Below are positions 1 through 64,000 of a stretch of 64,000 bases of DNA, in pieces. Each line of letters begins with the position of its first letter. Position 1 is the first letter of the stretch. The stretch is from Candidatus Methylomirabilota bacterium (GTDB taxonomy: Bacteria; Methylomirabilota; Methylomirabilia; Methylomirabilales; Methylomirabilaceae). The DNA is taken from NCBI GenBank assembly GCA_003104975.1, contig PQAM01000010.1, positions 424,577-488,576 of the forward strand. Direction: 5' to 3'. The notes beneath the pieces were generated by a model. It made no database searches. It saw nothing but the letters and a program-made list of their open reading frames with translations, and was not told the DNA's origin. The position numbers and the translations under genes are program-made.

Positions 1-1
1 G

Positions 2-1537
2 TCGCTGATAAATCGCTTTGTGGGAACAAACGTTGCGATAACGTATGGTCATGTAAGCGTCGGGGATTATCGAGCTATTTTGGATGAGATCGACTGCTTT
101 GTTTCTTTTTCTCGAGGCGAAGGGTACTCCATTGTTCCGCGGGAATTCATGGCGATGGGCAAACCCGTGATACTCAATGATGCCCTCGCACATAACACGA
201 TATGCGAGGCTCCTGGAGTGGTGAGGATTCATGCGGATATTCCCGAGCCCGCCTTCTATCCGCAGCTTGATGGACGTTATTTTGGCGTACAATTTTCTCC
301 TTACCCTGAGGATGCCGAGCTTGTCTGGCGGGACTTTCATGATCGGCGAGTGGAGTTTCAGAGTACTGCCGAGGCGAGGCGAAAGTGGGTATCTCAATTC
401 GATTATGATCAGATTAAAACGGTGTACAGGAATATCGTGAACCCACCAGTTGTCTATCTGCATAGCAGCGATATGGTGACAGAAGACGGCTTGTACTTAT
501 CCGACGAGAGGTTAATAAAAAAGTATTATGAACTTGGCTTAGTAAAGTCCAATGAAGCATCTAGCACAATTCATGTACAAAATCATAAGGAAGAAAAGAT
601 TGTGGTAATTGCTAATGATGGTGGATTTTACTCTGTTTTCAATCGATTGATTTCCTATCTGACCTGGACCCTAACTCGCAATCCTGGAGCGATTGTGCTG
701 CCGGATTGGCGTCTGACAAAAATGAAAGAGCATTGGAAGACCGACACTTTTACCAGTTTCTGTTATGGTCGTGAGAATGATGGAAATATTTTCCTGAAAT
801 TCTTCCAGCCACTGCCATATGATAATGTCGATGAATCAACATATGATGATGAAAGAAAGCTTTATATGGGCGCTATTCTAAAAGATGACTTTAATGAAAA
901 GGATGAGCCACTTCTCACTTACATACATGCTTATAAACTATATAAGCGGCCAGATTTCCAGAAGTGGCGAACTTGGTATCACAAATATTATAGCAAGTAT
1001 ATTATCCCGAATCCCCATATCAGTAACTATGTCGAGAAATTTAATAAAAAAAACATGAGTGGCCGCTTCGTAATCGGCGCTCACGTTCGTCATCCAAGCC
1101 ATTCGATAGAACAGCCAGGCGGTCGGATCCCTACCGTGAAACTGTATTTTGAAATCATTGATAATGAAATCAAATGCGCTAGGAACGCGAGAGAGCAACC
1201 ATTTGTCTTTTTAGCTACCGACCAGGAAAGTGTAGTGCAGCTTTTTCTTGAACGATACGGCGATATGCTCATCTATCGTAATGACGTCACACGCACCTCA
1301 ACGGCACAGGACACGCATTATGATCGTCTGGATAGACAGTATAAGAATCGGGAGGGTTTTCAAATCCAACATCTCACTGCAGCAGATCCTCACAAATGGA
1401 ATACGCATATGGGGGAGGAAATTATCATCGACACAATGCTGCTTGCGCACTCAAACGTCTTAGTACACGTAACTAGCAATATAGCCACTGCTGCAGCATA
1501 TATGAATCCGACCATGAAAATGATTTATTGCGAATGA
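2..1537 (+). CDS. Glycosyltransferase half fused to fucosyltransferase-like domain (5' partial)
   Basis: The frame is open to the left edge, so the true start lies outside the window; 511 codons are visible. Residues 1-150 look like the donor-binding half of a GT4-type glycosyltransferase, with the E-x7-E motif seen as EGYSIVPRE. After a linker, the last ~330 residues resemble GT-B fucosyltransferases of the NodZ/O-FucT kind: GAHVRHPSH, then FLATD, and SNIATAAAYMNP near the C-terminus. A GDP-fucose-using enzyme would fit the gmd and fcl genes of this locus; donor and acceptor are inference. Positions about 480-1100 are clearly A+T-rich compared with genes further right, which suggests acquisition from elsewhere. 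Confidence 0.7.
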   Translation, partial: SLINRFVGTNVAITYGHVSVGDYRAILDEIDCFVSFSRGEGYSIVPREFMAMGKPVILNDALAHNTICEAPGVVRIHADIPEPAFYPQLDGRYFGVQFSPYPEDAELVWRDFHDRRVEFQSTAEARRKWVSQFDYDQIKTVYRNIVNPPVVYLHSSDMVTEDGLYLSDERLIKKYYELGLVKSNEASSTIHVQNHKEEKIVVIANDGGFYSVFNRLISYLTWTLTRNPGAIVLPDWRLTKMKEHWKTDTFTSFCYGRENDGNIFLKFFQPLPYDNVDESTYDDERKLYMGAILKDDFNEKDEPLLTYIHAYKLYKRPDFQKWRTWYHKYYSKYIIPNPHISNYVEKFNKKNMSGRFVIGAHVRHPSHSIEQPGGRIPTVKLYFEIIDNEIKCARNAREQPFVFLATDQESVVQLFLERYGDMLIYRNDVTRTSTAQDTHYDRLDRQYKNREGFQIQHLTAADPHKWNTHMGEEIIIDTMLLAHSNVLVHVTSNIATAAAYMNPTMKMIYCE

Positions 1538-1606
1538 TCCGCACAGCATTTATTGAGTCATTTAAAGGCGCTTGTGAACAAGATATAGCCAGGAGCAGCG
1601 AAGAAT

Positions 1607-1861
1607 ATGAACTCACGCCAACACGGAAACGACTATTACGAGCGGAAGTTAGAATATTTGAAGAAACATTGTCTGACTCTCTGCGAATTTATAACTGAAT
1701 CTACTGATAATAATAATATATACCAAAAATATCGCGACGCTGTTGCCGAACTTGAAAGAATCAAGAATTCGCCGAGTTGGAAAGTTACCAAGCCACTTCG
1801 AGATACGATGCGAATCGTTAAGCAGGTACTACGGGTACATATGAGTCAATCCAAAAGTTAG
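1607..1861 (+). CDS. Small coiled-coil protein with SPSWKVTKPLR motif
   Basis: An 84-residue protein, 69 bases after the preceding glycosyltransferase, with AGGAG upstream of the ATG. The middle is charged and probably helical. The NSPSWKVTKPLR stretch is a motif known from the linker or tail of many polysaccharide glycosyltransferases ('SxSWxxTxPLR'). It may be a free-standing tail domain, a membrane-adjacent helper, or the remnant of a longer glycosyltransferase whose remainder was lost, since recognisable coding sequence stops right after it. No catalytic motif is visible. The function is not known. Confidence 0.55.
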   Translation: MNSRQHGNDYYERKLEYLKKHCLTLCEFITESTDNNNIYQKYRDAVAELERIKNSPSWKVTKPLRDTMRIVKQVLRVHMSQSKS

Positions 1862-2045
1862 TTGAACATCGCGAAGCCGGCTCCCAGTCATGAGGTTACG
1901 CCATGTGCATTTCAGTCATGGGCATCGTGCCACTGAGATCTACCCGCAGCGCCTAGCGCAGCACGGGCAGCGCACGGAAGCCCTTGATCTACACCTCCTC
2001 ATCGAGGTGCCCGGAGGTTCTCCGCTAAGTACATGAAGTTGTGAA

Positions 2046-2250
2046 GTTGGGGTCAGGTCTTGCAATCACACATTTGATGTGAGACGAGGCTCCCATGTCG
2101 CGTCCCTTGTGGATCGAGTTTCTTGGTGCGCTCTACTGTGAACAGCAGACTCAGGTCTATCACGTCATGTGCCGTGGTCATCAGGGCCAGCGTATTTCCA
2201 AGAATCCGCTTCGTTGCACAAGACCCGGCAACCTGCTCTTCAGATATACT
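2046..2250 (+). pseudogene. Remnant of REP-associated tyrosine transposase (RAYT, IS200-like)
   Basis: The start MSRPLWIEFLGALY at 2095 is the classic N-terminus of Y1 transposases of the RAYT family (MARPLRIEFPGALYHV), followed by YHVMCRGHQGQRI, also typical. A small insertion separates the two blocks and the similarity stops after about 45 codons, where the frame runs into antisense of the subtilase. Upstream, GGGGTCAGGTCTTGCA (about 2049) resembles the sequence commonly found next to such genes. The catalytic HUH and Tyr parts are missing, so this is a dead fragment. The rest of the gap from 1862 holds nothing I recognise. Confidence 0.6.
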
Positions 2251-2254
2251 GCCA

Positions 2255-5125
2255 TCACTGCACCACAACGCTCTGGCTCCCCGTCGCGACCCCCTGCCCG
2301 GAGAACCAGGTCACGCCCTCCTGGACCATGTCCCACTTCAGGGTGTAGGTGCCCGCGGCCGCTGGGGCCCGGAGGGTGGCGGTGAGGGGAAGACGCTGAC
2401 CGGGGCCCACGCTCTGGGGCAAGAGGGTCCGTTGGCCGTCCCATACGACGAGCGTGCTGCCTTGGTACCAGTGGTAGGCGAGGCGGAAGGCGCTGTTGGC
2501 GCCCCACGTCAGGCTCCCGGTGTTGGTGACGGTCACCGGCACCGTGATGGTTTGGCCGGCCGTCAGGGATGCAATCGTCCCGGGGCTGTAGGTCGCGCCG
2601 TAGGAGGGCGCGCCGCTACCTGTCACGGCTCGTGAGACGTTGCCTCCGTTGGACGTGAAGTTGACATTGCTTGCAAAGGTCGCAGCCGACGGCGGGCTGA
2701 AGCGCACCACCACACCCCGACTTAGCCCGGCCCCGAGACTGAAGGGGCTTCCGGAGAGGATGCTAAAAGGGGTCGTCGCGGAGGCGCTTCCGGTCAGGGT
2801 GCCCACCCCGGTATTCTGCACCGTGAAGGTCCGGTCGGCTGAACTTCCTACTGTGACGCTACCGAAATCCTGGGAGGTGGGGGTCACGGTGATCTCCGGC
2901 TGCAGAATGGTCCAGAGCAGGGCCGTATTGTTGTTCAGGCTCTGGGTGTTCAGGCTGAACTGGGTTCCCGATGTTGAACCGACCTGGACCCCAACTGTGG
3001 CGGATCCCCCTCGGTCTGCGAAGGCGCACCCTGCCCCGAAGGCGGCATCCGCGTAGTTGAAGAGCATGTTGCTGCTTTCCTCAAAGAAGACTACCTGGAA
3101 CTTCACGGTAGCGGCACTGTCGGTCTGGCAGGTGTACTGCCGCACATCCCGCCACTCAATCACCAGCTCCCGGTTCGGTGCGGTGCCTGTCACCTCCCAA
3201 AAGACATTTTGACTTGTACCGACTACTGCAAAGAGATCGTCCCAGAACGGCGCCACTAACGTGGCGATCTGTGAAGTGGGAACGGGGGTATTGGAGTAGG
3301 CCGTAAACGATCCGGTGAAGTTCAGGGTCCCGTTACTGCCGACGAAGAGATCGGCAAAGCCTCCGCCACCAAATCGAATCGGAAACGGAGAGGTGATCCG
3401 TGCCGAGGAGTCGTCGCCCAGATTGAGGCTCGTTCCACCAATCGTCCTATAGACAAAAGACGTCGATGACACTGTGTAATCAGCGAGAACATACACGGTC
3501 ACGACATCCCCTTTCGGGAAGGTAAGCGTGAAGGTTCCTCCGGCCGAGGGGGTCCACTGCCCGGAATAGGTTCCGTCCCCCGCCGCCTGGTCCGCCCCGA
3601 GCCCGTCATCCAGAAGAGTGATGGTCTGGTTACCGGGATCGACCGTAACGGTGACATTGCCGTTGGGGCTGCCGCAGTTGATATGGAGGACGGCAAGATC
3701 GATGGGTGTGCCGATGAGACCGCTGGTTGCGGTGGCGATGGGCCTGAGGCGGGAAAGGACGGTAGGATTTGAGCACGCGAGCGCCCCGCGGGCATTGAGT
3801 CTCTTCTGTGTAATGGTGGTACCGGTCAATGAAGAAATGGTATCGCCGCCGGCCAGGATCAGGTTCTTGATCGTTCGCCAGTCACGTCCGGAGTCCTGCG
3901 CTTTTAGCAGTGTTGCCAGCCCCGTTACATGAGGGGTAGCCATCGATGTACCGCTGAAGGTGCTGTACGTGTTCCCCGGGGTCGTACTGAGGATTGCGCT
4001 GCCGGGGGCGCCGAGATGGACGGTCCGCCTCCCAGAATTCGAGAAAGAAGACAAGGCGTCTGTTCGAGTGGTGGACGCGACGGAGATGATGTTCGGCAGG
4101 TAATAACTGGCGGGGTAAGACAGGGCTGTGTCGTTGTCATGCGCGTCATTCCCCGCCGCGGCGATAAAGAGGATCCCTCGTTGCCGATGGGCCTCGATGG
4201 CGTCGAGTAAAGATTGGGAAAACTCTCCTCCGCCCCAACTATTGCTGGTGGCCACGATGTTGACACCCCGATCTTTCATGGTTTTCACATAGTCCAAGCA
4301 GGTGATCGCACCGGAGGTGTAACCAGAACCGGCCGCATCGAGGAATTTACACGCCATCAGGCGGGTCGTCCAGTTGACACCGACGACTCCGATGCTATTA
4401 TTTCCAACCGCGCCAATCGTGCCGGCCACATGGGTGCCATGGCTATTATCATCCATCGGGTCGGTGTCGTTGTTCGCGGTGTCGATACCGTAGCAGTCGT
4501 CGATAAATCCGTTGCTGTCGTCATCGACGCCGTTGGTGTTACAATCGGCGGTATTCCGAAACATGTTGGCTGATAAGTCCTGATGATTGTAATCGATCCC
4601 CGAGTCAATGACTGCTGCGACCACACTGCCGCTTCCGGTGGCAAGATCCCATGCCTCTGGGGCATCGATGTCTGCATCAGAGGTTCCCCCCGATTGCCCC
4701 GTATTGTGGAGCCCCCAAAGCTCGCCAAGGCGGGGGTCGTTGGGGACGGTAAGCGCCTCCAGAAGGTAGTTGGGTTCTGCGTAGAGGACATTAGGGTGCT
4801 GCTTGTACAATTCAATAGCCTCCTTCACATTCCTCCCGTGGGGCAATCTGACGTGCACGAGGTTCTTCACGATATCAAATCTCTTCACCTCCTGTGCTCC
4901 CACCAGCGCGTGACCCGATGCCATATCGCGTAGCGAGACCCCCTCCTTAAATCTCACGAGGAGTTCATCAGGCGCATGAGGAGGGGTGTGGACCACTCGT
5001 GATCCAGGGCCCCTCTCTTTTCCGGTGATACGGTTCGAGGGGTGTTCTGCTTGGGCGACGGCGCTGAGACTCAGCAGGAAAAAGATAACGACGAATATGA
5101 GACTTGGCCGACCTGGCTTACGCAT
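2255..5125 (-). CDS. Secreted subtilisin-like serine protease with C-terminal Ig-like domains
   Basis: 956 residues; ATG preceded by AGGAGAG. A signal peptide (1-26, ending AQA) and a fervidolysin-type propeptide (about 48-125, LLVRFKEGV...YAEPNY) precede the S8 domain. The catalytic triad is visible: Asp174 (VIDSGID), His229 (SHGTHVAG), Ser394 (GTSMATPHV), with oxyanion Asn326 (AAAGND). The C-terminal half is non-catalytic: a beta-rich segment, an ASPM/SPD-2/Hydin-type domain (DFGSVTVGSSADRTFTV), then an NBR1-like Ig domain (TVTNTGSLTWG... to the end). These C-terminal domains usually mediate surface or substrate binding. It lies just downstream of a PrcB-like gene in the same direction, with 26 bases between them. 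Secretion and protease class are firm; the substrate is unknown. Confidence 0.93.
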   Translation of the reverse strand: MRKPGRPSLIFVVIFFLLSLSAVAQAEHPSNRITGKERGPGSRVVHTPPHAPDELLVRFKEGVSLRDMASGHALVGAQEVKRFDIVKNLVHVRLPHGRNVKEAIELYKQHPNVLYAEPNYLLEALTVPNDPRLGELWGLHNTGQSGGTSDADIDAPEAWDLATGSGSVVAAVIDSGIDYNHQDLSANMFRNTADCNTNGVDDDSNGFIDDCYGIDTANNDTDPMDDNSHGTHVAGTIGAVGNNSIGVVGVNWTTRLMACKFLDAAGSGYTSGAITCLDYVKTMKDRGVNIVATSNSWGGGEFSQSLLDAIEAHRQRGILFIAAAGNDAHDNDTALSYPASYYLPNIISVASTTRTDALSSFSNSGRRTVHLGAPGSAILSTTPGNTYSTFSGTSMATPHVTGLATLLKAQDSGRDWRTIKNLILAGGDTISSLTGTTITQKRLNARGALACSNPTVLSRLRPIATATSGLIGTPIDLAVLHINCGSPNGNVTVTVDPGNQTITLLDDGLGADQAAGDGTYSGQWTPSAGGTFTLTFPKGDVVTVYVLADYTVSSTSFVYRTIGGTSLNLGDDSSARITSPFPIRFGGGGFADLFVGSNGTLNFTGSFTAYSNTPVPTSQIATLVAPFWDDLFAVVGTSQNVFWEVTGTAPNRELVIEWRDVRQYTCQTDSAATVKFQVVFFEESSNMLFNYADAAFGAGCAFADRGGSATVGVQVGSTSGTQFSLNTQSLNNNTALLWTILQPEITVTPTSQDFGSVTVGSSADRTFTVQNTGVGTLTGSASATTPFSILSGSPFSLGAGLSRGVVVRFSPPSAATFASNVNFTSNGGNVSRAVTGSGAPSYGATYSPGTIASLTAGQTITVPVTVTNTGSLTWGANSAFRLAYHWYQGSTLVVWDGQRTLLPQSVGPGQRLPLTATLRAPAAAGTYTLKWDMVQEGVTWFSGQGVATGSQSVVVQ

Positions 5126-5151
5126 CTCTCTCCTTTTTCCCCTTTACGCGA

Positions 5152-5697
5152 TCAGAGCCTCTTAAACTGAATCGGAAGATTCAGCCGGGGCAATCGTATG
5201 AGGTGGAATGGCTGCGTAAATACCTGAGCGACCACGGCATCCTTCGGCGGGTTCTTTATCTGATAGATGACGTGTATCCCAGCTCTATTACGGTCAATCC
5301 TCACGATCTCCACTTGGTACCCTGCCGTAGGGCGTTGGCCGGCGAAGATCCCTGCGACCAGGTCCGTTGCGAAATCAACAAGAGGGGGAAGAGAATCGGA
5401 CTGGACATGTTGCGTCCAGAAATCCCGTAATTCTTGTTCCGATTGAATCACGATCTCCAGCGGATCGACGATTCTACTCGCAGTCCCTCGGCCGATAGAG
5501 ACGAAGGGGACAAGAGAGTCGGCACCGGACGCCCGCGTCGCGCGGCCGTCCGACTTTTCATCTTGGGCCCATACAGAGACTGAAGTGTACAGAAGATGGC
5601 CGGTAAAGCCTATAAGGGCGAGAAGTCCTGCGGCGAAAATCCGGCCGAGTCGGGACGGCGTTACGCGCCTTTGAAAAAAGGTTGCGTTGCTCTTCAT
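5152..5697 (-). CDS. PrcB-like protease-complex protein
   Basis: 181 residues from the ATG at 5697 (AGGA just upstream); an upstream TTG at 5727 would add ten residues and looks weaker. One N-terminal hydrophobic segment (LGRIFAAGLLALIGFTGHLL) serves as signal or anchor. The C-terminal ~80 residues (AGIFAGQRPTAGYQVEI... to the end) match the PrcB_C pattern, in which GxRPTGGYxVEI is diagnostic. In Treponema denticola PrcB is encoded with, and stabilises, the subtilisin-family protease PrtP (dentilisin). Here the gene directly precedes a subtilase on the same strand, so a chaperone or complex role for that protease is a reasonable inference. Confidence 0.75.
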   Translation of the reverse strand: MKSNATFFQRRVTPSRLGRIFAAGLLALIGFTGHLLYTSVSVWAQDEKSDGRATRASGADSLVPFVSIGRGTASRIVDPLEIVIQSEQELRDFWTQHVQSDSLPPLVDFATDLVAGIFAGQRPTAGYQVEIVRIDRNRAGIHVIYQIKNPPKDAVVAQVFTQPFHLIRLPRLNLPIQFKRL

Positions 5698-6359
<662 letters not shown>

Positions 6360-6467
6360 TGGCCGCTAACGAAGGCAGGCCATTCTGAGTTGAACCGGCG
6401 AAGCGACTCCCGTATGATAGGACGGTGAGGGCCGAACCGAGCACCCCACACAGCAAGGAGCCGCGTC

Positions 6468-6638
6468 ATGAAGAGCGGCGTCCGCATGCCGCAACGGGGC
6501 ACGGTGCAAGACGTACATCCCGCACGCCTGAACGCCGCACCCGCGCGTGACGCGGTGGAGGCAAAGACGGCCCGCCGCCTTGCCCTGCAGCTCGAATGCG
6601 GCGCGCAGGCGCGACTGACCGACCAGTCGGTTGCGTGA
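6468..6638 (+). CDS. Possible small protein of unknown function
   Basis: A 56-codon frame starting MKSGVRMPQRGTV, preceded by AAGGAG at good spacing. It is rich in Ala and Arg with one Cys and has no signal peptide or membrane segment. I recognise no family. It sits between a gmd scar and a glycosyltransferase module, a place where debris is expected, so it may be noncoding or a leftover. The ribosome site is the main argument for it. Confidence 0.3.
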   Translation: MKSGVRMPQRGTVQDVHPARLNAAPARDAVEAKTARRLALQLECGAQARLTDQSVA

Positions 6639-6704
6639 TCTCATGACCGGGAGCGGCTTCGCCTCATTCAACTCACTTGGGGATTGACCTCCGCGAGGTG
6701 GATC

Positions 6705-7007
6705 GTGACATCCCTCAAACGCGTGGTGCGCTGGATACTTGGCCTACCCAAGCCGATGGCGGTATGGGTGCTGCGCCGGACTCTCGCCAATCCTGACCTG
6801 AGGGCGCGCGCGCTGAACATACTGGCCGAATACCCTCGACTGTACCAATACCTGCGTGAGTTCGCTGCAAGGTCGGGATTATCGGAAAATACCATTGCGG
6901 CGGCATCTGCGCCGAATATATCAGCAGAAGAGATTCAGGCTCTGTCACCCCTTGCTGCTCGTATTTATGCCGACCTCAAAAAAGCCATTGATACGAAAAA
7001 GAACTGA
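6705..7007 (+). CDS. Small glycosyltransferase-associated protein
   Basis: 100 residues from a GTG at 6705 with GAGGTG a few bases upstream; a TTG at 6684 would add seven residues. It begins with a basic hydrophobic stretch (LKRVVRWILGLPKP) and ends with LSPLAARIYADLKKAI, a short helix seen near glycosyltransferases and in their linkers. Its stop overlaps the start of the following glycosyltransferase (TGATG), so the two are translationally coupled. It is probably a membrane-peripheral helper or split-off domain of that enzyme. No enzymatic motif is visible. Confidence 0.6.
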   Translation: MTSLKRVVRWILGLPKPMAVWVLRRTLANPDLRARALNILAEYPRLYQYLREFAARSGLSENTIAAASAPNISAEEIQALSPLAARIYADLKKAIDTKKN

Positions 7008-8467
7008 TGCGCCTCGTCATTGACCTCCAGTCGATGCAAACATGGAGCCGCTTTCGGGGCATCGGGCGTTATGCGGCCTCTTTGGTCAAGGTGCTGTTGC
7101 AGCAAGCCAGGGATTTCGATTACTGGATTGTACTGAACGATCAGGATGATCGTGACCTCGTTCGGATAAGGGAGTTATTTGCGGGACTGATCCCTCCGGA
7201 GAAAGTCGTGTCCTTCGCAGCGCCGCACGCCGTTAACGAAGCCTTCAGCGACAATGAATGGCGAGCCAGAGCGGCCGAATTGCTACGGTCTCACTTCCTC
7301 GCCGAAATGTCACCGGACATTGTGCTGACCGCAAGCCTTTTCGAACCCGAATCTGTTGTCTCCGTCGAACCACCGTCCAACCGTCATTATAAATCCGTCG
7401 TGATTCTTTATGACCTGATCCCGCTGGCAGAACCCAAGGTGTATCTGCCGAATCCGGTCGTGCGGCAATGGTATGGCAGGAAACTCGAATCGCTCCGTCA
7501 CGCAGATCTGGTGTTGACGATTTCAGACTATTCCAAGCGAGATGCCGTTGCAAGGTTGGGGCTGGACCCGGATCGGTGCGTCAATATCTCGGCGGCGGCT
7601 GATCTGTTCACTCCTGAAAGACTCACATCAAGTTCTCTTGATAATCACCGATCTCCAGGAGTGATTCCAAAAAATTCTGTCCTGTACGTCGGGGGCTTTG
7701 ATGTACGAAAGAATGTCGATAAGCTGGTTGCCGCATATTCTCGCCTCCCTCTCGCCATGAGAAGGTCCTACCCGCTCGTCCTTGTCGGGAAGATCGGAGA
7801 CGTGAATAGACACCGTCTCATGCGGGTAGCGAAAAAATCCGGTCTGGCCGCTGACGACCTACACTGTACAGGCTTTGTGTCCGATGAATCATTGGTCGCT
7901 CTCTACAGATCGTGTCGCTTATTCGTTTTTCCATCAAGTCATGAAGGGTTTGGACTGCCTCCGTTGGAAGCTATGCATTATGGCGCAGCCGTGATCGCCG
8001 CGGCAAGAACCAGCCTTATTGAAGTCGTGGGGTCTACGGAGGCGCTTTTTGACCCCGATGATGTTGCCGCACTGGCAACCCTCTTGAACAGGGGCCTCAC
8101 TGATGACCAGTTTCGCGCTCGCCTTATCGCGAACGGTTCAATTCAAGCCGCGAAATTCTCCTGGAGCGCGACGGCGCAAAAAGCGCTGCATGCGCTGACA
8201 GCCCTGGGCGCACAATCAACTACCGAGAAGGTTGACACGGTAGACGATAAACAGAGCAGTTATACGAGATTGATCAGCGCTCTCGCCGCAATCAACACCA
8301 ATTCCAGGCCGACCGACTCGGATCTCGTCGTGCTGGCGAAATCTATTGCTGTCAATATGAATGTTCTCAATGATCACTTTTTTGCAGATGCGCGACCTAC
8401 CGAGAATACTGCCCCCCTAGAATCTTCGCCTGCCGTTTTGCGTCGTCGAATATACGGAAAGAGTTAA
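7007..8467 (+). CDS. GT4-family glycosyltransferase
   Basis: 486 residues with GT-B architecture: the N-terminal acceptor half begins MRLVIDLQSMQTWSRFRGIGRY, the usual start of WbdA/mannosyltransferase-like GT4 proteins, where the glycine-rich turn (FRGIGRY) contacts the donor. The C-terminal half begins at VLYVGGFDVRKNV and carries the E-x7-E motif as EGFGLPPLE. About 90 extra residues follow the GT domain without recognised motifs. Coupled to the small protein upstream by a one-base overlap. A mannosyl or related donor is likely from the family, but linkage cannot be read from the sequence. It acts at the cytoplasmic face on a lipid-linked glycan. Confidence 0.88.
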   Translation: MRLVIDLQSMQTWSRFRGIGRYAASLVKVLLQQARDFDYWIVLNDQDDRDLVRIRELFAGLIPPEKVVSFAAPHAVNEAFSDNEWRARAAELLRSHFLAEMSPDIVLTASLFEPESVVSVEPPSNRHYKSVVILYDLIPLAEPKVYLPNPVVRQWYGRKLESLRHADLVLTISDYSKRDAVARLGLDPDRCVNISAAADLFTPERLTSSSLDNHRSPGVIPKNSVLYVGGFDVRKNVDKLVAAYSRLPLAMRRSYPLVLVGKIGDVNRHRLMRVAKKSGLAADDLHCTGFVSDESLVALYRSCRLFVFPSSHEGFGLPPLEAMHYGAAVIAAARTSLIEVVGSTEALFDPDDVAALATLLNRGLTDDQFRARLIANGSIQAAKFSWSATAQKALHALTALGAQSTTEKVDTVDDKQSSYTRLISALAAINTNSRPTDSDLVVLAKSIAVNMNVLNDHFFADARPTENTAPLESSPAVLRRRIYGKS

Positions 8468-8506
8468 GCTGCTTGTGCGCGTCAACTAACTTTGGGATTG
8501 ACTCTC

Positions 8507-10447
<1,941 letters not shown>

Positions 10448-10448
<1 letters not shown>

Positions 10449-11314
10449 TGGGAAGATTGCCTCGGATCTCGATTGTCACACCCTGCTTCAACCAGGGCCA
10501 CTTTTTAGAGACTACCATCAAGAGTGTGCTCTCCCAAGAATATGAAAATCTCGAATATATTGTAATCGACGGCGGATCCACGGATGGCAGTGTTGACATT
10601 ATCAAACGGTATGCCGACCGCCTTGCGTACTGGGTGAGCGAGCCCGACGGGGGGCAGGCCGAGGCCATCATCAAGGGCTTTCAACACTCTTCCGGCGAGA
10701 TCATGGGTTGGCTCAACTCCGACGACCTGTTGTTATCTGATTGTCTCACCGCGGTGGCCCGCACCTTTATCGGACTTCCAACGACGCAGATGATGTATGG
10801 GAATATCCTGATTATCGACGAGTATGGTCATGTGGTAAAAGAAGCTCGGCAGTTTCAGGTGGGATTTCATGAACTCTACTATGGTGGCCACATCATCAAT
10901 CAGGAGGCGACCTTTTGGACAAGGGGACTCTATGACAGGGCGGGAGGTCTGAACCGAAATTTATCGTACGCGATGGACTATGATCTATGGGTAAGAATGG
11001 CTGAGATTAGCCACCCCCTCCACGTTTCTCGCTACCTCGCAGCATTTCGTCGACATCCCTCACAGAAGACCACGCATATGGAGCTGTATCGCATGGAAAT
11101 GCAGGCGATTCAGGATCGGACTCGCTCCGCTAGAGGCGAAAACCCTTTTGCCTTTGCCGTGAAGTCGGGCCTATGTCAGACGCGCCTGATCTTACGCCGA
11201 TGCGCGGTGAAATTGTTGCGGACACGCCGGTACCCTGCGAAGAACCATAGAGCCGCGTATTTTGGCTTTGCAGCGGTCAAATCGGTTGGAAGAAAAAGCA
11301 AAAGATACGGATGA
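10448..11314 (+). CDS. GT2-family glycosyltransferase
   Basis: 288 residues from the ATG that overlaps the fcl stop (TGATG); a GTG 33 bases upstream is less likely. It has a GT-A fold: RISIVTPCFNQGHFLETTI at the N-terminus, YIVIDGGSTDGS, and the donor/metal site LNSDDLL (DxD-like). A central MDYDLWVRMAE matches the acceptor-side ED-like region of this subgroup, followed by a basic C-terminal tail. Being coupled to fcl, it may use GDP-fucose or simply belong to the same glycan. Family certain; sugar specificity unknown. Confidence 0.88.
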
Positions 11315-11318
11315 TCTG

Positions 11319-12107
11319 ATGGCGACATTAGACCGGAACTTATCCAGAATGAAAGATTCTCACAAATTCCAAAGGTGTTTCGTGGTGGGTAACGGTCCGT
11401 CTCTCAATAGAATGGATTTGGATAAGCTAAAGGATGATTTTGTTTTCTGTACCAACGCGTTTTTCCTGATGTTTCCCCGGATCAGATGGCGTCCTCAATA
11501 CTACACCTGCGTCGATACCCGCGTACTCCCGGATCGGGCACAAGACATCATTGCAATGCACAAAGCCCATCCTGAAATGGTCTGTTTTTTCCCGAAACAG
11601 GTCATTGACCACGCGACAAAAAGGGTGACGCCGACGGAGGAGATTATTCCGCCGGCGCTCAACCGTCTCTATTTCAACCAACAGGTTCCGTTGCGAGACA
11701 ATCTCCCGTTTTCAGCGTTCTCTCTCGAAGCGCATAACTATGTCATCCAGCCTTATACGGTGACGGTTACTGCATTGCAGCTTGCCTATTTTCTTGGTTT
11801 TGAACCGATTTATCTCATTGGTTGTGACACGAATTATGTTGTTCCCAACACTGTTTTCAAAGAAGGAGAAGAAACTGAGCACGGTAAGATGTTTTTTACA
11901 TCGACCGCAGACGATGATTCTAATCATTTTTCGCCAGACTATTTTGGAAAAGGACGAAAATGGCATAATCCACAGGTCGCCAATATGATTTGGCATTATC
12001 AAATGGCACACGAAGCGTTGTCCATTGCAGGCAGGCACATATACAACGCGACGGTTGGCGGCAAATTGGAGGTGTTCCCTCGTATCGATTTTAATGAGTT
12101 ATGCTGA
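11319..12107 (+). CDS. DUF115/MAF-like protein
   Basis: 262 residues from the ATG four bases after the preceding stop. The core begins RCFVVGNGPSLNRMDLDKLK, the signature of the DUF115 family (MptE-like, related to the Rossmann core of Maf flagellin glycosyltransferases), and continues with FCTNAFFL and the stretch YFLGFEPIYLIGCDTNY. Maf proteins transfer nonulosonic acids to flagellin and are longer; short versions like this occur in polysaccharide loci, often beside methyltransferases and glycosyltransferases. A sugar-transferase role is inference. It ends inside the start of the giant fusion protein (overlap of up to 7 bases). Confidence 0.7.
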   Translation: MATLDRNLSRMKDSHKFQRCFVVGNGPSLNRMDLDKLKDDFVFCTNAFFLMFPRIRWRPQYYTCVDTRVLPDRAQDIIAMHKAHPEMVCFFPKQVIDHATKRVTPTEEIIPPALNRLYFNQQVPLRDNLPFSAFSLEAHNYVIQPYTVTVTALQLAYFLGFEPIYLIGCDTNYVVPNTVFKEGEETEHGKMFFTSTADDDSNHFSPDYFGKGRKWHNPQVANMIWHYQMAHEALSIAGRHIYNATVGGKLEVFPRIDFNELC

Positions 12108-15100
12108 TGGACTTTTATATTCATCATCCAGGAAAAGCTGGTGAAGTGTTTCTTGGCCTTCCCATGGCAAAATTACTGAAGACGTATTATCCGACGTCAA
12201 AAATTATTTGGGTAGTTCTTGATTTATATCGCGATTCTATTGGGAATTATCCGTACATCGATAAAATAGAAACGATTCCTACGTATTCATGTAGCAGCTT
12301 GTCTGACGTCGCGGGACATATGAGTAAACATCGATGGTATGTTTGCCATTCCAAGCGTTGGATTGAAGATCATTATGGTATTCATATCGATGCATACTAT
12401 AATTATATGCTTTATCGAATTGATGATAATAGGTTTCGACTTCATCGCGATCCATTTTATCTCCAACTCTTTAAGAATGCCGCGCATTTTTGCTCTAACG
12501 CCGACGCAGTCGAGTCATGGATGCCACCAGAATGGTACCCTACGGAACAATCGATCGTCGATGGCGAGACATTTGAGAAGCTGTACGGAGGCGGACCGGT
12601 TGTTATCTTTTCCCCATATATCGCGGATCAATCGTGTGGGAATGATAACCAATCCAATTTCGACATGCGTTTCATTTATGAGCAGGTGGCGAAATGGAAT
12701 CTACCTGTGATAGCAACAGGGACGAAGTGGGATCCCAAAGATTTACCACCGTCGGTCGTAGACGGATACGCGCCTAACTTGAGCCTAGGCGGGCTATTGT
12801 ATCTGATCAAGAATCGCGCCGCGATTGTTATAACTCCAAATTCAGGTATAGGATTCGCGGCGCACTGGCTTGGCGCACCTGTTTTGATGATTGACAATCG
12901 GGTGGGATGGAAAGATCAGGTTGACGTATGGCGAAAGAAGGTACCAATTCTGGATGATCAAGCTCTTTCGCATGAGAAGCGGTGGCCACCCTTTACAAAA
13001 GAGAACTTTCATACGGAACATTTGTTGCCAGTACCATTCGAACAGCTAGAGTGGAACTACGACGAGTTTGCGCAAGCGTTAGCCCGCATTAAGCTTGCGA
13101 CGGTCAAGCCAGGTACAAACGGTAATTTCACGCCTCCGCTCCGCCGCGCAACTACAGGTGAAATGTACACTCACTTATCGATATCGACGACAAATCAACG
13201 AGCCGACTCGTATAAGGCGGAATATGCACCCAAGCCAAGCTTTAGATTAGATAACGGCGAATACCAATCATTGAAACTTCCGCGGCTCATTGTTTTCGAC
13301 CTTACGCGATGCGGAGACGGCACCGCAACGGGTAACGTTAAGGCTACACTTTTCAAAGGGTGGCCGGAAGCGCATTTCATGCAGTTTTACAGCCTTGGAT
13401 GCGATCGGATAGGCGTAGACGGTGCTGTGCCTGAGTTCATGGATAAGCGGGACGCGCTGACCGCCGAAGATATTTCGCGTCTGGTGCGTTCGTTTGCTCC
13501 GGAGGTCATCCTTTACAGGCCTGTTCCAAATAACTTGGCGCTTCACGAGGCGGCGATGGGTGTTATCCGGTCGGCTGACGTGCCGCTTGCTATCTGGATC
13601 ATGGATGATTGGCCCAGCCAACTTGCGGCAGAAGATCCACAATTATTCGCCCGGCTCGATTCAGATTTGCGCGAGTTGTTGGCTCGCGCGGATTTGAGAT
13701 TAAGCATATGTGATGCGATGTCAATCGCATTCGCCCAGCGATACAATGTGCCATTCAAGGCGTTCGCCAACGCAATTGATCCGCAGGATTGGCCTCCTCG
13801 TCGGCGTGGTGACACGAAGGCGAATACATTTGTGCTGCGGTATGCGGGCGCGCTTGCGAAAAACATGGTACTTGACAGCGTGCGACGTACCGCACAAGCC
13901 ATCGAGCGGCTGTCCAGCCGCGGCGTTGATATCCGTTTCGAGATCACCACTCACCCTTGTTGGCAGAAAACTGCAGAGCGAGAATTCACAATATTCCACA
14001 GGACGAGTATTAGCACCCTCAGGCCACATACTGCGTATCGCGAGTGGTTATCGCAAGCGGACGCCTTGTTGATCGCCTATAACTTCGATGAGGCATCAAA
14101 AAACTATGTACGATACTCGCTGGCGAACAAACTACCCGAGTGTTTGGCATCAGGTGCGGTAGTGATTGCGCATGGTCCTTCCGATGTGGCTACGATCGAT
14201 TATATAAGGTCGCTGGATTGCGCTGTTGTCGCTACAGAGGCAGACGAAGAGGCGCTTGCAACTGCTATCAAGGGACTGGTGGAAGACCCAGATCGTCGAC
14301 ACAATCTGTCTGAAAAGGCACGCGCCGTTGCTTTCGATGTCCACAATGTCCACCGCATTCGCCGCGCTCTGCATGCAGAGTTTCTTACAGTGGCAGCTCG
14401 GAGGAGGACGTCGGATGGTCAGGCACAATTTCCGGAATACGGACGTACCACACACGCACACATAGACGAAACGCAGGCGATCTCGACCCTGTTCTCCCCG
14501 TCAACCGACATCGAGCTTGTTATGATCGATGTCGGTGCGCACTTCGGAAGTAGCGCACGGCATTTTGTGGAGGAAACGTGGCGAGTCTACTGCTTTGAGC
14601 CTGATCCGGGCAATCGTCAACGCTTAATCGCTCAGTTCGGACGCGTCCCGAATGTCGTGATTGATGCCCGCGCCGTTGGGGCGCAGACGGAAAGAGGCAA
14701 GCCATTGTTCTCCTCACCTGAGAGCACAGGAATCAGTGCTCTTCACGCATTTCGCGACACGCATCAACAGGTCGGGCTGGTCGACGTCACCACCGTTGCA
14801 GAGATCGTGAAGGAACATAAGCTTGACCGCATCGATTTTCTGAAGATCGATGTGGAGGGCCATGATTTCGCCGTCTTGCGTGGTGTCCCGTGGGATCTTA
14901 TAAAGCCTGCCGTGATTGAGTGTGAGTTTGAGGATGCGAAGACCGTACCGCTCGGTCACACCTGGAAGGATATCGCCGAGTTTCTGGTCGCTAAGGGCTA
15001 TGTGGTTTACGTGAGCGAATGGCACCCGATCATCCGATATGGTATCCAGCATGACTGGTGCCGATTGTTTCGATATCCTGGGGCGTTGCGGGATCCTCAG

Positions 15101-17149
15101 GCTTGGGGAAATCTGTTGGCTTTTCGTGAAGATCCGGGGACGGAGGCCATCGCGGACGCGCTGCGCGCGTGTGTCAAGGTCAAACAGCCGCAGATAGCTT
15201 CTGAGATGGAACCATCGCAGCCACCGCAACCGTCTGGGGTGCCGGCGAAGAATGGTGAGGCAGTCCGTGTGACGAGTCAAGCAGCTCAGACACACGAAGG
15301 TGCAGTGTATGTCCGAAACGCCCCCAAAGAGACGCCGGTGGCTCACGTGAAAGTTGGTGCGACACCGCAGCATCAGGAACCGGCGAGCAAGGAGATGACT
15401 GCAAAGATAACGCCTAACCTCGATTCGTACCGCCGCCCCGCAGACAAGCTGACTGATAAGCATACGATGTTGCGGCCGTTCTTCAGGTTTTGTGACTGGA
15501 GCGTGGGGGCGATCGCGCGACACTGGCTCGGTGTGTCGGGAGCGGTGGTCATGGCCGGCATCCTGCTCGGCGCGGCGTTTTGGGTTGCGCCTGCGTTGTG
15601 GCCGTATTGGCTGATCGTATTGGGTCTTTTCATTTCAAGCGGGGTGCTGTTTCTGTGTGTCGGTTACGGACAGCATTTCTTCTCCCGCTATGCGGAAAAG
15701 CAGGCCGCCGAGCTCGGACAACAGACCGTGGGGGTGGCGCGGCTTCAAGGGGATATCGCTCGGTTGCGCAGCGAGATTGGGTCGGTCGTATCCACTCTCC
15801 GCAATGTCTGCGCGAGTGTGGACAAGGATCCACAATTGAAGGAATTACAGGAACGGTGCAAGACCCTTGAGGCGCAAATCTCAGCACATGTCGATGCCGT
15901 GCGGGTCCGACAAGACGCGCTCGATAACACTATAGCTGCGCGTGTAGACGAACTTGAGCGCGGTCTCGCGTCGGTGCAGGCGGCATCAGAATCCGCCGAC
16001 CGTGTGTTGGATGACGTCCGCGCGCAAGCCGCGGACGCGCTGGAAACGGTGCGGGTCCGACAAGACGCGCTCGATAACACTATAGCTGCGCGTGTAGACG
16101 AACTTGAGCGCGGTCTCGCGTCGGTGCAGGCGGCATCAGAATCCGCCGACCGTGTGTTGGATGACGTCCGCACGCAGGCCGCGGACGCGCTGGAAATGGT
16201 ACGGAACTCGCAAGCAACACTGGATACCATGATGGCGGCCCAGGTGGAGGAGATCACGCGGAGCCTGACGGCTTCGGCGGACGGCGTATTGGATGACGTC
16301 CGCGCGCAGGCTGCGGCGATCAAGACACTGGCGGCGGAGGCCGTCGACGCGGTACGGAGCCAAGATGCCGCCTTTCGTAAGCTGAATGCTTCGAATGCTT
16401 CGCTGGCGAGACCCTTCAATCGGTTTCTGAGCACGGACCACATCAGACGTCTCCAACAACACTGGTCGAAGGTGTTTGGAGTCACGATGTCTCCCTCGGC
16501 TATAAGTTATCTTGCGCATCGGATGTGTACAGCCGAGGATCAATGTGAGGGCCGTATTGCCTGTTCGATCGAGACCGCTATACTGCGACAGTACGCATTG
16601 AGGAGCCTGAAAGGCGATCGTATTGAGGTCCTTGAAATCGGCACGCTATTCGGGCTCGGAGCGGCGTTTCTGTATAAGTTTGCGGTACCGGACCAATCCG
16701 GAATTCGTCTCACGTTGATCGATCCGTTGGAAGGCTATTACGGCAACAATGTACTCGATCCCATCACCGGTGTTCCCGTCGATCGGCGAACCCTCGAATC
16801 GAATTTTGAGGTCCTGAAGATTCCCAGCAAGGACTGGCGGCTGATTCAACGTCTGAGCACTGACCCCGTCGCCGCGCAGGAGGCTGCCGATTGGCAGTAC
16901 GATCTGATTTTGATCGACGGCGATCACAGCGTTGCGGGAGTCACCCGCGATTACGAGATCTACGGGTCGATGGTAAAGCCGGGTGGGCTCGTCATCTTTG
17001 ATGATTATGACTCTGCGAGTTGGCCAAGTATCAAGCCGTTCGTCGACGAGCATGTGAAAACCGACGGTCGATGGATCTGGATCGGCGCCGAATGGAACAC
17101 GGCGATACTGCGGCGCCGTTATGATGAGGCATACGTCCGCGTAGATTAA
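12101..17149 (+). CDS. Giant fusion: GT9-like, GT4-like, FkbM methyltransferase, TM, coiled coil, methyltransferase
   Basis: 1,682 residues (a second ATG at 12107 overlaps the previous stop and is equally plausible). Order: ~1-330 heptosyltransferase (GT9)-like, with FLGLPMAKLL and VITPNSGIGFAAHWLGAP; ~385-785 GT4-like, with LANKLPECLASGAVVIAHGP; ~806-1005 FkbM methyltransferase (MIDVGAHFGSSARHF, CFEPDPGN, LKIDVEGHDFAVLRG); a low-complexity linker; two membrane segments (~1143-1190); a coiled coil (~1200-1430) with a 50-residue tandem repeat; ~1450-1682 a second SAM methyltransferase (VLEIGTLFGLG, LILIDGDHSV, GGLVIFDDYD). The first ~400 bases are A+T-rich while the rest is not, consistent with a recent fusion. 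It probably assembles and methylates, perhaps caps, a glycan at the membrane. The overall role is inference. Confidence 0.85.
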   Translation: MLMDFYIHHPGKAGEVFLGLPMAKLLKTYYPTSKIIWVVLDLYRDSIGNYPYIDKIETIPTYSCSSLSDVAGHMSKHRWYVCHSKRWIEDHYGIHIDAYYNYMLYRIDDNRFRLHRDPFYLQLFKNAAHFCSNADAVESWMPPEWYPTEQSIVDGETFEKLYGGGPVVIFSPYIADQSCGNDNQSNFDMRFIYEQVAKWNLPVIATGTKWDPKDLPPSVVDGYAPNLSLGGLLYLIKNRAAIVITPNSGIGFAAHWLGAPVLMIDNRVGWKDQVDVWRKKVPILDDQALSHEKRWPPFTKENFHTEHLLPVPFEQLEWNYDEFAQALARIKLATVKPGTNGNFTPPLRRATTGEMYTHLSISTTNQRADSYKAEYAPKPSFRLDNGEYQSLKLPRLIVFDLTRCGDGTATGNVKATLFKGWPEAHFMQFYSLGCDRIGVDGAVPEFMDKRDALTAEDISRLVRSFAPEVILYRPVPNNLALHEAAMGVIRSADVPLAIWIMDDWPSQLAAEDPQLFARLDSDLRELLARADLRLSICDAMSIAFAQRYNVPFKAFANAIDPQDWPPRRRGDTKANTFVLRYAGALAKNMVLDSVRRTAQAIERLSSRGVDIRFEITTHPCWQKTAEREFTIFHRTSISTLRPHTAYREWLSQADALLIAYNFDEASKNYVRYSLANKLPECLASGAVVIAHGPSDVATIDYIRSLDCAVVATEADEEALATAIKGLVEDPDRRHNLSEKARAVAFDVHNVHRIRRALHAEFLTVAARRRTSDGQAQFPEYGRTTHAHIDETQAISTLFSPSTDIELVMIDVGAHFGSSARHFVEETWRVYCFEPDPGNRQRLIAQFGRVPNVVIDARAVGAQTERGKPLFSSPESTGISALHAFRDTHQQVGLVDVTTVAEIVKEHKLDRIDFLKIDVEGHDFAVLRGVPWDLIKPAVIECEFEDAKTVPLGHTWKDIAEFLVAKGYVVYVSEWHPIIRYGIQHDWCRLFRYPGALRDPQAWGNLLAFREDPGTEAIADALRACVKVKQPQIASEMEPSQPPQPSGVPAKNGEAVRVTSQAAQTHEGAVYVRNAPKETPVAHVKVGATPQHQEPASKEMTAKITPNLDSYRRPADKLTDKHTMLRPFFRFCDWSVGAIARHWLGVSGAVVMAGILLGAAFWVAPALWPYWLIVLGLFISSGVLFLCVGYGQHFFSRYAEKQAAELGQQTVGVARLQGDIARLRSEIGSVVSTLRNVCASVDKDPQLKELQERCKTLEAQISAHVDAVRVRQDALDNTIAARVDELERGLASVQAASESADRVLDDVRAQAADALETVRVRQDALDNTIAARVDELERGLASVQAASESADRVLDDVRTQAADALEMVRNSQATLDTMMAAQVEEITRSLTASADGVLDDVRAQAAAIKTLAAEAVDAVRSQDAAFRKLNASNASLARPFNRFLSTDHIRRLQQHWSKVFGVTMSPSAISYLAHRMCTAEDQCEGRIACSIETAILRQYALRSLKGDRIEVLEIGTLFGLGAAFLYKFAVPDQSGIRLTLIDPLEGYYGNNVLDPITGVPVDRRTLESNFEVLKIPSKDWRLIQRLSTDPVAAQEAADWQYDLILIDGDHSVAGVTRDYEIYGSMVKPGGLVIFDDYDSASWPSIKPFVDEHVKTDGRWIWIGAEWNTAILRRRYDEAYVRVD
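15899..16198 (+). repeat. Two 150-bp in-frame tandem repeats within the coiled coil
   Basis: Units 15899-16048 and 16049-16198 are almost identical (only a few differences near the ends) and encode 50 residues each, starting VRVRQDALDNTIAARVDELE. A diverged partial third unit follows (to about 16320, ending in VLDDVRAQAA). The near-identity points to a recent duplication or continuing length change of the coiled coil, as seen in chain-length rulers. Confidence 0.95.
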
Positions 17150-17163
17150 CCTGAAGGCGTTCA

Positions 17164-18141
17164 ATGACCGGCAAAGGGAACCACAATACGCCAGCCTGTT
17201 CGCTCGTCATACGGTGCTTTAACGAGGAGGCGCATATAGGACGTCTACTTACCGGCATCATGGCGCAAACCCTCAAAGACGTCGAGATCATCGTTGTCGA
17301 TTCGGGCTCTACCGACGCCACCCTGTCGATCGCTTCACAATATCCTGTCAAGATCCTGACCATTACGCCGGAGCAATTCTCCTTCGGGAGATCGCTGAAC
17401 ATCGGGTGCGCCGCCGCCACTTCCGATTTTATTGCTATCGCGAGCGCGCACGTCTACCCGGTCTATACGGACTGGCTTGAACACCTGCTCAAGCCGTTCG
17501 CAGACTCGGGTGTAGCCATCGTGTACGGCAAACAGCGGGCCGATGGTGCCGCCAAGTACGCCGAGCATATGATCTATAAGAAATGGTACCCCGACGAGTC
17601 CACGACCGATCAACGACATCCCTTTTGCAACAACGCGAATGCGGCGATACGGCGCAGTCTTTTGGAGGCACACCCGTTCAATGAGGCACTGACGGGCCTC
17701 GAGGACTTGGATTGGGCGAAGAGGGCGATCGAGCGCGGAGAGAAGGTTGCCTACAGTGCTGAGGCTGAGATCGTCCATGTGCACAACGAAACTTTGACAC
17801 GAGTCTATCATCGCTATATGCGTGAGGCTATCGCGTTCAAGCACATCTATCCGCACGAGCGGTTCCGTTTCCTGGATTTCGTACGCCTGGTTGCGGGCAA
17901 TATCCTCTCCGATTGTTATTACGCCGCCCACGATAGGATGCTGGTCAAGAACGTGTCCCAGATCGTCTCGTTCAGATTCATGCAGTTCTGGGGGGCGCAT
18001 CGCGGCTTCAGCCGAAGGGCGTTGATCTCACAACAAGTGCGAAACCGCCTCTATTACCCCAACGGGTTGGCAAAAGCCGGCGCAGACGGGTCCGTTCGCG
18101 AAGCGGAAGGAGCCATCGAATATGAATGCAGGCATCATTGA
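17164..18141 (+). CDS. GT2-family glycosyltransferase (rhamnosyltransferase-like)
   Basis: 325 residues. GT-A fold: CSLVIRCFNEEAHIGRLLTG at the start, EIIVVDSGSTDAT, and a conserved FSFGRSLNIGC, where rhamnosyltransferase-like GT2 members usually read FNHGxxRN. The acceptor-side ED motif is in LTGLEDLDWAKRA. It lies 14 bases after the giant fusion protein, and its last 20 bases overlap the following cyclase gene, tying it to the enzyme cassette. It could transfer the product of that cassette, but this is only positional evidence. Confidence 0.88.
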   Translation: MTGKGNHNTPACSLVIRCFNEEAHIGRLLTGIMAQTLKDVEIIVVDSGSTDATLSIASQYPVKILTITPEQFSFGRSLNIGCAAATSDFIAIASAHVYPVYTDWLEHLLKPFADSGVAIVYGKQRADGAAKYAEHMIYKKWYPDESTTDQRHPFCNNANAAIRRSLLEAHPFNEALTGLEDLDWAKRAIERGEKVAYSAEAEIVHVHNETLTRVYHRYMREAIAFKHIYPHERFRFLDFVRLVAGNILSDCYYAAHDRMLVKNVSQIVSFRFMQFWGAHRGFSRRALISQQVRNRLYYPNGLAKAGADGSVREAEGAIEYECRHH

Positions 18142-18763
18142 TATTTCAGTGACGTTGGAAAAGGGTATGCCGGTATGGCCTGGAAGTATCGAATACACCC
18201 GCCGGCAGGACAGGTCCTTATCGAACGGAGATCTGTGCAACCGTTCGCAGATGCATATCGACATGCATATGGGAACCCATGTGGACGCCCCGTTGCATTT
18301 TCTTCGGGATGGGACCAGCGTCGACCAACTTGATTTGGCACTGTTCTGCGGACCGGCATATGTGGCGGACCTGACCCACGTAGGCGCAATAGGCGAATGT
18401 GAGCTCGCGGGTCTCGGGTTGCCTGAAGGCACCGTGCGCGTCCTATTCAAGACAGCCAACTCGTACCGGCTTTGGAGCAAAGAGGGATTTGACGCCGGCT
18501 TTGTGGGTCTGACGGGCGACGGCGCGGAGTGGCTGATCAAACACGGCATCAGGATGGTCGGCAACGACTATCTTTCGGTTCAAAGATACGGTGATGGGCC
18601 TGGTGTACATCATCTATTGCTCGGGGCGGGGATCGGTGTCCTTGAGGGGATCACGCTTGGACATGTTGAGCCGGGTGAATATGAACTGGTTTGCCTGCCG
18701 TTGAAGATCAAGGATGCCGAGGGAGCCCCCGCAAGGGCGGTCTTGAGATGGCCGATTCGATGA
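18122..18763 (+). CDS. Cyclase-family (kynurenine formamidase-like) metal hydrolase
   Basis: 213 residues of the PF04199 cyclase family, which contains kynurenine formamidase, polyketide cyclases and lactonases. IIDISVTLEKGMPVWPG at the N-terminus and MGTHVDAPLHF, the metal-binding HxGTHxDxPxH-type motif (here MHMGTHVDAPLH), are clear, and VGLTGDGAEWL matches the conserved second core. It overlaps the upstream glycosyltransferase by 20 bases and the next gene by 4. In this setting it more likely hydrolyses or lactonises a sugar-acid intermediate than N-formylkynurenine. The exact reaction cannot be told. Confidence 0.85.
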   Translation: MNAGIIDISVTLEKGMPVWPGSIEYTRRQDRSLSNGDLCNRSQMHIDMHMGTHVDAPLHFLRDGTSVDQLDLALFCGPAYVADLTHVGAIGECELAGLGLPEGTVRVLFKTANSYRLWSKEGFDAGFVGLTGDGAEWLIKHGIRMVGNDYLSVQRYGDGPGVHHLLLGAGIGVLEGITLGHVEPGEYELVCLPLKIKDAEGAPARAVLRWPIR

Positions 18764-19443
18764 TCAACGGCATCGCCGCCCTTGTTCCCATGAGGCACAC
18801 CAGCGAAAGGGTGCCCAGTAAAAATTATCGGCCGTTTCACGGCAAGCCCTTGTATCATCATATTCTCCGAACCCTCCTCGACTGTCCTTACGTTACGACC
18901 GTACTGATCGATACGGATTCGCCGTTTATACTTGAGGATGCTGCGAAGTATTTCCCCGAGGTACAGCTTGTCGAAAGACCGCAACATCTGAGGGGCGGCG
19001 AGGTGCCGATGAATGATGTGTTGCTCTACGACGTCACGCAGCTCAATCATGAGTGGTATCTGCAGACCCACAGCACGAATCCGTTATTGAAAACGGAGAC
19101 GATAGCGAGGGCCATTCAGGTGCTGCGGGATGGACTGCCCGAGCATGATTCGCTTTTTTCCGTCACGAGGGTACAGACCAGGTTCTGGGACGGAAACGGC
19201 AATCCCATCAACCATGATCCAAACACGCTCATTCGCACGCAGGATCTTTCTCCCATGTTTGAGGAAAACTCCAATATCTATATCTTCAGAGGAGACACCC
19301 TCAAGAGCAGAAGGACCAGGATCGGGCAACGACCTCTCATGTTTGAGATGAATCGGATCGAGGCGATCGATATCGACAATGAGACGGATTTCGCCATGGC
19401 GGAGATCCTGTATAGCTTGTTCAGAAAGGAGTTGGAGGGATGA
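18760..19443 (+). CDS. CMP-sugar-synthetase-like cytidylyltransferase
   Basis: 227 residues from the ATG in the ATGA overlap with the cyclase; an ATG at 18748 is the alternative. The N-terminus ALVPMRHTSERVPSKNYRPF is the nucleotide-binding signature of NeuA/PtmB/KdsB-type enzymes that activate acidic sugars with CTP, and LQTHSTNPLLKTETI and DIDNETDFAMAE are conserved family blocks. No NeuB-type condensing enzyme is present in the window, so the acid that is activated is unknown. Part of a four-gene overlapping cassette. Confidence 0.85.
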   Translation: MINGIAALVPMRHTSERVPSKNYRPFHGKPLYHHILRTLLDCPYVTTVLIDTDSPFILEDAAKYFPEVQLVERPQHLRGGEVPMNDVLLYDVTQLNHEWYLQTHSTNPLLKTETIARAIQVLRDGLPEHDSLFSVTRVQTRFWDGNGNPINHDPNTLIRTQDLSPMFEENSNIYIFRGDTLKSRRTRIGQRPLMFEMNRIEAIDIDNETDFAMAEILYSLFRKELEG

Positions 19444-20378
19444 ATTGGAGAATACTCGTCTCGGCGCCATACATGCAGCCAATCCCGGAAAAATATCGAA
19501 CAATCTTAGAGAAAAGCGGGTGTCAGCTCGTCGTTCCACCGGTTCAGGAGCGACTTTCCGAGGAGGAACTCCTTGGTTTAATCGAGGACATTGACGGCGT
19601 CATTTCAGGCGACGATAGGTTCAGTGAAAAGGTTTATCAAGCGGCGAAAAGGCTAAAAGTAGTCTCCAAATGGGGAACCGGTATCGACTCACTCAAAAAG
19701 GAGATAGCCTCCAAGTACGGGGTCATCATCAGGAACACGCCGAACGCCTTCACGGAACCGGTTGCAGACACCGTTCTCGGCTACATACTCTGCTTTGCCA
19801 GGCGACTGCCATGGATGGACCGAGATATGAAAAACGGTACGTGGAAGAGACTTTCCGGCACGTCCCTTCACGAACAAACCCTCGGCGTCATCGGTGTAGG
19901 TAATATCGGTAAAGCGGTGATAAGGCGTGCAGCGGCGTTCGGTATGCGTGTCCTCGGCAATGACATCATCGAAATCCCTCGAGACTTCTTGGAACGGACA
20001 ACGGTCGAAATGGTATCGAAGGAGGAACTGCTGAAGCAGTCGGATTTCGTAAGCCTCAATTGCGATTTGAACCCTACGAGCTACCATCTCATGAGCGGTC
20101 AGGAATTCGGGCTGATGAAGCGTGAGGCGTATCTCATCAATACAGCACGAGGCTCTGTTGTGGACGAGCCGAAACTGGTCAAAGCCCTTGAGGACAAGAA
20201 GATAGCCGGCGCCGGACTCGACGTCTTTGAGGTAGAACCATTGCCGCATAACAGTCTGTTGAGGCGGATGGACAACGTGTTGATGGCGCCGCATAATTCA
20301 AATGCGAGCCCCAGCGTCTGGGAGCGGATTCACGAAGCGACGGTTAAGAACCTTTTGGAGGAGCTGAGAAAGCCGTGA
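19440..20378 (+). CDS. D-2-hydroxyacid dehydrogenase (phosphoglycerate dehydrogenase-like)
   Basis: 312 residues, coupled by a 4-base overlap on each side. The NAD-binding motif is GVIGVGNIGKAVIRRAAAFG. The substrate/catalytic blocks are present: INTARGSVVDEPKLVKALED (Arg), GLDVFEVEPLP (Glu), and MAPHNSNAS (His). The protein lacks the C-terminal ACT domain of housekeeping SerA. It would interconvert a 2-hydroxy acid and 2-keto acid with NAD. In this operon a sugar-acid or glycerate-derived intermediate is a reasonable substrate, but unproven. Confidence 0.88.
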   Translation: MNWRILVSAPYMQPIPEKYRTILEKSGCQLVVPPVQERLSEEELLGLIEDIDGVISGDDRFSEKVYQAAKRLKVVSKWGTGIDSLKKEIASKYGVIIRNTPNAFTEPVADTVLGYILCFARRLPWMDRDMKNGTWKRLSGTSLHEQTLGVIGVGNIGKAVIRRAAAFGMRVLGNDIIEIPRDFLERTTVEMVSKEELLKQSDFVSLNCDLNPTSYHLMSGQEFGLMKREAYLINTARGSVVDEPKLVKALEDKKIAGAGLDVFEVEPLPHNSLLRRMDNVLMAPHNSNASPSVWERIHEATVKNLLEELRKP

Positions 20379-21118
20379 CCACGGCGCTTGTGACAGGCGT
20401 CTCAGGCGGGACCGGGAGAGCCGTGGCTCAAGCCTTTGTGAAGGCGGGATGGAAGGTTTTCGGTGTAGATAAAATCGAGCAGACGGAGCCTGTAAGGGGG
20501 CTGAGGTTCCTGAAAGCGGACCTGGCTCAGGCCGAAGAACTCGACAACATCTTGAGGCCGGTAGTCTCTGAGGTTGGACGGCTCGATGCCTTGGTGAACA
20601 ATGCGGCGCACCAAGACTGCGGTCCCATCGCGGATGTGGAGATCAGCGACTGGGATAGAGTGATGGCGGTCAACCTCCGCGCCATATACCTGGCGATCCG
20701 AATCTTGAAACCTGTCCTGGGAAGGGGCAGTTCCATCGTCAACATCAGCTCGGTGCATGCATGTGCCAGCTCGTCCAACATATCGGCCTACGCTGCCAGC
20801 AAAGGGGGCGTGCTCGCCTTCACAAGGGCCCTGGCTGTAGAACTCGGTAAGGAGGGTATAAGGGTGAACGCCATACTCCCCGGAGCTATCGACACTCAGA
20901 TGTTGAGGGATGGACTCGACAGGGGGCATCTCACGGGGGACTCTTTAGATGAAAGGCTCAAATCCCTTGGTGCGCGGATACCGATAGGCCGTGTCGGACG
21001 GCCGGAAGAAATCGCCCAGGCGGTGTTATTCCTTGCCGACAATGAGAGGGCTTCCTTCATAACAGGTACGGGGCTTGTCGTCGACGGAGGAGCGTTGGCC
21101 AAGCTCAGCACAGAATGA
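20375..21118 (+). CDS. Short-chain dehydrogenase/reductase
   Basis: 247 residues starting with GTG in a 4-base overlap with the previous gene. A classical SDR: TGVSGGTGRAVAQ cofactor motif, VNNAA, the catalytic Ser in IVNISSVHAC, Tyr-x3-Lys as YAASK, and the C-terminal INGxxxxVDGG variant FITGTGLVVDGG. In Campylobacter an SDR (PtmA) and a cytidylyltransferase (PtmB) act together in flagellar nonulosonate synthesis, and this pairing is similar. It is the last gene of the cassette; a broken gmd follows after 45 bases. Confidence 0.87.
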   Translation: MTTALVTGVSGGTGRAVAQAFVKAGWKVFGVDKIEQTEPVRGLRFLKADLAQAEELDNILRPVVSEVGRLDALVNNAAHQDCGPIADVEISDWDRVMAVNLRAIYLAIRILKPVLGRGSSIVNISSVHACASSSNISAYAASKGGVLAFTRALAVELGKEGIRVNAILPGAIDTQMLRDGLDRGHLTGDSLDERLKSLGARIPIGRVGRPEEIAQAVLFLADNERASFITGTGLVVDGGALAKLSTE

Positions 21119-21519
<401 letters not shown>

Positions 21520-21649
21520 AAAAAAGGGGAGGGCACCTATCATGGTATGACGATATCCAAGCGCATGGTGATTTCTCCTTGTGATACCCCATGAATTTAT
21601 GATACAGGGTAATTGGTGCGGTCACCCAACAACAAGCAGGAGATGGCAT

Positions 21650-21853
21650 ATGTCCCCGACCCTCGAAGCCAAAGTTACCAAAAAGACAAAAAAAAGTATT
21701 CAGATCGAGATCTCTCGAGCGAACTTCGAGGCATTTTGCGATGCGATTGGTCTTTATCGAAAGGAGTTTCTGGATGCCTTAGACGCGTCTGAACGGGACC
21801 ACCGCGCAGGAAGGGTGACCAAAAGGCAGTCTTTACGCGACTTGGTCGAATAG
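21650..21853 (+). CDS. Antitoxin of type II pair (RelB-like, tentative)
   Basis: 67 residues from the ATG at 21650, with GCAGGAG upstream. A basic start (EAKVTKKTKKSIQIEISRANFEA) followed by helices and the C-terminal DHRAGRVTKRQSLRDLVE, which looks like the flexible toxin-neutralising tail of small antitoxins. It lies 9 bases before a RelE-like toxin, the usual order. The family assignment rests mainly on size, composition and neighbour. Located between two gmd scars. Confidence 0.65.
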   Translation: MSPTLEAKVTKKTKKSIQIEISRANFEAFCDAIGLYRKEFLDALDASERDHRAGRVTKRQSLRDLVE

Positions 21854-21862
21854 CGGTTTCCG

Positions 21863-22141
21863 TTGATCGAAATCTCAACTACCGCCACATTCGATCGGCT
21901 CTTTAAGAAACTGCCGTCCACCATCCAGCGGAAAGCTGCTACCAAAACGGACCTGTTCAAAAGCAATCCCTTCCACCCGTCGCTTCATACCGAGAAATTG
22001 CACCCCAAGCATCATGAGGTCTGGAGCTTCCGGATCGACCAAGCACACCGGATCATCTTCAGATTTATCGGACCCAATCAGGCGGAATTCCGTTATATTG
22101 GGCACCACCATACGATTTATGATTTTGATCTGTTCAAATAA
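21863..22141 (+). CDS. RelE/YafQ-like toxin
   Basis: 92 residues from a TTG start (no ATG or GTG nearby). The pattern TATFDRLFKKLPSTIQRKA... LHTEKLHPKHHEVWSFRIDQ and HRIIFRFIGPNQAEFRYIG then HHTIYDF is that of RelE/ParE-superfamily mRNA interferases, with the basic HEVWSFRI strand and a C-terminal His/Tyr region. It would cleave mRNA at the ribosome when free of the antitoxin encoded just upstream. Family confident, exact subgroup not. Confidence 0.78.
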   Translation: MIEISTTATFDRLFKKLPSTIQRKAATKTDLFKSNPFHPSLHTEKLHPKHHEVWSFRIDQAHRIIFRFIGPNQAEFRYIGHHHTIYDFDLFK

Positions 22142-22143
22142 TC

Positions 22144-22202
22144 GGTCTACGGTCTGATCCGGCTGGCCAGCACCTTCCATATGCAGCAGCTTGACCATCT
22201 CT
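22144..22202 (+). pseudogene. gmd: gmd short fragment (scar 4)
   Basis: About 59 bases reading GLIRLASTFHMQQLDHLL, diverged from codons ~30-48 of the intact gmd ([18 protein letters not shown]). It starts directly after the RelE-like toxin stop. More diverged than scars 1 and 3, so it is an older event. Confidence 0.75.
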
Positions 22203-22279
22203 TGACATGTCTGACTGTCTGATACATGATTGATTTACTGCATTATACTGAAAATCAGTAAGTGAAAGGGGGACCTATT

Positions 22280-22543
22280 ATGGCTGCCGTCAAGATGTGG
22301 GGGCGTGGGCAACTGACGATACCTGCCTCTGTGCGAAAGGAACTACACCTCGACGAGGAGACTGTGCTGAACATTGTGAAGGTAGGAGATGCGCTCCTGC
22401 TGACGCAAAAACGACTAGTCGGAGATGCGCTGGCCACAACGGCTCAGAAGGGAATGAAAAAAGCCGACTTGAGCTTGGAAGACCTCTTGGAAGATCTGCA
22501 GAAACAGCGCGAGCGCTACAACCGGGAGCGCTATGGAGGATGA
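22280..22543 (+). CDS. AbrB/MazE-type antitoxin
   Basis: 87 residues from the ATG at 22280 (AGGGGGA upstream). The N-terminal half is a SpoVT/AbrB swapped-hairpin DNA-binding domain: VKMWGRGQLTIPASVRKELH, then DEETVLNIVKVGDALLLTQ. The C-terminal half (LSLEDLLEDLQKQRERYNRE) is a helical tail that would wrap the partner toxin. The stop overlaps the start of a PIN-domain gene by 11 bases, so the pair is translationally coupled and probably autoregulated. Confidence 0.85.
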   Translation: MAAVKMWGRGQLTIPASVRKELHLDEETVLNIVKVGDALLLTQKRLVGDALATTAQKGMKKADLSLEDLLEDLQKQRERYNRERYGG

Positions 22544-22985
22544 ACGATGGAAAGTGTTCCTCGACACCAGCGCGCTGATCGCGGGGATCGTGTCTGCAAC
22601 CGGCGCGGCGCGCGAGGCGCTACGACTGTGTGAGGCTGGGGTAGTGGAACCTCTCGTGTCGAGACAGGTCCTGACTGAGGCAGACCGGAATCTTTCAGCA
22701 AAACTGCCCGCTTTGGTCTCAGGCTACCGTCACCTGATGCGCCAGATGTCACCGACACTGCTGGAAGATCCTACGCGTGCAGAGGTAGCGCGAGCTGCGC
22801 AGATCATTCATCGCAAAGATGCGCCGATTCTCGCTGCTGCGATCAGCGGAGAAGCGGATTATTTGATCACATGGAATACGAGACACTTCCATGCGCCGTC
22901 GGTCATGCGGGTTGTTCGTTTTCGCATCGTCACGCCTGGTGAGTTCCTGGAGGAATTTCGACGGCTATTATCCGCCAATGCGTAA
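22533..22985 (+). CDS. PIN-domain toxin (VapC-like ribonuclease)
   Basis: 150 residues. PIN-fold acidic positions are visible: Asp in VFLDTSALIAG, Glu in VLTEADRNL, Asp in HRKDAPILAAAISGEADYLI. The final TxDxRHF block reads TWNTRHF, with Asn for the fourth acid, a change that many PIN toxins tolerate. Encoded with the AbrB-type antitoxin upstream (11-base overlap). It would cleave RNA with Mg or Mn as cofactor. The pair sits just upstream of the intact gmd. Confidence 0.85.
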   Translation: MEDERWKVFLDTSALIAGIVSATGAAREALRLCEAGVVEPLVSRQVLTEADRNLSAKLPALVSGYRHLMRQMSPTLLEDPTRAEVARAAQIIHRKDAPILAAAISGEADYLITWNTRHFHAPSVMRVVRFRIVTPGEFLEEFRRLLSANA

Positions 22986-23051
22986 GAGTCTCTCCAGGCT
23001 CCACCATAAACGGGCTGGCCGGCCTCAGCCGCACTCAAAAGGAGACCCTAT

Positions 23052-24092
23052 ATGAAGACCGCGCTCATCACCGGGATCACCGGGCAAGACGGCTCGTACC
23101 TGGCCGAGCTGCTGCTCGCGAAGGGCTACACCGTCCACGGCCTGATCCGCCGGGCCAGTACCTTCCATACCCAGCGGCTCGACCATCTCTACCAGGACCC
23201 GCACGACTCGGAGAGCCGCCTCATCCTGCACCACGGCGATCTCTCCGATTCCAGCCAACTCACCAATCTCTTCTATGAGGTGCAACCCACCGAGGTCTAT
23301 CACCTGGGCGCGCAGAGCCATGTGCGGGTGAGCTTCGACATGCCGGACTACACCGGCGACATCACCGGCCTGGGGACCGTCCGCCTATTGGAGGCGATCC
23401 GCAAGAGCGGGGTGGGATGCCGCCTGTACCAGGCCTCCAGCAGCGAGATGTTCGGCGACGCGCCGGCCCCCCAGAACGAGCAGAGCCCTTTCCAGCCGCG
23501 CAGCCCCTATGCGGCTGCGAAACTCTATGCCTACTGGATGGTCCGCAATTACCGGGAAGGCTACGGCCTCTTTGCCTGTAACGGCATTATGTTCAACCAT
23601 GAATCGCCCCGGCGGGGCGAGACCTTCGTCACGCGGAAAATCACGCGTGGCGTCGCCGCCATCCTGGCCAAGCGCCAACAGAAGCTCTTCCTCGGTAACC
23701 TCGACGCCCGGCGCGACTGGGGCTATGCCCCGGAGTATGTCGAAGGGATGTGGGTGATGCTGCAACAGCCGACGCCGGGCGACCTGGTCTTCGGGACCGG
23801 TGAGACCCATTCGGTACAGGAGTTCGTGCAGGAGGCCTTCGGCTATGTCGACCTTGACTGGCGGGACTACGTGACTGAGGATCCGCGCTACCGCCGCCCG
23901 ACCGAGGTGCCCCTCCTGCTGGCCGATCCGTCCGAGGCCAAGCGACGACTGGGATGGGCGCCCACGGTGACCTTCCGGGACCTGGTCCGGATCATGATGG
24001 ACGCCGACCTGGAGGCGGCAGGTGTCGCGGCACCGGGAAAGGGGAGCCAGTGCCGGACCGATGGACGGCTGGCGTGGCTGCAACGGCCGTGA
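23052..24092 (+). CDS. gmd: GDP-mannose 4,6-dehydratase
   Basis: 346 residues, near normal length. Converts GDP-D-mannose to GDP-4-keto-6-deoxy-D-mannose, the first step to GDP-fucose or GDP-rhamnose. AAGGAG precedes the ATG. Visible: [24 protein letters not shown] loop [19 protein letters not shown], the catalytic Ser/Glu in [10 protein letters not shown], Tyr-x3-Lys in [29 protein letters not shown], and a C-terminal [20 protein letters not shown]. The only intact copy of five gmd sequences in this window; it works with Fcl at 9501. The proline-rich APAPQ insertion and AAAK are slightly unusual. Confidence 0.95.
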
Positions 24093-24150
24093 GGGAGCGT
24101 CTGTGATTCAGGCCAGGCGGACGCCTGTGCGGTCCGCAGTGGCGGCAACC

Positions 24151-24412
24151 TAAGGCAATGCTTGTCTAATTCCCTTCCCACACCCAGATTGTCGGGTACC
24201 TGTACGGTGTTCGGGAGTTCGCGCAGAGGTTTCGCGATCACATGGCCCCATGCCTCTTGCCTAAGGTGCCAATGCAGGGCCTTGACCGCCTTTTGGGCCG
24301 CCTGCTGAGCCGCGAAGTACGCCCATTCGTGACGACTCGCCCGGCGGGAATCTTCTGCCTGCTCCAGATCTCTGTCGGCTTGCTGTAACCAATCGTGTGC
24401 TCGGTTCGGCAT
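24151..24412 (-). pseudogene. Truncated HEPN-domain gene
   Basis: From the ATG at 24412 the first ~87 residues (HDWLQQADRDLEQAEDSRRA, then AYFAAQQAAQKAVKALHWHL) match HEPN proteins, which partner minimal nucleotidyltransferases in toxin-antitoxin systems. After LDKHCL the family's usual RYPN-type ending is missing and the frame continues as antisense of the gmd 3' end to a stop at 23888. The break close to gmd suggests that the recombination that placed gmd here cut the HEPN gene. No nucleotidyltransferase partner is present. Confidence 0.7.
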
Positions 24413-24511
24413 GGGATTACTGGAACAACGCTGTCAAGAAAGAACAAGGACGCGGGAGCTTGACTTCTGTGCAGGCGGTCAGTAGACTGCCGATGATCTT
24501 GCAGGCGTCTG

Positions 24512-25696
24512 TCACGCAGGGTGCGCCGTCTTTATGGTAGCCGTCAAAGCCATTCCTGAGACTGCGACCGCCAGCAGCGCGACCAACGTATACCCCGTCT
24601 CCAGCGTGCTGAGAACGCCGGCCGTCGCTCCACCCGCGAAGCTGCCCAGGAATTGCATGGAGTTGTACGTTCCCAGTGCGGTTCCATACACCGTCTTCGG
24701 CGACACCTTGGTAATCAGGCTGGGCAGGATCGGTTCAAGTGTGGAGAATCCGGCAAAGAAGCAGATGCCGGCAATGCTAAGGAGCAGAAGTGGATGAGCC
24801 GGCCAGAGATCCTTGCCGGGAAACAGCAGCCACGCGCTGATGGCAAGGACGATGAAGGCCGTGACGGCTGTCGATTTCGCCCAGCCCCTGTCGGCTGCTC
24901 GAGAGGCGCCAAACATCACCGTAATGCCGACGAGGAGCATCGGGCCGAGCAGAAGGTGATAGCTGTGTGGGGGCAGATGGGGGCGAGCCAATAGGGGAAA
25001 GTAGAAGAAGAAGCTGCTCATGAAAAACGACATCAGGAATCCGCAGAGATCCAGTCTGACAATATCGGGGATCTTGAGGACCGACACGATCGACGGCCGG
25101 TTGCGGGTGATCTCGGTCGGCGGTCGCTCGCGCGGCGGCTCCTTCACGACAAGCGCCAGGCAGCCGGCGGCGATCAGACTCAACAGGCCGGAGAGCCAGA
25201 AGAGCGACGCATAGCCGCTGAGGCCGGCGATGATCGGTCCGATCAAAATGCCGCCCACAAAGGACAAACCGATGGATACCCCAAGAAAGGCCATGGCGGT
25301 TGCGCGATTCTTCTCGCCGACCGAATCGGCGACCAGCGCGAATGCGACGGAACTGACGGCGCCGGTGCCTTGGATCAGCCGAGCGGCGATGAGGGCGAAG
25401 ATATTGGGGGGAACGGCGGCCAGGATGGAGCCGACACTGTGAAGCGCAAGGCCGATCAGCAAAAGGGGTTTCCGTCCGAATCGGTCCGACAGCCATCCGA
25501 ACGGGATCTGCAGCAGCGCGTTGGTCAGCCCGTAGCTGCCGAAGGCCAGGCCGATCAGCGGTTTTGAGTCGGTCAATTGCTCTCCGTAGAGTGTAAAGAC
25601 GGGCAGTACGAGGAAGATGCCGAGCATCCGAATCGCGATGGTCACGCTCAGCGTGGCAATAGCGCGCTTTTGGTCCGGCGAAAATGTCGCTCGCAT
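24512..25696 (-). CDS. MFS efflux transporter
   Basis: 394 residues from the ATG at 25696. Twelve hydrophobic segments. Loop 2-3 carries motif A as GWLSDRFGRKPLLLIG, and the first helix IAIRMLGIFLVLPVFTLYGE resembles the YajR/multidrug subgroup of H+-coupled exporters. The substrate cannot be predicted. Divergent from comB, with about 115 bases between them that must contain both promoters. Confidence 0.88.
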   Translation of the reverse strand: MRATFSPDQKRAIATLSVTIAIRMLGIFLVLPVFTLYGEQLTDSKPLIGLAFGSYGLTNALLQIPFGWLSDRFGRKPLLLIGLALHSVGSILAAVPPNIFALIAARLIQGTGAVSSVAFALVADSVGEKNRATAMAFLGVSIGLSFVGGILIGPIIAGLSGYASLFWLSGLLSLIAAGCLALVVKEPPRERPPTEITRNRPSIVSVLKIPDIVRLDLCGFLMSFFMSSFFFYFPLLARPHLPPHSYHLLLGPMLLVGITVMFGASRAADRGWAKSTAVTAFIVLAISAWLLFPGKDLWPAHPLLLLSIAGICFFAGFSTLEPILPSLITKVSPKTVYGTALGTYNSMQFLGSFAGGATAGVLSTLETGYTLVALLAVAVSGMALTATIKTAHPA

Positions 25697-25812
25697 GGTG
25701 TGGAGACCTTCCGTTGACGGGATCTGATGATCTGTACATAGCAGGTCCACAGAGTCGTGTCAATGTAATCGGCCCGGAACACTCATGGGGTTGCTGAGCG
25801 GGCGAGGTCATC

Positions 25813-26538
25813 GTGGTCATAGAGGTGGCATTCAGTCGGCTGGATCCGGTTTGTCGATCCGCCCCCGATCGAGCTGTAGCCGTCATCGACGTGATACGGG
25901 CCACGACGACCATCACGGTGGCGCTACACCATGGTTGCGCCGGTGTCATTCCCGTCCGGACCATCAGCGAGGCGCGAACCCTCGCGCGCGAATTGGGCAG
26001 AAGCGCTCTGCTTGCGGGCGAACGGGGAGCTGAAAAGGTGGCAGGCTTTGAGTTGGGAAATTCTCCGGCTGAATACGGACGCGAGCGTATCACAGGCAAG
26101 ACGGTTGTGCTTACGACAACAAACGGGACTCGGACATTTCAGGCGGTCTCAGGCGCCCAGGCGATCATCGCCTGCTCATTCCTGAATGTGTCCGCGGCCG
26201 CACGCTGGCTGATCGGTACCGGGCGTGACGTCCTTATTGTGTGCGCGGGTCGACGCGGCCGTTTTTGTGTGGAGGACGCGGTAGGCAGCGGGATGTTGAT
26301 CGATCGGGTACTCAGCATCTCTCGTGGATCGGCGGAGTGCAGCGATGCCGCTGGAGCCGCTCACCGACTGTTTACGACCGATCGCGGCGATCTGCTTGGG
26401 ATGCTCCGAAGTTGCGCATGGGGTCGGGAGATAATCCGACAAGGCTTCGGCGCAGACCTGGAGATCTGTGCACAGGTCGATCTGACCGATATCGTCCCCG
26501 TCATGCGAAACGGCCGCCTCGTCGCGGGGCGCACCTGA
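25813..26538 (+). CDS. comB: 2-phosphosulfolactate phosphatase family protein
   Basis: 241 residues starting with GTG. ComB-type signature: AVAVIDVIRATTTITVALHH, GFELGNSPAEY, LTTTNGTRTF, GRRGRFCVEDAVGSGMLIDR. ComB hydrolyses 2-phosphosulfolactate in methanogen coenzyme M synthesis, but homologues are common in bacteria without coenzyme M, where the substrate is unknown. No comA or comC is nearby. Family certain; cellular role in this organism open. Confidence 0.88.
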   Translation: MVIEVAFSRLDPVCRSAPDRAVAVIDVIRATTTITVALHHGCAGVIPVRTISEARTLARELGRSALLAGERGAEKVAGFELGNSPAEYGRERITGKTVVLTTTNGTRTFQAVSGAQAIIACSFLNVSAAARWLIGTGRDVLIVCAGRRGRFCVEDAVGSGMLIDRVLSISRGSAECSDAAGAAHRLFTTDRGDLLGMLRSCAWGREIIRQGFGADLEICAQVDLTDIVPVMRNGRLVAGRT

Positions 26539-26623
26539 GCGGCGGTTGATAACGGCCGATACGGACCAGCGTGCGTTTGCCGGGTCGGGATCGGAGCGAA
26601 TCGATCCGCCGCGGCGTCGGGTA

Positions 26624-27877
26624 CTACAATTCAACAAGGTACGATGTGGCCTTGTTGTGCAGCGCGCTCAGCCACTGAAGCGGCGGTTTTCCAGTGCCGT
26701 GCCCCTCGCCGAACCGGCCGATGAAGTCCTCGACGAGACGCAGGTGTACGACGCGCCAATCAAGTGGGATCGCCTGGATGAGGGCATTATACGCCTGCAC
26801 GAGTGGGCGGTTGTGCGTGCGCTCCAAAACGAACGAACGAATCTTCGACGTCCGCTTGACGCGTTCGATGAGATCCCGAAACGGCTTCGCCATGTAGCCT
26901 CGCATGCGCGGAAAATACGGGTCGTCATCGTGGTCAATGCCGGCCGCCGCAAGCTGGAAATGCATGAACGGGGTTTGTCCTCCCGTTTCACCCAACTTCT
27001 GTTGAGGCTCGCCCCCCAGTTCCTCTACGCCGTCGAACACGACGCTGTTGGGGAAGGTGAAGAAGAGGCGCACCCGATTGAAGTATGTCCCATAGTCGCA
27101 GTGCTCCCGCATCCGCTTGAGGATCGCAACGGCATCTCGCGCAGCCCTTGTAGCGTTCTCCAGACATCGAATCATCTCTTGAACGATCACGTTGTCCTCA
27201 CGTTGTCGTACGGAGGGGATCGAACTGTCGTGGTTGTAGACGCTGGAAAGGAGGCAGGCCGTAAGCAGTTCCGATATCGCCGGCGCATAGGCCACTTCAA
27301 CCGCCTGGTGGATCCGCACAAACCACCGCTCATCCAGCGTGCCGGTAAAGGAATGGATCAGCTCGATATTCTCCACGCTTACCGATTGTCCGGGATTGTT
27401 GCGGTAGTAGTTCCAGAGGGCGTACAGGCTATAGGACATGGTGGGTTCTATGCCGATCCGCCTCGCAGCACGCCAGAGCGGTACCGCCAGTTGCGCGGGT
27501 AGGATCTTCGGGCTCTGATCCTGCATCAGCTCGGAGACAGTGCGGTAGGGGCAGACCTCCCGAAAGTAGGCGTGCGTGACCATGGCGTAGATCAACATCA
27601 GGCGGTGAACCACCGGCCATGGCAGATCCTCGAACGACCAGCGGGGGACATCCAGGCGCGCGACCGCGTCGGCGACTCGCCGTTCGCCAATCGTCTGTTC
27701 GAGCGCGTAGGCCATCGCGTCAAGGCGCTCGAACTCTTTCGACTGCGAAGCTTGACCGGCACCCTTCGGCAGCCATCGCAACGGTTGTTCCGCGAGAAAC
27801 CCGGTCTCGAACGATACGCCATGCTGTTCCATGAGCGGTCTAACGTGGTTCCGAAGCTCAGCGACATCATTGTTCAT
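26624..27877 (-). CDS. Indoleamine 2,3-dioxygenase-like heme protein
   Basis: 417 residues. The layout follows the IDO family: LPWPVVHRLMLIYAMVTHAY, LPAQLAVPLWRAARRIGI, MSYSLYALWNYY, SFTGTLDERWFVRIH, a GGQ core (LGETGGQTPFMHF), RNFL-like MRGYMAKPFRDLI, and WRVVHLRLVEDFI, whose His (about 378) aligns with the proximal heme ligand, followed by a GTG motif (GTGKPPLQWL). The family opens the indole ring of tryptophan to give N-formylkynurenine; bacterial members may have other substrates. Single gene, convergent with comB. Its start codon touches a repeat element. Confidence 0.78.
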   Translation of the reverse strand: MNNDVAELRNHVRPLMEQHGVSFETGFLAEQPLRWLPKGAGQASQSKEFERLDAMAYALEQTIGERRVADAVARLDVPRWSFEDLPWPVVHRLMLIYAMVTHAYFREVCPYRTVSELMQDQSPKILPAQLAVPLWRAARRIGIEPTMSYSLYALWNYYRNNPGQSVSVENIELIHSFTGTLDERWFVRIHQAVEVAYAPAISELLTACLLSSVYNHDSSIPSVRQREDNVIVQEMIRCLENATRAARDAVAILKRMREHCDYGTYFNRVRLFFTFPNSVVFDGVEELGGEPQQKLGETGGQTPFMHFQLAAAGIDHDDDPYFPRMRGYMAKPFRDLIERVKRTSKIRSFVLERTHNRPLVQAYNALIQAIPLDWRVVHLRLVEDFIGRFGEGHGTGKPPLQWLSALHNKATSYLVEL

Positions 27878-28062
27878 TGTTCCGACAGTCCCCCGTATCG
27901 GTCATTGCGAGGCGAAGCCGAAGCAATCTCACAGTCGTTCGGGGCAACTGCGGTGAGATTGCCGCGCTCCCGCTGGTCGCTCGCAATGACGAGCCGGTGA
28001 GTGACATGGTCTCGCAACACACTTTCGTGCCCATGGATGCACCGAAGGCGCATGCGGTATTG
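27875..28062. repeat. ~188-bp repeat element, copy 1
   Basis: It begins CATTGTTCCGA and ends GCATGCGGTATTG. It contains a long inverted repeat: GTCATTGCGAGGCGAAGCC... and ...TGGTCGCTCGCAATGAC, with inner arms AATCTCACAG and GGTGAGATT. A second copy lies at 51301-51483. REP-like elements with TCATTGCGAG ends are common in bacteria; here the copies also share ~70 bases beyond the palindrome. Confidence 0.85.
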
Positions 28063-28158
28063 GTCACCCGCCCTTTATTGATCTCTCACAGTGGTGAGAT
28101 GCGCGTTCATTCGTACTGTAGCATGTTGCGGAACGTGTCGGCTAGACGACTCGCTTCC

Positions 28159-28187
28159 TTGACGGAAACCTGGCAGGGCATTACATT
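28159..28187 (+). promoter_or_regulatory. Candidate sigma-70 promoter for the CBS-gene leader
   Basis: TTGACG, 17 bases, TACATT. It would start transcription near 28195 and give a ~225-base leader before the CBS gene at 28422. Only consensus similarity supports it. Confidence 0.45.
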
Positions 28188-28303
28188 AAACATATGAGGT
28201 AGCAGGTAGGTTCCGTACCCCATCGGGAGAGGCAACCCATGGGGGAAAAGTGTCGAATCAGAACGTCTGAACGTCTAAATCCGCAAGAGGGAAAGTGGAG
28301 CGC
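28188..28303 (+). ncRNA. Candidate structured leader RNA or small RNA
   Basis: Between a promoter-like sequence and two terminator hairpins, with no open frame of note. A stem-loop is visible: CCCCAT (about 28219) can pair with ATGGGG (about 28241) around an inner GGG/CCC. I could not match it to a known riboswitch or to 6S, SRP or tmRNA. It could be a cis-acting leader of the CBS gene or a free small RNA ending at 28350. Confidence 0.35.
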
Positions 28304-28350
28304 ACAGCCCTCCAGGGGGTGTTTTATCTCTGAAGGGCTGTACTGTTTTT
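28304..28350 (+). terminator. Rho-independent terminator-like hairpin 1
   Basis: Arms ACAGCCCTCCAG and CTGAAGGGCTGT pair with one mismatch around a 14-base loop, followed by ACTGTTTTT. No gene ends here, so it must terminate a leader or small RNA. Confidence 0.65.
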
Positions 28351-28355
28351 GAGGC

Positions 28356-28387
28356 GGGGTAGTCGGAGGTGAGAGGCTACCCCTTTT
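28356..28387 (+). terminator. Rho-independent terminator-like hairpin 2
   Basis: GGGGTAG and CTACCCC form a perfect 7-bp stem with a 14-base loop, followed by TTTT. It lies 34 bases before the CBS gene start and directly after hairpin 1. Confidence 0.55.
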
Positions 28388-28421
28388 GTGTTATTGAGCG
28401 TTTATCAAGGAGGGATAGAAG

Positions 28422-28889
28422 ATGAAAGTGCGAGATGGTATGGTCACCGATCTGGTGACGGCCTCGCCGTGGGAGACCGCCGCCGAGGTTGCCCGCAAGA
28501 TGCGCGACTATAAGGTGGGGTGCATTCTCATCGCCAATGAGGGGAAGCTTGTTGGCCTCATTACCGACCGAGAGATGGCCATCAAGTGTATCGCTGAAGG
28601 GTGGAACCCTCAGACCACGCGAATCGAGGAGATTATGGCCAGGAATCCCTACACGATCGCCCCCGACTTCGAAATGGCTGAGGCCGCGCGGCTCTTCGGT
28701 CAGCGCAAGGTCAGGCGCTTCCCCGTCGTCGAGGATGGGCAGAAACTGCTCGGTATCCTGTCCGTTGCGGACGTGGCCCCGGACTTCAAGACGTACTTTG
28801 ACGGAATCTTCCATGAACTTGTCGAATGGCGTCATGAGCCGAAGGGCCAGCACTCAGGGTGGGAGGGTACCTGCTCCCATTCACACTAG
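28422..28889 (+). CDS. CBS-domain protein
   Basis: 155 residues with two CBS motifs: MVTDLVTASPWETAAEVARK... LVGLITDREMAIKCIAEG, and IMARNPYTIAPDFEMAEAAR... KLLGILSVADVA. Such stand-alone pairs bind adenosine nucleotides and act as energy-state sensors. The C-terminus HSGWEGTCSHSH ends in a Cys/His cluster that could bind a metal, which is uncommon for this type. AAGGAGG precedes the ATG. It is preceded by a long leader with two terminator-like hairpins, pointing to attenuation, and followed by its own terminator. Confidence 0.88.
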   Translation: MKVRDGMVTDLVTASPWETAAEVARKMRDYKVGCILIANEGKLVGLITDREMAIKCIAEGWNPQTTRIEEIMARNPYTIAPDFEMAEAARLFGQRKVRRFPVVEDGQKLLGILSVADVAPDFKTYFDGIFHELVEWRHEPKGQHSGWEGTCSHSH

Positions 28890-28923
28890 GAGATCAGATC
28901 GGGCTCCAAGGATATCGAAGAGG

Positions 28924-28976
28924 CAGCCGCCGGCAACAGGCCGCCGGCTAGGCGGGTTGCCGGCGGCTGTGTTTTG
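28924..28976 (+). terminator. Strong terminator after the CBS gene
   Basis: Arms CAGCCGCCGGCAAC and GTTGCCGGCGGCTG are perfectly complementary (14 bp), followed by TGTTTT. The convergent flavin reductase ends inside the structure, so the hairpin may serve both strands. Confidence 0.8.
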
Positions 28977-29565
28977 AAAAGAGCGCGAGATTGCACTGGG
29001 CATCGTACTCCAAGAGCCGCTGCATGGTGGCAAGATCCTGAGGGGGCAACAGTTCAGGTAGATCGTGAAGGCAGAGCGGGCTTTGGTCAGAGACGATCCT
29101 TCCTTCAATGACATCTGCCAGGTAAAAGAGGTGCGCGCCAGCCCCAGCGTCAAATACGCTCCTGACCCGGCACTCCAGGTAGCCGACCGTTCCCGACAAG
29201 ATCGGACTGCCCGTGACCCCGCGTTCATGGGGGAGTGCGGCGAACTTGTCGATTTCCCGACCGGACCGAAAGCCGAAGTGCGCGACCCACGGCCATTGAT
29301 CCTTTCCGAGCAGGTTCAGCGCAAAGCCTTGGCTCATCTCGATCAGTTCGCGGGTAAAGCTCATCCGGCCGATCCCAACCAGAATGCGGGGGAGCTGCGG
29401 GATGATGGTCGCCGGTACGACCCAGCATACAATCTGGCCGCTGCGTCGGTTCTGATGAGCCGCCGTCAGGACGAAGATTTCAAAATTCAGCTTGCCGAGT
29501 ACCGTCGTGACAGTATTTGCATCCATGGCACTCAATTGCGAAAATTCACGCACATAAGCCGTCAT
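28948..29565 (-). CDS. Flavin reductase-like protein
   Basis: 205 residues (an internal ATG at 29526 would give a start closer to known flavoredoxins). Split-barrel flavin reductase domain: LNFEIFVLTAAHQNRRSGQI, PRILVGIGRMSFTRELIEMS, GFALNLLGKDQ, and ILSGTVGYLECRVRSVFDAG then HLFYLADVIEG. Binds FMN; relatives are flavoredoxins or the reductase parts of two-component oxygenases. No oxygenase partner is adjacent. The C-terminal ~60 residues beyond the domain are unassigned. Confidence 0.8.
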   Translation of the reverse strand: MTAYVREFSQLSAMDANTVTTVLGKLNFEIFVLTAAHQNRRSGQIVCWVVPATIIPQLPRILVGIGRMSFTRELIEMSQGFALNLLGKDQWPWVAHFGFRSGREIDKFAALPHERGVTGSPILSGTVGYLECRVRSVFDAGAGAHLFYLADVIEGRIVSDQSPLCLHDLPELLPPQDLATMQRLLEYDAQCNLALFSKHSRRQPA

Positions 29566-29568
29566 ACC

Positions 29569-29658
29569 CGCGAAGCTTGTCCCGGCATGCTTTAAGCGGG
29601 GAGCGGGTATCCAGTAACATCAATGGATTCCCGCTTAAGGACTGCGGGCATGACGTTA
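29569..29658. repeat. REP-like palindromic element (TCAT-CCCGC type)
   Basis: It starts TCATACCCGCGAAGC and ends GCGGGCATGACG, with inner inverted segments (TTTAAGCGGG/CCCGCTTAA; GGTATCCAGT/ATGGATTCCC). Related to the elements at 30284-30347 and 36903-37004. Lies between the flavin reductase and the sigma-54 promoter. Confidence 0.65.
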
Positions 29659-29797
29659 GGGGTATTAATGCAATTAAGCAATAATGGGATAGTATATCAC
29701 CAGGGAACGTGGAATGATACCGCTGATGCATACAACGCATCGTCGATAGATTTCATTGACAACGAGAGGATATCGGTATATGGTGTTTATTGTGTGT

Positions 29798-29813
29798 TGG
29801 CATAACCCTTGCT
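29798..29813 (+). promoter_or_regulatory. Sigma-54 promoter of the copper efflux operon
   Basis: TGGCATAACCCTTGCT fits the -24/-12 consensus TGGCAC-N5-TTGCW, with GG and GC exactly ten bases apart. Predicted start near 29824, ahead of the small membrane gene (29874) and cusC-like gene (30501). A GATGC-N7-GCATC palindrome at 29725-29741 lies about 70 bases upstream and could bind an activator. A sigma-54 activator gene lies downstream of the operon (38407). Confidence 0.75.
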
Positions 29814-29873
29814 CTTTCAGGCGGTGAGGCTCTATATTATAGCGAAGTGAAGGGAAGCGAGCCCGTGAGAGTG

Positions 29874-30140
29874 ATGGGTCATCAAAAGACCGCCATGAAG
29901 TTTGTTCTGATCGCTTGCCTCGCCGTGGCATTGTGTATGATGCCGTGCGGGGTAGCCGGGCAACACCACGCATCAATGGGCGCCCCCTCTGTTCTATGCA
30001 TCGTTGATCTTCCCCAGGTCTTTCAACTCGTGATCGCGTGGAACCTGGTTCTCTTCGCCGCCCTAACGTTGATTATCGTTCCACAAGCTCCTGCTTTTTC
30101 TCTCCTGAAACCTCCTCGTCCGCGCTTCGCAATACTCTAA
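29874..30140 (+). CDS. Small secreted/membrane protein of the copper operon
   Basis: 88 residues from the ATG at 29874 (a second ATG at 29895 is possible). A first hydrophobic segment with signal-peptide character (MKFVLIACLAVALCMMPCGV) is followed by GQHHASMGAPSVLCIVDLP, then a second membrane segment and a basic tail. The His/Met/Cys content after the signal would suit copper or silver binding. First gene after the sigma-54 promoter, 360 bases before the cusC-like gene. No family recognised. Confidence 0.55.
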   Translation: MGHQKTAMKFVLIACLAVALCMMPCGVAGQHHASMGAPSVLCIVDLPQVFQLVIAWNLVLFAALTLIIVPQAPAFSLLKPPRPRFAIL

Positions 30141-30256
30141 CTGAAGGCCCGTACACTTTAGTTCTATCTATCAGGGCGACGCCTGACTTGGCGTGCTCTT
30201 GAGGGACCGCTGTAGATGCTTCCCGGCTGCAGCCGGATGCTCGAAGCGTGACTATG

Positions 30257-30347
30257 TGTAACGTCATTAGACGTAACAATAGCCGTCATTCCCGCGAAAG
30301 CGGGAATCCAGAAAGGCACTGGATTCCGGGTCAAGCCCGGAATGACG
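30257..30347. repeat. REP-like element, left inverted copy flanking cusCBA
   Basis: 30284-30347 is a palindromic element (CGTCATTCCCGCGAAAGC ... AAGCCCGGAATGACG). Its left part plus flank, 30257-30313 (from TGTAACGTCATTAG), reappears inverted at 36975-37019, apart from a 12-base insertion here. The 360-base gap 30141-30500 contains no gene. Confidence 0.8.
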
Positions 30348-30500
30348 AACTGTCTGAGACTTATGTCGTCATGTATAGAATCATCATGGCCTATCGGCCA
30401 CCCGCGCACCATGAAAATGCGGGCTATTTTCTAAGCAAGTCCGGATGCATTCGGATGTCGGGTGGCCGGTGGCATGGCGCGTGAAAATGGGGAGGTCGAA

Positions 30501-31781
30501 ATGACGATGACCTTGAAAATCGGTGTGCTCATCCTTGTTGCCGGTATTGCGGACGTTGGGGTGGGAGCAGCGGCGGCTACGGCGGAAGAGTTGCTTCGAC
30601 TTGATCCGCTCATCCAGGAGGCCCTGGCCGCGAATCCGGAGATCAGGACCGAGGGAAAAAAATGGGATGCGGCTAAGGAACGGCCTCCTCATGAAGGGTC
30701 GCTTGATGATCCGATGCTGAGCTTTGAGCTTGAAAACCTACCCACCAATTCGTTCGCCTTTACCCAGGAAGATATGACGATGAAGAAGCTCGGCATCTCT
30801 CAGACGTTCCCCTACTTCGGGAAGCTGGGTCTGCGAAGCGAGATCGCCCAACGGGAGGCCAATGCGATCGGCCAAGGGTATCGCGATAAGCGAAACGAGA
30901 TTGTGCGGCGGATCAAGGAGATTTTCTATGACCTGTACGCTATCGACCGCTCGCTGGAGATCGTGGGGAAAAATCGTGAGCTGCTGCGAGAATTCGTCAA
31001 AATTGCTGAGACCAAATACAGCGTCGGCAAGGGCATTCAACAGGACGTCCTGAAGGCCCAGGTGGAGCTGTCGAAATTGCTGGATGAGCAGATCCGGCTG
31101 GAACAGAGTCGCCAGGCTGCGGGCGCTCGGTTGAATGCGATCTTGAACCGCCCCCCGCAGACGCCCCTCGGTCGGACGGAGGAGGTGTCGAAGGCCGAGG
31201 CGTCGATCGACCTAAAGGAGCTCCAGGCCAGGGCCCTGGAGAACCGGCCTCTGCTCAAAGGACTTGCTGAGGAGATCGAGCGGAGCAAGGCGGCCAACGC
31301 GCTGGCCAGGAAGCGATACTTCCCGGATCTCACGATGAGCCTGGGCTACGCCTTTCGCGAAGACTCCGCTATAGCCAAGCGATCCGATTTCTTCTCAGCG
31401 GGATTTTCGATCAACATCCCGATCTACTTCAGGACCAAGCAGGACCGGCAGGTCGCAGAGACCTCAGCGTTAATCAACTCGGCCAAGGAGCAGTATCAGG
31501 CTGCCAGGAACGAGGTGTTCTCGCTGGTTAAAGAACTGGCGGCCGATATCGAAAAAGGGAGCAAGCTCATTGACCTGCTGGAGACCGGCCTGATCCCTCA
31601 GGCACGTCTCTCCCTGGATTCGGCGGTTGCCGGCTACCAGGTGGGCAAGGTCGATTTTCTTACGATGCTGGATAACCAGGTGACGCTGTTTAATTTTGAG
31701 AAGGAGTACTATCGGACGCTGGCAGAGTACCAGACAAGTCTGGCGCGGTTAGAGTGGGTCGTCGGCGCCCCCGTTCAGTAA
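30501..31781 (+). CDS. CusC/CzcC-like TolC-family outer membrane efflux protein
   Basis: 426 residues from the ATG at 30501 (GGGGAGG upstream). Signal peptide to about residue 28, then the TolC-type duplicated helical-barrel domain: LIQEALAANPEIR, DPMLSFELENLP, ISQTFPYFGKLGLR, VELSKLLDEQIRLEQSRQAA, and the second repeat QYQAARNEVFSLVKELAADI. Forms the outer membrane channel for the adaptor and RND pump encoded next. No lipid-attachment Cys is seen, unlike E. coli CusC. Confidence 0.9.
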   Translation: MTMTLKIGVLILVAGIADVGVGAAAATAEELLRLDPLIQEALAANPEIRTEGKKWDAAKERPPHEGSLDDPMLSFELENLPTNSFAFTQEDMTMKKLGISQTFPYFGKLGLRSEIAQREANAIGQGYRDKRNEIVRRIKEIFYDLYAIDRSLEIVGKNRELLREFVKIAETKYSVGKGIQQDVLKAQVELSKLLDEQIRLEQSRQAAGARLNAILNRPPQTPLGRTEEVSKAEASIDLKELQARALENRPLLKGLAEEIERSKAANALARKRYFPDLTMSLGYAFREDSAIAKRSDFFSAGFSINIPIYFRTKQDRQVAETSALINSAKEQYQAARNEVFSLVKELAADIEKGSKLIDLLETGLIPQARLSLDSAVAGYQVGKVDFLTMLDNQVTLFNFEKEYYRTLAEYQTSLARLEWVVGAPVQ

Positions 31782-31800
31782 AGTGGAGTATGTCGTAGGG

Positions 31801-32116
31801 GCGCGATTGATCGCGCCCAGTGCAGGATACGAGGAGACACAGTACGAGGCTCGATGTGGGCGCAATGAATTGCCGCCCCTACGCCGGCGGCTGTTGATGT
31901 CGTGCCCAGCCCAGGCGTGTCAGGTGCGGGAGTTGTGGGGGCGCGATTGATCGCGCCCAGTGCAGGATACGAGGAGACACAGTACGAGGCTCGATGTGGG
32001 CGCAATGAATTGCCGCCCCTACGCCGGCGGCTGTTGATGTCGTGCCCAGCCCAGGCGTGTCAGGTGCGGGAGTTGTGGGGGCCGATTTATCGCGCCCAGT
32101 GTAGGATACGAGGAGA
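31801..32116. repeat. Tandem 140-bp repeat (2 full units and a part)
   Basis: Units at 31801-31940 and 31941-32080 are essentially identical; a third begins at 32081 and stops after ~36 bases. Each unit holds the palindrome GGGCGCGAT-TG-ATCGCGCCC and a related GGGCGCAATGAATTGC part. They fill nearly the whole gap between the cusC-like gene and cusB. No reading frame is preserved across the units. Confidence 0.95.
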
Positions 32117-32131
32117 GAAATTGAGGGAGGA

Positions 32132-33418
32132 ATGATGCAACAGAGGACACAGTGGGTTATCGCTTCGACTGTCCTGATCGCCGCGGCCGGCGCCATCTTC
32201 GTCGTCTGGTACGATGGCGGGATGCGTCTCCAGGAGCGGCTTAGCGACAGGACGCCGCCCCCTCGGGAGCCGCTCGCCCAGTCCCAAGAAAAAGGCGAGC
32301 GCGCCGGACACGAGGGTATGTCGATGCTGGCCTCGCAGGAACCGCAGAAGGCTGCCGGCGAGATGGGAATGGCGCCGGGGGCCGTGATGGTCAGTCCGGA
32401 GCGCCAGCAGTTGATCGGGCTGAAGACGGGTGTAGTCGAGCACCGGTCGATTGAGCGGACGATCCGGACGGTCGGCGTCGTCGAGTTCGATGAGCGACGC
32501 CTGGCCGACGTCAATGTCAAGATCGAGGGGTGGATCGAGAATCTGCTGGTCAACTTCACCGGGGAACCTGTCAGGAAGGGCCAGCCGCTCCTCACCATTT
32601 ACAGTCCGGATCTGGTTTCGACCCAGGAGGAGTACTTGCAGGCGCTGCGGGCGAGGGAGACGCTGGCCAAGAGCCGCTTCACAGACATCGCGTCCGGAGG
32701 GGAGACATTGGTCAAGGCGGCGAGGCGGCGTCTGCAGTTCTGGGATATCAGCGACGAGGAGATTGCCGCTCTTGAACGAAGCGGGACGCCCCGCAAGAGC
32801 TTGACGATTTACTCGCCGATCGATGGGGTCGTCATCGAAAAGATGGCGTTACGCGGCAAAAAGGTGATGCCCGGCGAAACTCTCTATAAGGTTGCCGATC
32901 TGTCCACCGTCTGGGTCCACGGGGAGATCTACGAATACGAAGTTCCTCTGGTCAAGCGTGGCCAGGCGGCCAGCGTGACACTGGCCTCGTACCCCGCCGA
33001 GGTCTTTCATGGCAAGGTGAGCTACATCTACCCGGTTCTGACAGAGAAAACGCGGACCGTCAAGGTCCGGTTCGAGTTTCCCAATACGAAGGATTGGAAG
33101 CTGAAGCCTCAGATGTACGCCAACGTCGAGCTGAAGATTCCTTTGGGTAAGCGCCTCGTCGTTCCCGATGAGGCACTGCTCGACAGCGGGACGAGACAGC
33201 TCGTCTTTATCGATAAGGGGCAGGGGACCTTCGAGCCGCGGGATGTAAAGGTGGGCGCCAGGGTGGAGGGTTACGCAGAGATTCTGGCCGGCCTATCGGC
33301 CGGCGAGCGGGTGGTGACCTCAGCGAATTTCCTGATCGACTCCGAGAGCCAGCTTAAGACGGCAGTCGGCGGGATGGGTGGCATGCCCGGCATGGAGATG
33401 GGAAAGCGGGCGCAATGA
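32132..33418 (+). CDS. cusB: CusB-type periplasmic adaptor (membrane fusion protein)
   Basis: 428 residues; GAGGGAGG lies just before the first of two ATGs. One N-terminal membrane segment (WVIASTVLIAAAGAIFVVWY). Then a Met-rich region (MSMLASQEPQK..., GEMGMAPGAVM), the barrel-sandwich (VNVKIEGWIENLLVNFTGEP, VRKGQPLLTIYSPDL), a short hairpin, SPIDGVVIEKMALRGKKV, and a C-terminal tail GGMGGMPGMEM. Met-rich ends fit Cu(I)/Ag(I) handover to CusA. The stop codon lies inside a REP palindrome (33408-33427), so the C-terminal residues KRAQ are repeat-encoded. Confidence 0.92.
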   Translation: MMQQRTQWVIASTVLIAAAGAIFVVWYDGGMRLQERLSDRTPPPREPLAQSQEKGERAGHEGMSMLASQEPQKAAGEMGMAPGAVMVSPERQQLIGLKTGVVEHRSIERTIRTVGVVEFDERRLADVNVKIEGWIENLLVNFTGEPVRKGQPLLTIYSPDLVSTQEEYLQALRARETLAKSRFTDIASGGETLVKAARRRLQFWDISDEEIAALERSGTPRKSLTIYSPIDGVVIEKMALRGKKVMPGETLYKVADLSTVWVHGEIYEYEVPLVKRGQAASVTLASYPAEVFHGKVSYIYPVLTEKTRTVKVRFEFPNTKDWKLKPQMYANVELKIPLGKRLVVPDEALLDSGTRQLVFIDKGQGTFEPRDVKVGARVEGYAEILAGLSAGERVVTSANFLIDSESQLKTAVGGMGGMPGMEMGKRAQ

Positions 33419-33522
33419 ATTGCGCCCCTACACAGGCGGCTGTTGATGTCGTGCCCAGCCCAGGCGTGTCAGGTGCGGTAGTTGTAGGGGCGCGGTTTAC
33501 CGCGCCCAATGCGAGGCATACG
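33408..33522. repeat. REP-like repeat overlapping the cusB 3' end
   Basis: Starts with the perfect palindrome GGGCGCAAT-GA-ATTGCGCCC, which contains the cusB stop, and continues as a diverged copy of the 140-bp unit found at 31801, ending with another palindrome (GGGGCGCGGTTTACCGCGCCC region). Confidence 0.85.
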
Positions 33523-33533
33523 ATGCGTAAGGC

Positions 33534-33652
33534 GGGCGACAGGTGACTTCGCTTAATCTTGCCGCACGTCCTTGTGCGGCTCGAATCGGCGCCGACAGGC
33601 TGCGCTGTCCGTGCTTCGCCTGCCATCGACGACGCGTCGTCACCTGTCGCCC
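33534..33652. mobile_element. MITE-like element with 14-bp terminal inverted repeats
   Basis: Ends GGGCGACAGGTGAC and GTCACCTGTCGCCC are perfect inverted repeats enclosing 119 bases with further internal hairpins (CCGCAC/GTGCGG). No coding capacity. It is flanked on both sides by pieces of the 140-bp repeat, so it may have inserted into one. A target duplication is not obvious. Confidence 0.6.
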
Positions 33653-33721
33653 ACCCCAGGCGTTTCAGGCGCAATGCATTGTAGGGGCGCTGCTTGCTGC
33701 GCCCAGTACGGGGGTTATTCG

Positions 33722-36700
33722 ATGATCTCGCGGTTGATCGAGTGGAGCGCCACTAACCGATTCATCATCGGCCTCTTTACCCTTTTTGCCATCGCCTGGG
33801 GCCTCTGGGCCATTGGGAATACGCCCCTGGATGCCATCCCCGACCTGTCCGACGTCCAGGTCATCGTCCAAACGGAGTGGGCAGAGCGAAGCCCGACCCT
33901 CGTAGAAGACCAGATCACCTATCCGATTGTGGTGGCGCTCCTGTCAGCCCCCAAGGTGAAGGTGGTCCGCGGGTTTTCCTTCTTTGGCATCTCGTTTGTC
34001 TATGTCATCTTCCAGGATGGCACGGATCTGTACTGGGCCCGGACTCGGGTGCTCGAGTATATGCAGGGGGTGCAGGACCGATTGCCCGATGGTGCGACCC
34101 CGATTCTGGGACCGGATGCGACCGGCGTGGGCTGGGGGTTTGAATATGCCCTGGTAGACGAGACAGGCCGGCACGATTTGGCCCAACTTCGGACGCTGAA
34201 CGACTGGTACGTGCACCACTGGCTCCTGTCGGTCCCCGGCGTGGCCGAAGTAGCGCGGGTTGGCGGCTTCGTCAAGCAGTACCAGGTCACGATCGATCCC
34301 GCCACCCTGCTCGGGTTCAAGCTCCATCTGGAGCGGGTGATCGAGGCGATCCGGAAGGGGAACAACGATACCGGCGGCCGGGTGGTGGAGTTTACCGGAC
34401 GAGAGTATATGGTCCGGGGTCTCGGCTATATCAAGTCGATCAAAGACGTCGAGGCGATTGTTGTCGGGACCGACGAACGGGGCATCCCGATCCTGGTCCG
34501 GGACATCGGGCGGGTCGGTCTTGGGCCCGACATCCGCCGCGGCGTCGCCGATCTGAACGGCCAGGGTGACGTGGCCGGCGGGATCGTCGTGATCCGGTAC
34601 GGCGAGAACGCGCTGGACGTGATTCAGCGGATCAAGGACAAGATTCGGCAGATCACGCCCTCGCTGCCGGAGGGCGTCAGGATCGTCACTACCTACGACC
34701 GATCCGACTTGATTCACCGCTCCATCGCCACCCTTAAGGAAAAGCTGTTGGAAGAGAGTCTGATTGTCAGCGTCGTCAGCATTCTCTTCCTCTTTCACTT
34801 CCGCAGCGCCCTGGTGGCGATTCTCACCCTGCCGATCGCCATCCTCATGTCGTTCGTCGCCATGAACTACATCGGACTCGGTTCGAATATCATGTCGTTA
34901 GGCGGGATCGCCATCGCCATCGGAGCTATGATCGATGCGGCCATCGTGATGATCGAGAATGCCCACAAGCGCCTGGAGCATGCCGCTCCAGGAGATGACC
35001 GAAACCGGATCATCATTGAGGCGGCCAAGGAGGTGGGTAAGCCGCTGTTCTATTCGCTCCTGATCATTACCGTCTCCTTCATCCCGGTGTTCACTCTGCA
35101 GGCCCAGGAGGGGCGGCTCTTCAGGCCGTTGGCCTTCACCAAGACCTTCGCCATGTTCTTCTCCTCCCTCCTCTCGGTGACACTCGTACCGCTCCTGATG
35201 ATCCTGCTGATCCGCGGCAAGATCCATCCGGAACACAAGAATCCGATCAGCCGGTTCCTGATCTGGGTCTATAACCCGATCGTCCATGCTGTTCTCAAAT
35301 GGCGGAAGACCACGATCGCCGTTGCGGTGCTCTCGCTGCTCCTCACCATCCCTGTCTTCATGAGGCTGGGCAGCGAGTTCATGCCGCCGCTCTACGAGGG
35401 GACGCTCCTGTACATGCCGGTTACCCTCCCTGGTGCGTCGATCACTCAGGTTTCCCAACTCCTCCAGATCCAGGATCGGATCATCAAGCACTTCCCGGAG
35501 GTCGAGTCAGTGTTCGCCAAGGGGGGTCGCGCGACCAGCGCCACGGACCCGGCGCCCTTAGAAATGATCGAGACCGTCATCAACCTGAAGCCGGAGGAGG
35601 AGTGGCGGAAGGGGCTGACCGTGGAGAGGCTGATCGACGAGTTGGACAACGCCCTTCAGATCCCCGGCGTGACCAACGCCTGGACGATGCCGATCAAGGC
35701 GAGGACCGACATGCTCAGCACGGGGATCCGGACCCCCGTCGGGATCAAGGTACTTGGTACAAAGCTGGAGATGATCCAGCGAATAGGACAGGAGATCGAG
35801 ACGGCGCTCAAGCCTGTCCGGGGGACGCGAAGCGTCTTTGCCGAGCGTACGGCGGGCGGTTACTATCTCGACTTCAAGATCAAGCGGGACGAGATCGCCC
35901 GATACGGCCTCACCGTGACGGATGTAGAAGACGTCATCGAGACCGCCATCGGCGGCAGCACCGTCACGACCACAATCGAGGGGCGTGAGCGGTTCCCGGT
36001 GAATGTCCGGTATTTCAGGGGGCTCCGCGACAGCCTGGATGATCTGAGGCGTGTCCTGGTGTCGACCCCGATGGGTCCTCAAATCCCGATCACGCAACTT
36101 GTCGATCTGAAGCTCTCGAGCGGCACCACCCTGATCCGGAGCGAGGACGCCGAACTGGTCGGCTACGTCTATGTCGATGTCGTCGGGCGGGATATCGGCG
36201 GCTATGTTGCCGAGGCCCAGCGAGTCGTGGCGGAGAAGGTAGAACTTCCTTCAGGATACCACCTCATCTGGAGCGGCCAGTTCGAGTATATGGAGCGGGC
36301 GAAGGAGCGACTCAAATACGTCATCCCGTTGACGTTGCTCATCATTTTTGTCCTGCTCTATTTCAATTTCGGTTCGCTGGCCAAGTGTCTGATCGTGCTG
36401 TTGTCGGTCCCGTTTGCGCTGGTAGGCGGGATTTGGCTGCTGTATCTGCTGGGCTATAATTTAAGCGTGGCGGTCTGGGTGGGGATCATCGCGCTGGGCG
36501 GGGTGGCGGCCGAGACCGGCGTCGTGATGATCGTCTATCTGGACGAGGTGTATGAGCGGCGGGCGCGAGAAGGGAAGATGACCGGCGCCCGGGATCTGTA
36601 CGAGGCGATCATCGAGGGGGCGGTCATGCGGGTGCGCCCGAAGATGATGACGGTGATGGCCATCATGGCCGGCCTGCTGCCGATCATGTGGAGTCATGGG

Positions 36701-36868
36701 GCAGGGGCGGATGTCATGAAACGGATCGCCGCCCCGATGATCGGCGGCATGGTCACCTCGACCATCCTGACCCTGGTCATCATCCCTGTGATCTACGAGA
36801 TGTGGCGCAGCCGCCAGCTTCCGCAACCCGGCGCGCCACCGACTGTTCACGGCGAAGGGGAACGTTAG
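33722..36868 (+). CDS. cusA: CusA-type Cu(I)/Ag(I) RND efflux pump
   Basis: 1,048 residues from the ATG at 33722, normal length. Heavy-metal RND: N-terminal helix IEWSATNRFIIGLFTLFAI, NTPLDAIPDLSDVQVIV, TM4 acidic motif region (GAMIDAAIVMIENAHKRLEH), duplicated architecture, and a C-terminal GVAAETGVVMIVYLDE block. The monovalent-metal signature is visible: ARTDMLSTGIRTPVGIKV and GSEFMPPLYEGTLLYMP, with Met residues at the positions used for Cu/Ag by E. coli CusA. Exports metal from periplasm and cytoplasm through the CusC-like channel, driven by protons. Repeats separate it from cusB by 303 bases, but no terminator is evident. Confidence 0.95.
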   Translation: MISRLIEWSATNRFIIGLFTLFAIAWGLWAIGNTPLDAIPDLSDVQVIVQTEWAERSPTLVEDQITYPIVVALLSAPKVKVVRGFSFFGISFVYVIFQDGTDLYWARTRVLEYMQGVQDRLPDGATPILGPDATGVGWGFEYALVDETGRHDLAQLRTLNDWYVHHWLLSVPGVAEVARVGGFVKQYQVTIDPATLLGFKLHLERVIEAIRKGNNDTGGRVVEFTGREYMVRGLGYIKSIKDVEAIVVGTDERGIPILVRDIGRVGLGPDIRRGVADLNGQGDVAGGIVVIRYGENALDVIQRIKDKIRQITPSLPEGVRIVTTYDRSDLIHRSIATLKEKLLEESLIVSVVSILFLFHFRSALVAILTLPIAILMSFVAMNYIGLGSNIMSLGGIAIAIGAMIDAAIVMIENAHKRLEHAAPGDDRNRIIIEAAKEVGKPLFYSLLIITVSFIPVFTLQAQEGRLFRPLAFTKTFAMFFSSLLSVTLVPLLMILLIRGKIHPEHKNPISRFLIWVYNPIVHAVLKWRKTTIAVAVLSLLLTIPVFMRLGSEFMPPLYEGTLLYMPVTLPGASITQVSQLLQIQDRIIKHFPEVESVFAKGGRATSATDPAPLEMIETVINLKPEEEWRKGLTVERLIDELDNALQIPGVTNAWTMPIKARTDMLSTGIRTPVGIKVLGTKLEMIQRIGQEIETALKPVRGTRSVFAERTAGGYYLDFKIKRDEIARYGLTVTDVEDVIETAIGGSTVTTTIEGRERFPVNVRYFRGLRDSLDDLRRVLVSTPMGPQIPITQLVDLKLSSGTTLIRSEDAELVGYVYVDVVGRDIGGYVAEAQRVVAEKVELPSGYHLIWSGQFEYMERAKERLKYVIPLTLLIIFVLLYFNFGSLAKCLIVLLSVPFALVGGIWLLYLLGYNLSVAVWVGIIALGGVAAETGVVMIVYLDEVYERRAREGKMTGARDLYEAIIEGAVMRVRPKMMTVMAIMAGLLPIMWSHGAGADVMKRIAAPMIGGMVTSTILTLVIIPVIYEMWRSRQLPQPGAPPTVHGEGER

Positions 36869-36902
36869 TAACCTGTATCCAAAATTCGCTGCATATTTTC
36901 CG

Positions 36903-37019
36903 ACGTCATTTCGCCCCCGATCAGGTCGGGGGCCGCATCGCGGGCGCGAGCCGGAATCCAGGAAATAAGAGGAGTTCTGGATTCCCGCTTTCGCGGGAAT
37001 GACGGCTAATGACGTTACA
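36903..37019. repeat. REP-like element, right inverted copy flanking cusCBA
   Basis: Starts CGTCATTTCGCCCCCG and contains CCCGCTTTCGCGGGAATGAC. Bases 36975-37019 are the reverse complement of 30257-30313 (minus 12 bases), so the cusCBA genes lie between inverted copies. Confidence 0.85.
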
Positions 37020-37081
37020 TTTAGAAATCTGCTGCTGTCCAGTGGGGAGGACCAGGCGTAGGATAACGTGTAGCAGACAGG

Positions 37082-38410
37082 ATGTCGATGGCTCTCATTG
37101 ACCGGATCACGAGATCCCGCCTTGGACCGGATGAGCTGGCCTACGGAACGCTCAGGTCGCTCAGCTTGATCGGGGGCCTGATTGCGCTATTTCTCGTCCC
37201 GGTAAGGCCCGAACATGGCCGGCATCTTGCGCCCCTCTTTGTCGGTTTCCTCATCTACAAAGCGCTCCTCTTTGCATCTGTTCGACTCTGGCCCGAAAGA
37301 GTCCGCACGATCTTCATCTGGACCACCTACATCGATCTGACCTTCGTGTTCGTGTTTATCTGGTTCACGGGCGGCCTCGACAGCCATTTCTATCTCCTGT
37401 ACTATCTTTTGATTGCTCTGGACGCCTATTATTTTGGCTCCCGCGTGGCCTTGTCCGCTTCCATCACAGCGGGGGCCCTCTACGTTGGGGCCGATCTGTT
37501 AAGTCCGCCGTCCTACCCTCATCCGGGCCACCTCCCTGCTCGGGTGAGCCTCATGATCTTCCTTGGCACGGCCCTCGGCCTACTGTCGGATCGAGAGCGG
37601 CTGGCTCGGCAGAAGGCAGAGACGCTCAACGTCCAGCTCGCAGAGCGACAGGCCAGCCTGGAGCGGGCATATCAGCATCTGCGCGATACCCAGCGACGGC
37701 TGCTCCACTCGGAGCGTCTTGCCATGGTGGGGAAACTGGCCGCCAAGGTTGCGCATGAGGTCCGAAACCCTCTCAGCTCCATCAGCCTGAACCTTGAGTT
37801 GCTGGAGGATGAGATCGCGGCTGGTTCCGCGCCCCCGGCGGATCAAGCGAAGGGTTTGGTGAGTTCGATCAAGGTTGAAATCGAGCGCCTGACGGAGGTG
37901 ACCGAAAGCTATCTGCGGCTGGCGAGGCTTCCGGAACCTAAGCTTGCTACCGAATCGCTTGGAGAGCTCCTGGAGAGTCTTTGCGACCTTCTCCGGGGCG
38001 AGATGGGGAAGCGGCAGGTCAAGATCGAAGTACGGATCGATCCCGGGATTCCCCTCGTGCTGGTTGACAGAAACCAGCTCAGACAGGCATTCATCAATGT
38101 GCTCGGCAACGCTTTCGAAGCGATGCCGTCCGGAGGGTTGGTGACTGTATCTGCAAAAAAGACCGGCGGCCGCGTCGAGATCGCCTTTGCCGACGAGGGT
38201 CCCGGCGTCCCTGCCGACCACCTGGAGAAGATCTTTGAACCCTTCTTCACGACGAAGGCGGGTGGGACAGGGCTTGGTCTGGCGATCGCCAAGGAGATCG
38301 TCGAGGCCCACGGCGGGCAGATCCACTGCTCAAGCCGCCCCGGGAGCGGGACCGTGGTCGCCATCAGCCTGCCCCTTGGCGAAGGCGAAGAGGACCGAGG
38401 CAGGGCATGA
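37082..38410 (+). CDS. NtrB-like membrane sensor histidine kinase
   Basis: 442 residues. About six hydrophobic segments in residues 25-170, with very short periplasmic loops and no large sensor domain, then a coiled linker (LNVQLAERQASLERAYQHL). HisKA phospho-acceptor His225 is in KVAHEVRNPLSSISLNLELL; HATPase boxes follow: QAFINVLGNAFEAMP (N), FADEGPGVP (G1), FEPFFTTKAGGTGLGLAIAK (F/G2). Phosphorylates the NtrC-type regulator that overlaps it by 4 bases. The membrane-embedded sensor could detect metal or membrane stress; position after cusA suggests copper. Confidence 0.93.
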   Translation: MSMALIDRITRSRLGPDELAYGTLRSLSLIGGLIALFLVPVRPEHGRHLAPLFVGFLIYKALLFASVRLWPERVRTIFIWTTYIDLTFVFVFIWFTGGLDSHFYLLYYLLIALDAYYFGSRVALSASITAGALYVGADLLSPPSYPHPGHLPARVSLMIFLGTALGLLSDRERLARQKAETLNVQLAERQASLERAYQHLRDTQRRLLHSERLAMVGKLAAKVAHEVRNPLSSISLNLELLEDEIAAGSAPPADQAKGLVSSIKVEIERLTEVTESYLRLARLPEPKLATESLGELLESLCDLLRGEMGKRQVKIEVRIDPGIPLVLVDRNQLRQAFINVLGNAFEAMPSGGLVTVSAKKTGGRVEIAFADEGPGVPADHLEKIFEPFFTTKAGGTGLGLAIAKEIVEAHGGQIHCSSRPGSGTVVAISLPLGEGEEDRGRA

Positions 38411-39774
38411 CCGAGCAAAATGTGATCCTCGTCGTTGATGATGACCAGGCCCTTCGGGAGGCGTTGGGGAAAGCATTGGCCAAGGAAGGGCATGCGGTCA
38501 TCCTTGCTGCGGACGGGCAAGAGGGTTTGGACCAACTGCGAAACAAGCCGGTGAATGTGACCCTCTTGGACCTGAAAATGCCGGGACTGGCCGGACTTGA
38601 ACTCCTGAAAGCCGCAAGGCTGCTTGTCCCCGACGTTGAGGTCATCATTATCACCGGCCACGGGACGATCGACGACGCGGTGACGGCAATGAAACAGGGG
38701 GCCTATGACGTCGTCACGAAGCCCTTCAGCCGCTTCAATCTGTTGAAGACTGTGGAGAAGGCCCTTGAAAAGCAGAGACTGAGCACGCAGGCTAAGGTCT
38801 TGCAGCGCAAACTGGATGAAGTAGAAGAGAAAGACCGGATTGTTGGGATCAGTGCTGCCATGGGCCGGGTCCTGGGGCTGGTGGAACAGGTGGCGGGCAG
38901 CGAGGCCACCGTCACGATCCAAGGGGAGAGCGGTACAGGGAAGGAGCTCATTGCGAATCTGGTCCATCGCCTCAGTCCAAGGCGTGAGAGGCCGTACATC
39001 AAGGTCAACTGCGCCGCCCTGCCAGAAACCCTCCTGGAATCCGAGCTCTTCGGCTACGAAAAGGGTGCATTCACCGGCGCGCTGACCAGGAAAGCTGGGC
39101 GATTTGAGCTGGCGAATAGAGGCACGATGTTTTTGGACGAGATCGGGGACCTGAGTTTGACAACGCAAGCGAAACTCCTCAGGGTCCTCCAGGAAGGCGA
39201 GTTCGAACGGCTGGGAGGCACGCAGACCCTCAAGGTCGATGTCCGGCTAGTGACGGCGACGAACCAGGATCTTCGGCAGAGCGTAAGGGAGAAGAAGTTC
39301 CGAGAGGACCTCCTCTACCGGCTGGATGTTGTCACTATTGTTCTGCCACCCCTACGCGAACGACCAGAGGATATCCCTCTCCTCGCCGAGCATTTCTTGC
39401 GTCGGTATGCCCAAAAAAGCCAAAAGGCACTTTCAGGCTTCTCGGATGCGGCGCTAGCGAGTCTCTTGGAGTACAACTGGCCGGGAAACGTTCGGGAACT
39501 GGAACACGCCATTGAGCATGCCGTGATCTTCGCCCGGGAGACCAATATCAGCGTCGACGACCTTCCTCCCGCCATTTCGACTGAGCGGAGGAAGGCCCTG
39601 GAGCGGGCCTTGACGATCCCGCTGGGCACACCGCTGGACGAGGTGGAACTGCGGTTGATCGAGGAGACCCTGCGGCTGACCAAGGGCGATAAGGAACTGG
39701 CCGCCAAACTGCTTGGAATTGCCAGCCGCACCATCTACCGCAAGCTGAAACGAGGGGAGACTGAACTGGCTTGA
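38407..39774 (+). CDS. NtrC-like sigma-54 activator, response regulator
   Basis: 455 residues. Receiver domain with acceptor Asp55 (LLDLKMPG), Thr (IIITGHG) and Lys (VVTKPFS); central AAA+ domain with Walker A GESGTGKE, sigma-54 contact loop GAFTGA, and Walker B FLDEIGDL; a Fis-type HTH at the C-terminus (KELAAKLLGIASRTIYRKLK). Activates sigma-54 promoters after phosphorylation. The best targets are the promoters at 29798 and 40132, the latter with paired palindromes at the right upstream distance. Confidence 0.95.
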   Translation: MTEQNVILVVDDDQALREALGKALAKEGHAVILAADGQEGLDQLRNKPVNVTLLDLKMPGLAGLELLKAARLLVPDVEVIIITGHGTIDDAVTAMKQGAYDVVTKPFSRFNLLKTVEKALEKQRLSTQAKVLQRKLDEVEEKDRIVGISAAMGRVLGLVEQVAGSEATVTIQGESGTGKELIANLVHRLSPRRERPYIKVNCAALPETLLESELFGYEKGAFTGALTRKAGRFELANRGTMFLDEIGDLSLTTQAKLLRVLQEGEFERLGGTQTLKVDVRLVTATNQDLRQSVREKKFREDLLYRLDVVTIVLPPLRERPEDIPLLAEHFLRRYAQKSQKALSGFSDAALASLLEYNWPGNVRELEHAIEHAVIFARETNISVDDLPPAISTERRKALERALTIPLGTPLDEVELRLIEETLRLTKGDKELAAKLLGIASRTIYRKLKRGETELA

Positions 39775-39985
39775 TCGAATGTCCCGCCGGCATCATTACT
39801 TGAGCCGCTTTTGACAACTTATCAGTGCCTTTCCTGGTCTCGAGATTCTCATTGCTCTGGTTCCGATTCAGATAGACTGCTGCGGACTCACCCCGATCAA
39901 GCTGTCGGCCTCGCCAAAGAGACTCCTCTCCCGCTGAGATCCCTTTTCATCACCCCGCCAGCACTCCTAAGTGATCCGCTTCACT

Positions 39986-40039
39986 TGACAAAATGTCGCT
40001 CCTTCAAAGCCCATTCTCGCCACGAATGACAGAATGTCA
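39986..40039. promoter_or_regulatory. Paired palindromic activator sites (candidate UAS)
   Basis: TGACAAAATGTCG (39986-39998) and TGACAGAATGTCA (40027-40039) are two copies of a TGACA-N3-TGTCA palindrome, 41 bases apart, about four helical turns, and 95-150 bases upstream of the sigma-54 -24 element. This is the usual placement for dimers of an NtrC-type activator. The remaining gap 39775-40288 has no gene I can support. Confidence 0.65.
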
Positions 40040-40131
40040 AGGGATCATGGCGGACACTGAGGCCAAGCAATTGAGACGCAAAATCACCGCTGTACTTTCA
40101 ACAAGTTATGATGCCATTTTTGACGCGCCGT

Positions 40132-40148
40132 TTGGCATCCAACTTGCC
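40132..40148 (+). promoter_or_regulatory. Sigma-54 promoter of the cupredoxin operon
   Basis: TTGGCATCCAACTTGCC has the -24 GG and -12 GC exactly ten bases apart and matches TGGCAC-N5-TTGC. Predicted start near 40159, 130 bases before the cupredoxin-like gene. Confidence 0.75.
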
Positions 40149-40288
40149 CTCTTCAGTCGTAGGAGATGGTGAAGGTTCGGAGGTTTGAGACCTCTTTGAG
40201 TGTAGACGACAACAAAGAGGCCAAAGAGGAAGCGTGAGATCCAGTGGTTGAAGGGTTGAATCGCCGAAGGAAAGGAAGTGCAGAGATC

Positions 40289-40648
40289 ATGCAAAAATTA
40301 GGAGCGATCTTGGGAGGGCTGAGCGCCCTAATCCTCGTAACCGGGGTTGAGCTGTCGCTCGCGGCGACTGTCAAGATCACCGACAGTGATCTTCAGCCTG
40401 CGACTGTGACGGTCAACCGGGGTGAAGAGGTCATATGGGTGGATGCCACCACTGATCAGAACGCTCATGTGAGCCTGGATTTCAGCAGTTGGCAGACAGG
40501 GGTCCGGCTCAGCACAAGCAAAGAAGGCGACGTGCGGGCGAAATTCGAAAAGTCGGGCACCTATGGGTACAGTGCACACGTCACAATGCTTCCCGAGGCC
40601 CGCGGCGGAGCTCCGTTTGACCTTCGCGGCAAGGTCGTCGTGAAGTAA
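40289..40648 (+). CDS. Secreted cupredoxin-like protein lacking the copper Cys
   Basis: 119 residues from the ATG at 40289. Signal peptide ending SLAA, then a plastocyanin-type fold: VKITDSDLQPATVTVNRGEEVIWVDA, NAHVSLDF (first His position), and GTYGYSAHVTMLPEARGGAP. In type 1 copper proteins the last loop reads YxYxCxxHxxM; here Cys is absent (YGYSAHVTM), so a blue-copper electron-transfer site cannot form, though His and Met could still bind Cu(I)/Ag(I). A periplasmic metal-binding role fits the sigma-54 promoter and neighbours. Confidence 0.8.
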   Translation: MQKLGAILGGLSALILVTGVELSLAATVKITDSDLQPATVTVNRGEEVIWVDATTDQNAHVSLDFSSWQTGVRLSTSKEGDVRAKFEKSGTYGYSAHVTMLPEARGGAPFDLRGKVVVK

Positions 40649-40806
40649 GGCTCGATCGAGTTGCGGGCTCACATCAACACAGGAAAGGAAGTGACAGAAG
40701 GACAATAGGGGAATTCCTTTAGCGGTAGGGTCGTTGGAGTGGATCAGGTGTGTTTTTCGTAGAACTACATCGGTTCGTTCGATAGTGCGGAAGGAGGTGA
40801 GTTTCA

Positions 40807-41121
40807 ATGCGGAGAAAAGGGGTAGGAGCGTTTGCCGTCATCCTGGCAGCCGTCTCCTTTGCCGGGGTCGCTTTTGCGTTCGACGTGACGATCAGCGGGC
40901 CGACGATCTCGGTAGGCCCATCCGCAATGACTCCGACGATAAAGCCTGCGGGTGAGTCGACGATGCCGATCTTCAACGTCGAAGAACGGACTGCAGGGGC
41001 TGTGAGTGACTTGATGCGAGGCGCCACGACCCCACTGGGACATAGTCTCATACTCGGTGGTTTCAAAGAAGGTGTGCATGAGTTGGCGCCTTACCCTCAG
41101 GTTGGGACAACGTCAGAGTAA
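40807..41121 (+). CDS. Small secreted protein, degenerate paralogue of the next gene
   Basis: 104 residues with a signal peptide (ending GVAFAF). The ribosome site GGAAGGAGGTGA is near-perfect, nine bases from the ATG, the same arrangement as in the next gene. ISVGPSAMTPTIKPAGESTM... and GFKEGVHELAPYP align with ISVDPTAMILVMKPQGEKML... and GPQEGEHEWEPT of that protein, so the two arose by tandem duplication. This copy has lost the regular beta pattern in its second half. Periplasmic; role unknown, probably metal-related. Confidence 0.65.
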   Translation: MRRKGVGAFAVILAAVSFAGVAFAFDVTISGPTISVGPSAMTPTIKPAGESTMPIFNVEERTAGAVSDLMRGATTPLGHSLILGGFKEGVHELAPYPQVGTTSE

Positions 41122-41268
41122 CGTACTGAACCGACCTGAAAGGCTCCAGAGGGGAGGTGATGCAAGCACAATGTGGGAATTCCTCCGGAACTAGGGTTTC
41201 CGGATTCTATGAGGTATGGGTATCTTGACGATGGATCGATTCGATGGCGTGGAAGGAGGTGAATGTCG

Positions 41269-41592
41269 ATGCGGAACAAAGTGGCAGGAGCCTTTGTGGC
41301 CATCCTGGCGACGCTCGCCTTTGGCGGAGTGGCTTTTGCGGCCCACGGGGCAGCGACGATCAAGGGTGAGGTGATCTCGGTAGACCCCACTGCGATGATC
41401 CTGGTGATGAAGCCTCAGGGTGAGAAGATGCTGCTGACTTTCAGGGTCGAGGGGCAGGCTGCAAGGGCATTGGCTAACCTGAAGCGAGGCGACAAAGTGG
41501 AAGTGTCGACACACAGCTTCACAGTTGGTGGTCCCCAAGAAGGTGAGCATGAGTGGGAGCCTACCGCTGTGGTCGTCACAAAGTCAAAGTAG
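41269..41592 (+). CDS. Secreted OB-fold protein, CusF-like
   Basis: 107 residues from the ATG at 41269, nine bases after AGGAGG (an ATG at 41263 is too close). Signal peptide ending GVAFA. ATIKGEVISVDPTAMILVMK, LTFRVEGQAAR and LKRGDKVEV are the strand pattern of small OB-fold proteins such as CusF, the periplasmic Cu/Ag chaperone. The His/Trp/Met ligand set of CusF is not obvious, so metal binding is not assured. Third gene after the sigma-54 promoter; followed by a strong hairpin. Confidence 0.65.
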   Translation: MRNKVAGAFVAILATLAFGGVAFAAHGAATIKGEVISVDPTAMILVMKPQGEKMLLTFRVEGQAARALANLKRGDKVEVSTHSFTVGGPQEGEHEWEPTAVVVTKSK

Positions 41593-41618
41593 CGCACTGA
41601 GCCGACCTGAAAGGCTCC

Positions 41619-41653
41619 GGAAAGGCGGCTCTCGTTGCGAGAGCCGCCTTTCC
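41619..41653 (+). terminator. Perfect 16-bp hairpin after the OB-fold gene
   Basis: Arms GGAAAGGCGGCTCTCG and CGAGAGCCGCCTTTCC are perfectly complementary with a TTG loop. There is no T-run, so it may act as an RNA stabiliser or a non-canonical terminator closing the cupredoxin operon. Confidence 0.6.
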
Positions 41654-41697
41654 TCCTGATAATGGTCGAATATGAATAAGGGATGCGAGGGAGTGCG

Positions 41698-41883
41698 ATG
41701 TGGGGATTCTTTCAGAATTATGGTCTCTGGATTGTGCTGGGTGTAATTTTCCTGGTGATGCATCGGTTCGGTCTGGGTTGCTGCGGCGGTCATGATCACA
41801 GACCGGACCGCGGCAGTGGCGAGGAAGAGGACGAGTCGGAGTTAAAGAGCGAGGGTGGTGGGGGACTGGACCGGCGCCGGTGA
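41698..41883 (+). CDS. Single-TM DUF2933-like peptide
   Basis: 61 residues from the ATG at 41698 (GAGGGAG upstream). One membrane helix (YGLWIVLGVIFLVMHRFGLG) is followed at once by CCGGHDH, a potential metal-binding cluster, and an acidic/basic tail. DUF2933 peptides have the same plan and are frequent beside copper resistance genes. Probably an inner-membrane accessory of the copper response. Confidence 0.6.
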   Translation: MWGFFQNYGLWIVLGVIFLVMHRFGLGCCGGHDHRPDRGSGEEEDESELKSEGGGGLDRRR

Positions 41884-42098
41884 GCAGGGTGAGTTGTCAC
41901 GGTATCGACGCGACTCGCCATTTCTTGTCTTGCTCTATGCTAACTTCGGTTTGTCGGCCAAAGTTCCATTGCTCTGCTGTCGGTTGCGTTCTCGCGGGGT
42001 GGGCGGAAATTGGCTATCGCATCTCCCAGCCTGTACTCTATAATCCGAACGTGGTCGTTCGGGTCGGGCATACCGTGTTGGCTTGGGGAGTTCGAGCT

Positions 42099-42587
42099 AT
42101 GGCAAACGAAGAACAAATCAAAACAAGTATACCGGAGCCGGATGCGCCTGAAACGATCGAGCGGCTGAAAGCGATCGTCCGGGAGCATCGCGTCTGCTGG
42201 GAGGTGTGGCCTGAGCAGCTTGCAGGGGCCGGCTATCGGCCGTTGCAGGTCGGCTTCGATCTGGTGCTGAACGGCGCCCATGCCCACGAGGATCGGCCTT
42301 CCGCCGGATGCGAGAAGTGCAAGGCGATTTTCGAGCATCTTCGCCAGATCGCCGAGTGGATCATGCCCAAGGTCGAGCGTCCCTCCCGATACGACATTCA
42401 GATCTTCGACCACGCGATTCATTTTGCTCCCGAACGCGGCAATCGACCGGATGTCGCGCTGACCATCAAGATTCTCCACCGCGTCGAGATCGGCAGGCCG
42501 GTGGACGAATGCGAGGTGCGCTGCCTCGACGAGATGAAAGCGAAGCTCGCGCAGATCGGCGCTCAGCATCGACAGTGGGTGGACTGA
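42099..42587 (+). CDS. Uncharacterised cytoplasmic protein
   Basis: 162 residues from the ATG at 42099 (GGGGAG upstream); the open frame before it lacks coding character. No signal peptide. Features: WEVWPEQLAGAGYRPLQVGF (a conserved-looking block), HAHEDRPSAGCEKCKAIFEHL with a Cys-x2-Cys and nearby His that could bind a metal, and YDIQIFDHAIHFAPERGNRP. I recognise no family. The gap from 41884 to 42098 holds only its leader. Confidence 0.6.
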   Translation: MANEEQIKTSIPEPDAPETIERLKAIVREHRVCWEVWPEQLAGAGYRPLQVGFDLVLNGAHAHEDRPSAGCEKCKAIFEHLRQIAEWIMPKVERPSRYDIQIFDHAIHFAPERGNRPDVALTIKILHRVEIGRPVDECEVRCLDEMKAKLAQIGAQHRQWVD

Positions 42588-42781
42588 CCGTTGAGCTGAC
42601 CAGTACTGAATTGCAAAAATTAGCGCACATAAATCGTCATACCGGCGAACTGCTGAGGCGCGTGCTCAACTGGGCTCGCAATCAAGACCTGCTTCGCCCC
42701 GGAGACCGGATCGTGCTTATTGCGAGTACTCACTGGACTACGACCGGACATAACATGGTCGTAGTCGATGAGGTAAAGTAG
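42575..42781 (+). CDS. Mini-protein resembling pyruvate kinase C-terminal end
   Basis: 68 residues from a GTG overlapping the previous gene by 13 bases; no good ribosome site. The C-terminal half, LLRPGDRIVLIASTHWTTTG followed by HNMVVVDEV, has the look of the last strands of the pyruvate kinase alpha/beta domain (GD-VV-- -G-----G-TN---V--V). The N-terminal half (LAHINRHTGELLRRVLNWAR) is helical. Could be a translationally coupled small regulator or a remnant. Similarity is short and should be tested. Confidence 0.45.
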   Translation: MGGLTVELTSTELQKLAHINRHTGELLRRVLNWARNQDLLRPGDRIVLIASTHWTTTGHNMVVVDEVK

Positions 42782-42810
42782 GGGACACGAGGAACAGAGA
42801 GGGAAGACCG

Positions 42811-42924
42811 ATGCCGCTACAGGAGCCGGAGATTCTGCGAGATCGCGGACGCGATTTTGAGGACGAATTGTTCCGCCTCAATGATCGACTATTGACAGGC
42901 TGCCCGAAGAGGGTTATAAATTAA
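42811..42924 (+). CDS. Possible 37-codon protein
   Basis: MPLQEPEILRDRGRDFEDEL with a good ribosome site (GAGAGGGAAG). It resembles the start of short conserved proteins of the type 'LRDRGRALEDEFF', but ends early, and its 3' third overlaps a strong promoter. It may be a truncated relic. Confidence 0.3.
   Translation: MPLQEPEILRDRGRDFEDELFRLNDRLLTGCPKRVIN
42892..42920 (+). promoter_or_regulatory. Sigma-70 promoter of the usp gene
   Basis: TTGACA, 17 bases, TATAAA: a near-perfect consensus. Predicted start near 42927, giving a ~115-base leader to the universal stress gene at 43041. Confidence 0.7.
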
Positions 42925-43040
42925 GAAAATTGCCTCGGTATTAAGCGTGAGAGGCATGCTATAGAGTTGTCGAGCCGATTTCCCCAATGTCAGTGAGCGA
43001 ATGGTAATATAACTTGCTTGACGGGAGGACGTAACATACT

Positions 43041-43511
43041 ATGATACCAACGTATCGGAAAGTGCTGGTGACCACAGATCTTTCCCCAACCGGCAACTCC
43101 GCCATCCCCCATGCCTATGCCGTCCTGGCAGGACTGGGCGGCACCGTTATCCTTTGGCACGCGATTGATCTGTCTGGGATACCGTCCTCGGTTTACGCCC
43201 AGCGCATGCCTGGGAAACCGCTTGCTGAGCAGCGGGCCGCTCTCCGGGATTCGCTGTTTTCCTCGCTGGAAGCGCTTGTGCCTGAGGAGGCCCGTGCAGA
43301 GGGGCGGGTGACAACGGAGATACGGGTGGTCGAGGCCCCGGGAGTGATCCAGGAGGCGATCTGCCAGGACGCCAGAACCCAGGGGGCGGACCTCATTGTG
43401 ATGGCATCCCATGGCCATTCCGGGATAAAGCACCTGCTCCTGGGTTCAGTGGCAGAGAGTGTGTTAAAGTCAGCCGATCGCCCCGTCCTCGTTGTCCTCA
43501 GCCGGGAGTGA
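43041..43511 (+). CDS. Universal stress protein (UspA family)
   Basis: 156 residues; GGGAGG upstream. Starts YRKVLVTTDLSPTGNSAIPH and carries the ATP-binding signature G-x2-G-x9-GS in SHGHSGIKHLLLGSVAESVL, ending DRPVLVVLS. Cytoplasmic nucleotide-binding stress protein, probably dimeric. It has its own strong sigma-70 promoter and precedes the acetate kinase gene by about 280 bases. Related to, but diverged from, the second usp at 60795. Confidence 0.93.
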   Translation: MIPTYRKVLVTTDLSPTGNSAIPHAYAVLAGLGGTVILWHAIDLSGIPSSVYAQRMPGKPLAEQRAALRDSLFSSLEALVPEEARAEGRVTTEIRVVEAPGVIQEAICQDARTQGADLIVMASHGHSGIKHLLLGSVAESVLKSADRPVLVVLSRE

Positions 43512-43524
43512 GACCTCTCGCCGC

Positions 43525-43550
43525 TCAGTTGCCGCGTTATGGCGCAACTG
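43525..43550 (+). terminator. Hairpin after usp, weak terminator
   Basis: CAGTTGC and GCAACTG pair around a GC-rich loop 14 bases after the usp stop. No T-run follows. The rest of the gap to 43793 holds nothing I recognise. Confidence 0.3.
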
Positions 43551-43793
43551 CCGATCTATGCATGACGACATAAGTCTCAGCCGGTTTGTCGTTCCACCTG
43601 TCTGCGTGCGGACACCCACCCGGCTCCTTTGACCCTTGCCCAAGCCTTCAAGCTCGAGACGAAGGCCGTGCGCACGTCAGGAGCCATTTCCTCCTGCCTC
43701 GGCTTGTGCGGGATGGCCTTGCACCGGTGCAATCACTCCTGTGAACGGCTTGGCGACGAGGATCACGGGGAGGCTCCCCGCAGGAATCCGGGA

Positions 43794-44999
43794 ATGATCG
43801 TCCTTGCGGTGAATTGCGGCAGCTCTTCCGTGAAGTGTCGAGTGTTCGACGTGACGAATGACCATAAGCCCGTAGCCGTACGAGTGTTGGCGGAGGGCTC
43901 GGTCGGAGGCGTTCCGGAGGAGCCTGTGATGGTGCTGCGTACTGAGGCGGGTGCCCTGCGGCAGGCGATCGCCGTGGACGACAACGCGGGCGGTGTCCGA
44001 CGCCTCCTTCAGGAGCTGACGGGCGCCCTTGGCCTTTCGCGGATCGAGGCGGTAGGGCACCGGATCGTTCATGGCGGAACGCGATTCACGCGCTCGGTAC
44101 TCATCGACGCGTCGGTCCTGAAGACACTCGAGGAGCTGGAGGAACTGGCGCCGTTGCACAATCGAGCGAGTCTCGCCGGCGTCCGGGCCGCGCGGGCGCT
44201 GCTCGGGTGGCGCGTGCCGATGGTCGGGGCGTTCGACACGGCCTTTCATGCCTTCCTGCCCGATCGGGCGTGGCGTTACGCCATCCCGGAGAACCTTGTA
44301 CAACGGCACGGCGTACGTCGCTTCGGCTTCCACGGCCTCTCGTACCAGTGGACCCTCTGGCGGTTTGGTGAGCTGACCGGGACCCGCCCAGAGCAGGCCA
44401 GGATCGTCGCGTTGCATCTCGGGAACGGCTGCTCCGCAGCCGCCATCGAGGGCGGACGCTCAGTGGATACCTCGATGGGCTTCACGCCGCTCGAAGGCCT
44501 GGTCATGGGGACCCGAGCCGGCGACATCGATCCGGCGCTGGTGGGTCACCTATCGAGGATGGAAGGTGTGGGAATCAATACGGTAGAGGACTGGCTGAAC
44601 ACGAGGTCAGGGCTGCTTGGGCTGTCCGGACTGAGCCCTGACATGCAGACGCTCCTTGCGCGGGAGGCGGATCACGCGGGCGCGCGCCTGGCCATCGAGG
44701 TGTTTTGCTACCGCGCTCGCAAGTATGTGGGCGCGTATCTTGCCGCCCTCGGCGGGGCCCAGGCGGTCGTCTTCACGGGCGGGATCGGGGCCAACTCGCC
44801 GGAGATTCGTCGCCGCATTTGCGACGGGCTGCAGTGGTTCGGCCTTCGGATTGATCCTGCGCTCAACAGGCGGGCGGCCGGTGTGGACGGGCGGATCAGC
44901 GCGGATGCCGCGCCTATCGCCGGCTACGCGATCTCGCCCGACGAGGAGCAGATCATCGCGCGGGAGACGGTGCAGGTGTGCGAGGGGGGCGGCGAGTGA
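43794..44999 (+). CDS. ackA: Acetate kinase
   Basis: 401 residues from the ATG at 43794 (upstream codons in frame lack family similarity). ASKHA-fold signatures: VLAVNCGSSSVKCRVFD, GHRIVHGGTRF, FDTAFHAFLP, RRFGFHGLSYQ, HLGNGCSAAAIEGGRSVDTS, MGFTPLEGLVMGTRAGDIDP and FTGGIGANSPEIRR. Interconverts acetyl phosphate + ADP and acetate + ATP. The phosphoketolase gene 155 bases downstream would supply acetyl phosphate, so the two form an ATP-yielding branch. Confidence 0.95.
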   Translation: MIVLAVNCGSSSVKCRVFDVTNDHKPVAVRVLAEGSVGGVPEEPVMVLRTEAGALRQAIAVDDNAGGVRRLLQELTGALGLSRIEAVGHRIVHGGTRFTRSVLIDASVLKTLEELEELAPLHNRASLAGVRAARALLGWRVPMVGAFDTAFHAFLPDRAWRYAIPENLVQRHGVRRFGFHGLSYQWTLWRFGELTGTRPEQARIVALHLGNGCSAAAIEGGRSVDTSMGFTPLEGLVMGTRAGDIDPALVGHLSRMEGVGINTVEDWLNTRSGLLGLSGLSPDMQTLLAREADHAGARLAIEVFCYRARKYVGAYLAALGGAQAVVFTGGIGANSPEIRRRICDGLQWFGLRIDPALNRRAAGVDGRISADAAPIAGYAISPDEEQIIARETVQVCEGGGE

Positions 45000-45154
45000 A
45001 GAATATGCACATGTAGCCTCGCCGCAACAACCAAGCCACCGGCGCAGCATTCGATCCTACCTGGCAACTGGTGTCGACACGCCGCGATGTTGTGCCCCCC
45101 CCGCGACAACGGTCGACGTGCGCTGAAGTGAACCTCGTAAGGAAGGAGGCAACA

Positions 45155-47557
45155 ATGGATGGTCCGCTTTCCCCCGCCGAGCTTCATGCCATCGACGCCT
45201 ACTGGCGCGCGGCAAATTACCTGTCCGTGGGCCAGATCTATCTCCTTGCCAATCCAGTGCTTCAGGAGCCGCTCAGGCCGGCGCATGTCAAGCCGAGGCT
45301 GCTCGGGCACTGGGGGACGACGCCGGGCCTGAACTTCATCTACGCGCACCTCAACCGGATGATCACAGCGCACGACCTCGACATGATCTTTATCACCGGC
45401 CCGGGCCATGGCGGCCCTGGCGTGGTCGCGAATACCTACCTGGAAGGGACGTACAGCGAAATCTACCCGAACATCTCCCGGGACGTGCAGGGTCTGCAGA
45501 AGCTCTTCAGGCAGTTCTCGTTCCCCGGCGGGATTCCCAGCCACGCCGCTCCCGAAACTCCCGGCTCGATCCACGAAGGCGGCGAGTTGGGCTATGCCCT
45601 CTCACACGCCTACGGCGCGGCCTTTGACAACCCCAACCTCATCGTGGCCTGTGTGGTGGGCGACGGCGAGGCCGAAACGGGGCCCATGGCCACGGCCTGG
45701 CACTCGAACAAGTTCCTCAATCCCGTTCACGACGGCGCGGTTCTGCCTATCCTCCATCTGAACGGCTACAAGATCGCCAACCCGACTGTGCTGGCCCGAA
45801 TCACTCCCGCGGAGCTGGAGAGCCTGTTCGTCGGCTATGGGTACCGGCCTCACGTCGTCGAGGGCGATGACGCTGCGAGTATGCATCAGATGATGGCGGC
45901 GACGCTCGAGACGGTGATCGCTGAGATCCGGGCGATTCAGCGCGAGGCCCGTGACAACGGAATCCCGCGTCGCTCCCGTTGGCCGATGATCATCCTCAGA
46001 ACTCCCAAAGGGTGGACGGGTCCAAAGGAGATCGACGGCAAGAAGACCGAAGGGTCGTGGCGGTCACACCAGGTGCCGTTGGCCGAGCTTGCGGAGAAGC
46101 CGGAGCATCTCAAGCTCCTCGAGAACTGGATGAAAAGTTACAAGCCCGAGGAGTTGTTTGATGCGCGCGGAACACTGATCCCGAAGCTGGTCGAGCTTGC
46201 GCCGACAGGCCGGCGCCGCATGGGATCCAACCTCTACGCCAACGGCGGCCTGCTGCTCAAGGAGCTCAAGCTCCCGGACTTCCGCGGGTATGCCGTCGAG
46301 GTTCCTCGCCCCGGCGCTGTGTTCGGGGAAGCCACACGTGTGCTCGGAGGCTTCCTGCGCGACGTCATGAAGCTCAACAGGGACAGTCGGAACTTTCGGG
46401 TATTTGGTCCCGACGAGACCGCGTCAAACCGCCTCTCCGCCCTTTTTGAGGCGACGGACCGGGCCTGGATGGGCGACCGCGTGCCCGAGGACGATCACCT
46501 CGCGCCCGACGGCCGCGTGATGGAGATCCTGAGTGAGCACACCTGCCAGGGGTGGCTTGAAGGCTATCTCCTCACCGGACGCCACGGCCTCTTCTCCTGC
46601 TACGAGGCGTTCATCCACATCGTGGGCTCGATGTTCAACCAGCACGCCAAGTGGCTGAAGGTGTGCAACGAAATTCCCTGGCGCGCGCCGATCGCCTCGC
46701 TCAACTACCTTCTGACCTCCCACGTCTGGCGGCAGGACCATAATGGCTTCTCCCACCAGGACCCGGGCTTCATCGACCACGTCGTGAACAAGAAGGCCGA
46801 TGTGATTCGGGTCTACCTGCCTCCCGACGCGAACAGTCTGCTTTCGGTGATGGACCACTGTCTCAGAAGCCGAAACTTCGTCAACGTGGTCGTGGCCGGC
46901 AAGCAGCCGGCGCCACAGTATCTTGACATGGACGCCGCGATCAAACACTGCACGGCCGGAATCGGAATCTGGGAGTGGGCGAGCAACGACAAGGACGTCG
47001 CGCCCGACGTGGTGATGGCGTGCGCCGGCGACGTGCCGACACTGGAGACGCTGGCAGCGGTACGCCTGCTCCGTCAGCACCTGCCCGAGTTGCGGATCCG
47101 TGTGGTGAACGTTGTGGATCTGATGCGGCTCCAGCCCAGCGAGGAACACCCCAACGGGCTCACGAACAGCGAGTTCGACACGCTCTTCACCACCGACAAG
47201 CCGATCATCTTCGCCTACCACGGCTACCCCTGGCTGATCCATCGGCTGACGTATCGCCGGACGAACCACAAGAACCTCCACGTGCGGGGATACAAAGAAG
47301 AGGGCACGACGACAACGCCGTTCGACATGGTCGTCAGGAACGACCTGGATCGCTACCACCTGGTGATGGACGTGATCGACCGGGCGCCGGGGCTGGGCTA
47401 TCGCGCGGCTCACGTGAAGCAGGCGATGCGCGATAGGCGGATCGAGCATAGGGCCTATATCGTCGAGCACGGCGATGACATGCCCGAGATTCGCGATTGG
47501 CGATGGAGTCCGGACGAAGCCGGCAACCAGTACACAAAGAAGCCCCGATCAGTGTAA
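45155..47557 (+). CDS. xfp: Xylulose-5-P/fructose-6-P phosphoketolase
   Basis: 800 residues from the ATG at 45155 (AAGGAAGGAGG upstream), full length. TPP-dependent: [60 protein letters not shown], the TPP/Mg motif [10 protein letters not shown], and the C-terminal blocks [17 protein letters not shown] and [15 protein letters not shown]. Cleaves xylulose-5-P (or fructose-6-P) with phosphate to acetyl phosphate plus glyceraldehyde-3-P (or erythrose-4-P). Adjacent to ackA and upstream of a glucan phosphorylase. Confidence 0.96.
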
Positions 47558-47579
47558 TGAGAGGCAGAAGAGAGTCGTC

Positions 47580-47711
47580 ATGAAGACCATTGCCGGCGCG
47601 GTCTGGGGCTACGCGCTCTATGCGGAGAGCTTCAAGGGCCGGGATCACCTGCGCCGTATCCAGGAGGAAGCGCATGCCATCCTTTTGGCGCGTGGGTTCA
47701 GTGGCGGGTGA
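47580..47711 (+). CDS. Small protein between phosphoketolase and phosphorylase
   Basis: 43 residues, MKTIAGAVWGYALYAESFKG, with AGAGAG before the ATG, 22 bases after the phosphoketolase stop and 64 before the phosphorylase. Too short for family assignment. Position within the likely operon and the ribosome site support it. Confidence 0.4.
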   Translation: MKTIAGAVWGYALYAESFKGRDHLRRIQEEAHAILLARGFSGG

Positions 47712-47775
47712 TGACTGAGGCCCTGCACGAGCAGGGGCCTGAAGGCCCGGGTGAGGACGGGAAGGGGGTGTTCGT

Positions 47776-49632
47776 GTGACGGATATTGCCAAAGATCCGG
47801 TGTGCGGGATGGCGGCCCGTATCGAGGAGGGCTTCGTCGTCTCGCACCAGAGCAAGACCTACGCCTTCTGCTCTGATCTCTGCAAGCAGACCTTCCTGGC
47901 CGATCCCGGGAAGTATGCCGAACAGTACCCGATTCAAGCCCCCGGCCAAGCCGATTCCACCAGACGCATTGCCTATTTCTCGATGGAGGTCGCGGTAGAT
48001 CCCCGTATGCCGACGTACAGCGGTGGCTTGGGCGTACTGGCCGGGGACACTTTACGGTCCTGCGCCGATCTCAAGATCCCGATGGTGGCCGTGAGCCTCC
48101 TGTATGCCAAGGGGTACTTTGATCAGAGACTGGATGAATGGGGTAACCAGCAAGAAATTCCTGTCGTATGGGAACCTTCCCATTTTGTGCGCCCGCTGCC
48201 GGTTACCGTTGCTGTGCCGATAGAAAACCGGTCTATCATCGTGAGGGGCTGGCAATACGATATCAAGGGCTGCGCCGGGTACTCAGTTCCTCTGATCCTG
48301 CTGGATACGAACGTGGATGAGAACATGCCGTCCGACAGGGAACTGACCTCGTTTCTCTACGGCGGGGACGAGCGATACCGTCTGGCTCAGGAGATTATCC
48401 TGGGTATAGGAGGCCTTCGGATGCTCCGAGCGTTGGGATACACCAAGTTACAACGATTCCACCTGAACGAAGGCCATGCCAGCCTGCTGGCCCTGGAGCT
48501 CTTACGCGAACACCGAGAAGCCGGCATTGGCGTGTGGGATTTTCAGGGTGTCAGAGAGCGCTGCGTCTTCACGACGCATACACCCGTCTCGGCCGGTCAC
48601 GATCAGTTCTCGTATGATCTTGTACAGAGTGTCCTCGGGGAGTTCGTGTCGCTGGAACTGATACGGATGCTGGGCGGACGGGAGCGCATGAACATGACGC
48701 TGCTCGCGTTGAATCTCAGTCAGTATGTCAACGGGGTGGCGAAACGGCACGAAGAGATTTCCCGGGAGATGTTCCCCGGCTACCCCATCGATTCCATTAC
48801 CAACGGCGTTCACTCATTCACGTGGAGTTGCGACAGCTTCAGGAAGTTGTATGATCGTCACATTCCCGGGTGGATCGATGACCCCTTTTCGCTTCGCTAT
48901 GCCATCAGCATCCCGAAGAGCGAGATATGGGAGGCCCATGTCGAGGCCAAGGCACGGCTGATCGACGAGGTGAACCGGCGGACTCATATGACTCTCAAGC
49001 CCGATGTGTTTACCATCGGTTTTGCGCGACGAGCCACGTTGTACAAACGGGCCGACCTGCTCTTTTCCGATCCCGGTCAGTTGGCGGATATTGCCGCCAC
49101 GGCAGGCCCGATGCAATTCATCTTTGCAGGGAAGGCGCACCCGAAGGATGGTCCCGGCAAGGAGCTGATTCGGCGCGTGGTTCAGTTCGCCCGACAGCTC
49201 AAGGATCGGGTGACGATTGTCTACCTGGAGAACTACGATATGGAACTGGGCCGGCTCCTGGCTTCCGGGGTGGACCTCTGGCTGAACACCCCCTTGCGTC
49301 CGCTGGAGGCGTCCGGAACCTCGGGTATGAAGGCTGCGCATAACGGGGTCCCGAGCTTCAGCATCCTGGACGGCTGGTGGGTCGAGGGCCACATCGAGGG
49401 TGTGACGGGATGGGCTATCGGGCCTGCCGTCATGGATCGCTCCGATTCGAACTTGACGGACGGCCGCGATAGCGAAGAGCTGTATCATAAGTTGCGACGG
49501 GTCATTGTCCCGATGTTTTATCAGGACCGCGAGCGATGGACCGATATCATGCGGCAATCGATCGCGTTCAATGCATCATTTTTCAATACCCATCGGATGG
49601 TCCAACAGTACGCCGCCCATGCGTATGTGTAG
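47776..49632 (+). CDS. YHS domain fused to alpha-glucan phosphorylase
   Basis: 618 residues from GTG. Residues 1-50 are a YHS domain (KDPVCGMAARIEEGFVVSHQ... FCSDLCKQTFLADPGKY) with the usual Cys residues, which in other proteins bind metals. From about 62 the protein follows the short alpha-glucan phosphorylase class (TIGR02094-like): IAYFSMEVAVDPRMPTYSGG then LGVLAGD, FHLNEGHASLLALE, FTTHTPVSAGHDQF, and the PLP-lysine site SGTSGMKAAHNGVPS. Releases glucose-1-P from glycogen-like glucans. The YHS fusion is unusual and may make activity depend on metal or redox state. Confidence 0.9.
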   Translation: MTDIAKDPVCGMAARIEEGFVVSHQSKTYAFCSDLCKQTFLADPGKYAEQYPIQAPGQADSTRRIAYFSMEVAVDPRMPTYSGGLGVLAGDTLRSCADLKIPMVAVSLLYAKGYFDQRLDEWGNQQEIPVVWEPSHFVRPLPVTVAVPIENRSIIVRGWQYDIKGCAGYSVPLILLDTNVDENMPSDRELTSFLYGGDERYRLAQEIILGIGGLRMLRALGYTKLQRFHLNEGHASLLALELLREHREAGIGVWDFQGVRERCVFTTHTPVSAGHDQFSYDLVQSVLGEFVSLELIRMLGGRERMNMTLLALNLSQYVNGVAKRHEEISREMFPGYPIDSITNGVHSFTWSCDSFRKLYDRHIPGWIDDPFSLRYAISIPKSEIWEAHVEAKARLIDEVNRRTHMTLKPDVFTIGFARRATLYKRADLLFSDPGQLADIAATAGPMQFIFAGKAHPKDGPGKELIRRVVQFARQLKDRVTIVYLENYDMELGRLLASGVDLWLNTPLRPLEASGTSGMKAAHNGVPSFSILDGWWVEGHIEGVTGWAIGPAVMDRSDSNLTDGRDSEELYHKLRRVIVPMFYQDRERWTDIMRQSIAFNASFFNTHRMVQQYAAHAYV

Positions 49633-49829
49633 GAGGATTGAGGCGCCAGGGATCACCGACAGGTCATGGCGTATCAGGTAAGGTGGTTCGTGAGGATCGT
49701 GGTCGGCAGTGAATCGTTACGCGGCGGCGCGCGGCCAGATTCGACTTGTCCGATGACCCGTACCGGCGTACTATTTCCGTAAGCATCGGTTCCGACGCGT
49801 CAGAGGGATACGGGAGGGAGCGGAAGTCT

Positions 49830-51200
49830 ATGAAACACACAGCCGTATCAATCGCAACCATTGCTCTTACACTGCTGGCCGTGACGGCCTGCGCCCCGCA
49901 CATGCAATACCGCACTGTCCACCCGGACGTCTGTGTCAGCCCGAAGCCGAAACCCACGCCGGAGTGCGAAGCCTACGCGCTGCAACAACTGCCCGGCGAC
50001 AACGGCTCCAGCTACCTGCTTGGGTTCATTGAATTCGACGATCAGGGCCAGCTCTGGGACCGCAGACAGATGCGCGATGTCCTGTCGAAACTCGAGACCG
50101 AGGCTGGGACCCGCGATCTGCTGATGGTGGTATTCGTGCACGGTTGGAAGCATAGCGCCGCGCCCGGTGATCCTAACATCAATACCTTCCGCGGCGTGCT
50201 GGCCGACCTGAGCGATACCGAAGCCTATCTGGCCAAGACCAGCGGAGCCCAAGCCCGCCAGGTGGTCGGCATCTACTTCGGCTGGCGCGGCGGTTCGCTG
50301 CCCATAAAATATCTGGAAAACGTCACCTTCTGGGACCGCAAAAACACCGCCCAGAAGGTCGGGTACGGCGGGGTGGCCGAGGTCCTGAGCCGGTTGGAGG
50401 ATATCAAGCTCACCAAGGACAGCATGGTCTGCCGCGATCGCCCGGTACCCGCAAACGGCGAGCCGTTGTGCCGCAGCAGCACCCAGCTCGTGGCCGTCGG
50501 CCACAGCTTCGGCGGCGCGGTGATGCACACCGCGCTTGCCCAGATCCTGGAAAACCGTTTTGTTCAGACCGCCGGACCGGCCGGCCAAAAAAGCGATGTC
50601 GAAGGATTCGGCAACCTGGTGGTGCTGATCAACCCGGCGTTTGAGGCCAACCTGTTTACACCGATGAGCGACATGGCGGCGGAGCGCACCTACTTCTCCT
50701 CACAACTGCCGGTCGTGTTGGTATTGACCTCAGAGGCCGATGGCGCCACCCGTTACGCCTTTCCGATCGGGCGCTGGTTTTCGACCATTTTTGAGAAGGC
50801 GCACGATCGGCAGCGACGGAATGCGGTGACCGGTGAAACGGAGACGATCAGCGCACGTGACGCCAATGTCCGCGCCGTCGGCCATTTCAAACCGTACCGT
50901 ACCCACCGCCTCTACCCGAAGACGGAGCGCATACGCGAGGAACTGAAGACCCCCAGCGCCGCCGACAGCATCCGGATGTTCAAGCGCTCCAGAGCTGATT
51001 GGGCAAGCGACGAACCCGGCAGCAAGATCACGTTCGGTGATGTGGTGCTGGAACGCACCACCATCTCGGCGGGTCGCAACCCCTATCTCGTCACCTATGT
51101 CGACGGGCGACTGATTCGTGATCATAACGACATCGATGATCCTCGGATCATCGAATTTGTCAAGCAACTGATCCTGATTTCTATCTACGGCAAGAAGTAG
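49830..51200 (+). CDS. Lipoprotein with alpha/beta-hydrolase domain
   Basis: 456 residues from the ATG at 49830 (GGGAGGGAG upstream). Signal peptide with lipobox VTAC (about residue 22), so outer- or inner-membrane anchored. The hydrolase core shows LLMVVFVHGWKHSA (oxyanion region) and the nucleophile elbow VGHSFGGAVM. Acidic and His partners cannot be placed with certainty. Looks like esterase/lipase-type lipoproteins of Gram-negative bacteria. Monocistronic by context; substrate unknown. Confidence 0.78.
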   Translation: MKHTAVSIATIALTLLAVTACAPHMQYRTVHPDVCVSPKPKPTPECEAYALQQLPGDNGSSYLLGFIEFDDQGQLWDRRQMRDVLSKLETEAGTRDLLMVVFVHGWKHSAAPGDPNINTFRGVLADLSDTEAYLAKTSGAQARQVVGIYFGWRGGSLPIKYLENVTFWDRKNTAQKVGYGGVAEVLSRLEDIKLTKDSMVCRDRPVPANGEPLCRSSTQLVAVGHSFGGAVMHTALAQILENRFVQTAGPAGQKSDVEGFGNLVVLINPAFEANLFTPMSDMAAERTYFSSQLPVVLVLTSEADGATRYAFPIGRWFSTIFEKAHDRQRRNAVTGETETISARDANVRAVGHFKPYRTHRLYPKTERIREELKTPSAADSIRMFKRSRADWASDEPGSKITFGDVVLERTTISAGRNPYLVTYVDGRLIRDHNDIDDPRIIEFVKQLILISIYGKK

Positions 51201-51300
51201 CTTGAGCCGTATTGTGGTGCGCAATTGAATCAAAAGTGCAGTAAGATAAGGGTGTGCCGACCTGTGGTCGGCAACAGGAGCTGAACGCATTGCTTAATGT

Positions 51301-51483
51301 CATTGTTCCGAACGTCTCCCGTGTCATTGCGAGGCGAAGCCGAAGTAATCTCACAGTTGTTCGGAGCAACTACGGTGAGATTGCCGCGCTCCCGTTGGTC
51401 GCTCGCAATGACGAGCCAGCAATGGGACGGCCTCGCAACACACGTTCATGTCCATGGACGCGCCGACGGTGCATGCGGTATTG
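51301..51483. repeat. ~183-bp repeat element, copy 2
   Basis: Matches 27875-28062 end to end in the same orientation, with scattered differences: CATTGTTCCGA start, palindrome TCATTGCGAGGCGAAGCC/TCGCTCGCAATGA, and GCATGCGGTATTG end. It fills most of the gap 51201-51592; the rest has no recognisable gene. Confidence 0.85.
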
Positions 51484-51592
51484 TTGCGATGATAACCCTG
51501 AGTGTCGGTAGAGCATCACGATGTACGGATTGAGCGGATTGATCGGCTGATGCTGATATGGATCTGGTGAGAGGCCCTTTTCAGGAGGAGGA

Positions 51593-51982
51593 ATGAGCAT
51601 GAATCGTATAAGGTGTGCCGGTATAGTGGCGTTCACAATGGTTGTCGTATCGGCGGGATCTGCGCTGGCGCAACAGCCCCAACCCTGCGCCATGATGAAG
51701 GACCACCAGATGGGTGGGATGCAGCAGGGGAAGTCGGGTATGGGGATGGGCATGATGAAGCAGGATAAACAGGATAAAGAGATGGGCGGGATGCAGGGCT
51801 GCATGATGATGGAGGATATGAAGAAACAGCAGCAGCTCCTGATGGAGATGAAGAAGCACATGAAGATGATGGACGAGATGATGGAGATGATGATGCAGCC
51901 GCGACAGGGGATGGGTATGGGCACGATGCCGCAGGAAGGAGGGTCGGCACCACAGGAGCACCACCCTGCCCAAGGTCAGTAG
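51593..51982 (+). CDS. Met-rich periplasmic protein
   Basis: 129 residues; AGGAGGAG precedes two close ATGs. Signal peptide ending ALA. The mature ~103 residues contain about 27 Met, plus His and two Cys, in blocks such as MGMGMM, CMMMEDM and MMDEMMEMMM. Such Met/His-rich chains bind Cu(I) or Ag(I) in the periplasm (compare the Met motifs of CopA, PcoE and SilE-type proteins). It is 10 kb from the copper cluster and next to ftsH. No sigma-54 site is seen upstream. Confidence 0.75.
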   Translation: MSMNRIRCAGIVAFTMVVVSAGSALAQQPQPCAMMKDHQMGGMQQGKSGMGMGMMKQDKQDKEMGGMQGCMMMEDMKKQQQLLMEMKKHMKMMDEMMEMMMQPRQGMGMGTMPQEGGSAPQEHHPAQGQ

Positions 51983-52060
51983 TCGGGATGACGTGGCGTC
52001 TGAGATGAAACCGGATCAATTCACACTGGAGGCTTCTACGACACACGGCAGACGTACAAG

Positions 52061-53926
52061 ATGAGCGCGATGGAAAAGAAACAGCGGCAGTTTTCCTTCC
52101 TGTACTTTGTCGCGGCCTTCTTCCTGGTGCTGGCGGTTCACGATTTCCTGATAGCCCGCCACATCGAGACCCTCTCGTACAGCGAATTCAAGGTGCTCCT
52201 GAAAGCCGGCAAGGTGGAGGACCTGACCGTCGGGACGCGTATTATCGCGGGGCGGCTGAAAAGGGAGGGACTGGAGGGACTGCTCACCAAAGAGAAGGCG
52301 GAGCAGATTCAACGTGCGGCCGGTGGAGAGCTTCGCTTTGTGACCATCCGCGTTGATGATCCTACCCTCGTCCAGGAGTTGGAGACATCAAGAGTGCGTT
52401 TTGCCGGCGAGGTAGAGAGTACGTGGTTTACCACGCTACTCTCCTGGGTGCTCCCCGCTCTGGTCTTCGTTGGTGTGTGGATGTTTCTCATGAAGCGGTT
52501 CGGAGGAGCGGCCAGCGGTCTGATGGCGATCGGTAAGAGTAAGGCAAAGGTCTATATGGAGAAAGAGACCGGCGTCACCTTTGCCGATGTGGCGGGGATC
52601 GACGAGGCGCGCGCCGAGCTGATGGAGGTTGTCGAATTTCTGAAGACGCCGCAACGGTACCGCCGCCTTGGCGGCAAGATCCCTAAAGGGGTCTTGATCG
52701 TCGGCGCTCCAGGGACCGGAAAGACGCTGCTGGCCAAAGCGGTCGCCGGAGAGGCGGGGGTCCCATTCTTCAGTATGAGCGGGTCGGAGTTCGTCGAGAT
52801 GTTCGTGGGGGTCGGCGCGGCTCGCGTGCGTGATCTGTTTGCGCAGGCCCAGGAAAAGGCTCCGTGCATCATCTTCATCGATGAGCTGGACGCCCTTGGG
52901 AAGGCGCGCGGGCTGAACCCGATGGGCGGACACGATGAACGAGAGCAGACCCTCAACCAACTGCTGGTGGAGATGGACGGCTTCGACACAAATAAAGGTG
53001 TCATTATCATGGCTGCGACGAACCGTCCGGAGATTCTCGATCCGGCCTTGCTCCGCCCCGGACGATTCGACCGCCATGTGGCCATTGATCGGCCCGATAT
53101 CAGGGGGCGTGAAAAGATCCTTCAGGTGCATGTGAAGTCGGTTACGCTTGCGCCGGAAGTCGATCTTTCAGCTATCGCTGCAAGGACCCCCGGCTTTGTC
53201 GGCGCCGATCTGGCCAACCTGGTGAACGAGGCTGCGCTGCTCGCCGCGCGGAAGGGCCGGGACGCCGTGGCCACGGCCGATTTTGACGAGGCCATCGACC
53301 GGATCGTTGCCGGCCTCGAGAAAAAGACCCGCGTCATGAATCCGGTCGAGAAGGAGACCGTCGCGTACCACGAGGCCGGTCATGCGCTGGTGGCGGAGTC
53401 GCGCCCTCGCGCCGACCGGGTGGCGAAGATCTCTATCATCCCGCGCGGTGTGGCCGCGCTGGGCTACACGCAGCAGTCGCCCACGGAGGATCGGTACCTG
53501 CTCAAGCGGGCCGAGATGCTCGACCGGCTCGATGTGTTGCTGGGGGGTCGAGTGGCGGAAGAGATCGTGTTCGGCGATGTCTCGACCGGCGCCCAGGACG
53601 ACCTGCAGCGGGCGACCGATATGGCCCGCCTGATGGTCACCCAGTATGGAATGAGCGAACAGCTCGGATTGGCGACGTTTGAGGAGCCGCGCAGTTCGCC
53701 CTTCCTCAACATTGCGAAGCCTCAGCGGGTCCGGGAGTACAGCGAGCAGACCGCCCAGACGATTGACGAGGAGATCCGCAAGCTTCTGGATGATGCCCAC
53801 ATCCGAGTGAAGGAGACACTGGCCTCCAGACGCAGCGATCTGGACGCGCTGGCCAAGCTGCTGTTGGAAAAGGAGGTTGTGGATCGGGAGGCCCTGACGC
53901 AACTGCTCCAGTCCCGGCGGTCGTAG
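52061..53926 (+). CDS. ftsH: Membrane AAA+ zinc metalloprotease FtsH
   Basis: 621 residues. Two N-terminal membrane helices (about 11-31 and 126-146) flank a periplasmic domain. AAA domain with Walker A GAPGTGKT (215-222), Walker [16 protein letters not shown], the SRH region [20 protein letters not shown], pore loop FVEMFVG, and peptidase zinc motif HEAGH (about 436) in [12 protein letters not shown]. Degrades misfolded membrane proteins and regulators. The periplasmic domain diverges from housekeeping FtsH, and the Met-rich neighbour suggests a specialised paralogue. Confidence 0.95.
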
Positions 53927-53996
53927 AGACTGAGGCCGCATGGGGCAAGCCGGAGACGAAGGTATGGAGGCCGGGCGGCGAGCGGGGAGGGGTGGC

Positions 53997-55106
53997 ATGA
54001 CGGCGATTCGGCGTATGGGGTGTATCGGTATCTCGGCGATCGTATCGCTCCTGATCGTTCATTCGGTTGCGCTCGCGCACGGACCAGGCGCGCGCGGCTC
54101 ACAGACGCTCTATGTGGTCAATGAAGGCTCCGACACCGTCTCGGTGATCGATATTGGGTCGATGAAGGTGACCGATACTGTCACCGTAGGCGCCGGCCCA
54201 CAGCACATCGCCATCAGCCCCGATCGGCGTTACGCCCTTGTGACCTGTGGCCGTTCGGCTGAGGTCTGGATTCTGGCCCTGCCCGCCCATACCGTTGTCG
54301 CTACGGTGCCCGACGCAACGGGTCCGGGGAGCCAGACCGTGTTTGGAGCGGGCGGGACCTATGCCTACGTCACCAACAGTGTGTATGGCCGCGTGACGGT
54401 CATTGAAACGGCTACGGGCAAGAAGGTGGCCATCATCCCGGTCGGCGAGGCGCCGACCCAGATCGGCATCTCCCCGGACGGCGGCCATGCCTATGTTCCC
54501 AGTGAACGGTCCCATACCGTCGCGGCGCTGAACCTCTCGCTGAACGTGGTCGCAGCCGAGCTGCCGATGGCCGTGAGACCCTATGCCGCCGAGATCTCTC
54601 CCGACGGCAAATACCTGTTGGTCTCCAGCCCCGAGTCGAACAGCATCACCATCATCAATACGGCGACCCGGCAGTCGTTGCGCAGAATTCCCGTCGGTGA
54701 TGATCCCCATCACGTACTGTTTGGCCCGGGCGGCGCCTTTGCATATATTATGAATAGGGGCTCGAACAGCTTGAGTGTGATTCAAATGGCCAATCATCAG
54801 GTGGTGGCGACCATTCCGGTGGGGAAGGAGCCGGGCGATGCCGACATCACGCCATCCGGCCACTATATCTACGTCACCAACACGGGAAGCGGCGATGTCT
54901 CGGTGATTTCAACGCTGACCAGCGCCGTGGTCGCGACGATGCCCGTGGGGACCCGTCCCCACGATATCGTCGTCTCAGGCGACGGCCGATACGCCTTTGT
55001 AGTCAACACCGGATCGGACGACATTGCCGTCATTAACCTGCTGTCCCAGACCGCAGTCGGACGGGTGCCGGTCGGCAAGCGTCCTCACGGGTTGGCCCTC
55101 TGGTAG
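53997..55106 (+). CDS. Secreted YVTN beta-propeller protein
   Basis: 369 residues from the ATG at 53997 (GGGGAGGGG upstream). Signal peptide ending ALAH. Seven or so repeats of the YVTN/NHL-like type, each ~42 residues: LYVVNEGSDTVSVIDI, AYVTNSVYGRVTVIE, LLVSSPESNSITIIN, AYIMNRGSNSLSVI, IYVTNTGSGDVSVI, AFVVNTGSDDIAVIN, often followed by VPVGxxPH. Relatives include NirF/NirN-like and surface-layer propellers. No enzymatic residues are evident. Lies ten bases before the oxidoreductase operon, so may be cotranscribed with it. Confidence 0.85.
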   Translation: MTAIRRMGCIGISAIVSLLIVHSVALAHGPGARGSQTLYVVNEGSDTVSVIDIGSMKVTDTVTVGAGPQHIAISPDRRYALVTCGRSAEVWILALPAHTVVATVPDATGPGSQTVFGAGGTYAYVTNSVYGRVTVIETATGKKVAIIPVGEAPTQIGISPDGGHAYVPSERSHTVAALNLSLNVVAAELPMAVRPYAAEISPDGKYLLVSSPESNSITIINTATRQSLRRIPVGDDPHHVLFGPGGAFAYIMNRGSNSLSVIQMANHQVVATIPVGKEPGDADITPSGHYIYVTNTGSGDVSVISTLTSAVVATMPVGTRPHDIVVSGDGRYAFVVNTGSDDIAVINLLSQTAVGRVPVGKRPHGLALW

Positions 55107-55116
55107 AGAGTAGCCG

Positions 55117-57084
55117 ATGACGCAGCATACAGCAACCATGACCGACACGCCATTTCCGTACCCGGGCATTCCCGCCACGGCGGACGGCTCGGCCGCCGTC
55201 GTCTGGGTTGATACGCACATTACGCAAGGCGCCTGCGCCTATCCGATCACCCCCTCCACCAATATGGGGACGGGCTACCAGGCGGAGGTCGCGAACGGCG
55301 GGCGCAACCTCTGGGGCGAGCCGCTCTTCTTCCTCGAGCCGGAGTCGGAGCATAGTTCGGCGTCTGCATGCGAAGGGTTTGCGCTGGCGGGCGGTCGGGT
55401 TTCGAACTTTACCTCCGGTCAGGGGCTGGTCCTGATGAAGGAGGTCCTGTATACCATCGCGGGCAAGCGGCTTCCGGCGGTCTTCCACATCGGCGCCCGC
55501 GCGCTCACCTCCCAGGCCCTGAACGTCCACGCCGGCCACGACGACGTGATGGCCGTGGCGGACTGCGGTTGGGGGATGCTCTTTGCGAAGAACGCCCAGG
55601 GCGCGGCCGATCTGGCGCTCATTGCCCGCCGCGCCGCCGAGGAGGGAGAGACCCCCTTCATGACCGTACAAGATGGGTTCCTGACTACCCATACCATCGA
55701 GAATATCCTGCTGCCGGAGCCGGAGCTGATGAAGGAGTTTATCGGCGACCCGCACGGCGGCACGCGTCTGCGCAACCTCATGAACCCGTTGCAACCGATC
55801 ATGAGCGGGGTGGTGCAGAATCAGGACAGCTACATGAAGGGGAAGATCGCCCAGCGGTTCTTCTATGACCGGTTGCCGGCGATCGTCGAAGGGGTCATGG
55901 AGCGATTCTATGCCCTGACCGGCCGCCGGTATGGTCTGGTGGAGTCGTACCGGCTGGAGGATGCCGACTATGCCATCGTGGGGATGGGGGGATTGGTCGA
56001 GACCGCCATGGCCACCGTCGATTATCTGAGGGCTCACCGCGGCATTTGTGCGGGCGCCCTCCACGTCACCAGTTTCCGCCCGTTTCCCGGTTCCCAGATC
56101 ATCGAGGCGACGAGACACCTGAAGGCGGTGGCAGTGATCGAACGGATGGACAATCCGCTGGCCCAATCGAATCCGCTGACCGCCGAGATCAAGGCGGCGT
56201 TCGCCGATGCGCTGACGGGTACGCCGGGGTTTCCGGCGATTGAGCGGATGCCGATTATCTACTCGGGATCGGCCGGGCTGGGCAGCCGCGATATCCGTCC
56301 CGGCGACCTGGTAGCCGCCATCGAGAACATGCGGCGCGACGACAGCGGATCGCGCTACTTCGTGCTGGGGATTAAACACGAGCAGGCGCTTGCCCCCGCC
56401 GAGGACGCGGACGTCCGATCGGCGGGCAGCTTCTCGATGCGCGGTCATTCGGTCGGCGGCTTCGGGTCGGTGACGACCAATAAGGTGATTGCCACCATCG
56501 TCGGCGATCTGTTCGGCTTGAAGGTCCAGGCCTATCCGAAGTACGGCTCAGAAAAGAAGGGGCTCCCGACGACCTACTATCTGACCGTGGCCAAGGAACC
56601 GATCCGTACCCACTGCGAGTTGACGCAGGTCGATTTCGTCCCCCTCAATGACATCAACGCCTTCAATCTCGGGAACCCATTGACCGGCTTGGCCACCGGC
56701 GGCATGGTCTTTATCCAGACGGATAAAAAGACGCCGGAGGAGGTCTGGACGGGCATTCCCGATTATGCCAAGCAGATCATCCGCGAACGACAGATCCGAG
56801 TCCTGGCGCTGGATACGGTGAAGATTGCGAGCGAGACGGCCAGCTCGCCCGACCTGGAGCAACGGATGCAGGGGATTGTCCTGTTGGGGATTTTCCTCCG
56901 CTGTACGCCGTTTCTCCGCGAGCAGCATCTCAACGAAGAGCAGGTCTTCCCGGCGGTCGAGCGATCGCTGCGAAAATACTTCGGCAAGCGGGGTGAGCAG
57001 GTGGTTCGAGACAACATGGCGGCGGTTCGACGAGGCTATACCGAGGTCTTCGAGGTCCCGGTGGAAACCATGGTGGGAGCCTGA
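55117..57084 (+). CDS. 2-oxoacid:ferredoxin oxidoreductase, alpha-gamma subunit
   Basis: 655 residues. Residues ~20-250 form the POR N-terminal (pyrimidine-binding) domain: ITQGACAYPITPSTNMGTGY, LEPESEHSSASACEGFALAG; next PFOR domain II (YAIVGMGGLVETAMATVDYL; GALHVTSFRPFPG); and from ~455 a gamma domain (RGHSVGGFGSVTTNKVIATI, QAYPKYGSEKKGLPTTYYLT). Together with the subunit at 57525 it makes a complete enzyme from two chains, oxidising pyruvate or a similar 2-oxoacid with CoA and ferredoxin, or running in reverse to fix CO2. Substrate not settled by sequence, though pyruvate is most likely. Confidence 0.9.
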   Translation: MTQHTATMTDTPFPYPGIPATADGSAAVVWVDTHITQGACAYPITPSTNMGTGYQAEVANGGRNLWGEPLFFLEPESEHSSASACEGFALAGGRVSNFTSGQGLVLMKEVLYTIAGKRLPAVFHIGARALTSQALNVHAGHDDVMAVADCGWGMLFAKNAQGAADLALIARRAAEEGETPFMTVQDGFLTTHTIENILLPEPELMKEFIGDPHGGTRLRNLMNPLQPIMSGVVQNQDSYMKGKIAQRFFYDRLPAIVEGVMERFYALTGRRYGLVESYRLEDADYAIVGMGGLVETAMATVDYLRAHRGICAGALHVTSFRPFPGSQIIEATRHLKAVAVIERMDNPLAQSNPLTAEIKAAFADALTGTPGFPAIERMPIIYSGSAGLGSRDIRPGDLVAAIENMRRDDSGSRYFVLGIKHEQALAPAEDADVRSAGSFSMRGHSVGGFGSVTTNKVIATIVGDLFGLKVQAYPKYGSEKKGLPTTYYLTVAKEPIRTHCELTQVDFVPLNDINAFNLGNPLTGLATGGMVFIQTDKKTPEEVWTGIPDYAKQIIRERQIRVLALDTVKIASETASSPDLEQRMQGIVLLGIFLRCTPFLREQHLNEEQVFPAVERSLRKYFGKRGEQVVRDNMAAVRRGYTEVFEVPVETMVGA

Positions 57085-57094
57085 AGGAGCGGTG

Positions 57095-57490
57095 ATGGCG
57101 GAGGAACTGGTCAGAGACTGGATGCACCGGGGTGTCATTACCTGCGGACCCGAGATGCCCGTCCAGGCGGTGGCCGACGCGATGAAGGCACACGACATCA
57201 GCGCCCTGGTGGTGGTGGACGAGGCGGGCGACGCCATCGGCGTCATCTCCCGCACCGACCTCGTCAACGCGCGATTCGTCGAGCCGTATCTGAAGCACTG
57301 GCGCGGGCTGACCGCCAAGCACCTGATGAGCGCCCCGGTCATCAGCGTATCGGACAGTACACCGATTGCCGAGGCGGCGGCGCGGCTGCGCGACCGGAAG
57401 ATCCATCGGTTGGTGGTGACCGAGCGGCAGGACTCGCACGACAAGCCGATCGGTATCCTCTCGGTGACCGACCTGGCCGGGAAACTATGA
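57095..57490 (+). CDS. CBS-domain protein encoded between oxidoreductase subunits
   Basis: 131 residues from the ATG at 57095 (AAGGAG upstream), ten bases after the alpha-gamma stop and 34 before the beta-delta start. Two CBS motifs: MHRGVITCGPEMPVQAVADA... AIGVISRTDLVNARFV, and LMSAPVISVSDSTPIAEAAA... PIGILSVTDLAGK. Such modules bind AMP/ATP. Its place inside the operon suggests that it senses adenylate charge for, or binds to, the oxidoreductase; this is inference from position. Confidence 0.9.
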   Translation: MAEELVRDWMHRGVITCGPEMPVQAVADAMKAHDISALVVVDEAGDAIGVISRTDLVNARFVEPYLKHWRGLTAKHLMSAPVISVSDSTPIAEAAARLRDRKIHRLVVTERQDSHDKPIGILSVTDLAGKL

Positions 57491-57524
57491 CTATAGAAAA
57501 GCAGTAAAACAGAAAGGTTCAGTC

Positions 57525-59207
57525 ATGGCAGATCAACAATCGGTCTATAACCCGCTGGATGAGGAGCACGTCGAACAGGTCGCGGGGACGAAGCCTCGCG
57601 GACTTGAGAAGGAGATCCACGAGGGCGCCCTGCCGCCGGTCGGGGTGCTGGAGCTGAATCTCGAACGGTACGTGGGCGACTTCAATGAGCGGATCATCGG
57701 CGCCTATGCGGCCGGGACCGGCGAGCGGAGCCTGCCGGCCGACGTCGGCGTGGCCCGCAGCCTGATCCCGCCGGGGACCGGCGCCCTGCGCGACTTCAGC
57801 TACATTGCGCCGGAGATCCCGCTGTTCGATCACACCAAGTGCGTCGGCTGTATGTCCTGTGTGACCGAGTGCCCCGACACCGCCATCCTTGGGAAGGCGA
57901 TCCCCAGGTCGCACCTGGAGGCGGAACTGAATGCCGTCGCCGACCCCCAGGAGCGCGAGTCGATCCGGGCCCAGTGGGCCGTGACGCGGAAATATTACGA
58001 GGTCTTTGAGAAGAAGGGGGAGGAGGGCGCCCTCTTCGGTATCTTTGTCGATCCGACCAAGTGCAAAGGGTGCGCCGAGTGCGTCGAGGTTTGCGATTCT
58101 CTCGGCTACCATGCCCTCAGGATGGTCAAGAAGGACGAGCAGACGATCCCCCGCTATCGGGGCTGGTTCAACTTCTTCCGACAGGTCGGCCCGACCCCGC
58201 GCGCCTATATCAATGAGCGGGCGCTGGCCGACATGATGCTGTCCGACGACGCGCTCCTGTATGTCGGCGGCGCCGGGTCGTGCATGGGATGCGGCGAGGC
58301 GACGGCGATCCGGATGATGCTGGCTGCCACCGGATTCGTCCATGGCGCCGAGGCGGTCGGGATCGTGGCGGCGACCGGATGCAACACCGTCTACGGCTCG
58401 ACCTATCCCTACAACCCGTTCCTGGTCCCCTGGACCAACTCGCTGTTCGAGAACGCGCCCGCCGTGGCGATGGGGGTGCGCGCCCGGTGGGATCAGCGGG
58501 GATGGCAGCAGAAGAAACTGTGGGTCATCGGGGGGGACGGCGCCATGTACGACATCGGCTTCCAGGCGCTGTCGCGAATGATGGCCTCCGGGATGGATAT
58601 CAACGTCCTGATCCTCGACACGCAGGTCTACTCCAATACGGGGGGACAGGCCTCCACGGCGACCTTTACCGGCCAGGATGCCAAGATGGCGGTGGTCGGC
58701 AAGGCGGCGCCCGGCAAGCGGGAGCGGCGCAAAGAGCTCGCGCTCATCGCCATGATGCACCCGGATACCTTTGTGGCACAGACCACTGCCGCCCATATCA
58801 ACCATTTTTACCGGGCCATCATGGCGGCTAATGAGTACCCGGGTCCGGCTGTGGTGAGTGTCTACACGACCTGCGAGCCGGAGCATGGTGTGGCGGACGA
58901 CCGGTCGTCGTGTCAGGCGAAGCTGGCGGTCGATTCCCGGGCTTTTCCCCTCTTTGCCTACGACCCGCGTAAGGGCGAGCGGATCAAAGAGCGGCTAAGC
59001 CTGGCGGGTAACCCGGCGGTGAACGACGATTGGTATCGATTGCCGAATACAGGTGAGGTGGTTGACTTTATTGCGTTTGCCCGAACCGAAGGCCGATTTG
59101 CCAAACAGTTCGATGTGGAAGGCCGTCCATCTGAGACGCTGCTCTACGCCCGGGAAGAGCGACTTCAGTACTGGCGACGCCTGCAAGAGCTCGCCGGCAT
59201 CCGTTAA
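57525..59207 (+). CDS. 2-oxoacid:ferredoxin oxidoreductase, delta-beta subunit
   Basis: 560 residues. About 100 N-terminal residues, then two [4Fe-4S] ferredoxin motifs (CVGCMSCVTECP; CKGCAECVEVC; separated by a ~60-residue insertion), then the TPP-binding beta domain: SCMGCGEATAIRMMLAATGF, GCNTVYGSTYPYNP, and the TPP/Mg motif GGDGAMYDIGFQALSR then DTQVYSNTGGQAS. Supplies the cofactor and the internal electron wires for the alpha-gamma chain. The fused order delta-beta on one chain and alpha-gamma on the other resembles a PFOR homodimer cut in two. Confidence 0.92.
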   Translation: MADQQSVYNPLDEEHVEQVAGTKPRGLEKEIHEGALPPVGVLELNLERYVGDFNERIIGAYAAGTGERSLPADVGVARSLIPPGTGALRDFSYIAPEIPLFDHTKCVGCMSCVTECPDTAILGKAIPRSHLEAELNAVADPQERESIRAQWAVTRKYYEVFEKKGEEGALFGIFVDPTKCKGCAECVEVCDSLGYHALRMVKKDEQTIPRYRGWFNFFRQVGPTPRAYINERALADMMLSDDALLYVGGAGSCMGCGEATAIRMMLAATGFVHGAEAVGIVAATGCNTVYGSTYPYNPFLVPWTNSLFENAPAVAMGVRARWDQRGWQQKKLWVIGGDGAMYDIGFQALSRMMASGMDINVLILDTQVYSNTGGQASTATFTGQDAKMAVVGKAAPGKRERRKELALIAMMHPDTFVAQTTAAHINHFYRAIMAANEYPGPAVVSVYTTCEPEHGVADDRSSCQAKLAVDSRAFPLFAYDPRKGERIKERLSLAGNPAVNDDWYRLPNTGEVVDFIAFARTEGRFAKQFDVEGRPSETLLYAREERLQYWRRLQELAGIR

Positions 59208-59208
59208 C

Positions 59209-59229
59209 GGAAGGGGCAACGCCCCCTCC
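59209..59229 (+). terminator. Hairpin after the oxidoreductase operon
   Basis: GGAAGGGGC and GCCCCCTCC pair with one mismatch around AAC, two bases after the stop. No T-run, so terminator function is uncertain. The gap to 59460 also holds TGTA/TACA-type inverted sequence near 59358-59382, perhaps regulatory. Confidence 0.4.
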
Positions 59230-59460
59230 GGCCCCGCCATAGCTGGAACCACGCTGGACTGGCCGCCGGTATACTGTAACCGGTCGATTTCATGGAATGC
59301 AGCGTATTGATATGCTATGCTTAATAAAATACGGCTGTCCCGTTGAGGGGACGTAGCGTGTATCAAGATTATCGGTTACACGATGCGACGTGGAATATGT
59401 AGACTCGGACGACGGTCCGAATAGGAAAGGGATCAGGCAGTAACCTGCCGAAGGAGGCAT

Positions 59461-60576
59461 ATGTATCCGGTTATCAGCGGATTTGACCATCTGGTCTTTG
59501 CCGAGGCGCCCAGGTTGATCTATTGGGAGCTGACGCGGGCCTGCGATCTGGTCTGTACCCACTGTCGCGCCGAGGCGATAGCGATGCGCGACCCGTTTGA
59601 GTTAAGTACCAACGAGGCCAAGACGCTGCTGGGGCAGTTCCGGACGTTCGGCGACCCGGCGCCGCAACTCGTGATGACCGGGGGCGACCCGCTGAAACGT
59701 CCCGATTTCTTTGAGTTGGTCCGTCACGGCCGAAGCATCGGGATGCCGATCTCTGTGGCGCCCAGCGGCACCCCGTTGCTGACGCCGGAGGCGATCGCGG
59801 CCCTGGCGGAGAACGGGGTCATGAGCATGTCGCTGAGCATCGACGGTGCCACGGCCGAGAGCCACGATCGATTCCGCGGTGTCGCGGGCTGTTTTGAGAC
59901 CACCATGCGCGCCATCCGGGCTGTCCGGGCGGCAGGGATTCCGCTGCAGATCAACACCCTTGTCACCCCCGAGACCATGGGGGAACTGCCGGGCGTCTTC
60001 CGGTTGCTTCAGGACATGGGGATCATGCGGTGGAGTCTCTTCTATCTGATCGCCACGGGGCGCGGTCGGGCGCTGCGCGAGATCAGACCCAGCGAAGCCG
60101 AGGCGCTACACAACTGGATCTACGACCTCGTCAAGACGGCCCCTTTCGCCATTAAGGCGACAGAGGCCCCCCATTTCCGCCGCGTTGCCTATATGCGGAT
60201 GCGGCTGGAGGGTCTGGACGACGCCGCGATCCGGCAGACGCCCATCGGACGGGGATTCGGCATCCGCGACGGCAACGGCATCATGTTCATCTCCCATACC
60301 GGGGATGTCTATCCGTCCGGGTTCCTGCCGGTGACGGCCGGCAATGTCCGTCGCGAAAGCCCGGTCTCGATCTATCGCCACTCGGAGATCTTCACGCGCC
60401 TGCGCGACGCCGATTCGTATGCCGGAAAATGCGGCCTCTGTGAGTTTCGCTGGGTTTGCGGCGGGTCGCGGGCCCGCGCGTTCGCCGAGACCAACGATCC
60501 CAACGGCAGCGATCCGCTGTGCGCCTACAGGCCGGAGGCCGCGCTGACAGGGGCGACAGCAGCCGATCGGGGATAG
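59461..60576 (+). CDS. Radical SAM/SPASM protein
   Basis: 371 residues; GAAGGAGG before the ATG. Radical SAM cluster motif CDLVCTHC (Cys-x3-Cys-x2-Cys) in YWELTRACDLVCTHCRAEAI, then VMTGGDPLKRPDFFEL and LSIDGATAESHDRFRG. The C-terminal SPASM region has Cys in KCGLCEFRWVCGGSRARAF and DPLCAY for auxiliary [4Fe-4S] clusters. Resembles the heme-d1/AhbD/NirJ-related TIGR04053 type. The substrate may be a peptide or tetrapyrrole; no precursor peptide gene is visible beside it. Lone gene. Confidence 0.85.
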   Translation: MYPVISGFDHLVFAEAPRLIYWELTRACDLVCTHCRAEAIAMRDPFELSTNEAKTLLGQFRTFGDPAPQLVMTGGDPLKRPDFFELVRHGRSIGMPISVAPSGTPLLTPEAIAALAENGVMSMSLSIDGATAESHDRFRGVAGCFETTMRAIRAVRAAGIPLQINTLVTPETMGELPGVFRLLQDMGIMRWSLFYLIATGRGRALREIRPSEAEALHNWIYDLVKTAPFAIKATEAPHFRRVAYMRMRLEGLDDAAIRQTPIGRGFGIRDGNGIMFISHTGDVYPSGFLPVTAGNVRRESPVSIYRHSEIFTRLRDADSYAGKCGLCEFRWVCGGSRARAFAETNDPNGSDPLCAYRPEAALTGATAADRG

Positions 60577-60794
60577 GTCTGGGCCTCCGGACATCCGCAT
60601 ATCCTCAAATTTACTCACTTTGTCATGCAGATGCGTCTAGCCGATTGGTGACCTCGAACCTACATTATTACAGGAGATGGACGCGCTATGGGTATCGGAC
60701 CGATAGCGCATAGCGAACGTATCGCGCATCGATAGGGACGGAAGGTTACGTATTGCAGCCGACCCGAAGGCGGCGCAGCCGACAGGAGGGACGA

Positions 60795-61262
60795 ATGCAG
60801 ATCTCACGGATCCTTTTTCCGACCGATTTCTCCCATGACGCCGAACACGCATTCCAGTATGCCCTGACCTTTGCGAGAGAGTTCGGCGCCGAACTCCACC
60901 TGCTTCACGTCATCTATTTTCCTCCTCAAACGCCCGAATACGACATCGGACAGGTCATCGACAGCCTGGTCAAGAATGCCGAGGACAACCTGAAAAAACT
61001 CGCCGAAGGGGTCCCGGAGCCGAAATCGGTCTTTCGTCTGGACGTACAGGTCGGGGTGGAGCATGTCGAAATTACGAAGTATGCCGAGCGGGAGAAGATC
61101 GATCTCATCGTCATGGGGACCCGTGGACGGACCGGGCTGGCTCATGTCTTTCTGGGGAGCGTCGCCGAGCGGGTGGTCCGCCACGCCTCGTGTCCTGTCC
61201 TGACCGTCAAGCTTCCGCCGCGCAGGGGCGGCGAGGACGCTAAAGAGGAGGCGGCGACATGA
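60795..61262 (+). CDS. Universal stress protein (UspA family)
   Basis: 155 residues from the ATG at 60795 (ACAGGAGGG upstream). ISRILFPTDFSHDAEHAFQY at the start and ATP signature GTRGRTGLAHVFLGSVAERV, ending SCPVLTVKLP. The stop overlaps the next start by 4 bases (ATGA), coupling it to the APH-like kinase. First gene of a stress-type cluster running to the right edge. Confidence 0.92.
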   Translation: MQISRILFPTDFSHDAEHAFQYALTFAREFGAELHLLHVIYFPPQTPEYDIGQVIDSLVKNAEDNLKKLAEGVPEPKSVFRLDVQVGVEHVEITKYAEREKIDLIVMGTRGRTGLAHVFLGSVAERVVRHASCPVLTVKLPPRRGGEDAKEEAAT

Positions 61263-62377
61263 CGCTGCAGCATAAGGCGTTGGCCCATTACCTCGAAGCG
61301 GCGCTTGGGGGCGTTGTCCAGGTGCAGGCCGTACGGCCGCTTACCGGTGAGGAGCCTTCCATTGTCGGGCGGGAGCTTGGGACGCTGCACGGCCACGATC
61401 TGAAGGCCTTCGGTTACGGTCGGCCGATCCAGATCGACCTGCTCCTGAACGGGACCCCCCGCTCCTACGTGCTGTCCACCATGCGGGGCGGCTCCGGGTT
61501 CGGCCACGATCATAAGGCCGACCGGGCGGGGACCTTGATCTGGGCGCATGATGCCTTCGGCAGGCTCGCGCGGCACGTGCAGAGCGTCGATGTCGGCTTC
61601 TTTACGTACGAGGGGCAACTGCAATCGGCCGGGCGCGCGGACGAGTACTTCCTACTGATGGAGAAGGTCGAGGGGGCCGCGTATTGGCTGGACCTGGAGC
61701 GGATTCGGGCGGCGGGGACGGCGACCGAACCGGATTTTGACCGTGCCAGGGCGCTCTCGGACTATCTGGCGGACATCCACGCACAGAAAGGCCGGGATGA
61801 ACAGCTCTATTTCCGTCGAATCCGGGACCTGATCGGCCACGGCGAGGGGATCATGGGGATCCTGGACGGCTATCCGACCGATTATCCGCTTCTTCCATCC
61901 GAACAACAGTACATTGTCGAGAGCGGATGTGTGGCCTGGCGTCAGTACCTGAAAGAGAAGAGCGCGCGTCTGAGTATCGTCCATGGCGATTTTCACCCGT
62001 GGAATATCCTCTTTCGCAAGGGGACCGATTTCACGCTGCTCGACCGCAGTCGCGGCGAGTGGGGGGATCCGGCCGACGACATTGCGGCCCTGAGCATCAA
62101 CTTTCTCTTCTTCTCACTGTTGCGGTCGGGTCGGCTGGAGGGCCCGTTTCGGGAGCTGTTTGATTGCTTTTATGGCGGCTACCTGGAGCGGACCCGCGAT
62201 TCGGAGCTGAACTCGGTGATTCCGCCCTTTTACGTCTTTCGGGCCCTGGTGATCGCCAGCCCGCGGTGGTACCCCGACCTGCCCGAAGAGGTACGCGTCA
62301 AGCTGTTTCGGTTCGTCCAGACGATGCTTCGACTCGAGCAGTTCGATCACACCGATGTGAATCAGTATCTGATGTGA
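61259..62377 (+). CDS. APH-family phosphotransferase
   Basis: 372 residues. Catalytic loop HGDFHPWNIL (about 242) and the metal motif as LLDRSRGEWGDPADDIA identify the aminoglycoside phosphotransferase/choline kinase fold. The N-lobe contains LSTMRGGSGFGHDHKADRAG. The neighbouring P-loop kinase recalls proteins in which an APH domain is fused to a P-loop kinase (COG2187-COG0645). It more likely phosphorylates a metabolite or protein than an antibiotic. Coupled to usp upstream. Confidence 0.82.
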   Translation: MTLQHKALAHYLEAALGGVVQVQAVRPLTGEEPSIVGRELGTLHGHDLKAFGYGRPIQIDLLLNGTPRSYVLSTMRGGSGFGHDHKADRAGTLIWAHDAFGRLARHVQSVDVGFFTYEGQLQSAGRADEYFLLMEKVEGAAYWLDLERIRAAGTATEPDFDRARALSDYLADIHAQKGRDEQLYFRRIRDLIGHGEGIMGILDGYPTDYPLLPSEQQYIVESGCVAWRQYLKEKSARLSIVHGDFHPWNILFRKGTDFTLLDRSRGEWGDPADDIAALSINFLFFSLLRSGRLEGPFRELFDCFYGGYLERTRDSELNSVIPPFYVFRALVIASPRWYPDLPEEVRVKLFRFVQTMLRLEQFDHTDVNQYLM

Positions 62378-62387
62378 GGCGACAGCG

Positions 62388-62957
62388 ATGGCGTGGGTAG
62401 CGTGGTTGACAGGACTGCCCGGAAGCGGTAAAAGCAGCATCAGCCGTGAGGTTGCGTTGCGCGTACAGGCGCGCGGAATCCGGGTGCGGGTGCTGGAGCT
62501 TGATGAGATCCGACGGGTCGTGACCCCTACGCCGAGCTACACCGCCCAGGAACGCGAGATCGTCTATCGCGCCCTGGCCTACATGGCGTGGCTGCTTTAC
62601 AGCGAAGGGGTCAGCGTCATTGTTGATGCAACCGCCCATCGACGGCGATTTCGCGACACGGCCCGCGCGCTGATTCCCGCCTTTGCCGAGATCTATCTTC
62701 GGACGTCGCTCTCGACCTGTCGCGCTCGGGCGGGGGACCGGCGAGGCGGCTATGCCCCCGCCGACGTCTACGGACAGGCCGGCCGCGAGGGATCGACGGT
62801 GCCGGGCGTCGATGAGGCGTATGAGCCGCCGCTTCATCCAGAACTGGCCCTCGATACCGAGGCGCTCGACGTGATGGACGCCGCTGAACAGGCAGTGAGA
62901 TTTCTTGAAGCGTTAGAGGTCGGCCAGACTGTCGGTATGGTTGAGCCGGGATGTTGA
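62388..62957 (+). CDS. Adenylylsulfate kinase-like P-loop kinase
   Basis: 189 residues. Walker A GLPGSGKSS at residues 9-17, then LELDEIRRVVTPTPSYTAQE, VIVDATAHRRRFRDTARALI and AEIYLRTSLSTCRARAGDRR. This is the CysC layout (LDGDxxR, FR--AR, E-Y). The PAPS-site residues differ (LELDEIRR rather than LDGDNVR), and no sulfate-assimilation gene is nearby, so another substrate is possible. Ten bases after the APH-like gene. Confidence 0.8.
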   Translation: MAWVAWLTGLPGSGKSSISREVALRVQARGIRVRVLELDEIRRVVTPTPSYTAQEREIVYRALAYMAWLLYSEGVSVIVDATAHRRRFRDTARALIPAFAEIYLRTSLSTCRARAGDRRGGYAPADVYGQAGREGSTVPGVDEAYEPPLHPELALDTEALDVMDAAEQAVRFLEALEVGQTVGMVEPGC

Positions 62958-62984
62958 GAACAGGCCGACTGCGGGGGAGAGGCG

Positions 62985-63257
62985 ATGAACGCGCTGACAA
63001 ACTCTCGGGTAACAGATCGTGTCCGAGAACAGGGCGAGCGAAGCGAGGCGTGTCCCTACCTGAAACGGGCCATCTTGACCTCCAGGTACCCGATCGAGGG
63101 GTATTGCGTGGGGCACCCTCACGGGAGGCTTCGGGTTGTCACGATTGCCGAGTTTCGGGAGTTGTGCACAACGGCCGATCACGTTCAGTGTCAACTGTAT
63201 CGCGAGCTGCGCCATCAGGAACTGGGTGCGGGAGACCCGGCGCGCGGGGCTGTCTGA
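62985..63257 (+). CDS. Small Cys-rich protein, possible Fe-S or zinc binder
   Basis: 90 residues with GGGGAGAGG upstream. Four spaced Cys: CPYL, EGYCVGHPHG, RELCTTAD and VQCQLYRE. This CPxL...YC...LC...C-Y pattern resembles small proteins often placed next to radical or stress genes and proposed to bind a cluster. No signal peptide. Function unknown. Confidence 0.6.
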   Translation: MNALTNSRVTDRVREQGERSEACPYLKRAILTSRYPIEGYCVGHPHGRLRVVTIAEFRELCTTADHVQCQLYRELRHQELGAGDPARGAV

Positions 63258-63328
63258 TGCTGAAGCCAAGGTGCGGTCGGGAGTGCTTCAACTGCTGGAA
63301 GTAATCGTGTAAGAAAGGAGGAATAGCC

Positions 63329-63772
63329 ATGGCGCTTGTCAAGTGGACACCATTCGGCGATCTTGCGACATTCAGGCGGGAGATGGATAGGGTCTTTGAG
63401 CGATTTTTCGGCGAACTGCCTCGCCTGGACCTGGCCGGAGCAGGATGGAGCCCCCACCTGGACGTGACCGAAACCAAGGATCGCGTCATCGTCAAGGCCG
63501 AGCTTCCTGGAATGGAGGCCAAAGACCTGGATATCACCATATCCGGGAATACGCTGAGTCTGAAGGGGGAGAAGCGACAGGTCAAAGAGGAGCACGACGA
63601 ACATCACCATCTGCTCGAACGCTCCTACGGCGCCTTTACTCGAACGGTCGAACTTCCCGCGCCGGTGGCGGCCGATAAGATCAAGGCGGCGTTCAAGAAC
63701 GGGGTGTTGACCATCACCCTTCCAAAGACCGAGGAGGCGAAGCGAAAGGCGATCCCGATTCAGGTTGAATGA
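63329..63772 (+). CDS. Small heat-shock protein (Hsp20)
   Basis: 147 residues; AAAGGAGG before the ATG. Alpha-crystallin domain ~42-135: SPHLDVTETKDRVIVKAELP, GMEAKDLDITISGNTLSLKG, the conserved AAFKNGVLTITLPK, and a C-terminal KAIPIQVE with the I-x-I/V anchor. ATP-independent holdase for unfolding proteins. Has 71 bases upstream for a promoter, though none stands out. Confidence 0.95.
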   Translation: MALVKWTPFGDLATFRREMDRVFERFFGELPRLDLAGAGWSPHLDVTETKDRVIVKAELPGMEAKDLDITISGNTLSLKGEKRQVKEEHDEHHHLLERSYGAFTRTVELPAPVAADKIKAAFKNGVLTITLPKTEEAKRKAIPIQVE

Positions 63773-63782
63773 GGAGAGTGCG

Positions 63783-64000
63783 ATGAAGACAGCCACGGTT
63801 GGACGCAAGCGGTACGACATCGCATCGTCCAAAAAGAGCGTCGACACTGCGACCGATTCCTACCTGGCCAAGGGCGCGCCCGGTAAGATGGTGTGCCACG
63901 GATGCCATGCGATCTCGACGGGGAGGCGATGGTATCAGGATGAGGCGGCGTACGCCAAGCTTCTCAAGGCGGGAACGGTGAAAGAGATCTTCTGTCCGGC
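63783..64000 (+). CDS. Zinc-ribbon protein, BCAM0308-like (3' partial)
   Basis: ATG at 63783, ten bases after hsp20, open to the right edge (72 codons visible). MKTATVGRKRYDIASSKKSV, then VCHGCHAISTGRRWYQDE and EIFCPA at the edge. The C-x2-C followed by a GRW block and a second Cys is the pattern of the BCAM0308 family of small zinc-ribbon proteins, often encoded beside hsp20 or usp genes. The second half lies outside the window. Confidence 0.6.
   Translation, partial: MKTATVGRKRYDIASSKKSVDTATDSYLAKGAPGKMVCHGCHAISTGRRWYQDEAAYAKLLKAGTVKEIFCP

Follow-up and report, generated by a model that had tools for sequence, protein, structure and literature searches.

The window, a 64,000-nucleotide stretch of contig PQAM01000010.1 from a Candidatus Methylomirabilota bacterium, carries five serially overlapping genes encoding a GT2 glycosyltransferase, a Cyclase-fold metal-dependent hydrolase (CYC), a NeuA-like cytidylyltransferase (CT), a D-2-hydroxyacid dehydrogenase (HADH) and an SDR (Table 1). 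The Pfam scores of all five proteins lie far above the cut-offs, and the catalytic residues of all four cassette enzymes are conserved when the cassettes are compared. The GT2 gene overlaps CYC by 20 bases, and the sequence reads ATGA at the start of CT (18760), overlapping the CYC stop by 4 bases, ATGA at the start of HADH (19440), with a 4-base overlap with CT, and GTGA at the start of SDR (20375), with a 4-base overlap with HADH. Alternative starts of CT are located at 18748 (ATG) and 18691. The earlier note on this DNA had described just such an arrangement, four enzyme genes overlapping by 4 bases each and a GT2 gene overlapping upstream, and its statement that a condensing enzyme is missing is borne out beside the cassette, where no NeuB/KdsA gene adjoins. 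The same note overlooked the Maf-like transferase gene in the window and a NeuB/NeuA cluster on another contig.

Table 1. Positions of the cassette genes and of the Maf-like gene in the window.
Feature	Position	Strand	Pfam match
Maf/MptE-like protein	11262-12107	+	PF01973, 40.4 bits (cut-off 34.6)
GT2 glycosyltransferase	17164-18141	+	PF00535, 86 bits
CYC, Cyclase-fold metal-dependent hydrolase	18122-18763	+	PF04199, 83 bits
CT, NeuA-like cytidylyltransferase	18760-19443	+	PF02348, 100 bits
HADH, D-2-hydroxyacid dehydrogenase	19440-20378	+	PF02826/PF00389
SDR	20375-21118	+	PF13561

A search of genomes for the same four-gene set finds the module recurring in many phyla, with members in Chloroflexota, cyanobacteria, Planctomycetota, Bacteroidota, Nitrospirota, deltaproteobacteria and Methanosarcina. 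Phyla unrelated to one another, archaeal ones among them, keep the order GT2-CYC-CT-HADH-SDR; identical gene content and order across so many phyla goes beyond chance. CT is present in 38 of the 400 Chloroflexota genomes and 26 of the 390 cyanobacterial genomes sampled. In unbiased samples, HADH lies within 1.5 kb of CT at 22/27 cyanobacterial loci and 17/30 Chloroflexota loci, shared ancestry being ignored here as in all association counts across loci. Distance matrices correlate for most pairs of cassette proteins, likewise with shared ancestry ignored, and CT stands alone, without cassette partners, at 13 loci. No description of the gene set or of hexulosonic-acid pathways was found in the open literature searched; the GT2/CYC/CT/HADH/SDR set is widespread and apparently undescribed. 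A reference title in PMC10433991 places 4-deoxy-2-hexulosonic acid in the E. coli K3 capsule, which indicates only that unusual ulosonic acids occur.

In CT, the catalytic Asp pair and the N-terminal motif (D208/D210, K25, N26 and R21) are invariant across cassettes. Structure prediction, which the earlier note had suggested for this enzyme, gives a NeuA-type fold (pLDDT 86), with CMP-Neu5Ac, CMP-Kdn and CMP-Pse synthetases as the best folds and 6ifd and 9t4z among the matches. The fold and catalytic residues are common to CT and the NeuA/PseF/PtmB enzymes of the CMP-nonulosonate pathways (Neu5Ac, Kdn, Pse, Leg), which the cassette further resembles in its presumably CMP-linked acidic sugar product and in the Maf-like transferase near it. 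However, the cassette differs from these pathways in the partners CYC, HADH and SDR, and CT scores 79.9 bits against the PseF equivalog, under the cut-off of 205.7 (other cassette CTs, 77–84 bits), and falls in a clade of its own, with all NeuB-linked CTs of the tree outside it. The CMP-Kdo pathway (KdsA, KdsC, KdsB) shares with the cassette the CTP activation of an ulosonic acid, as proposed here. Nevertheless, the idea that CT is a plain CMP-Kdo synthetase was checked and rejected, with 27.1 bits against a KdsB cut-off of 255 (PRK13368), 25.4 bits against a second of 193, and the separate clade. Three plasmid matches (H6, H7 and H27; 27–34% identity) were set aside as NeuB-linked capsule cytidylyltransferases that do not belong to the cassette. 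CT is proposed to be the synthetase of a CMP-activated acid.

Both dehydrogenases retain their active sites. HADH conserves R237/E266/H285 and, after GxGxxG, the NAD-type Asp175 in 66 copies; SDR conserves S126/Y139/K143 and the NAD-type Asp32 across cassettes, and its closest solved relatives are annotated as glucose 1-dehydrogenase. The NAD-type Asp in both enzymes fits oxidation. At about five independent loci, an HpcH/HpaI aldolase is located in place of SDR, and the carbon skeleton may thus be built another way there. These loci are L012, L025, L108, L109 and L076 with its near copy L057; L110 is the same locus as L076, and L057 almost duplicates it, so that the three do not count as independent evidence. 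Such SDR-less loci, with aldolase, HAD phosphatase, epimerase, CT and usually HADH, speak for an alternative in which an unlinked HpcH/HpaI-type aldolase condenses pyruvate/hydroxypyruvate, HADH supplies the hydroxypyruvate, and SDR and CYC tailor the product. However, the aldolase and SDR variants stand together in 0/7 loci and, never co-occurring, look like alternative routes; in addition, the main cassette form has no linked aldolase, and the aldolase route is unlikely for it.

True NeuB is absent from 17/49 cassette genomes, two of them with closed chromosomes, and NeuB and KdsA are both absent over cut-off from 11/49, among which the Methanosarcina and Geitlerinema isolates give no match at all to either. 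The module therefore needs no condensing enzyme, which separates it from the CMP-nonulosonate and CMP-Kdo pathways, and the constant company of a known nonulosonate pathway was looked for and not found. The source genome contains a NeuB and NeuA pair on contig C8 (at 90312 and 94198), within a NeuB-SDR-ALDH-NeuA-transketolase cluster unrelated to the cassette, and a KdsB-like gene on C18; weak NeuB matches on C18 and C6 proved to be DAHP synthases. The C8 cluster and the KdsB-like gene, the position of NeuB approximately 3 kb from several Chloroflexota cassettes, and the closeness of the CT fold to CMP-Neu5Ac and CMP-Kdn synthetases are all compatible with a CT that activates a NeuB- or KdsA-made nonulosonate or Kdo from elsewhere in the genome, with CYC, HADH and SDR only modifying the acid. 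However, most NeuB-linked loci carry a second CT of their own, outside the cassette CT clade, and with the NeuB-less genomes this makes an external supply distinctly unlikely. The cassette probably makes its CMP-acid independently of NeuB/KdsA.

HADH matches best the sequence models of phosphoglycerate dehydrogenase and glyoxylate reductase, neither of them a sugar-acid enzyme. Such closeness to phosphoglycerate and glyoxylate/hydroxypyruvate reductases would suit a CMP-linked small 2-hydroxy/2-keto acid, glycerate- or lactate-like, as the product in place of a sugar acid. A product of this kind is nevertheless very improbable, given that CT retains the NeuA fold and the metal site that goes with cyclic ulosonic acid substrates and that the SDR and SMP-30 partners suggest sugars.

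CYC, the sole PF04199 protein in the source genome, belongs to the KynB/isatin-hydrolase fold class and keeps W19, H49, H53, D55, H59, S152, H163 and E175 across cassettes, identical to the KynB active-site residues named in PMC4243253. Because the complete KynB active site is retained, amide hydrolysis by CYC is possible. Even so, that CYC is a kynurenine formamidase partnering an IDO-family gene (26624-27877, 5.5 kb away), with an accidental place in the cassette, is scarcely credible and was rejected, since CYC scores 141.9 bits against TIGR03035 (cut-off 223.05; copies from other phyla, 147–155), and is found at 19 loci in glycan cassettes alongside CT and HADH, and since the source genome contains no kynureninase over cut-off. 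Among the members of PF04199 are a trans-dienelactone hydrolase and an esterase (PMC5341072), and CYC is proposed to be a lactonase. An SMP-30/gluconolactonase adjoins SDR in two CYC-less cassettes (L064 and L106) and lies near three more, giving five CYC-less loci in all. It accompanies CYC in 0/19 CYC loci, and neither protein is near 35 HADH+SDR loci. The SMP-30 gluconolactonase in place of CYC lends some support to the hydroxy-acid and lactone chemistry that the earlier note had put forward.

The Maf-like protein, the sole PF01973 copy in the source genome, is a single-domain protein of 281 aa within a polysaccharide cluster. By Foldseek, it matches Maf (5mu5, E 1.7e-7), CstII (1ro8, E 7.7e-5) and ST6GALNAC2 with CMP, with TM of 0.41–0.47 to the Maf and CstII folds; its fold is thus the one seen in the central domain of Maf and in the GT42 enzyme CstII, whereas Maf flagellin glycosyltransferases are three-domain proteins, and its identity to 5mu5 is 17%. 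The protein occurs in 41/68 CT+HADH loci, the one in the window among them, vs 1/17 CT-only loci, shared ancestry again ignored. CMP-nonulosonates and CMP-Kdo are both substrates of PF01973 enzymes of the Maf type (PMC11339370), and the protein is a candidate CMP-acid transferase. GT2 is a conserved partner, located within 3 kb in 32/61 loci; its distance matrix resembles that of CT most closely (r 0.84), and every copy has S-[A/G]-H where DxD would stand.

Oxidative sugar catabolism combines a sugar dehydrogenase, a lactonase and a sugar-acid enzyme, and ends in a dehydratase and an aldolase. The cassette shares the logic of SDR plus lactonase, SMP-30/gluconolactonase included, but finishes with a 2-hydroxyacid dehydrogenase step and activation by CTP. 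In the proposed pathway, SDR, as a putative sugar C1 dehydrogenase, would oxidise the sugar with NAD+ to the lactone, which CYC, a two-metal hydrolase, or SMP-30/gluconolactonase in some cassettes, would open to the sugar acid. HADH would then oxidise that acid at its C2 hydroxyl, and the resulting 2-keto acid would close to a ketose ring with the C3 hydroxyl kept. CT, with its NeuA-type fold and residues, would couple this putative substrate to CMP, and the Maf-like PF01973 protein or the DxD-less GT2, linked to the cassette, may move the acid to a glycan or protein.

At the level of gene content and sequence, the comparison establishes a conserved module whose catalytic residues are intact, a CT clade of its own and NeuB/KdsA independence. 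The last of these upholds part of the earlier note's suggestion, which offered either a new, condensing-enzyme-free route to a CMP-linked acid or a cassette that finishes a pathway whose other genes lie elsewhere; enzyme activity and the identity of the acid found no support. That the cassette synthesises a CMP-activated 2-ulosonic acid without NeuB/KdsA, for use in a surface glycan, has about an even chance of being right, and the full oxidative route from SDR through CYC and HADH to CT falls a little short of even. More tentative, and rather doubtful, is the wider proposal that CMP-activated ulosonic acids bearing a C3 hydroxyl arise straight from common sugars by oxidation, free of any condensing enzyme, and are attached by small Maf-like enzymes in the surface glycans of bacteria from many phyla and of methanogenic archaea.

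The prediction is specific and testable with four small enzymes. NeuA-like genes are currently annotated as signs of sialic-acid-like sugars; if the oxidation product differs, a sizeable share of them would mark an unrecognised glycan building block, archaea included.

The cyclase-fold hydrolase (CYC), NeuA-like cytidylyltransferase (CT), D-2-hydroxyacid dehydrogenase (HADH) and SDR genes follow the GT2 gene in direct succession, all on the plus strand. The 4-base overlaps described in the earlier note are present at each of the three gene junctions between CYC and SDR (ATGA, ATGA and GTGA, taking the ATG at 18760 as the CT start), and the GT2 overlap upstream amounts to 20 bases. The GC content of the cassette region is 49–57%, versus approximately 58–65% across most of the window's second half. 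Among 95 genomes of the phylum, no other member carries the CT at E <1e-15 except for one distant copy (30% identity) adjoining a NeuB-like gene; hence, the cassette was likely acquired recently by this 3.0 Mb genome.

Cassette genes and other genes in the window
Gene	Position	Strand	Assignment
Other GT2	10415-11314		retains NSDD
PF01973 (Maf/MptE-like)	11262-12107		sole PF01973 in the genome
Fusion protein, 1682 aa	12101-17149		glycosyltransferase-like region, FkbM methyltransferase domain, second methyltransferase domain
GT2	17164-18141	+	
CYC	18122-18763	+	PF04199
CT	18760-19443	+	PF02348
HADH	19440-20378	+	PF02826/PF00389
SDR	20375-21118	+	PF13561
Indoleamine 2,3-dioxygenase family	26624-27877	-	

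The CT profile search over 84,980 species genomes yielded at least 570 relatives, of which the best 80 were retained. The order GT2-CYC-CT-HADH-SDR recurs in other phyla and in archaea, for example in a Methanosarcinales archaeon (L020), a Methanosarcina isolate (L071), deltaproteobacteria (L021 and L038), Bacteroidota (L028), Zixiibacteriota (L043), Nitrospiraceae (L049) and Geitlerinema (L067). Of 61 loci that extend 3 kb either way from the CT, 46 have HADH within that distance, 33 SDR, 32 GT2 and 12 CYC; for the zone 4.4–7.4 kb away, the corresponding counts in 46 longer-flank loci are 4, 8, 0 and 0. Pairwise distances correlate for most cassette protein pairs, most strongly for GT2–CT (r 0.84), and without significance for CYC–HADH and CYC–SDR. 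In genomes sampled evenly from whole groups, the CT is present in 26/390 cyanobacteria and 38/400 Chloroflexota, with HADH within 1.5 kb in 22/27 and 17/30 of the loci read, respectively; 7 of 385 alphaproteobacterial genomes match a roseobacter member. In five Bacteroidota loci (L033, L040, L053, L065 and L069), a CT of the same clade lies beside an enoyl-CoA hydratase without an adjoining HADH, mostly with a conserved 437-aa protein lacking a Pfam match. The near-identical loci L057 and L076 are filed as Anaerolineae and Alphaproteobacteria MAGs, and one or both are probably binning errors.

The cassette does not always accompany a nonulosonate pathway, an outcome the earlier note had weighed. 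True NeuB, discounting DAHP-synthase-like matches, is missing from 17 of 49 carrier genomes searched whole, including two closed chromosomes (L019 and L038), and 11 of these 17 also lack KdsA above the cut-off. Neither condensing enzyme gives any match in Methanosarcina sp. 2.H.T.1A.6 or Geitlerinema sp. P-1104. All 11 genomes are drafts and may be incomplete, but it is unlikely that both enzymes were missed in every one. In the cassette's own genome, another contig (C8:84000-103000, locus L007) carries consecutive NeuB, SDR, aldehyde dehydrogenase, NeuA-like and transketolase genes at positions 6088-12867 of that locus, a second, different acidic-sugar pathway whose NeuB and NeuA fall under the NeuB, PseI and PseF equivalog cut-offs. 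With a NeuA of its own, this cluster is no obvious supplier for the cassette CT. In eight Chloroflexota loci (L030, L032, L068, L070, L073, L085, L092 and L094), NeuB and a second CT adjoin the cassette, forming paired CMP-acid pathways.

The cassette CT is not a plain CMP-Kdo synthetase, the KdsB models scoring at most 27 bits; the PseF model gives 79.9 bits against a cut-off of 205.7. Its predicted structure (pLDDT 86) is nearest in fold to the CMP-Neu5Ac synthetase of Vibrio cholerae, followed by CMP-Kdn synthetase. A tree of 73 sequences, built by a quick method, has several long branches, and its cassette rows were picked as nearest hits; in it the 50 cassette-type CTs all group together (SH-aLRT 98), to the exclusion of all 22 NeuB-linked CTs, that of C8 among them. 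Judged by sequence, the cassette CT is distinct from known synthetases.

The catalytic residues are kept across copies in CT (R21, K25, N26, D208 and D210), HADH (R237, E266, H285 and NAD-type Asp175) and SDR (S126, Y139, K143 and NAD-type Asp32); the NAD-type sites of the two dehydrogenases would fit oxidation, without proving it. The CYC site is likewise intact (W19, H49-x-G-T-H53-x-D55-x-P-x-H59, S152, H163 and E175), and its residue set is that of the kynurenine formamidase KynB (PMC4243253). No kynureninase above the cut-off was found in the genome.

An SMP-30/gluconolactonase (PF08450) immediately follows SDR in L064 and L106. L089 carries it beside the cassette, and in L013 and L016 it is no more than 8 kb away. 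CYC is missing from all five loci, and none of the 19 CYC loci has SMP-30, an exclusion that by itself is statistically not strong; this pattern suggests that a sugar lactone may be opened by CYC. Neither gene occurs in 35 HADH+SDR loci; sugar lactones can open unaided. The solved structures related to SDR are glucose 1-dehydrogenases. PF04199, the family of CYC, includes a trans-dienelactone hydrolase and an esterase (PMC5341072). We infer a specific, testable oxidative route, which would lead from sugar to lactone, sugar acid, 2-keto acid and CMP-acid. In approximately five independent loci without SDR, the CT and usually HADH are joined by an HpcH/HpaI aldolase, a HAD phosphatase and an epimerase; no aldolase locus contains SDR, and these loci are read as a second route into the same activation step.

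A PF01973 gene lies directly 3' of SDR in many cassettes and within 6.5 kb in 41/68 CT+HADH loci versus 1/17 CT-only loci (Fisher p 6e-5, ignoring shared ancestry). The model of the window's PF01973 protein (pLDDT 80) best matches Maf 5mu5, CstII 1ro8 and ST6GALNAC2 with CMP, at modest TM-scores (0.38–0.47). The donors used by Maf-type PF01973 enzymes are CMP-linked nonulosonates and CMP-Kdo (PMC11339370). Given this linkage, predicted fold and the donor use of Maf-type enzymes, the PF01973 protein is the leading candidate transferase. The other candidate is the conserved GT2, in which S-A/G-H replaces DxD in 44/44 copies; this S-[A/G]-H subfamily might use a CMP-sugar donor without metal.

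We found no description of the gene set in the open literature searched. The module is a real, widespread finding, and the genomic data give good support to its making and using a CMP-acid independently of NeuB and KdsA.

Follow-up and report, generated by a model that had tools for sequence, protein, structure and literature searches.

Is the copper/silver efflux operon of a Candidatus Methylomirabilota bacterium controlled by the two-component pair that is encoded directly behind it? A sequence-only reading of the window (the whole stretch of 64,000 nucleotides analysed) proposed that this NtrB/NtrC-like pair acts on two -24/-12 sites, one before cusCBA and one behind the pair, and might couple metal export to membrane or nitrogen status; for the latter we found no support. 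NC10-type methane oxidisers rely on a copper enzyme, the group of the source bacterium probably oxidises methane, and no literature on sigma-54 control of copper genes in such organisms was found, the combination of genus name and copper having been covered narrowly. The comparisons below make it fairly likely that the locus consists of two side-by-side regulatory units, namely the pair with its enhancer and the operon behind site 2, and a separate cus operon.

The efflux operon and its start region

29756..29784, + strand: sigma-70-type promoter, TTGACA-N17-TATGGT, upstream of site 1 (10/12 matches)
29798..29813, + strand: site 1, -24/-12 (sigma-54-type) element before the small gene and cusCBA (TGGCATAACCCTTGCT, GG-N10-GC spacing)
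29865..30140, + strand: small membrane/periplasmic protein gene, first in the cus operon (GTG start by conservation, from aligned starts)
30462..31781, + strand: cusC-like outer membrane factor (Pfam OEP)
32132..33418, + strand: cusB-like periplasmic adaptor (Pfam HlyD_D23; NCBIfam CusB/CzcB matches under the cut-offs)
33722..36868, + strand: cusA, heavy-metal RND pump (TIGR00914; CusA is the best solved relative)

The assignment to cusCBA is genuine. CusA reaches 1193.3 bits against TIGR00914 (cut-off 701.45), as expected of a heavy-metal RND pump, and among solved structures scores 1185.6 bits with CusA and 545.4 with ZneA. Residues M573, M623 and M672, which we take to be the three periplasmic metal-site methionines of E. 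coli CusA in its own numbering, are all methionine here too (alignment with 3t51), which places the pump in the Cu/Ag branch. Family searches with the small first gene, Pfam and NCBIfam among them, gave no match.

Both proposed -24/-12 sites are present with GG-N10-GC spacing, at 29798-29813 and 40133-40148. Scanning the window with up to two mismatches returned 21 matches against 27.3 expected, not above chance, and therefore conservation in relatives was used instead. In the whole genome, the strict pattern TGGCAYN5TTGCW matched 14 times and the reversed pattern four times; site 2 ends in C and lies outside these 14 matches. The promoter region was available for 11 genus genomes, window included, and lacking for 4/15 (G002, G007, G011, G012: close cusA missing or contig cut). 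Looking before the homologous operons, as the sequence-only reading had suggested, gave a divided answer: site 1 is intact in eight of the 11 and damaged in three. A search for a conserved enhancer dyad before it found none: the best candidate in 10 genus sequences (L154 omitted as near-identical to L150) was present in 5/10, was equalled by 3/20 shuffles and was rejected.

A TTGACA-17 promoter with a -10-like hexamer was found just upstream of site 1 in five of the 11 genomes, the window included, and in two of the three in which site 1 is damaged. The pattern, TTGACA-17-TA(T/G)NNT (TAGCAT as the hexamer in G010), ends 12-24 nt 5' of site 1, with 0 to 8 of 500 shuffles equalling its score; no match clearly above shuffles was seen in the other 6/11. 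G001 lacks both an intact site 1 and a consensus sigma-70 promoter and agrees with no promoter model considered here. A block downstream in the start region is also conserved and could act as a -10 element, and the sequence farther 5' of site 1 barely aligns between genus genomes when read by eye. We also noticed GGCATAMCYCTTGC, present once in each of 7/15 genus genomes and always at the cus promoter, with one control match in the 15.

The kinase and the regulator

37082..38410, + strand: membrane sensor histidine kinase (about five hydrophobic segments, no sizeable periplasmic domain; conserved E-H at 44-45 and S-H-F at 101-103)
38407..39774, + strand: NtrC-type sigma-54 activator (REC, AAA+ with GAFTGA, Fis HTH)

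The description of the regulator as NtrC-like with an intact GAFTGA loop was borne out: the motif lies at residue 220 within a sigma-54 AAA+ domain, flanked by REC and a Fis-type HTH, which makes it a member of the NtrC family of sigma-54 activators, and the genome itself encodes sigma-54. Its score of 432.1 bits against NCBIfam NtrC (TIGR01818) is below the cut-off of 558.6. In the kinase, Pfam detected HisKA and HATPase only (E 0.001); the sensor part has no cysteine and three methionines over 200 residues, the loops between its hydrophobic segments are short, and the two conserved histidines sit at segment ends. Among the 80 loci listed in the named-genome scan there was no kinase relative above 45% identity.

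The tandem enhancer, site 2 and the genes behind it

39985..40040, + strand: tandem palindromic enhancer, TGACAAAATGTCG and TGACAGAATGTCA, 41 nt apart (palindromes at 39986 and 40027)
40133..40148, + strand: site 2, -24/-12 element (TGGCATCCAACTTGCC, GG-N10-GC spacing, 9/11 matches, 148 nt from the tandem enhancer start)
40289..40648, + strand: small exported beta-rich protein with only weak sequence similarity to cupredoxins (plastocyanin E 0.056)
40807..41121, + strand: small exported protein 1 (46% identity to the 41263..41592 gene; no family match)
41263..41592, + strand: small exported protein 2, paired with the preceding gene (weak ExtJ match under the cut-off)
41683..41883, + strand: small membrane protein FFQNYGLWIVLGVIFLVMHRFGLGCCGGHDH (Cys/His-rich; no Pfam match)

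The stretch 39986-40039, named earlier as a possible regulator target, corresponds to the two palindromes. The exact TGACANNNTGTCA occurs at a single place in the 3.0 Mb genome, at 40027, and the only tandem enhancer found genome-wide is the one at site 2, 10 kb from site 1; in the window, the best match to the regulator palindrome before site 1 has three mismatches.

The cupredoxin and OB-fold labels given to the genes behind site 2 were not confirmed, with no Pfam match, plastocyanin at E 0.056 only and structure searches without a clear match. For the 40289-40648 protein (moderate model, pLDDT 64.5) the best hits were PliG in Foldseek (E 0.012) and a collagen-binding domain in VIA-align (Z 7.2), and neither list had a plastocyanin-type cupredoxin among its best 50 rows; the copper-binding CorA of Methylomicrobium (4bz4) ranked 25, at a Z of 5.4 level with unrelated rows. 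The OB-fold candidate gave a model (pLDDT 33.3) too poor to support a fold.

Distribution in relatives

Searching 95 genomes of the class, its own included, for the tandem palindromes gave seven matches in six genomes and none in the control. In all seven, a GG-N10-GC element that matches at 9-10 of 11 positions follows 148-165 nt after the point where the enhancer begins, the chance of such a -24/-12 element within an 18-nt window being about 0.0015; site 2 thus combines a -24/-12 element with putative upstream activator sites that are kept in relatives. The seven are not independent, because five precede the same gene, for a Met-rich exported protein, within one genus; the others precede a YGLW...GMGCCGGH membrane protein and the window operon. 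The genes directly behind site 2 (cupredoxin-like, paired small proteins) differ from those behind the enhancers of genus g5, and the 41683..41883 protein matches a G030 target gene with its own enhancer (76% over 29 aa). Within g5 (seven genomes), regulator and enhancer occur together in G022, G025, G028 and G030 (on different contigs in G025), neither was found in G018 and G034, and in G032, 76% complete, the enhancer lies close to where a contig begins but there is no regulator match.

The HTH motif RTIYR is common to the regulators preceding enhancers, where their ends are readable, and Rokubacteria-type regulators differ. Sites behind regulators were sought in 13 loci and the window, omitting L162, whose contig ends inside the regulator, as do the contigs of L161 and L172, which are thus uninformative. 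In G019 a single palindrome precedes a strict site by 98 nt, and in G093 palindrome and site lie 117 nt apart, followed by the small membrane gene and by a heavy-metal-associated domain. Looking behind the regulator revealed no palindrome/site pair in 7/9 loci inspected; as six of these seven keep the HTH motif and the kinase histidines, such features are not always accompanied by the enhancer. In the seven readable Rokubacteria loci, the 3 kb behind the regulator yielded no site. In the Rokubacteria locus L211, propeller and cupredoxin/COX2-polyferredoxin genes follow the pair (similar by eye elsewhere), and G015 and G022 have polyferredoxins upstream.

Within the window genus, neither the pair (at the thresholds used) nor the tandem enhancer was found in any of the 14 congeners, the absence of the pair being weaker evidence in five because these genomes are only 80-83% complete; the cus operon with its start region is present in 10 congeners. 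Several congeners do not have the stretch that follows cusA in the window, in a comparison that covered G003, G004, G010, G014 and five further ones: the first window gene with a congener match is that at 47782 (G006) or 51587 (G001, G005), G009 has none and G008 just a 44% match. In a wider set of 118 loci (L009-L060 inspected, L039-L118 checked for cus genes), a Geobacteraceae locus, L050, combines cusCBA with an NtrC-type pair that is encoded some 4 kb upstream; its 9/11 sites, at 761 and 9461, do not precede cusC on its strand, the remaining -24/-12 candidates reach 8/11 matches, and this candidate was rejected.

Two proposed regulatory units and the alternatives

In the favoured reading the membrane-embedded kinase would phosphorylate the NtrC-type activator, which would bind the palindromes at 39986-40039 as an enhancer and switch on sigma-54 RNA polymerase at 40133-40148, so that 40289-41883 would be transcribed. 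The unit itself, in which pair, two palindromes and site 2 recur together, is well supported by the genome comparisons; through sigma-54 the pair probably acts on the operon that follows it, and it probably does not run the cusCBA pump. This unit would be an accessory module between cusA and the gene at 42096 in the window genome, which we infer to have been inserted behind cusA rather than lost from the congeners, and its gene neighbours suggest that it responds to copper (or silver). The small gene and cusCBA would form a genus-wide operon with its own start region, in which, in the window species, the sigma-54-type element is directly behind the sigma-70-type promoter; if sigma-54 serves this operon, an activator other than the adjacent pair would act there. 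Of the earlier proposal of sigma-54 copper control, the part that stands is that metal-handling genes adjoin a sigma-54-type promoter and an NtrC-type regulator that has palindromes of its own; control of cusCBA by the pair found no support.

Activation of both sites by the adjacent pair, which would place cusCBA under its sigma-54 control, agrees with the two gene sets adjoining on one strand, with site 1 being intact in the window and in 8/11 genomes overall, and with the ability of enhancers to work from a distance. However, we regard it as very unlikely, since 10 congeners retain the cus start region and all 14 are without a match to the pair (at the thresholds used) or to the tandem enhancer, the best palindrome match before site 1 has three mismatches, TTGACA-17-TATGGT lies directly upstream of site 1, and the sole tandem enhancer found lies 10 kb off, at site 2; as a genus-wide cus regulator the pair was rejected because it was not found in congeners. 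It is somewhat unlikely that cusCBA is transcribed from the sigma-70 promoter, with the conserved TGGCAT...CTTGC block as an operator or untranslated element and not a sigma-54 promoter: the promoter found in five of 11 genomes, two with a damaged site 1 among them, and the farther downstream block that may supply a -10 element speak for this, but GG-N10-GC is retained in 8/11 although the sequence farther upstream scarcely aligns, GGCATAMCYCTTGC lies at the cus promoter in every genome that has it, and six genomes are without a sigma-70 match clearly above shuffles.

For the pair itself, sensing of quinone or redox state instead of metal, with an operon serving an electron-transfer chain that uses copper proteins, seems unlikely. 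The sensor part, with its hydrophobic segments, lack of cysteine, three methionines and histidines at segment ends, would suit such a role, as would the genes next to the pair in L211 and the polyferredoxins in G015 and G022, whereas metal handling is suggested by the target genes of g5 and G093, whose products (Met-rich proteins, a membrane protein rich in Cys and His, and a heavy-metal-associated domain) are typical of that function. Tentatively, and as a possibility only, the accessory module may be a class-wide NC10/Rokubacteria sigma-54 metal module, in which a kinase lacking a periplasmic sensor domain would read copper, silver or redox state through conserved histidines at the membrane edge (E-H, S-H-F) and a fixed tandem enhancer would drive interchangeable metal-handling sets, here inserted behind cusCBA as a second copper layer beside a pump with mixed sigma-70/sigma-54 control. 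The signal is directly testable, given an enhancer of defined sequence, a promoter and a kinase in which two histidines are candidate sensors. Neighbouring genes need not share a regulator, and the pump and the adjacent regulator seem to be of different histories.

Comparison with known systems

E. coli CusCBA is regulated by CusRS, with an OmpR-type regulator. The window operon resembles it in the CusC, CusB and CusA set, the CusA family and the retained metal-site methionines, and differs in that the adjoining regulator is REC-AAA+-Fis, of NtrC type, and not OmpR-type. PilSR has a kinase of several transmembrane segments without a periplasmic domain and TGTC-type binding sites, and the window kinase and its partner's putative binding sites seem to resemble it in these respects, with no pilus genes among the few genes scanned nearby.

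ZraSR is likewise a metal-stress pair with a sigma-54 regulator, as described in PMC12316311, but the window proteins miss the NCBIfam equivalog cut-offs for ZraR (396.5 against 760 bits) and ZraS (192.3 against 479 bits). Sigma-54 control of copper genes as such is already known, from the published account of copper tolerance under CorSR in Myxococcus xanthus (PMC3707914). CorS, as described there, has one transmembrane segment, a periplasmic sensor and HAMP, unlike the window kinase, in which neither a periplasmic domain nor HAMP was found and about five hydrophobic segments are joined by short loops; the Myxococcus operon contains CopA and a multicopper oxidase, and cusCBA is not among the gene-table entries examined (PMC3707914). 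The window locus is similar in having a pair with a sigma-54 NtrC-type regulator beside metal-handling genes, a first gene behind site 2 that is cupredoxin-like by weak similarity only, and possibly mixed sigma-70/sigma-54 control at cus; in Myxococcus, according to the same source, such a pair is encoded among copper-tolerance genes, the first gene of the curA operon has a cupredoxin domain, and sigma-54 is mixed with sigma-70-family control (PMC3707914).

Elements and genes of the window

The analysis concerns the following features:

29798-29813, -24/-12 (sigma-54-type) element, site 1
29865-30140, small membrane gene
30462-36868, cusC, cusB and cusA
37082-38410, histidine kinase
38407-39774, NtrC-type regulator
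39986 and 40027, tandem palindromes
40133-40148, -24/-12 element, site 2
40289-41883, genes behind site 2

Both -24/-12 elements claimed by the sequence-only reading are present, site 2 being shifted by one base, and CusC, CusB, CusA, the kinase and the regulator have the identities it gave them; the observation as a whole is confirmed, and its interpretation is partly supported. Sigma-54 is encoded in the genome, and CusA retains the three methionines that make up the metal site in its E. coli counterpart (read by eye from the alignment). As sequences alone, the two sites are unremarkable: the window holds 21 matches with up to two mismatches, against 27.3 expected, and the strict pattern has 14 matches in the whole genome (3.0 Mb), against 4 for the reversed pattern.

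Tandem palindromes and their putative target genes

The exact palindrome TGACANNNTGTCA occurs at one place only in the genome, as does the relaxed tandem form. Among 95 genomes of the class, the tandem pattern gave seven matches in six genomes, and the control none. Each of the seven putative enhancers is followed, 148-165 nt from its start, by a -24/-12 element with GG-N10-GC that matches at 9 or 10 of 11 positions, the chance of such an element in one 18-nt window being ~0.0015, as estimated from the element density in the seven sequences. Since five of the seven precede the same gene within one genus, we counted three independent cases, namely the Met-rich gene, the second enhancer of G030 (a genome of another genus) and the window.

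The closest relatives of the regulator (64-69% identity) belong to other families of the order (G015, G019, G022, G025, G028 and G030), and the best named relatives of the kinase, among the matches listed, to Rokubacteria. Behind the regulator of G022, G028 and G030, a second half-site pair is spaced ~42 nt from the first one, compared with 41 nt in the window; in G025, enhancer and kinase-regulator pair are on separate contigs. A Met-rich exported protein is the target gene in five genomes, and the second G030 enhancer lies upstream of a gene for a small membrane protein that contains the motif YGLW...HWFGMGCCGGH, a type presumably corresponding to DUF2933, although Pfam gave no match. A relative of this protein (76% over 29 aa) is encoded at 41683-41883, downstream of genes 40289-41592. 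Other arrangements were observed in G019 (a single palindrome 98 nt upstream of a strict site), in G093 (palindrome and strict site 117 nt apart, upstream of a gene for a similar small protein and one with a heavy-metal-associated domain, on a contig that stops inside the regulator, with no kinase visible there) and in G091 (two palindrome/site pairs, one reading GGGCAC instead of TGGCAC).

Against this, no palindrome/site pair was found behind the regulator in seven of nine loci examined in one set, six of which keep the same HTH motif and the kinase histidines. Its place is taken in locus L211 by beta-propeller and cupredoxin/COX2-polyferredoxin genes (Pfam), and in the seven readable Rokubacteria loci of another set the 3 kb following the regulator gave no -24/-12 site. 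Related pairs with similar propeller and cupredoxin/COX2-polyferredoxin genes by eye, and no enhancer, were seen in the Rokubacteria loci L212, L214, L216, L218 and L167.

Two tandem genes of the window, 40807-41121 and 41263-41592, encode small exported proteins 46% identical to each other; neither matched a family, the second giving only a weak ExtJ match under the cut-off. Five loci of the genus (L146, L147, L148, L149 and L203) carry a relative of 40289-40648, with 27-31% identity, just after the small gene, a position at which the window lacks such a gene.

Sensor region of the kinase

In the kinase, about five hydrophobic segments precede the kinase domain; there is no large periplasmic part, and residues 1-200 contain no cysteine. 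Of 15 aligned kinases, 8 have both E-H (44-45) and S-H-F (101-103), as do 7 of the 8 read from a second locus set (L167 being common to both). Where the regulator end is covered, kinases with both motifs pair with the regulator HTH RTIYR, and those lacking them with other HTH sequences, e.g. RTVSRKLE. An inside N-terminus would place the two histidines at the outer face of the membrane, where they may bind metal or quinone.

The cus operon and its promoter

cusA is present in 12 of 14 congeners (82-93% identity; on cut contigs in G002, G012 and G013), and the order small gene, cusC, cusB, cusA is found in the nine with readable flanks. No congener gave a kinase match (1e-80), a regulator match (1e-150) or a tandem enhancer, five of the 14 genomes being 80-83% complete. 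The gene that follows cusA in G010 and G014 is orthologous to window 42096-42584, and in G003 and G004 to 49803-51224; therefore, 36869-42095 is extra in the window's genome relative to these four, and its insertion seems likelier than repeated loss. Inverted-repeat arms of 54 nt (83%) flank cusCBA at 30277-30330 and 36958-37011, the latter close to the start of the extra stretch. Most of the space between cusC and cusB and between cusB and cusA, at 31792-32103 and 33408-33704, holds repeats: a direct repeat of 140 bp (99%) together with dispersed GGGGCGCGAT...ATCGCGCCC palindromes takes up a large part of it.

An unanchored alignment of ten cus upstream regions revealed a conserved YGGCATAMCYCTTGC block 91-97 nt upstream of the ATG equivalent to 29895; an eleventh region (G013) was added by pattern search. 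GG-N10-GC is intact in 8 of these 11 regions, those of G000 (the window's genome), G004, G005, G008, G009, G010, G013 and G014, with G008 and G014 almost the same, and damaged in the other three, those of G003, G006 and G001, the last being shorter by one base. The block is found in 7 of the 15 genus genomes, in single copy and always at the cus promoter, with one control match. A TTGACA-17-TA(T/G)NNT promoter ends 12-24 nt upstream of site 1 in 5 of 11 regions (G000, G003, G006, G010 and G013), two of which have lost site 1; that of the window scores 10/12, and G001 has neither element intact. From this retention pattern and the upstream promoter, the cus promoter of the genus looks dual or shifting between sigma-54 and sigma-70. 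As for the pair acting on cusCBA through site 1, the window's regulator is a poor candidate, because the best palindrome match before site 1 has three mismatches.

A second cusCBA-like set in the same genome (G000:C10:333000-350000, L159; CusA 65% identical) showed no strict -24/-12 match in the stretch fetched. In an unrelated lineage, a Geobacteraceae locus (L050, 3805-14785) has an NtrC-type pair ~4 kb upstream of cusCBA, with a long gene between them that may, by eye, encode a P-type ATPase, and no convincing sigma-54 site.

Comparison with known sigma-54 copper control

The proposal that sigma-54 control of copper export is a wholly different logic is too strong, since Myxococcus CorSR is already described as a copper-responsive pair with a sigma-54 regulator that controls the curA copper operon (PMC3707914). 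The same account places Myxococcus copA additionally under a sigma-70-family factor (PMC3707914). The apparent novelty lies in the type of sensor, in a defined enhancer and in a module specific to the class.
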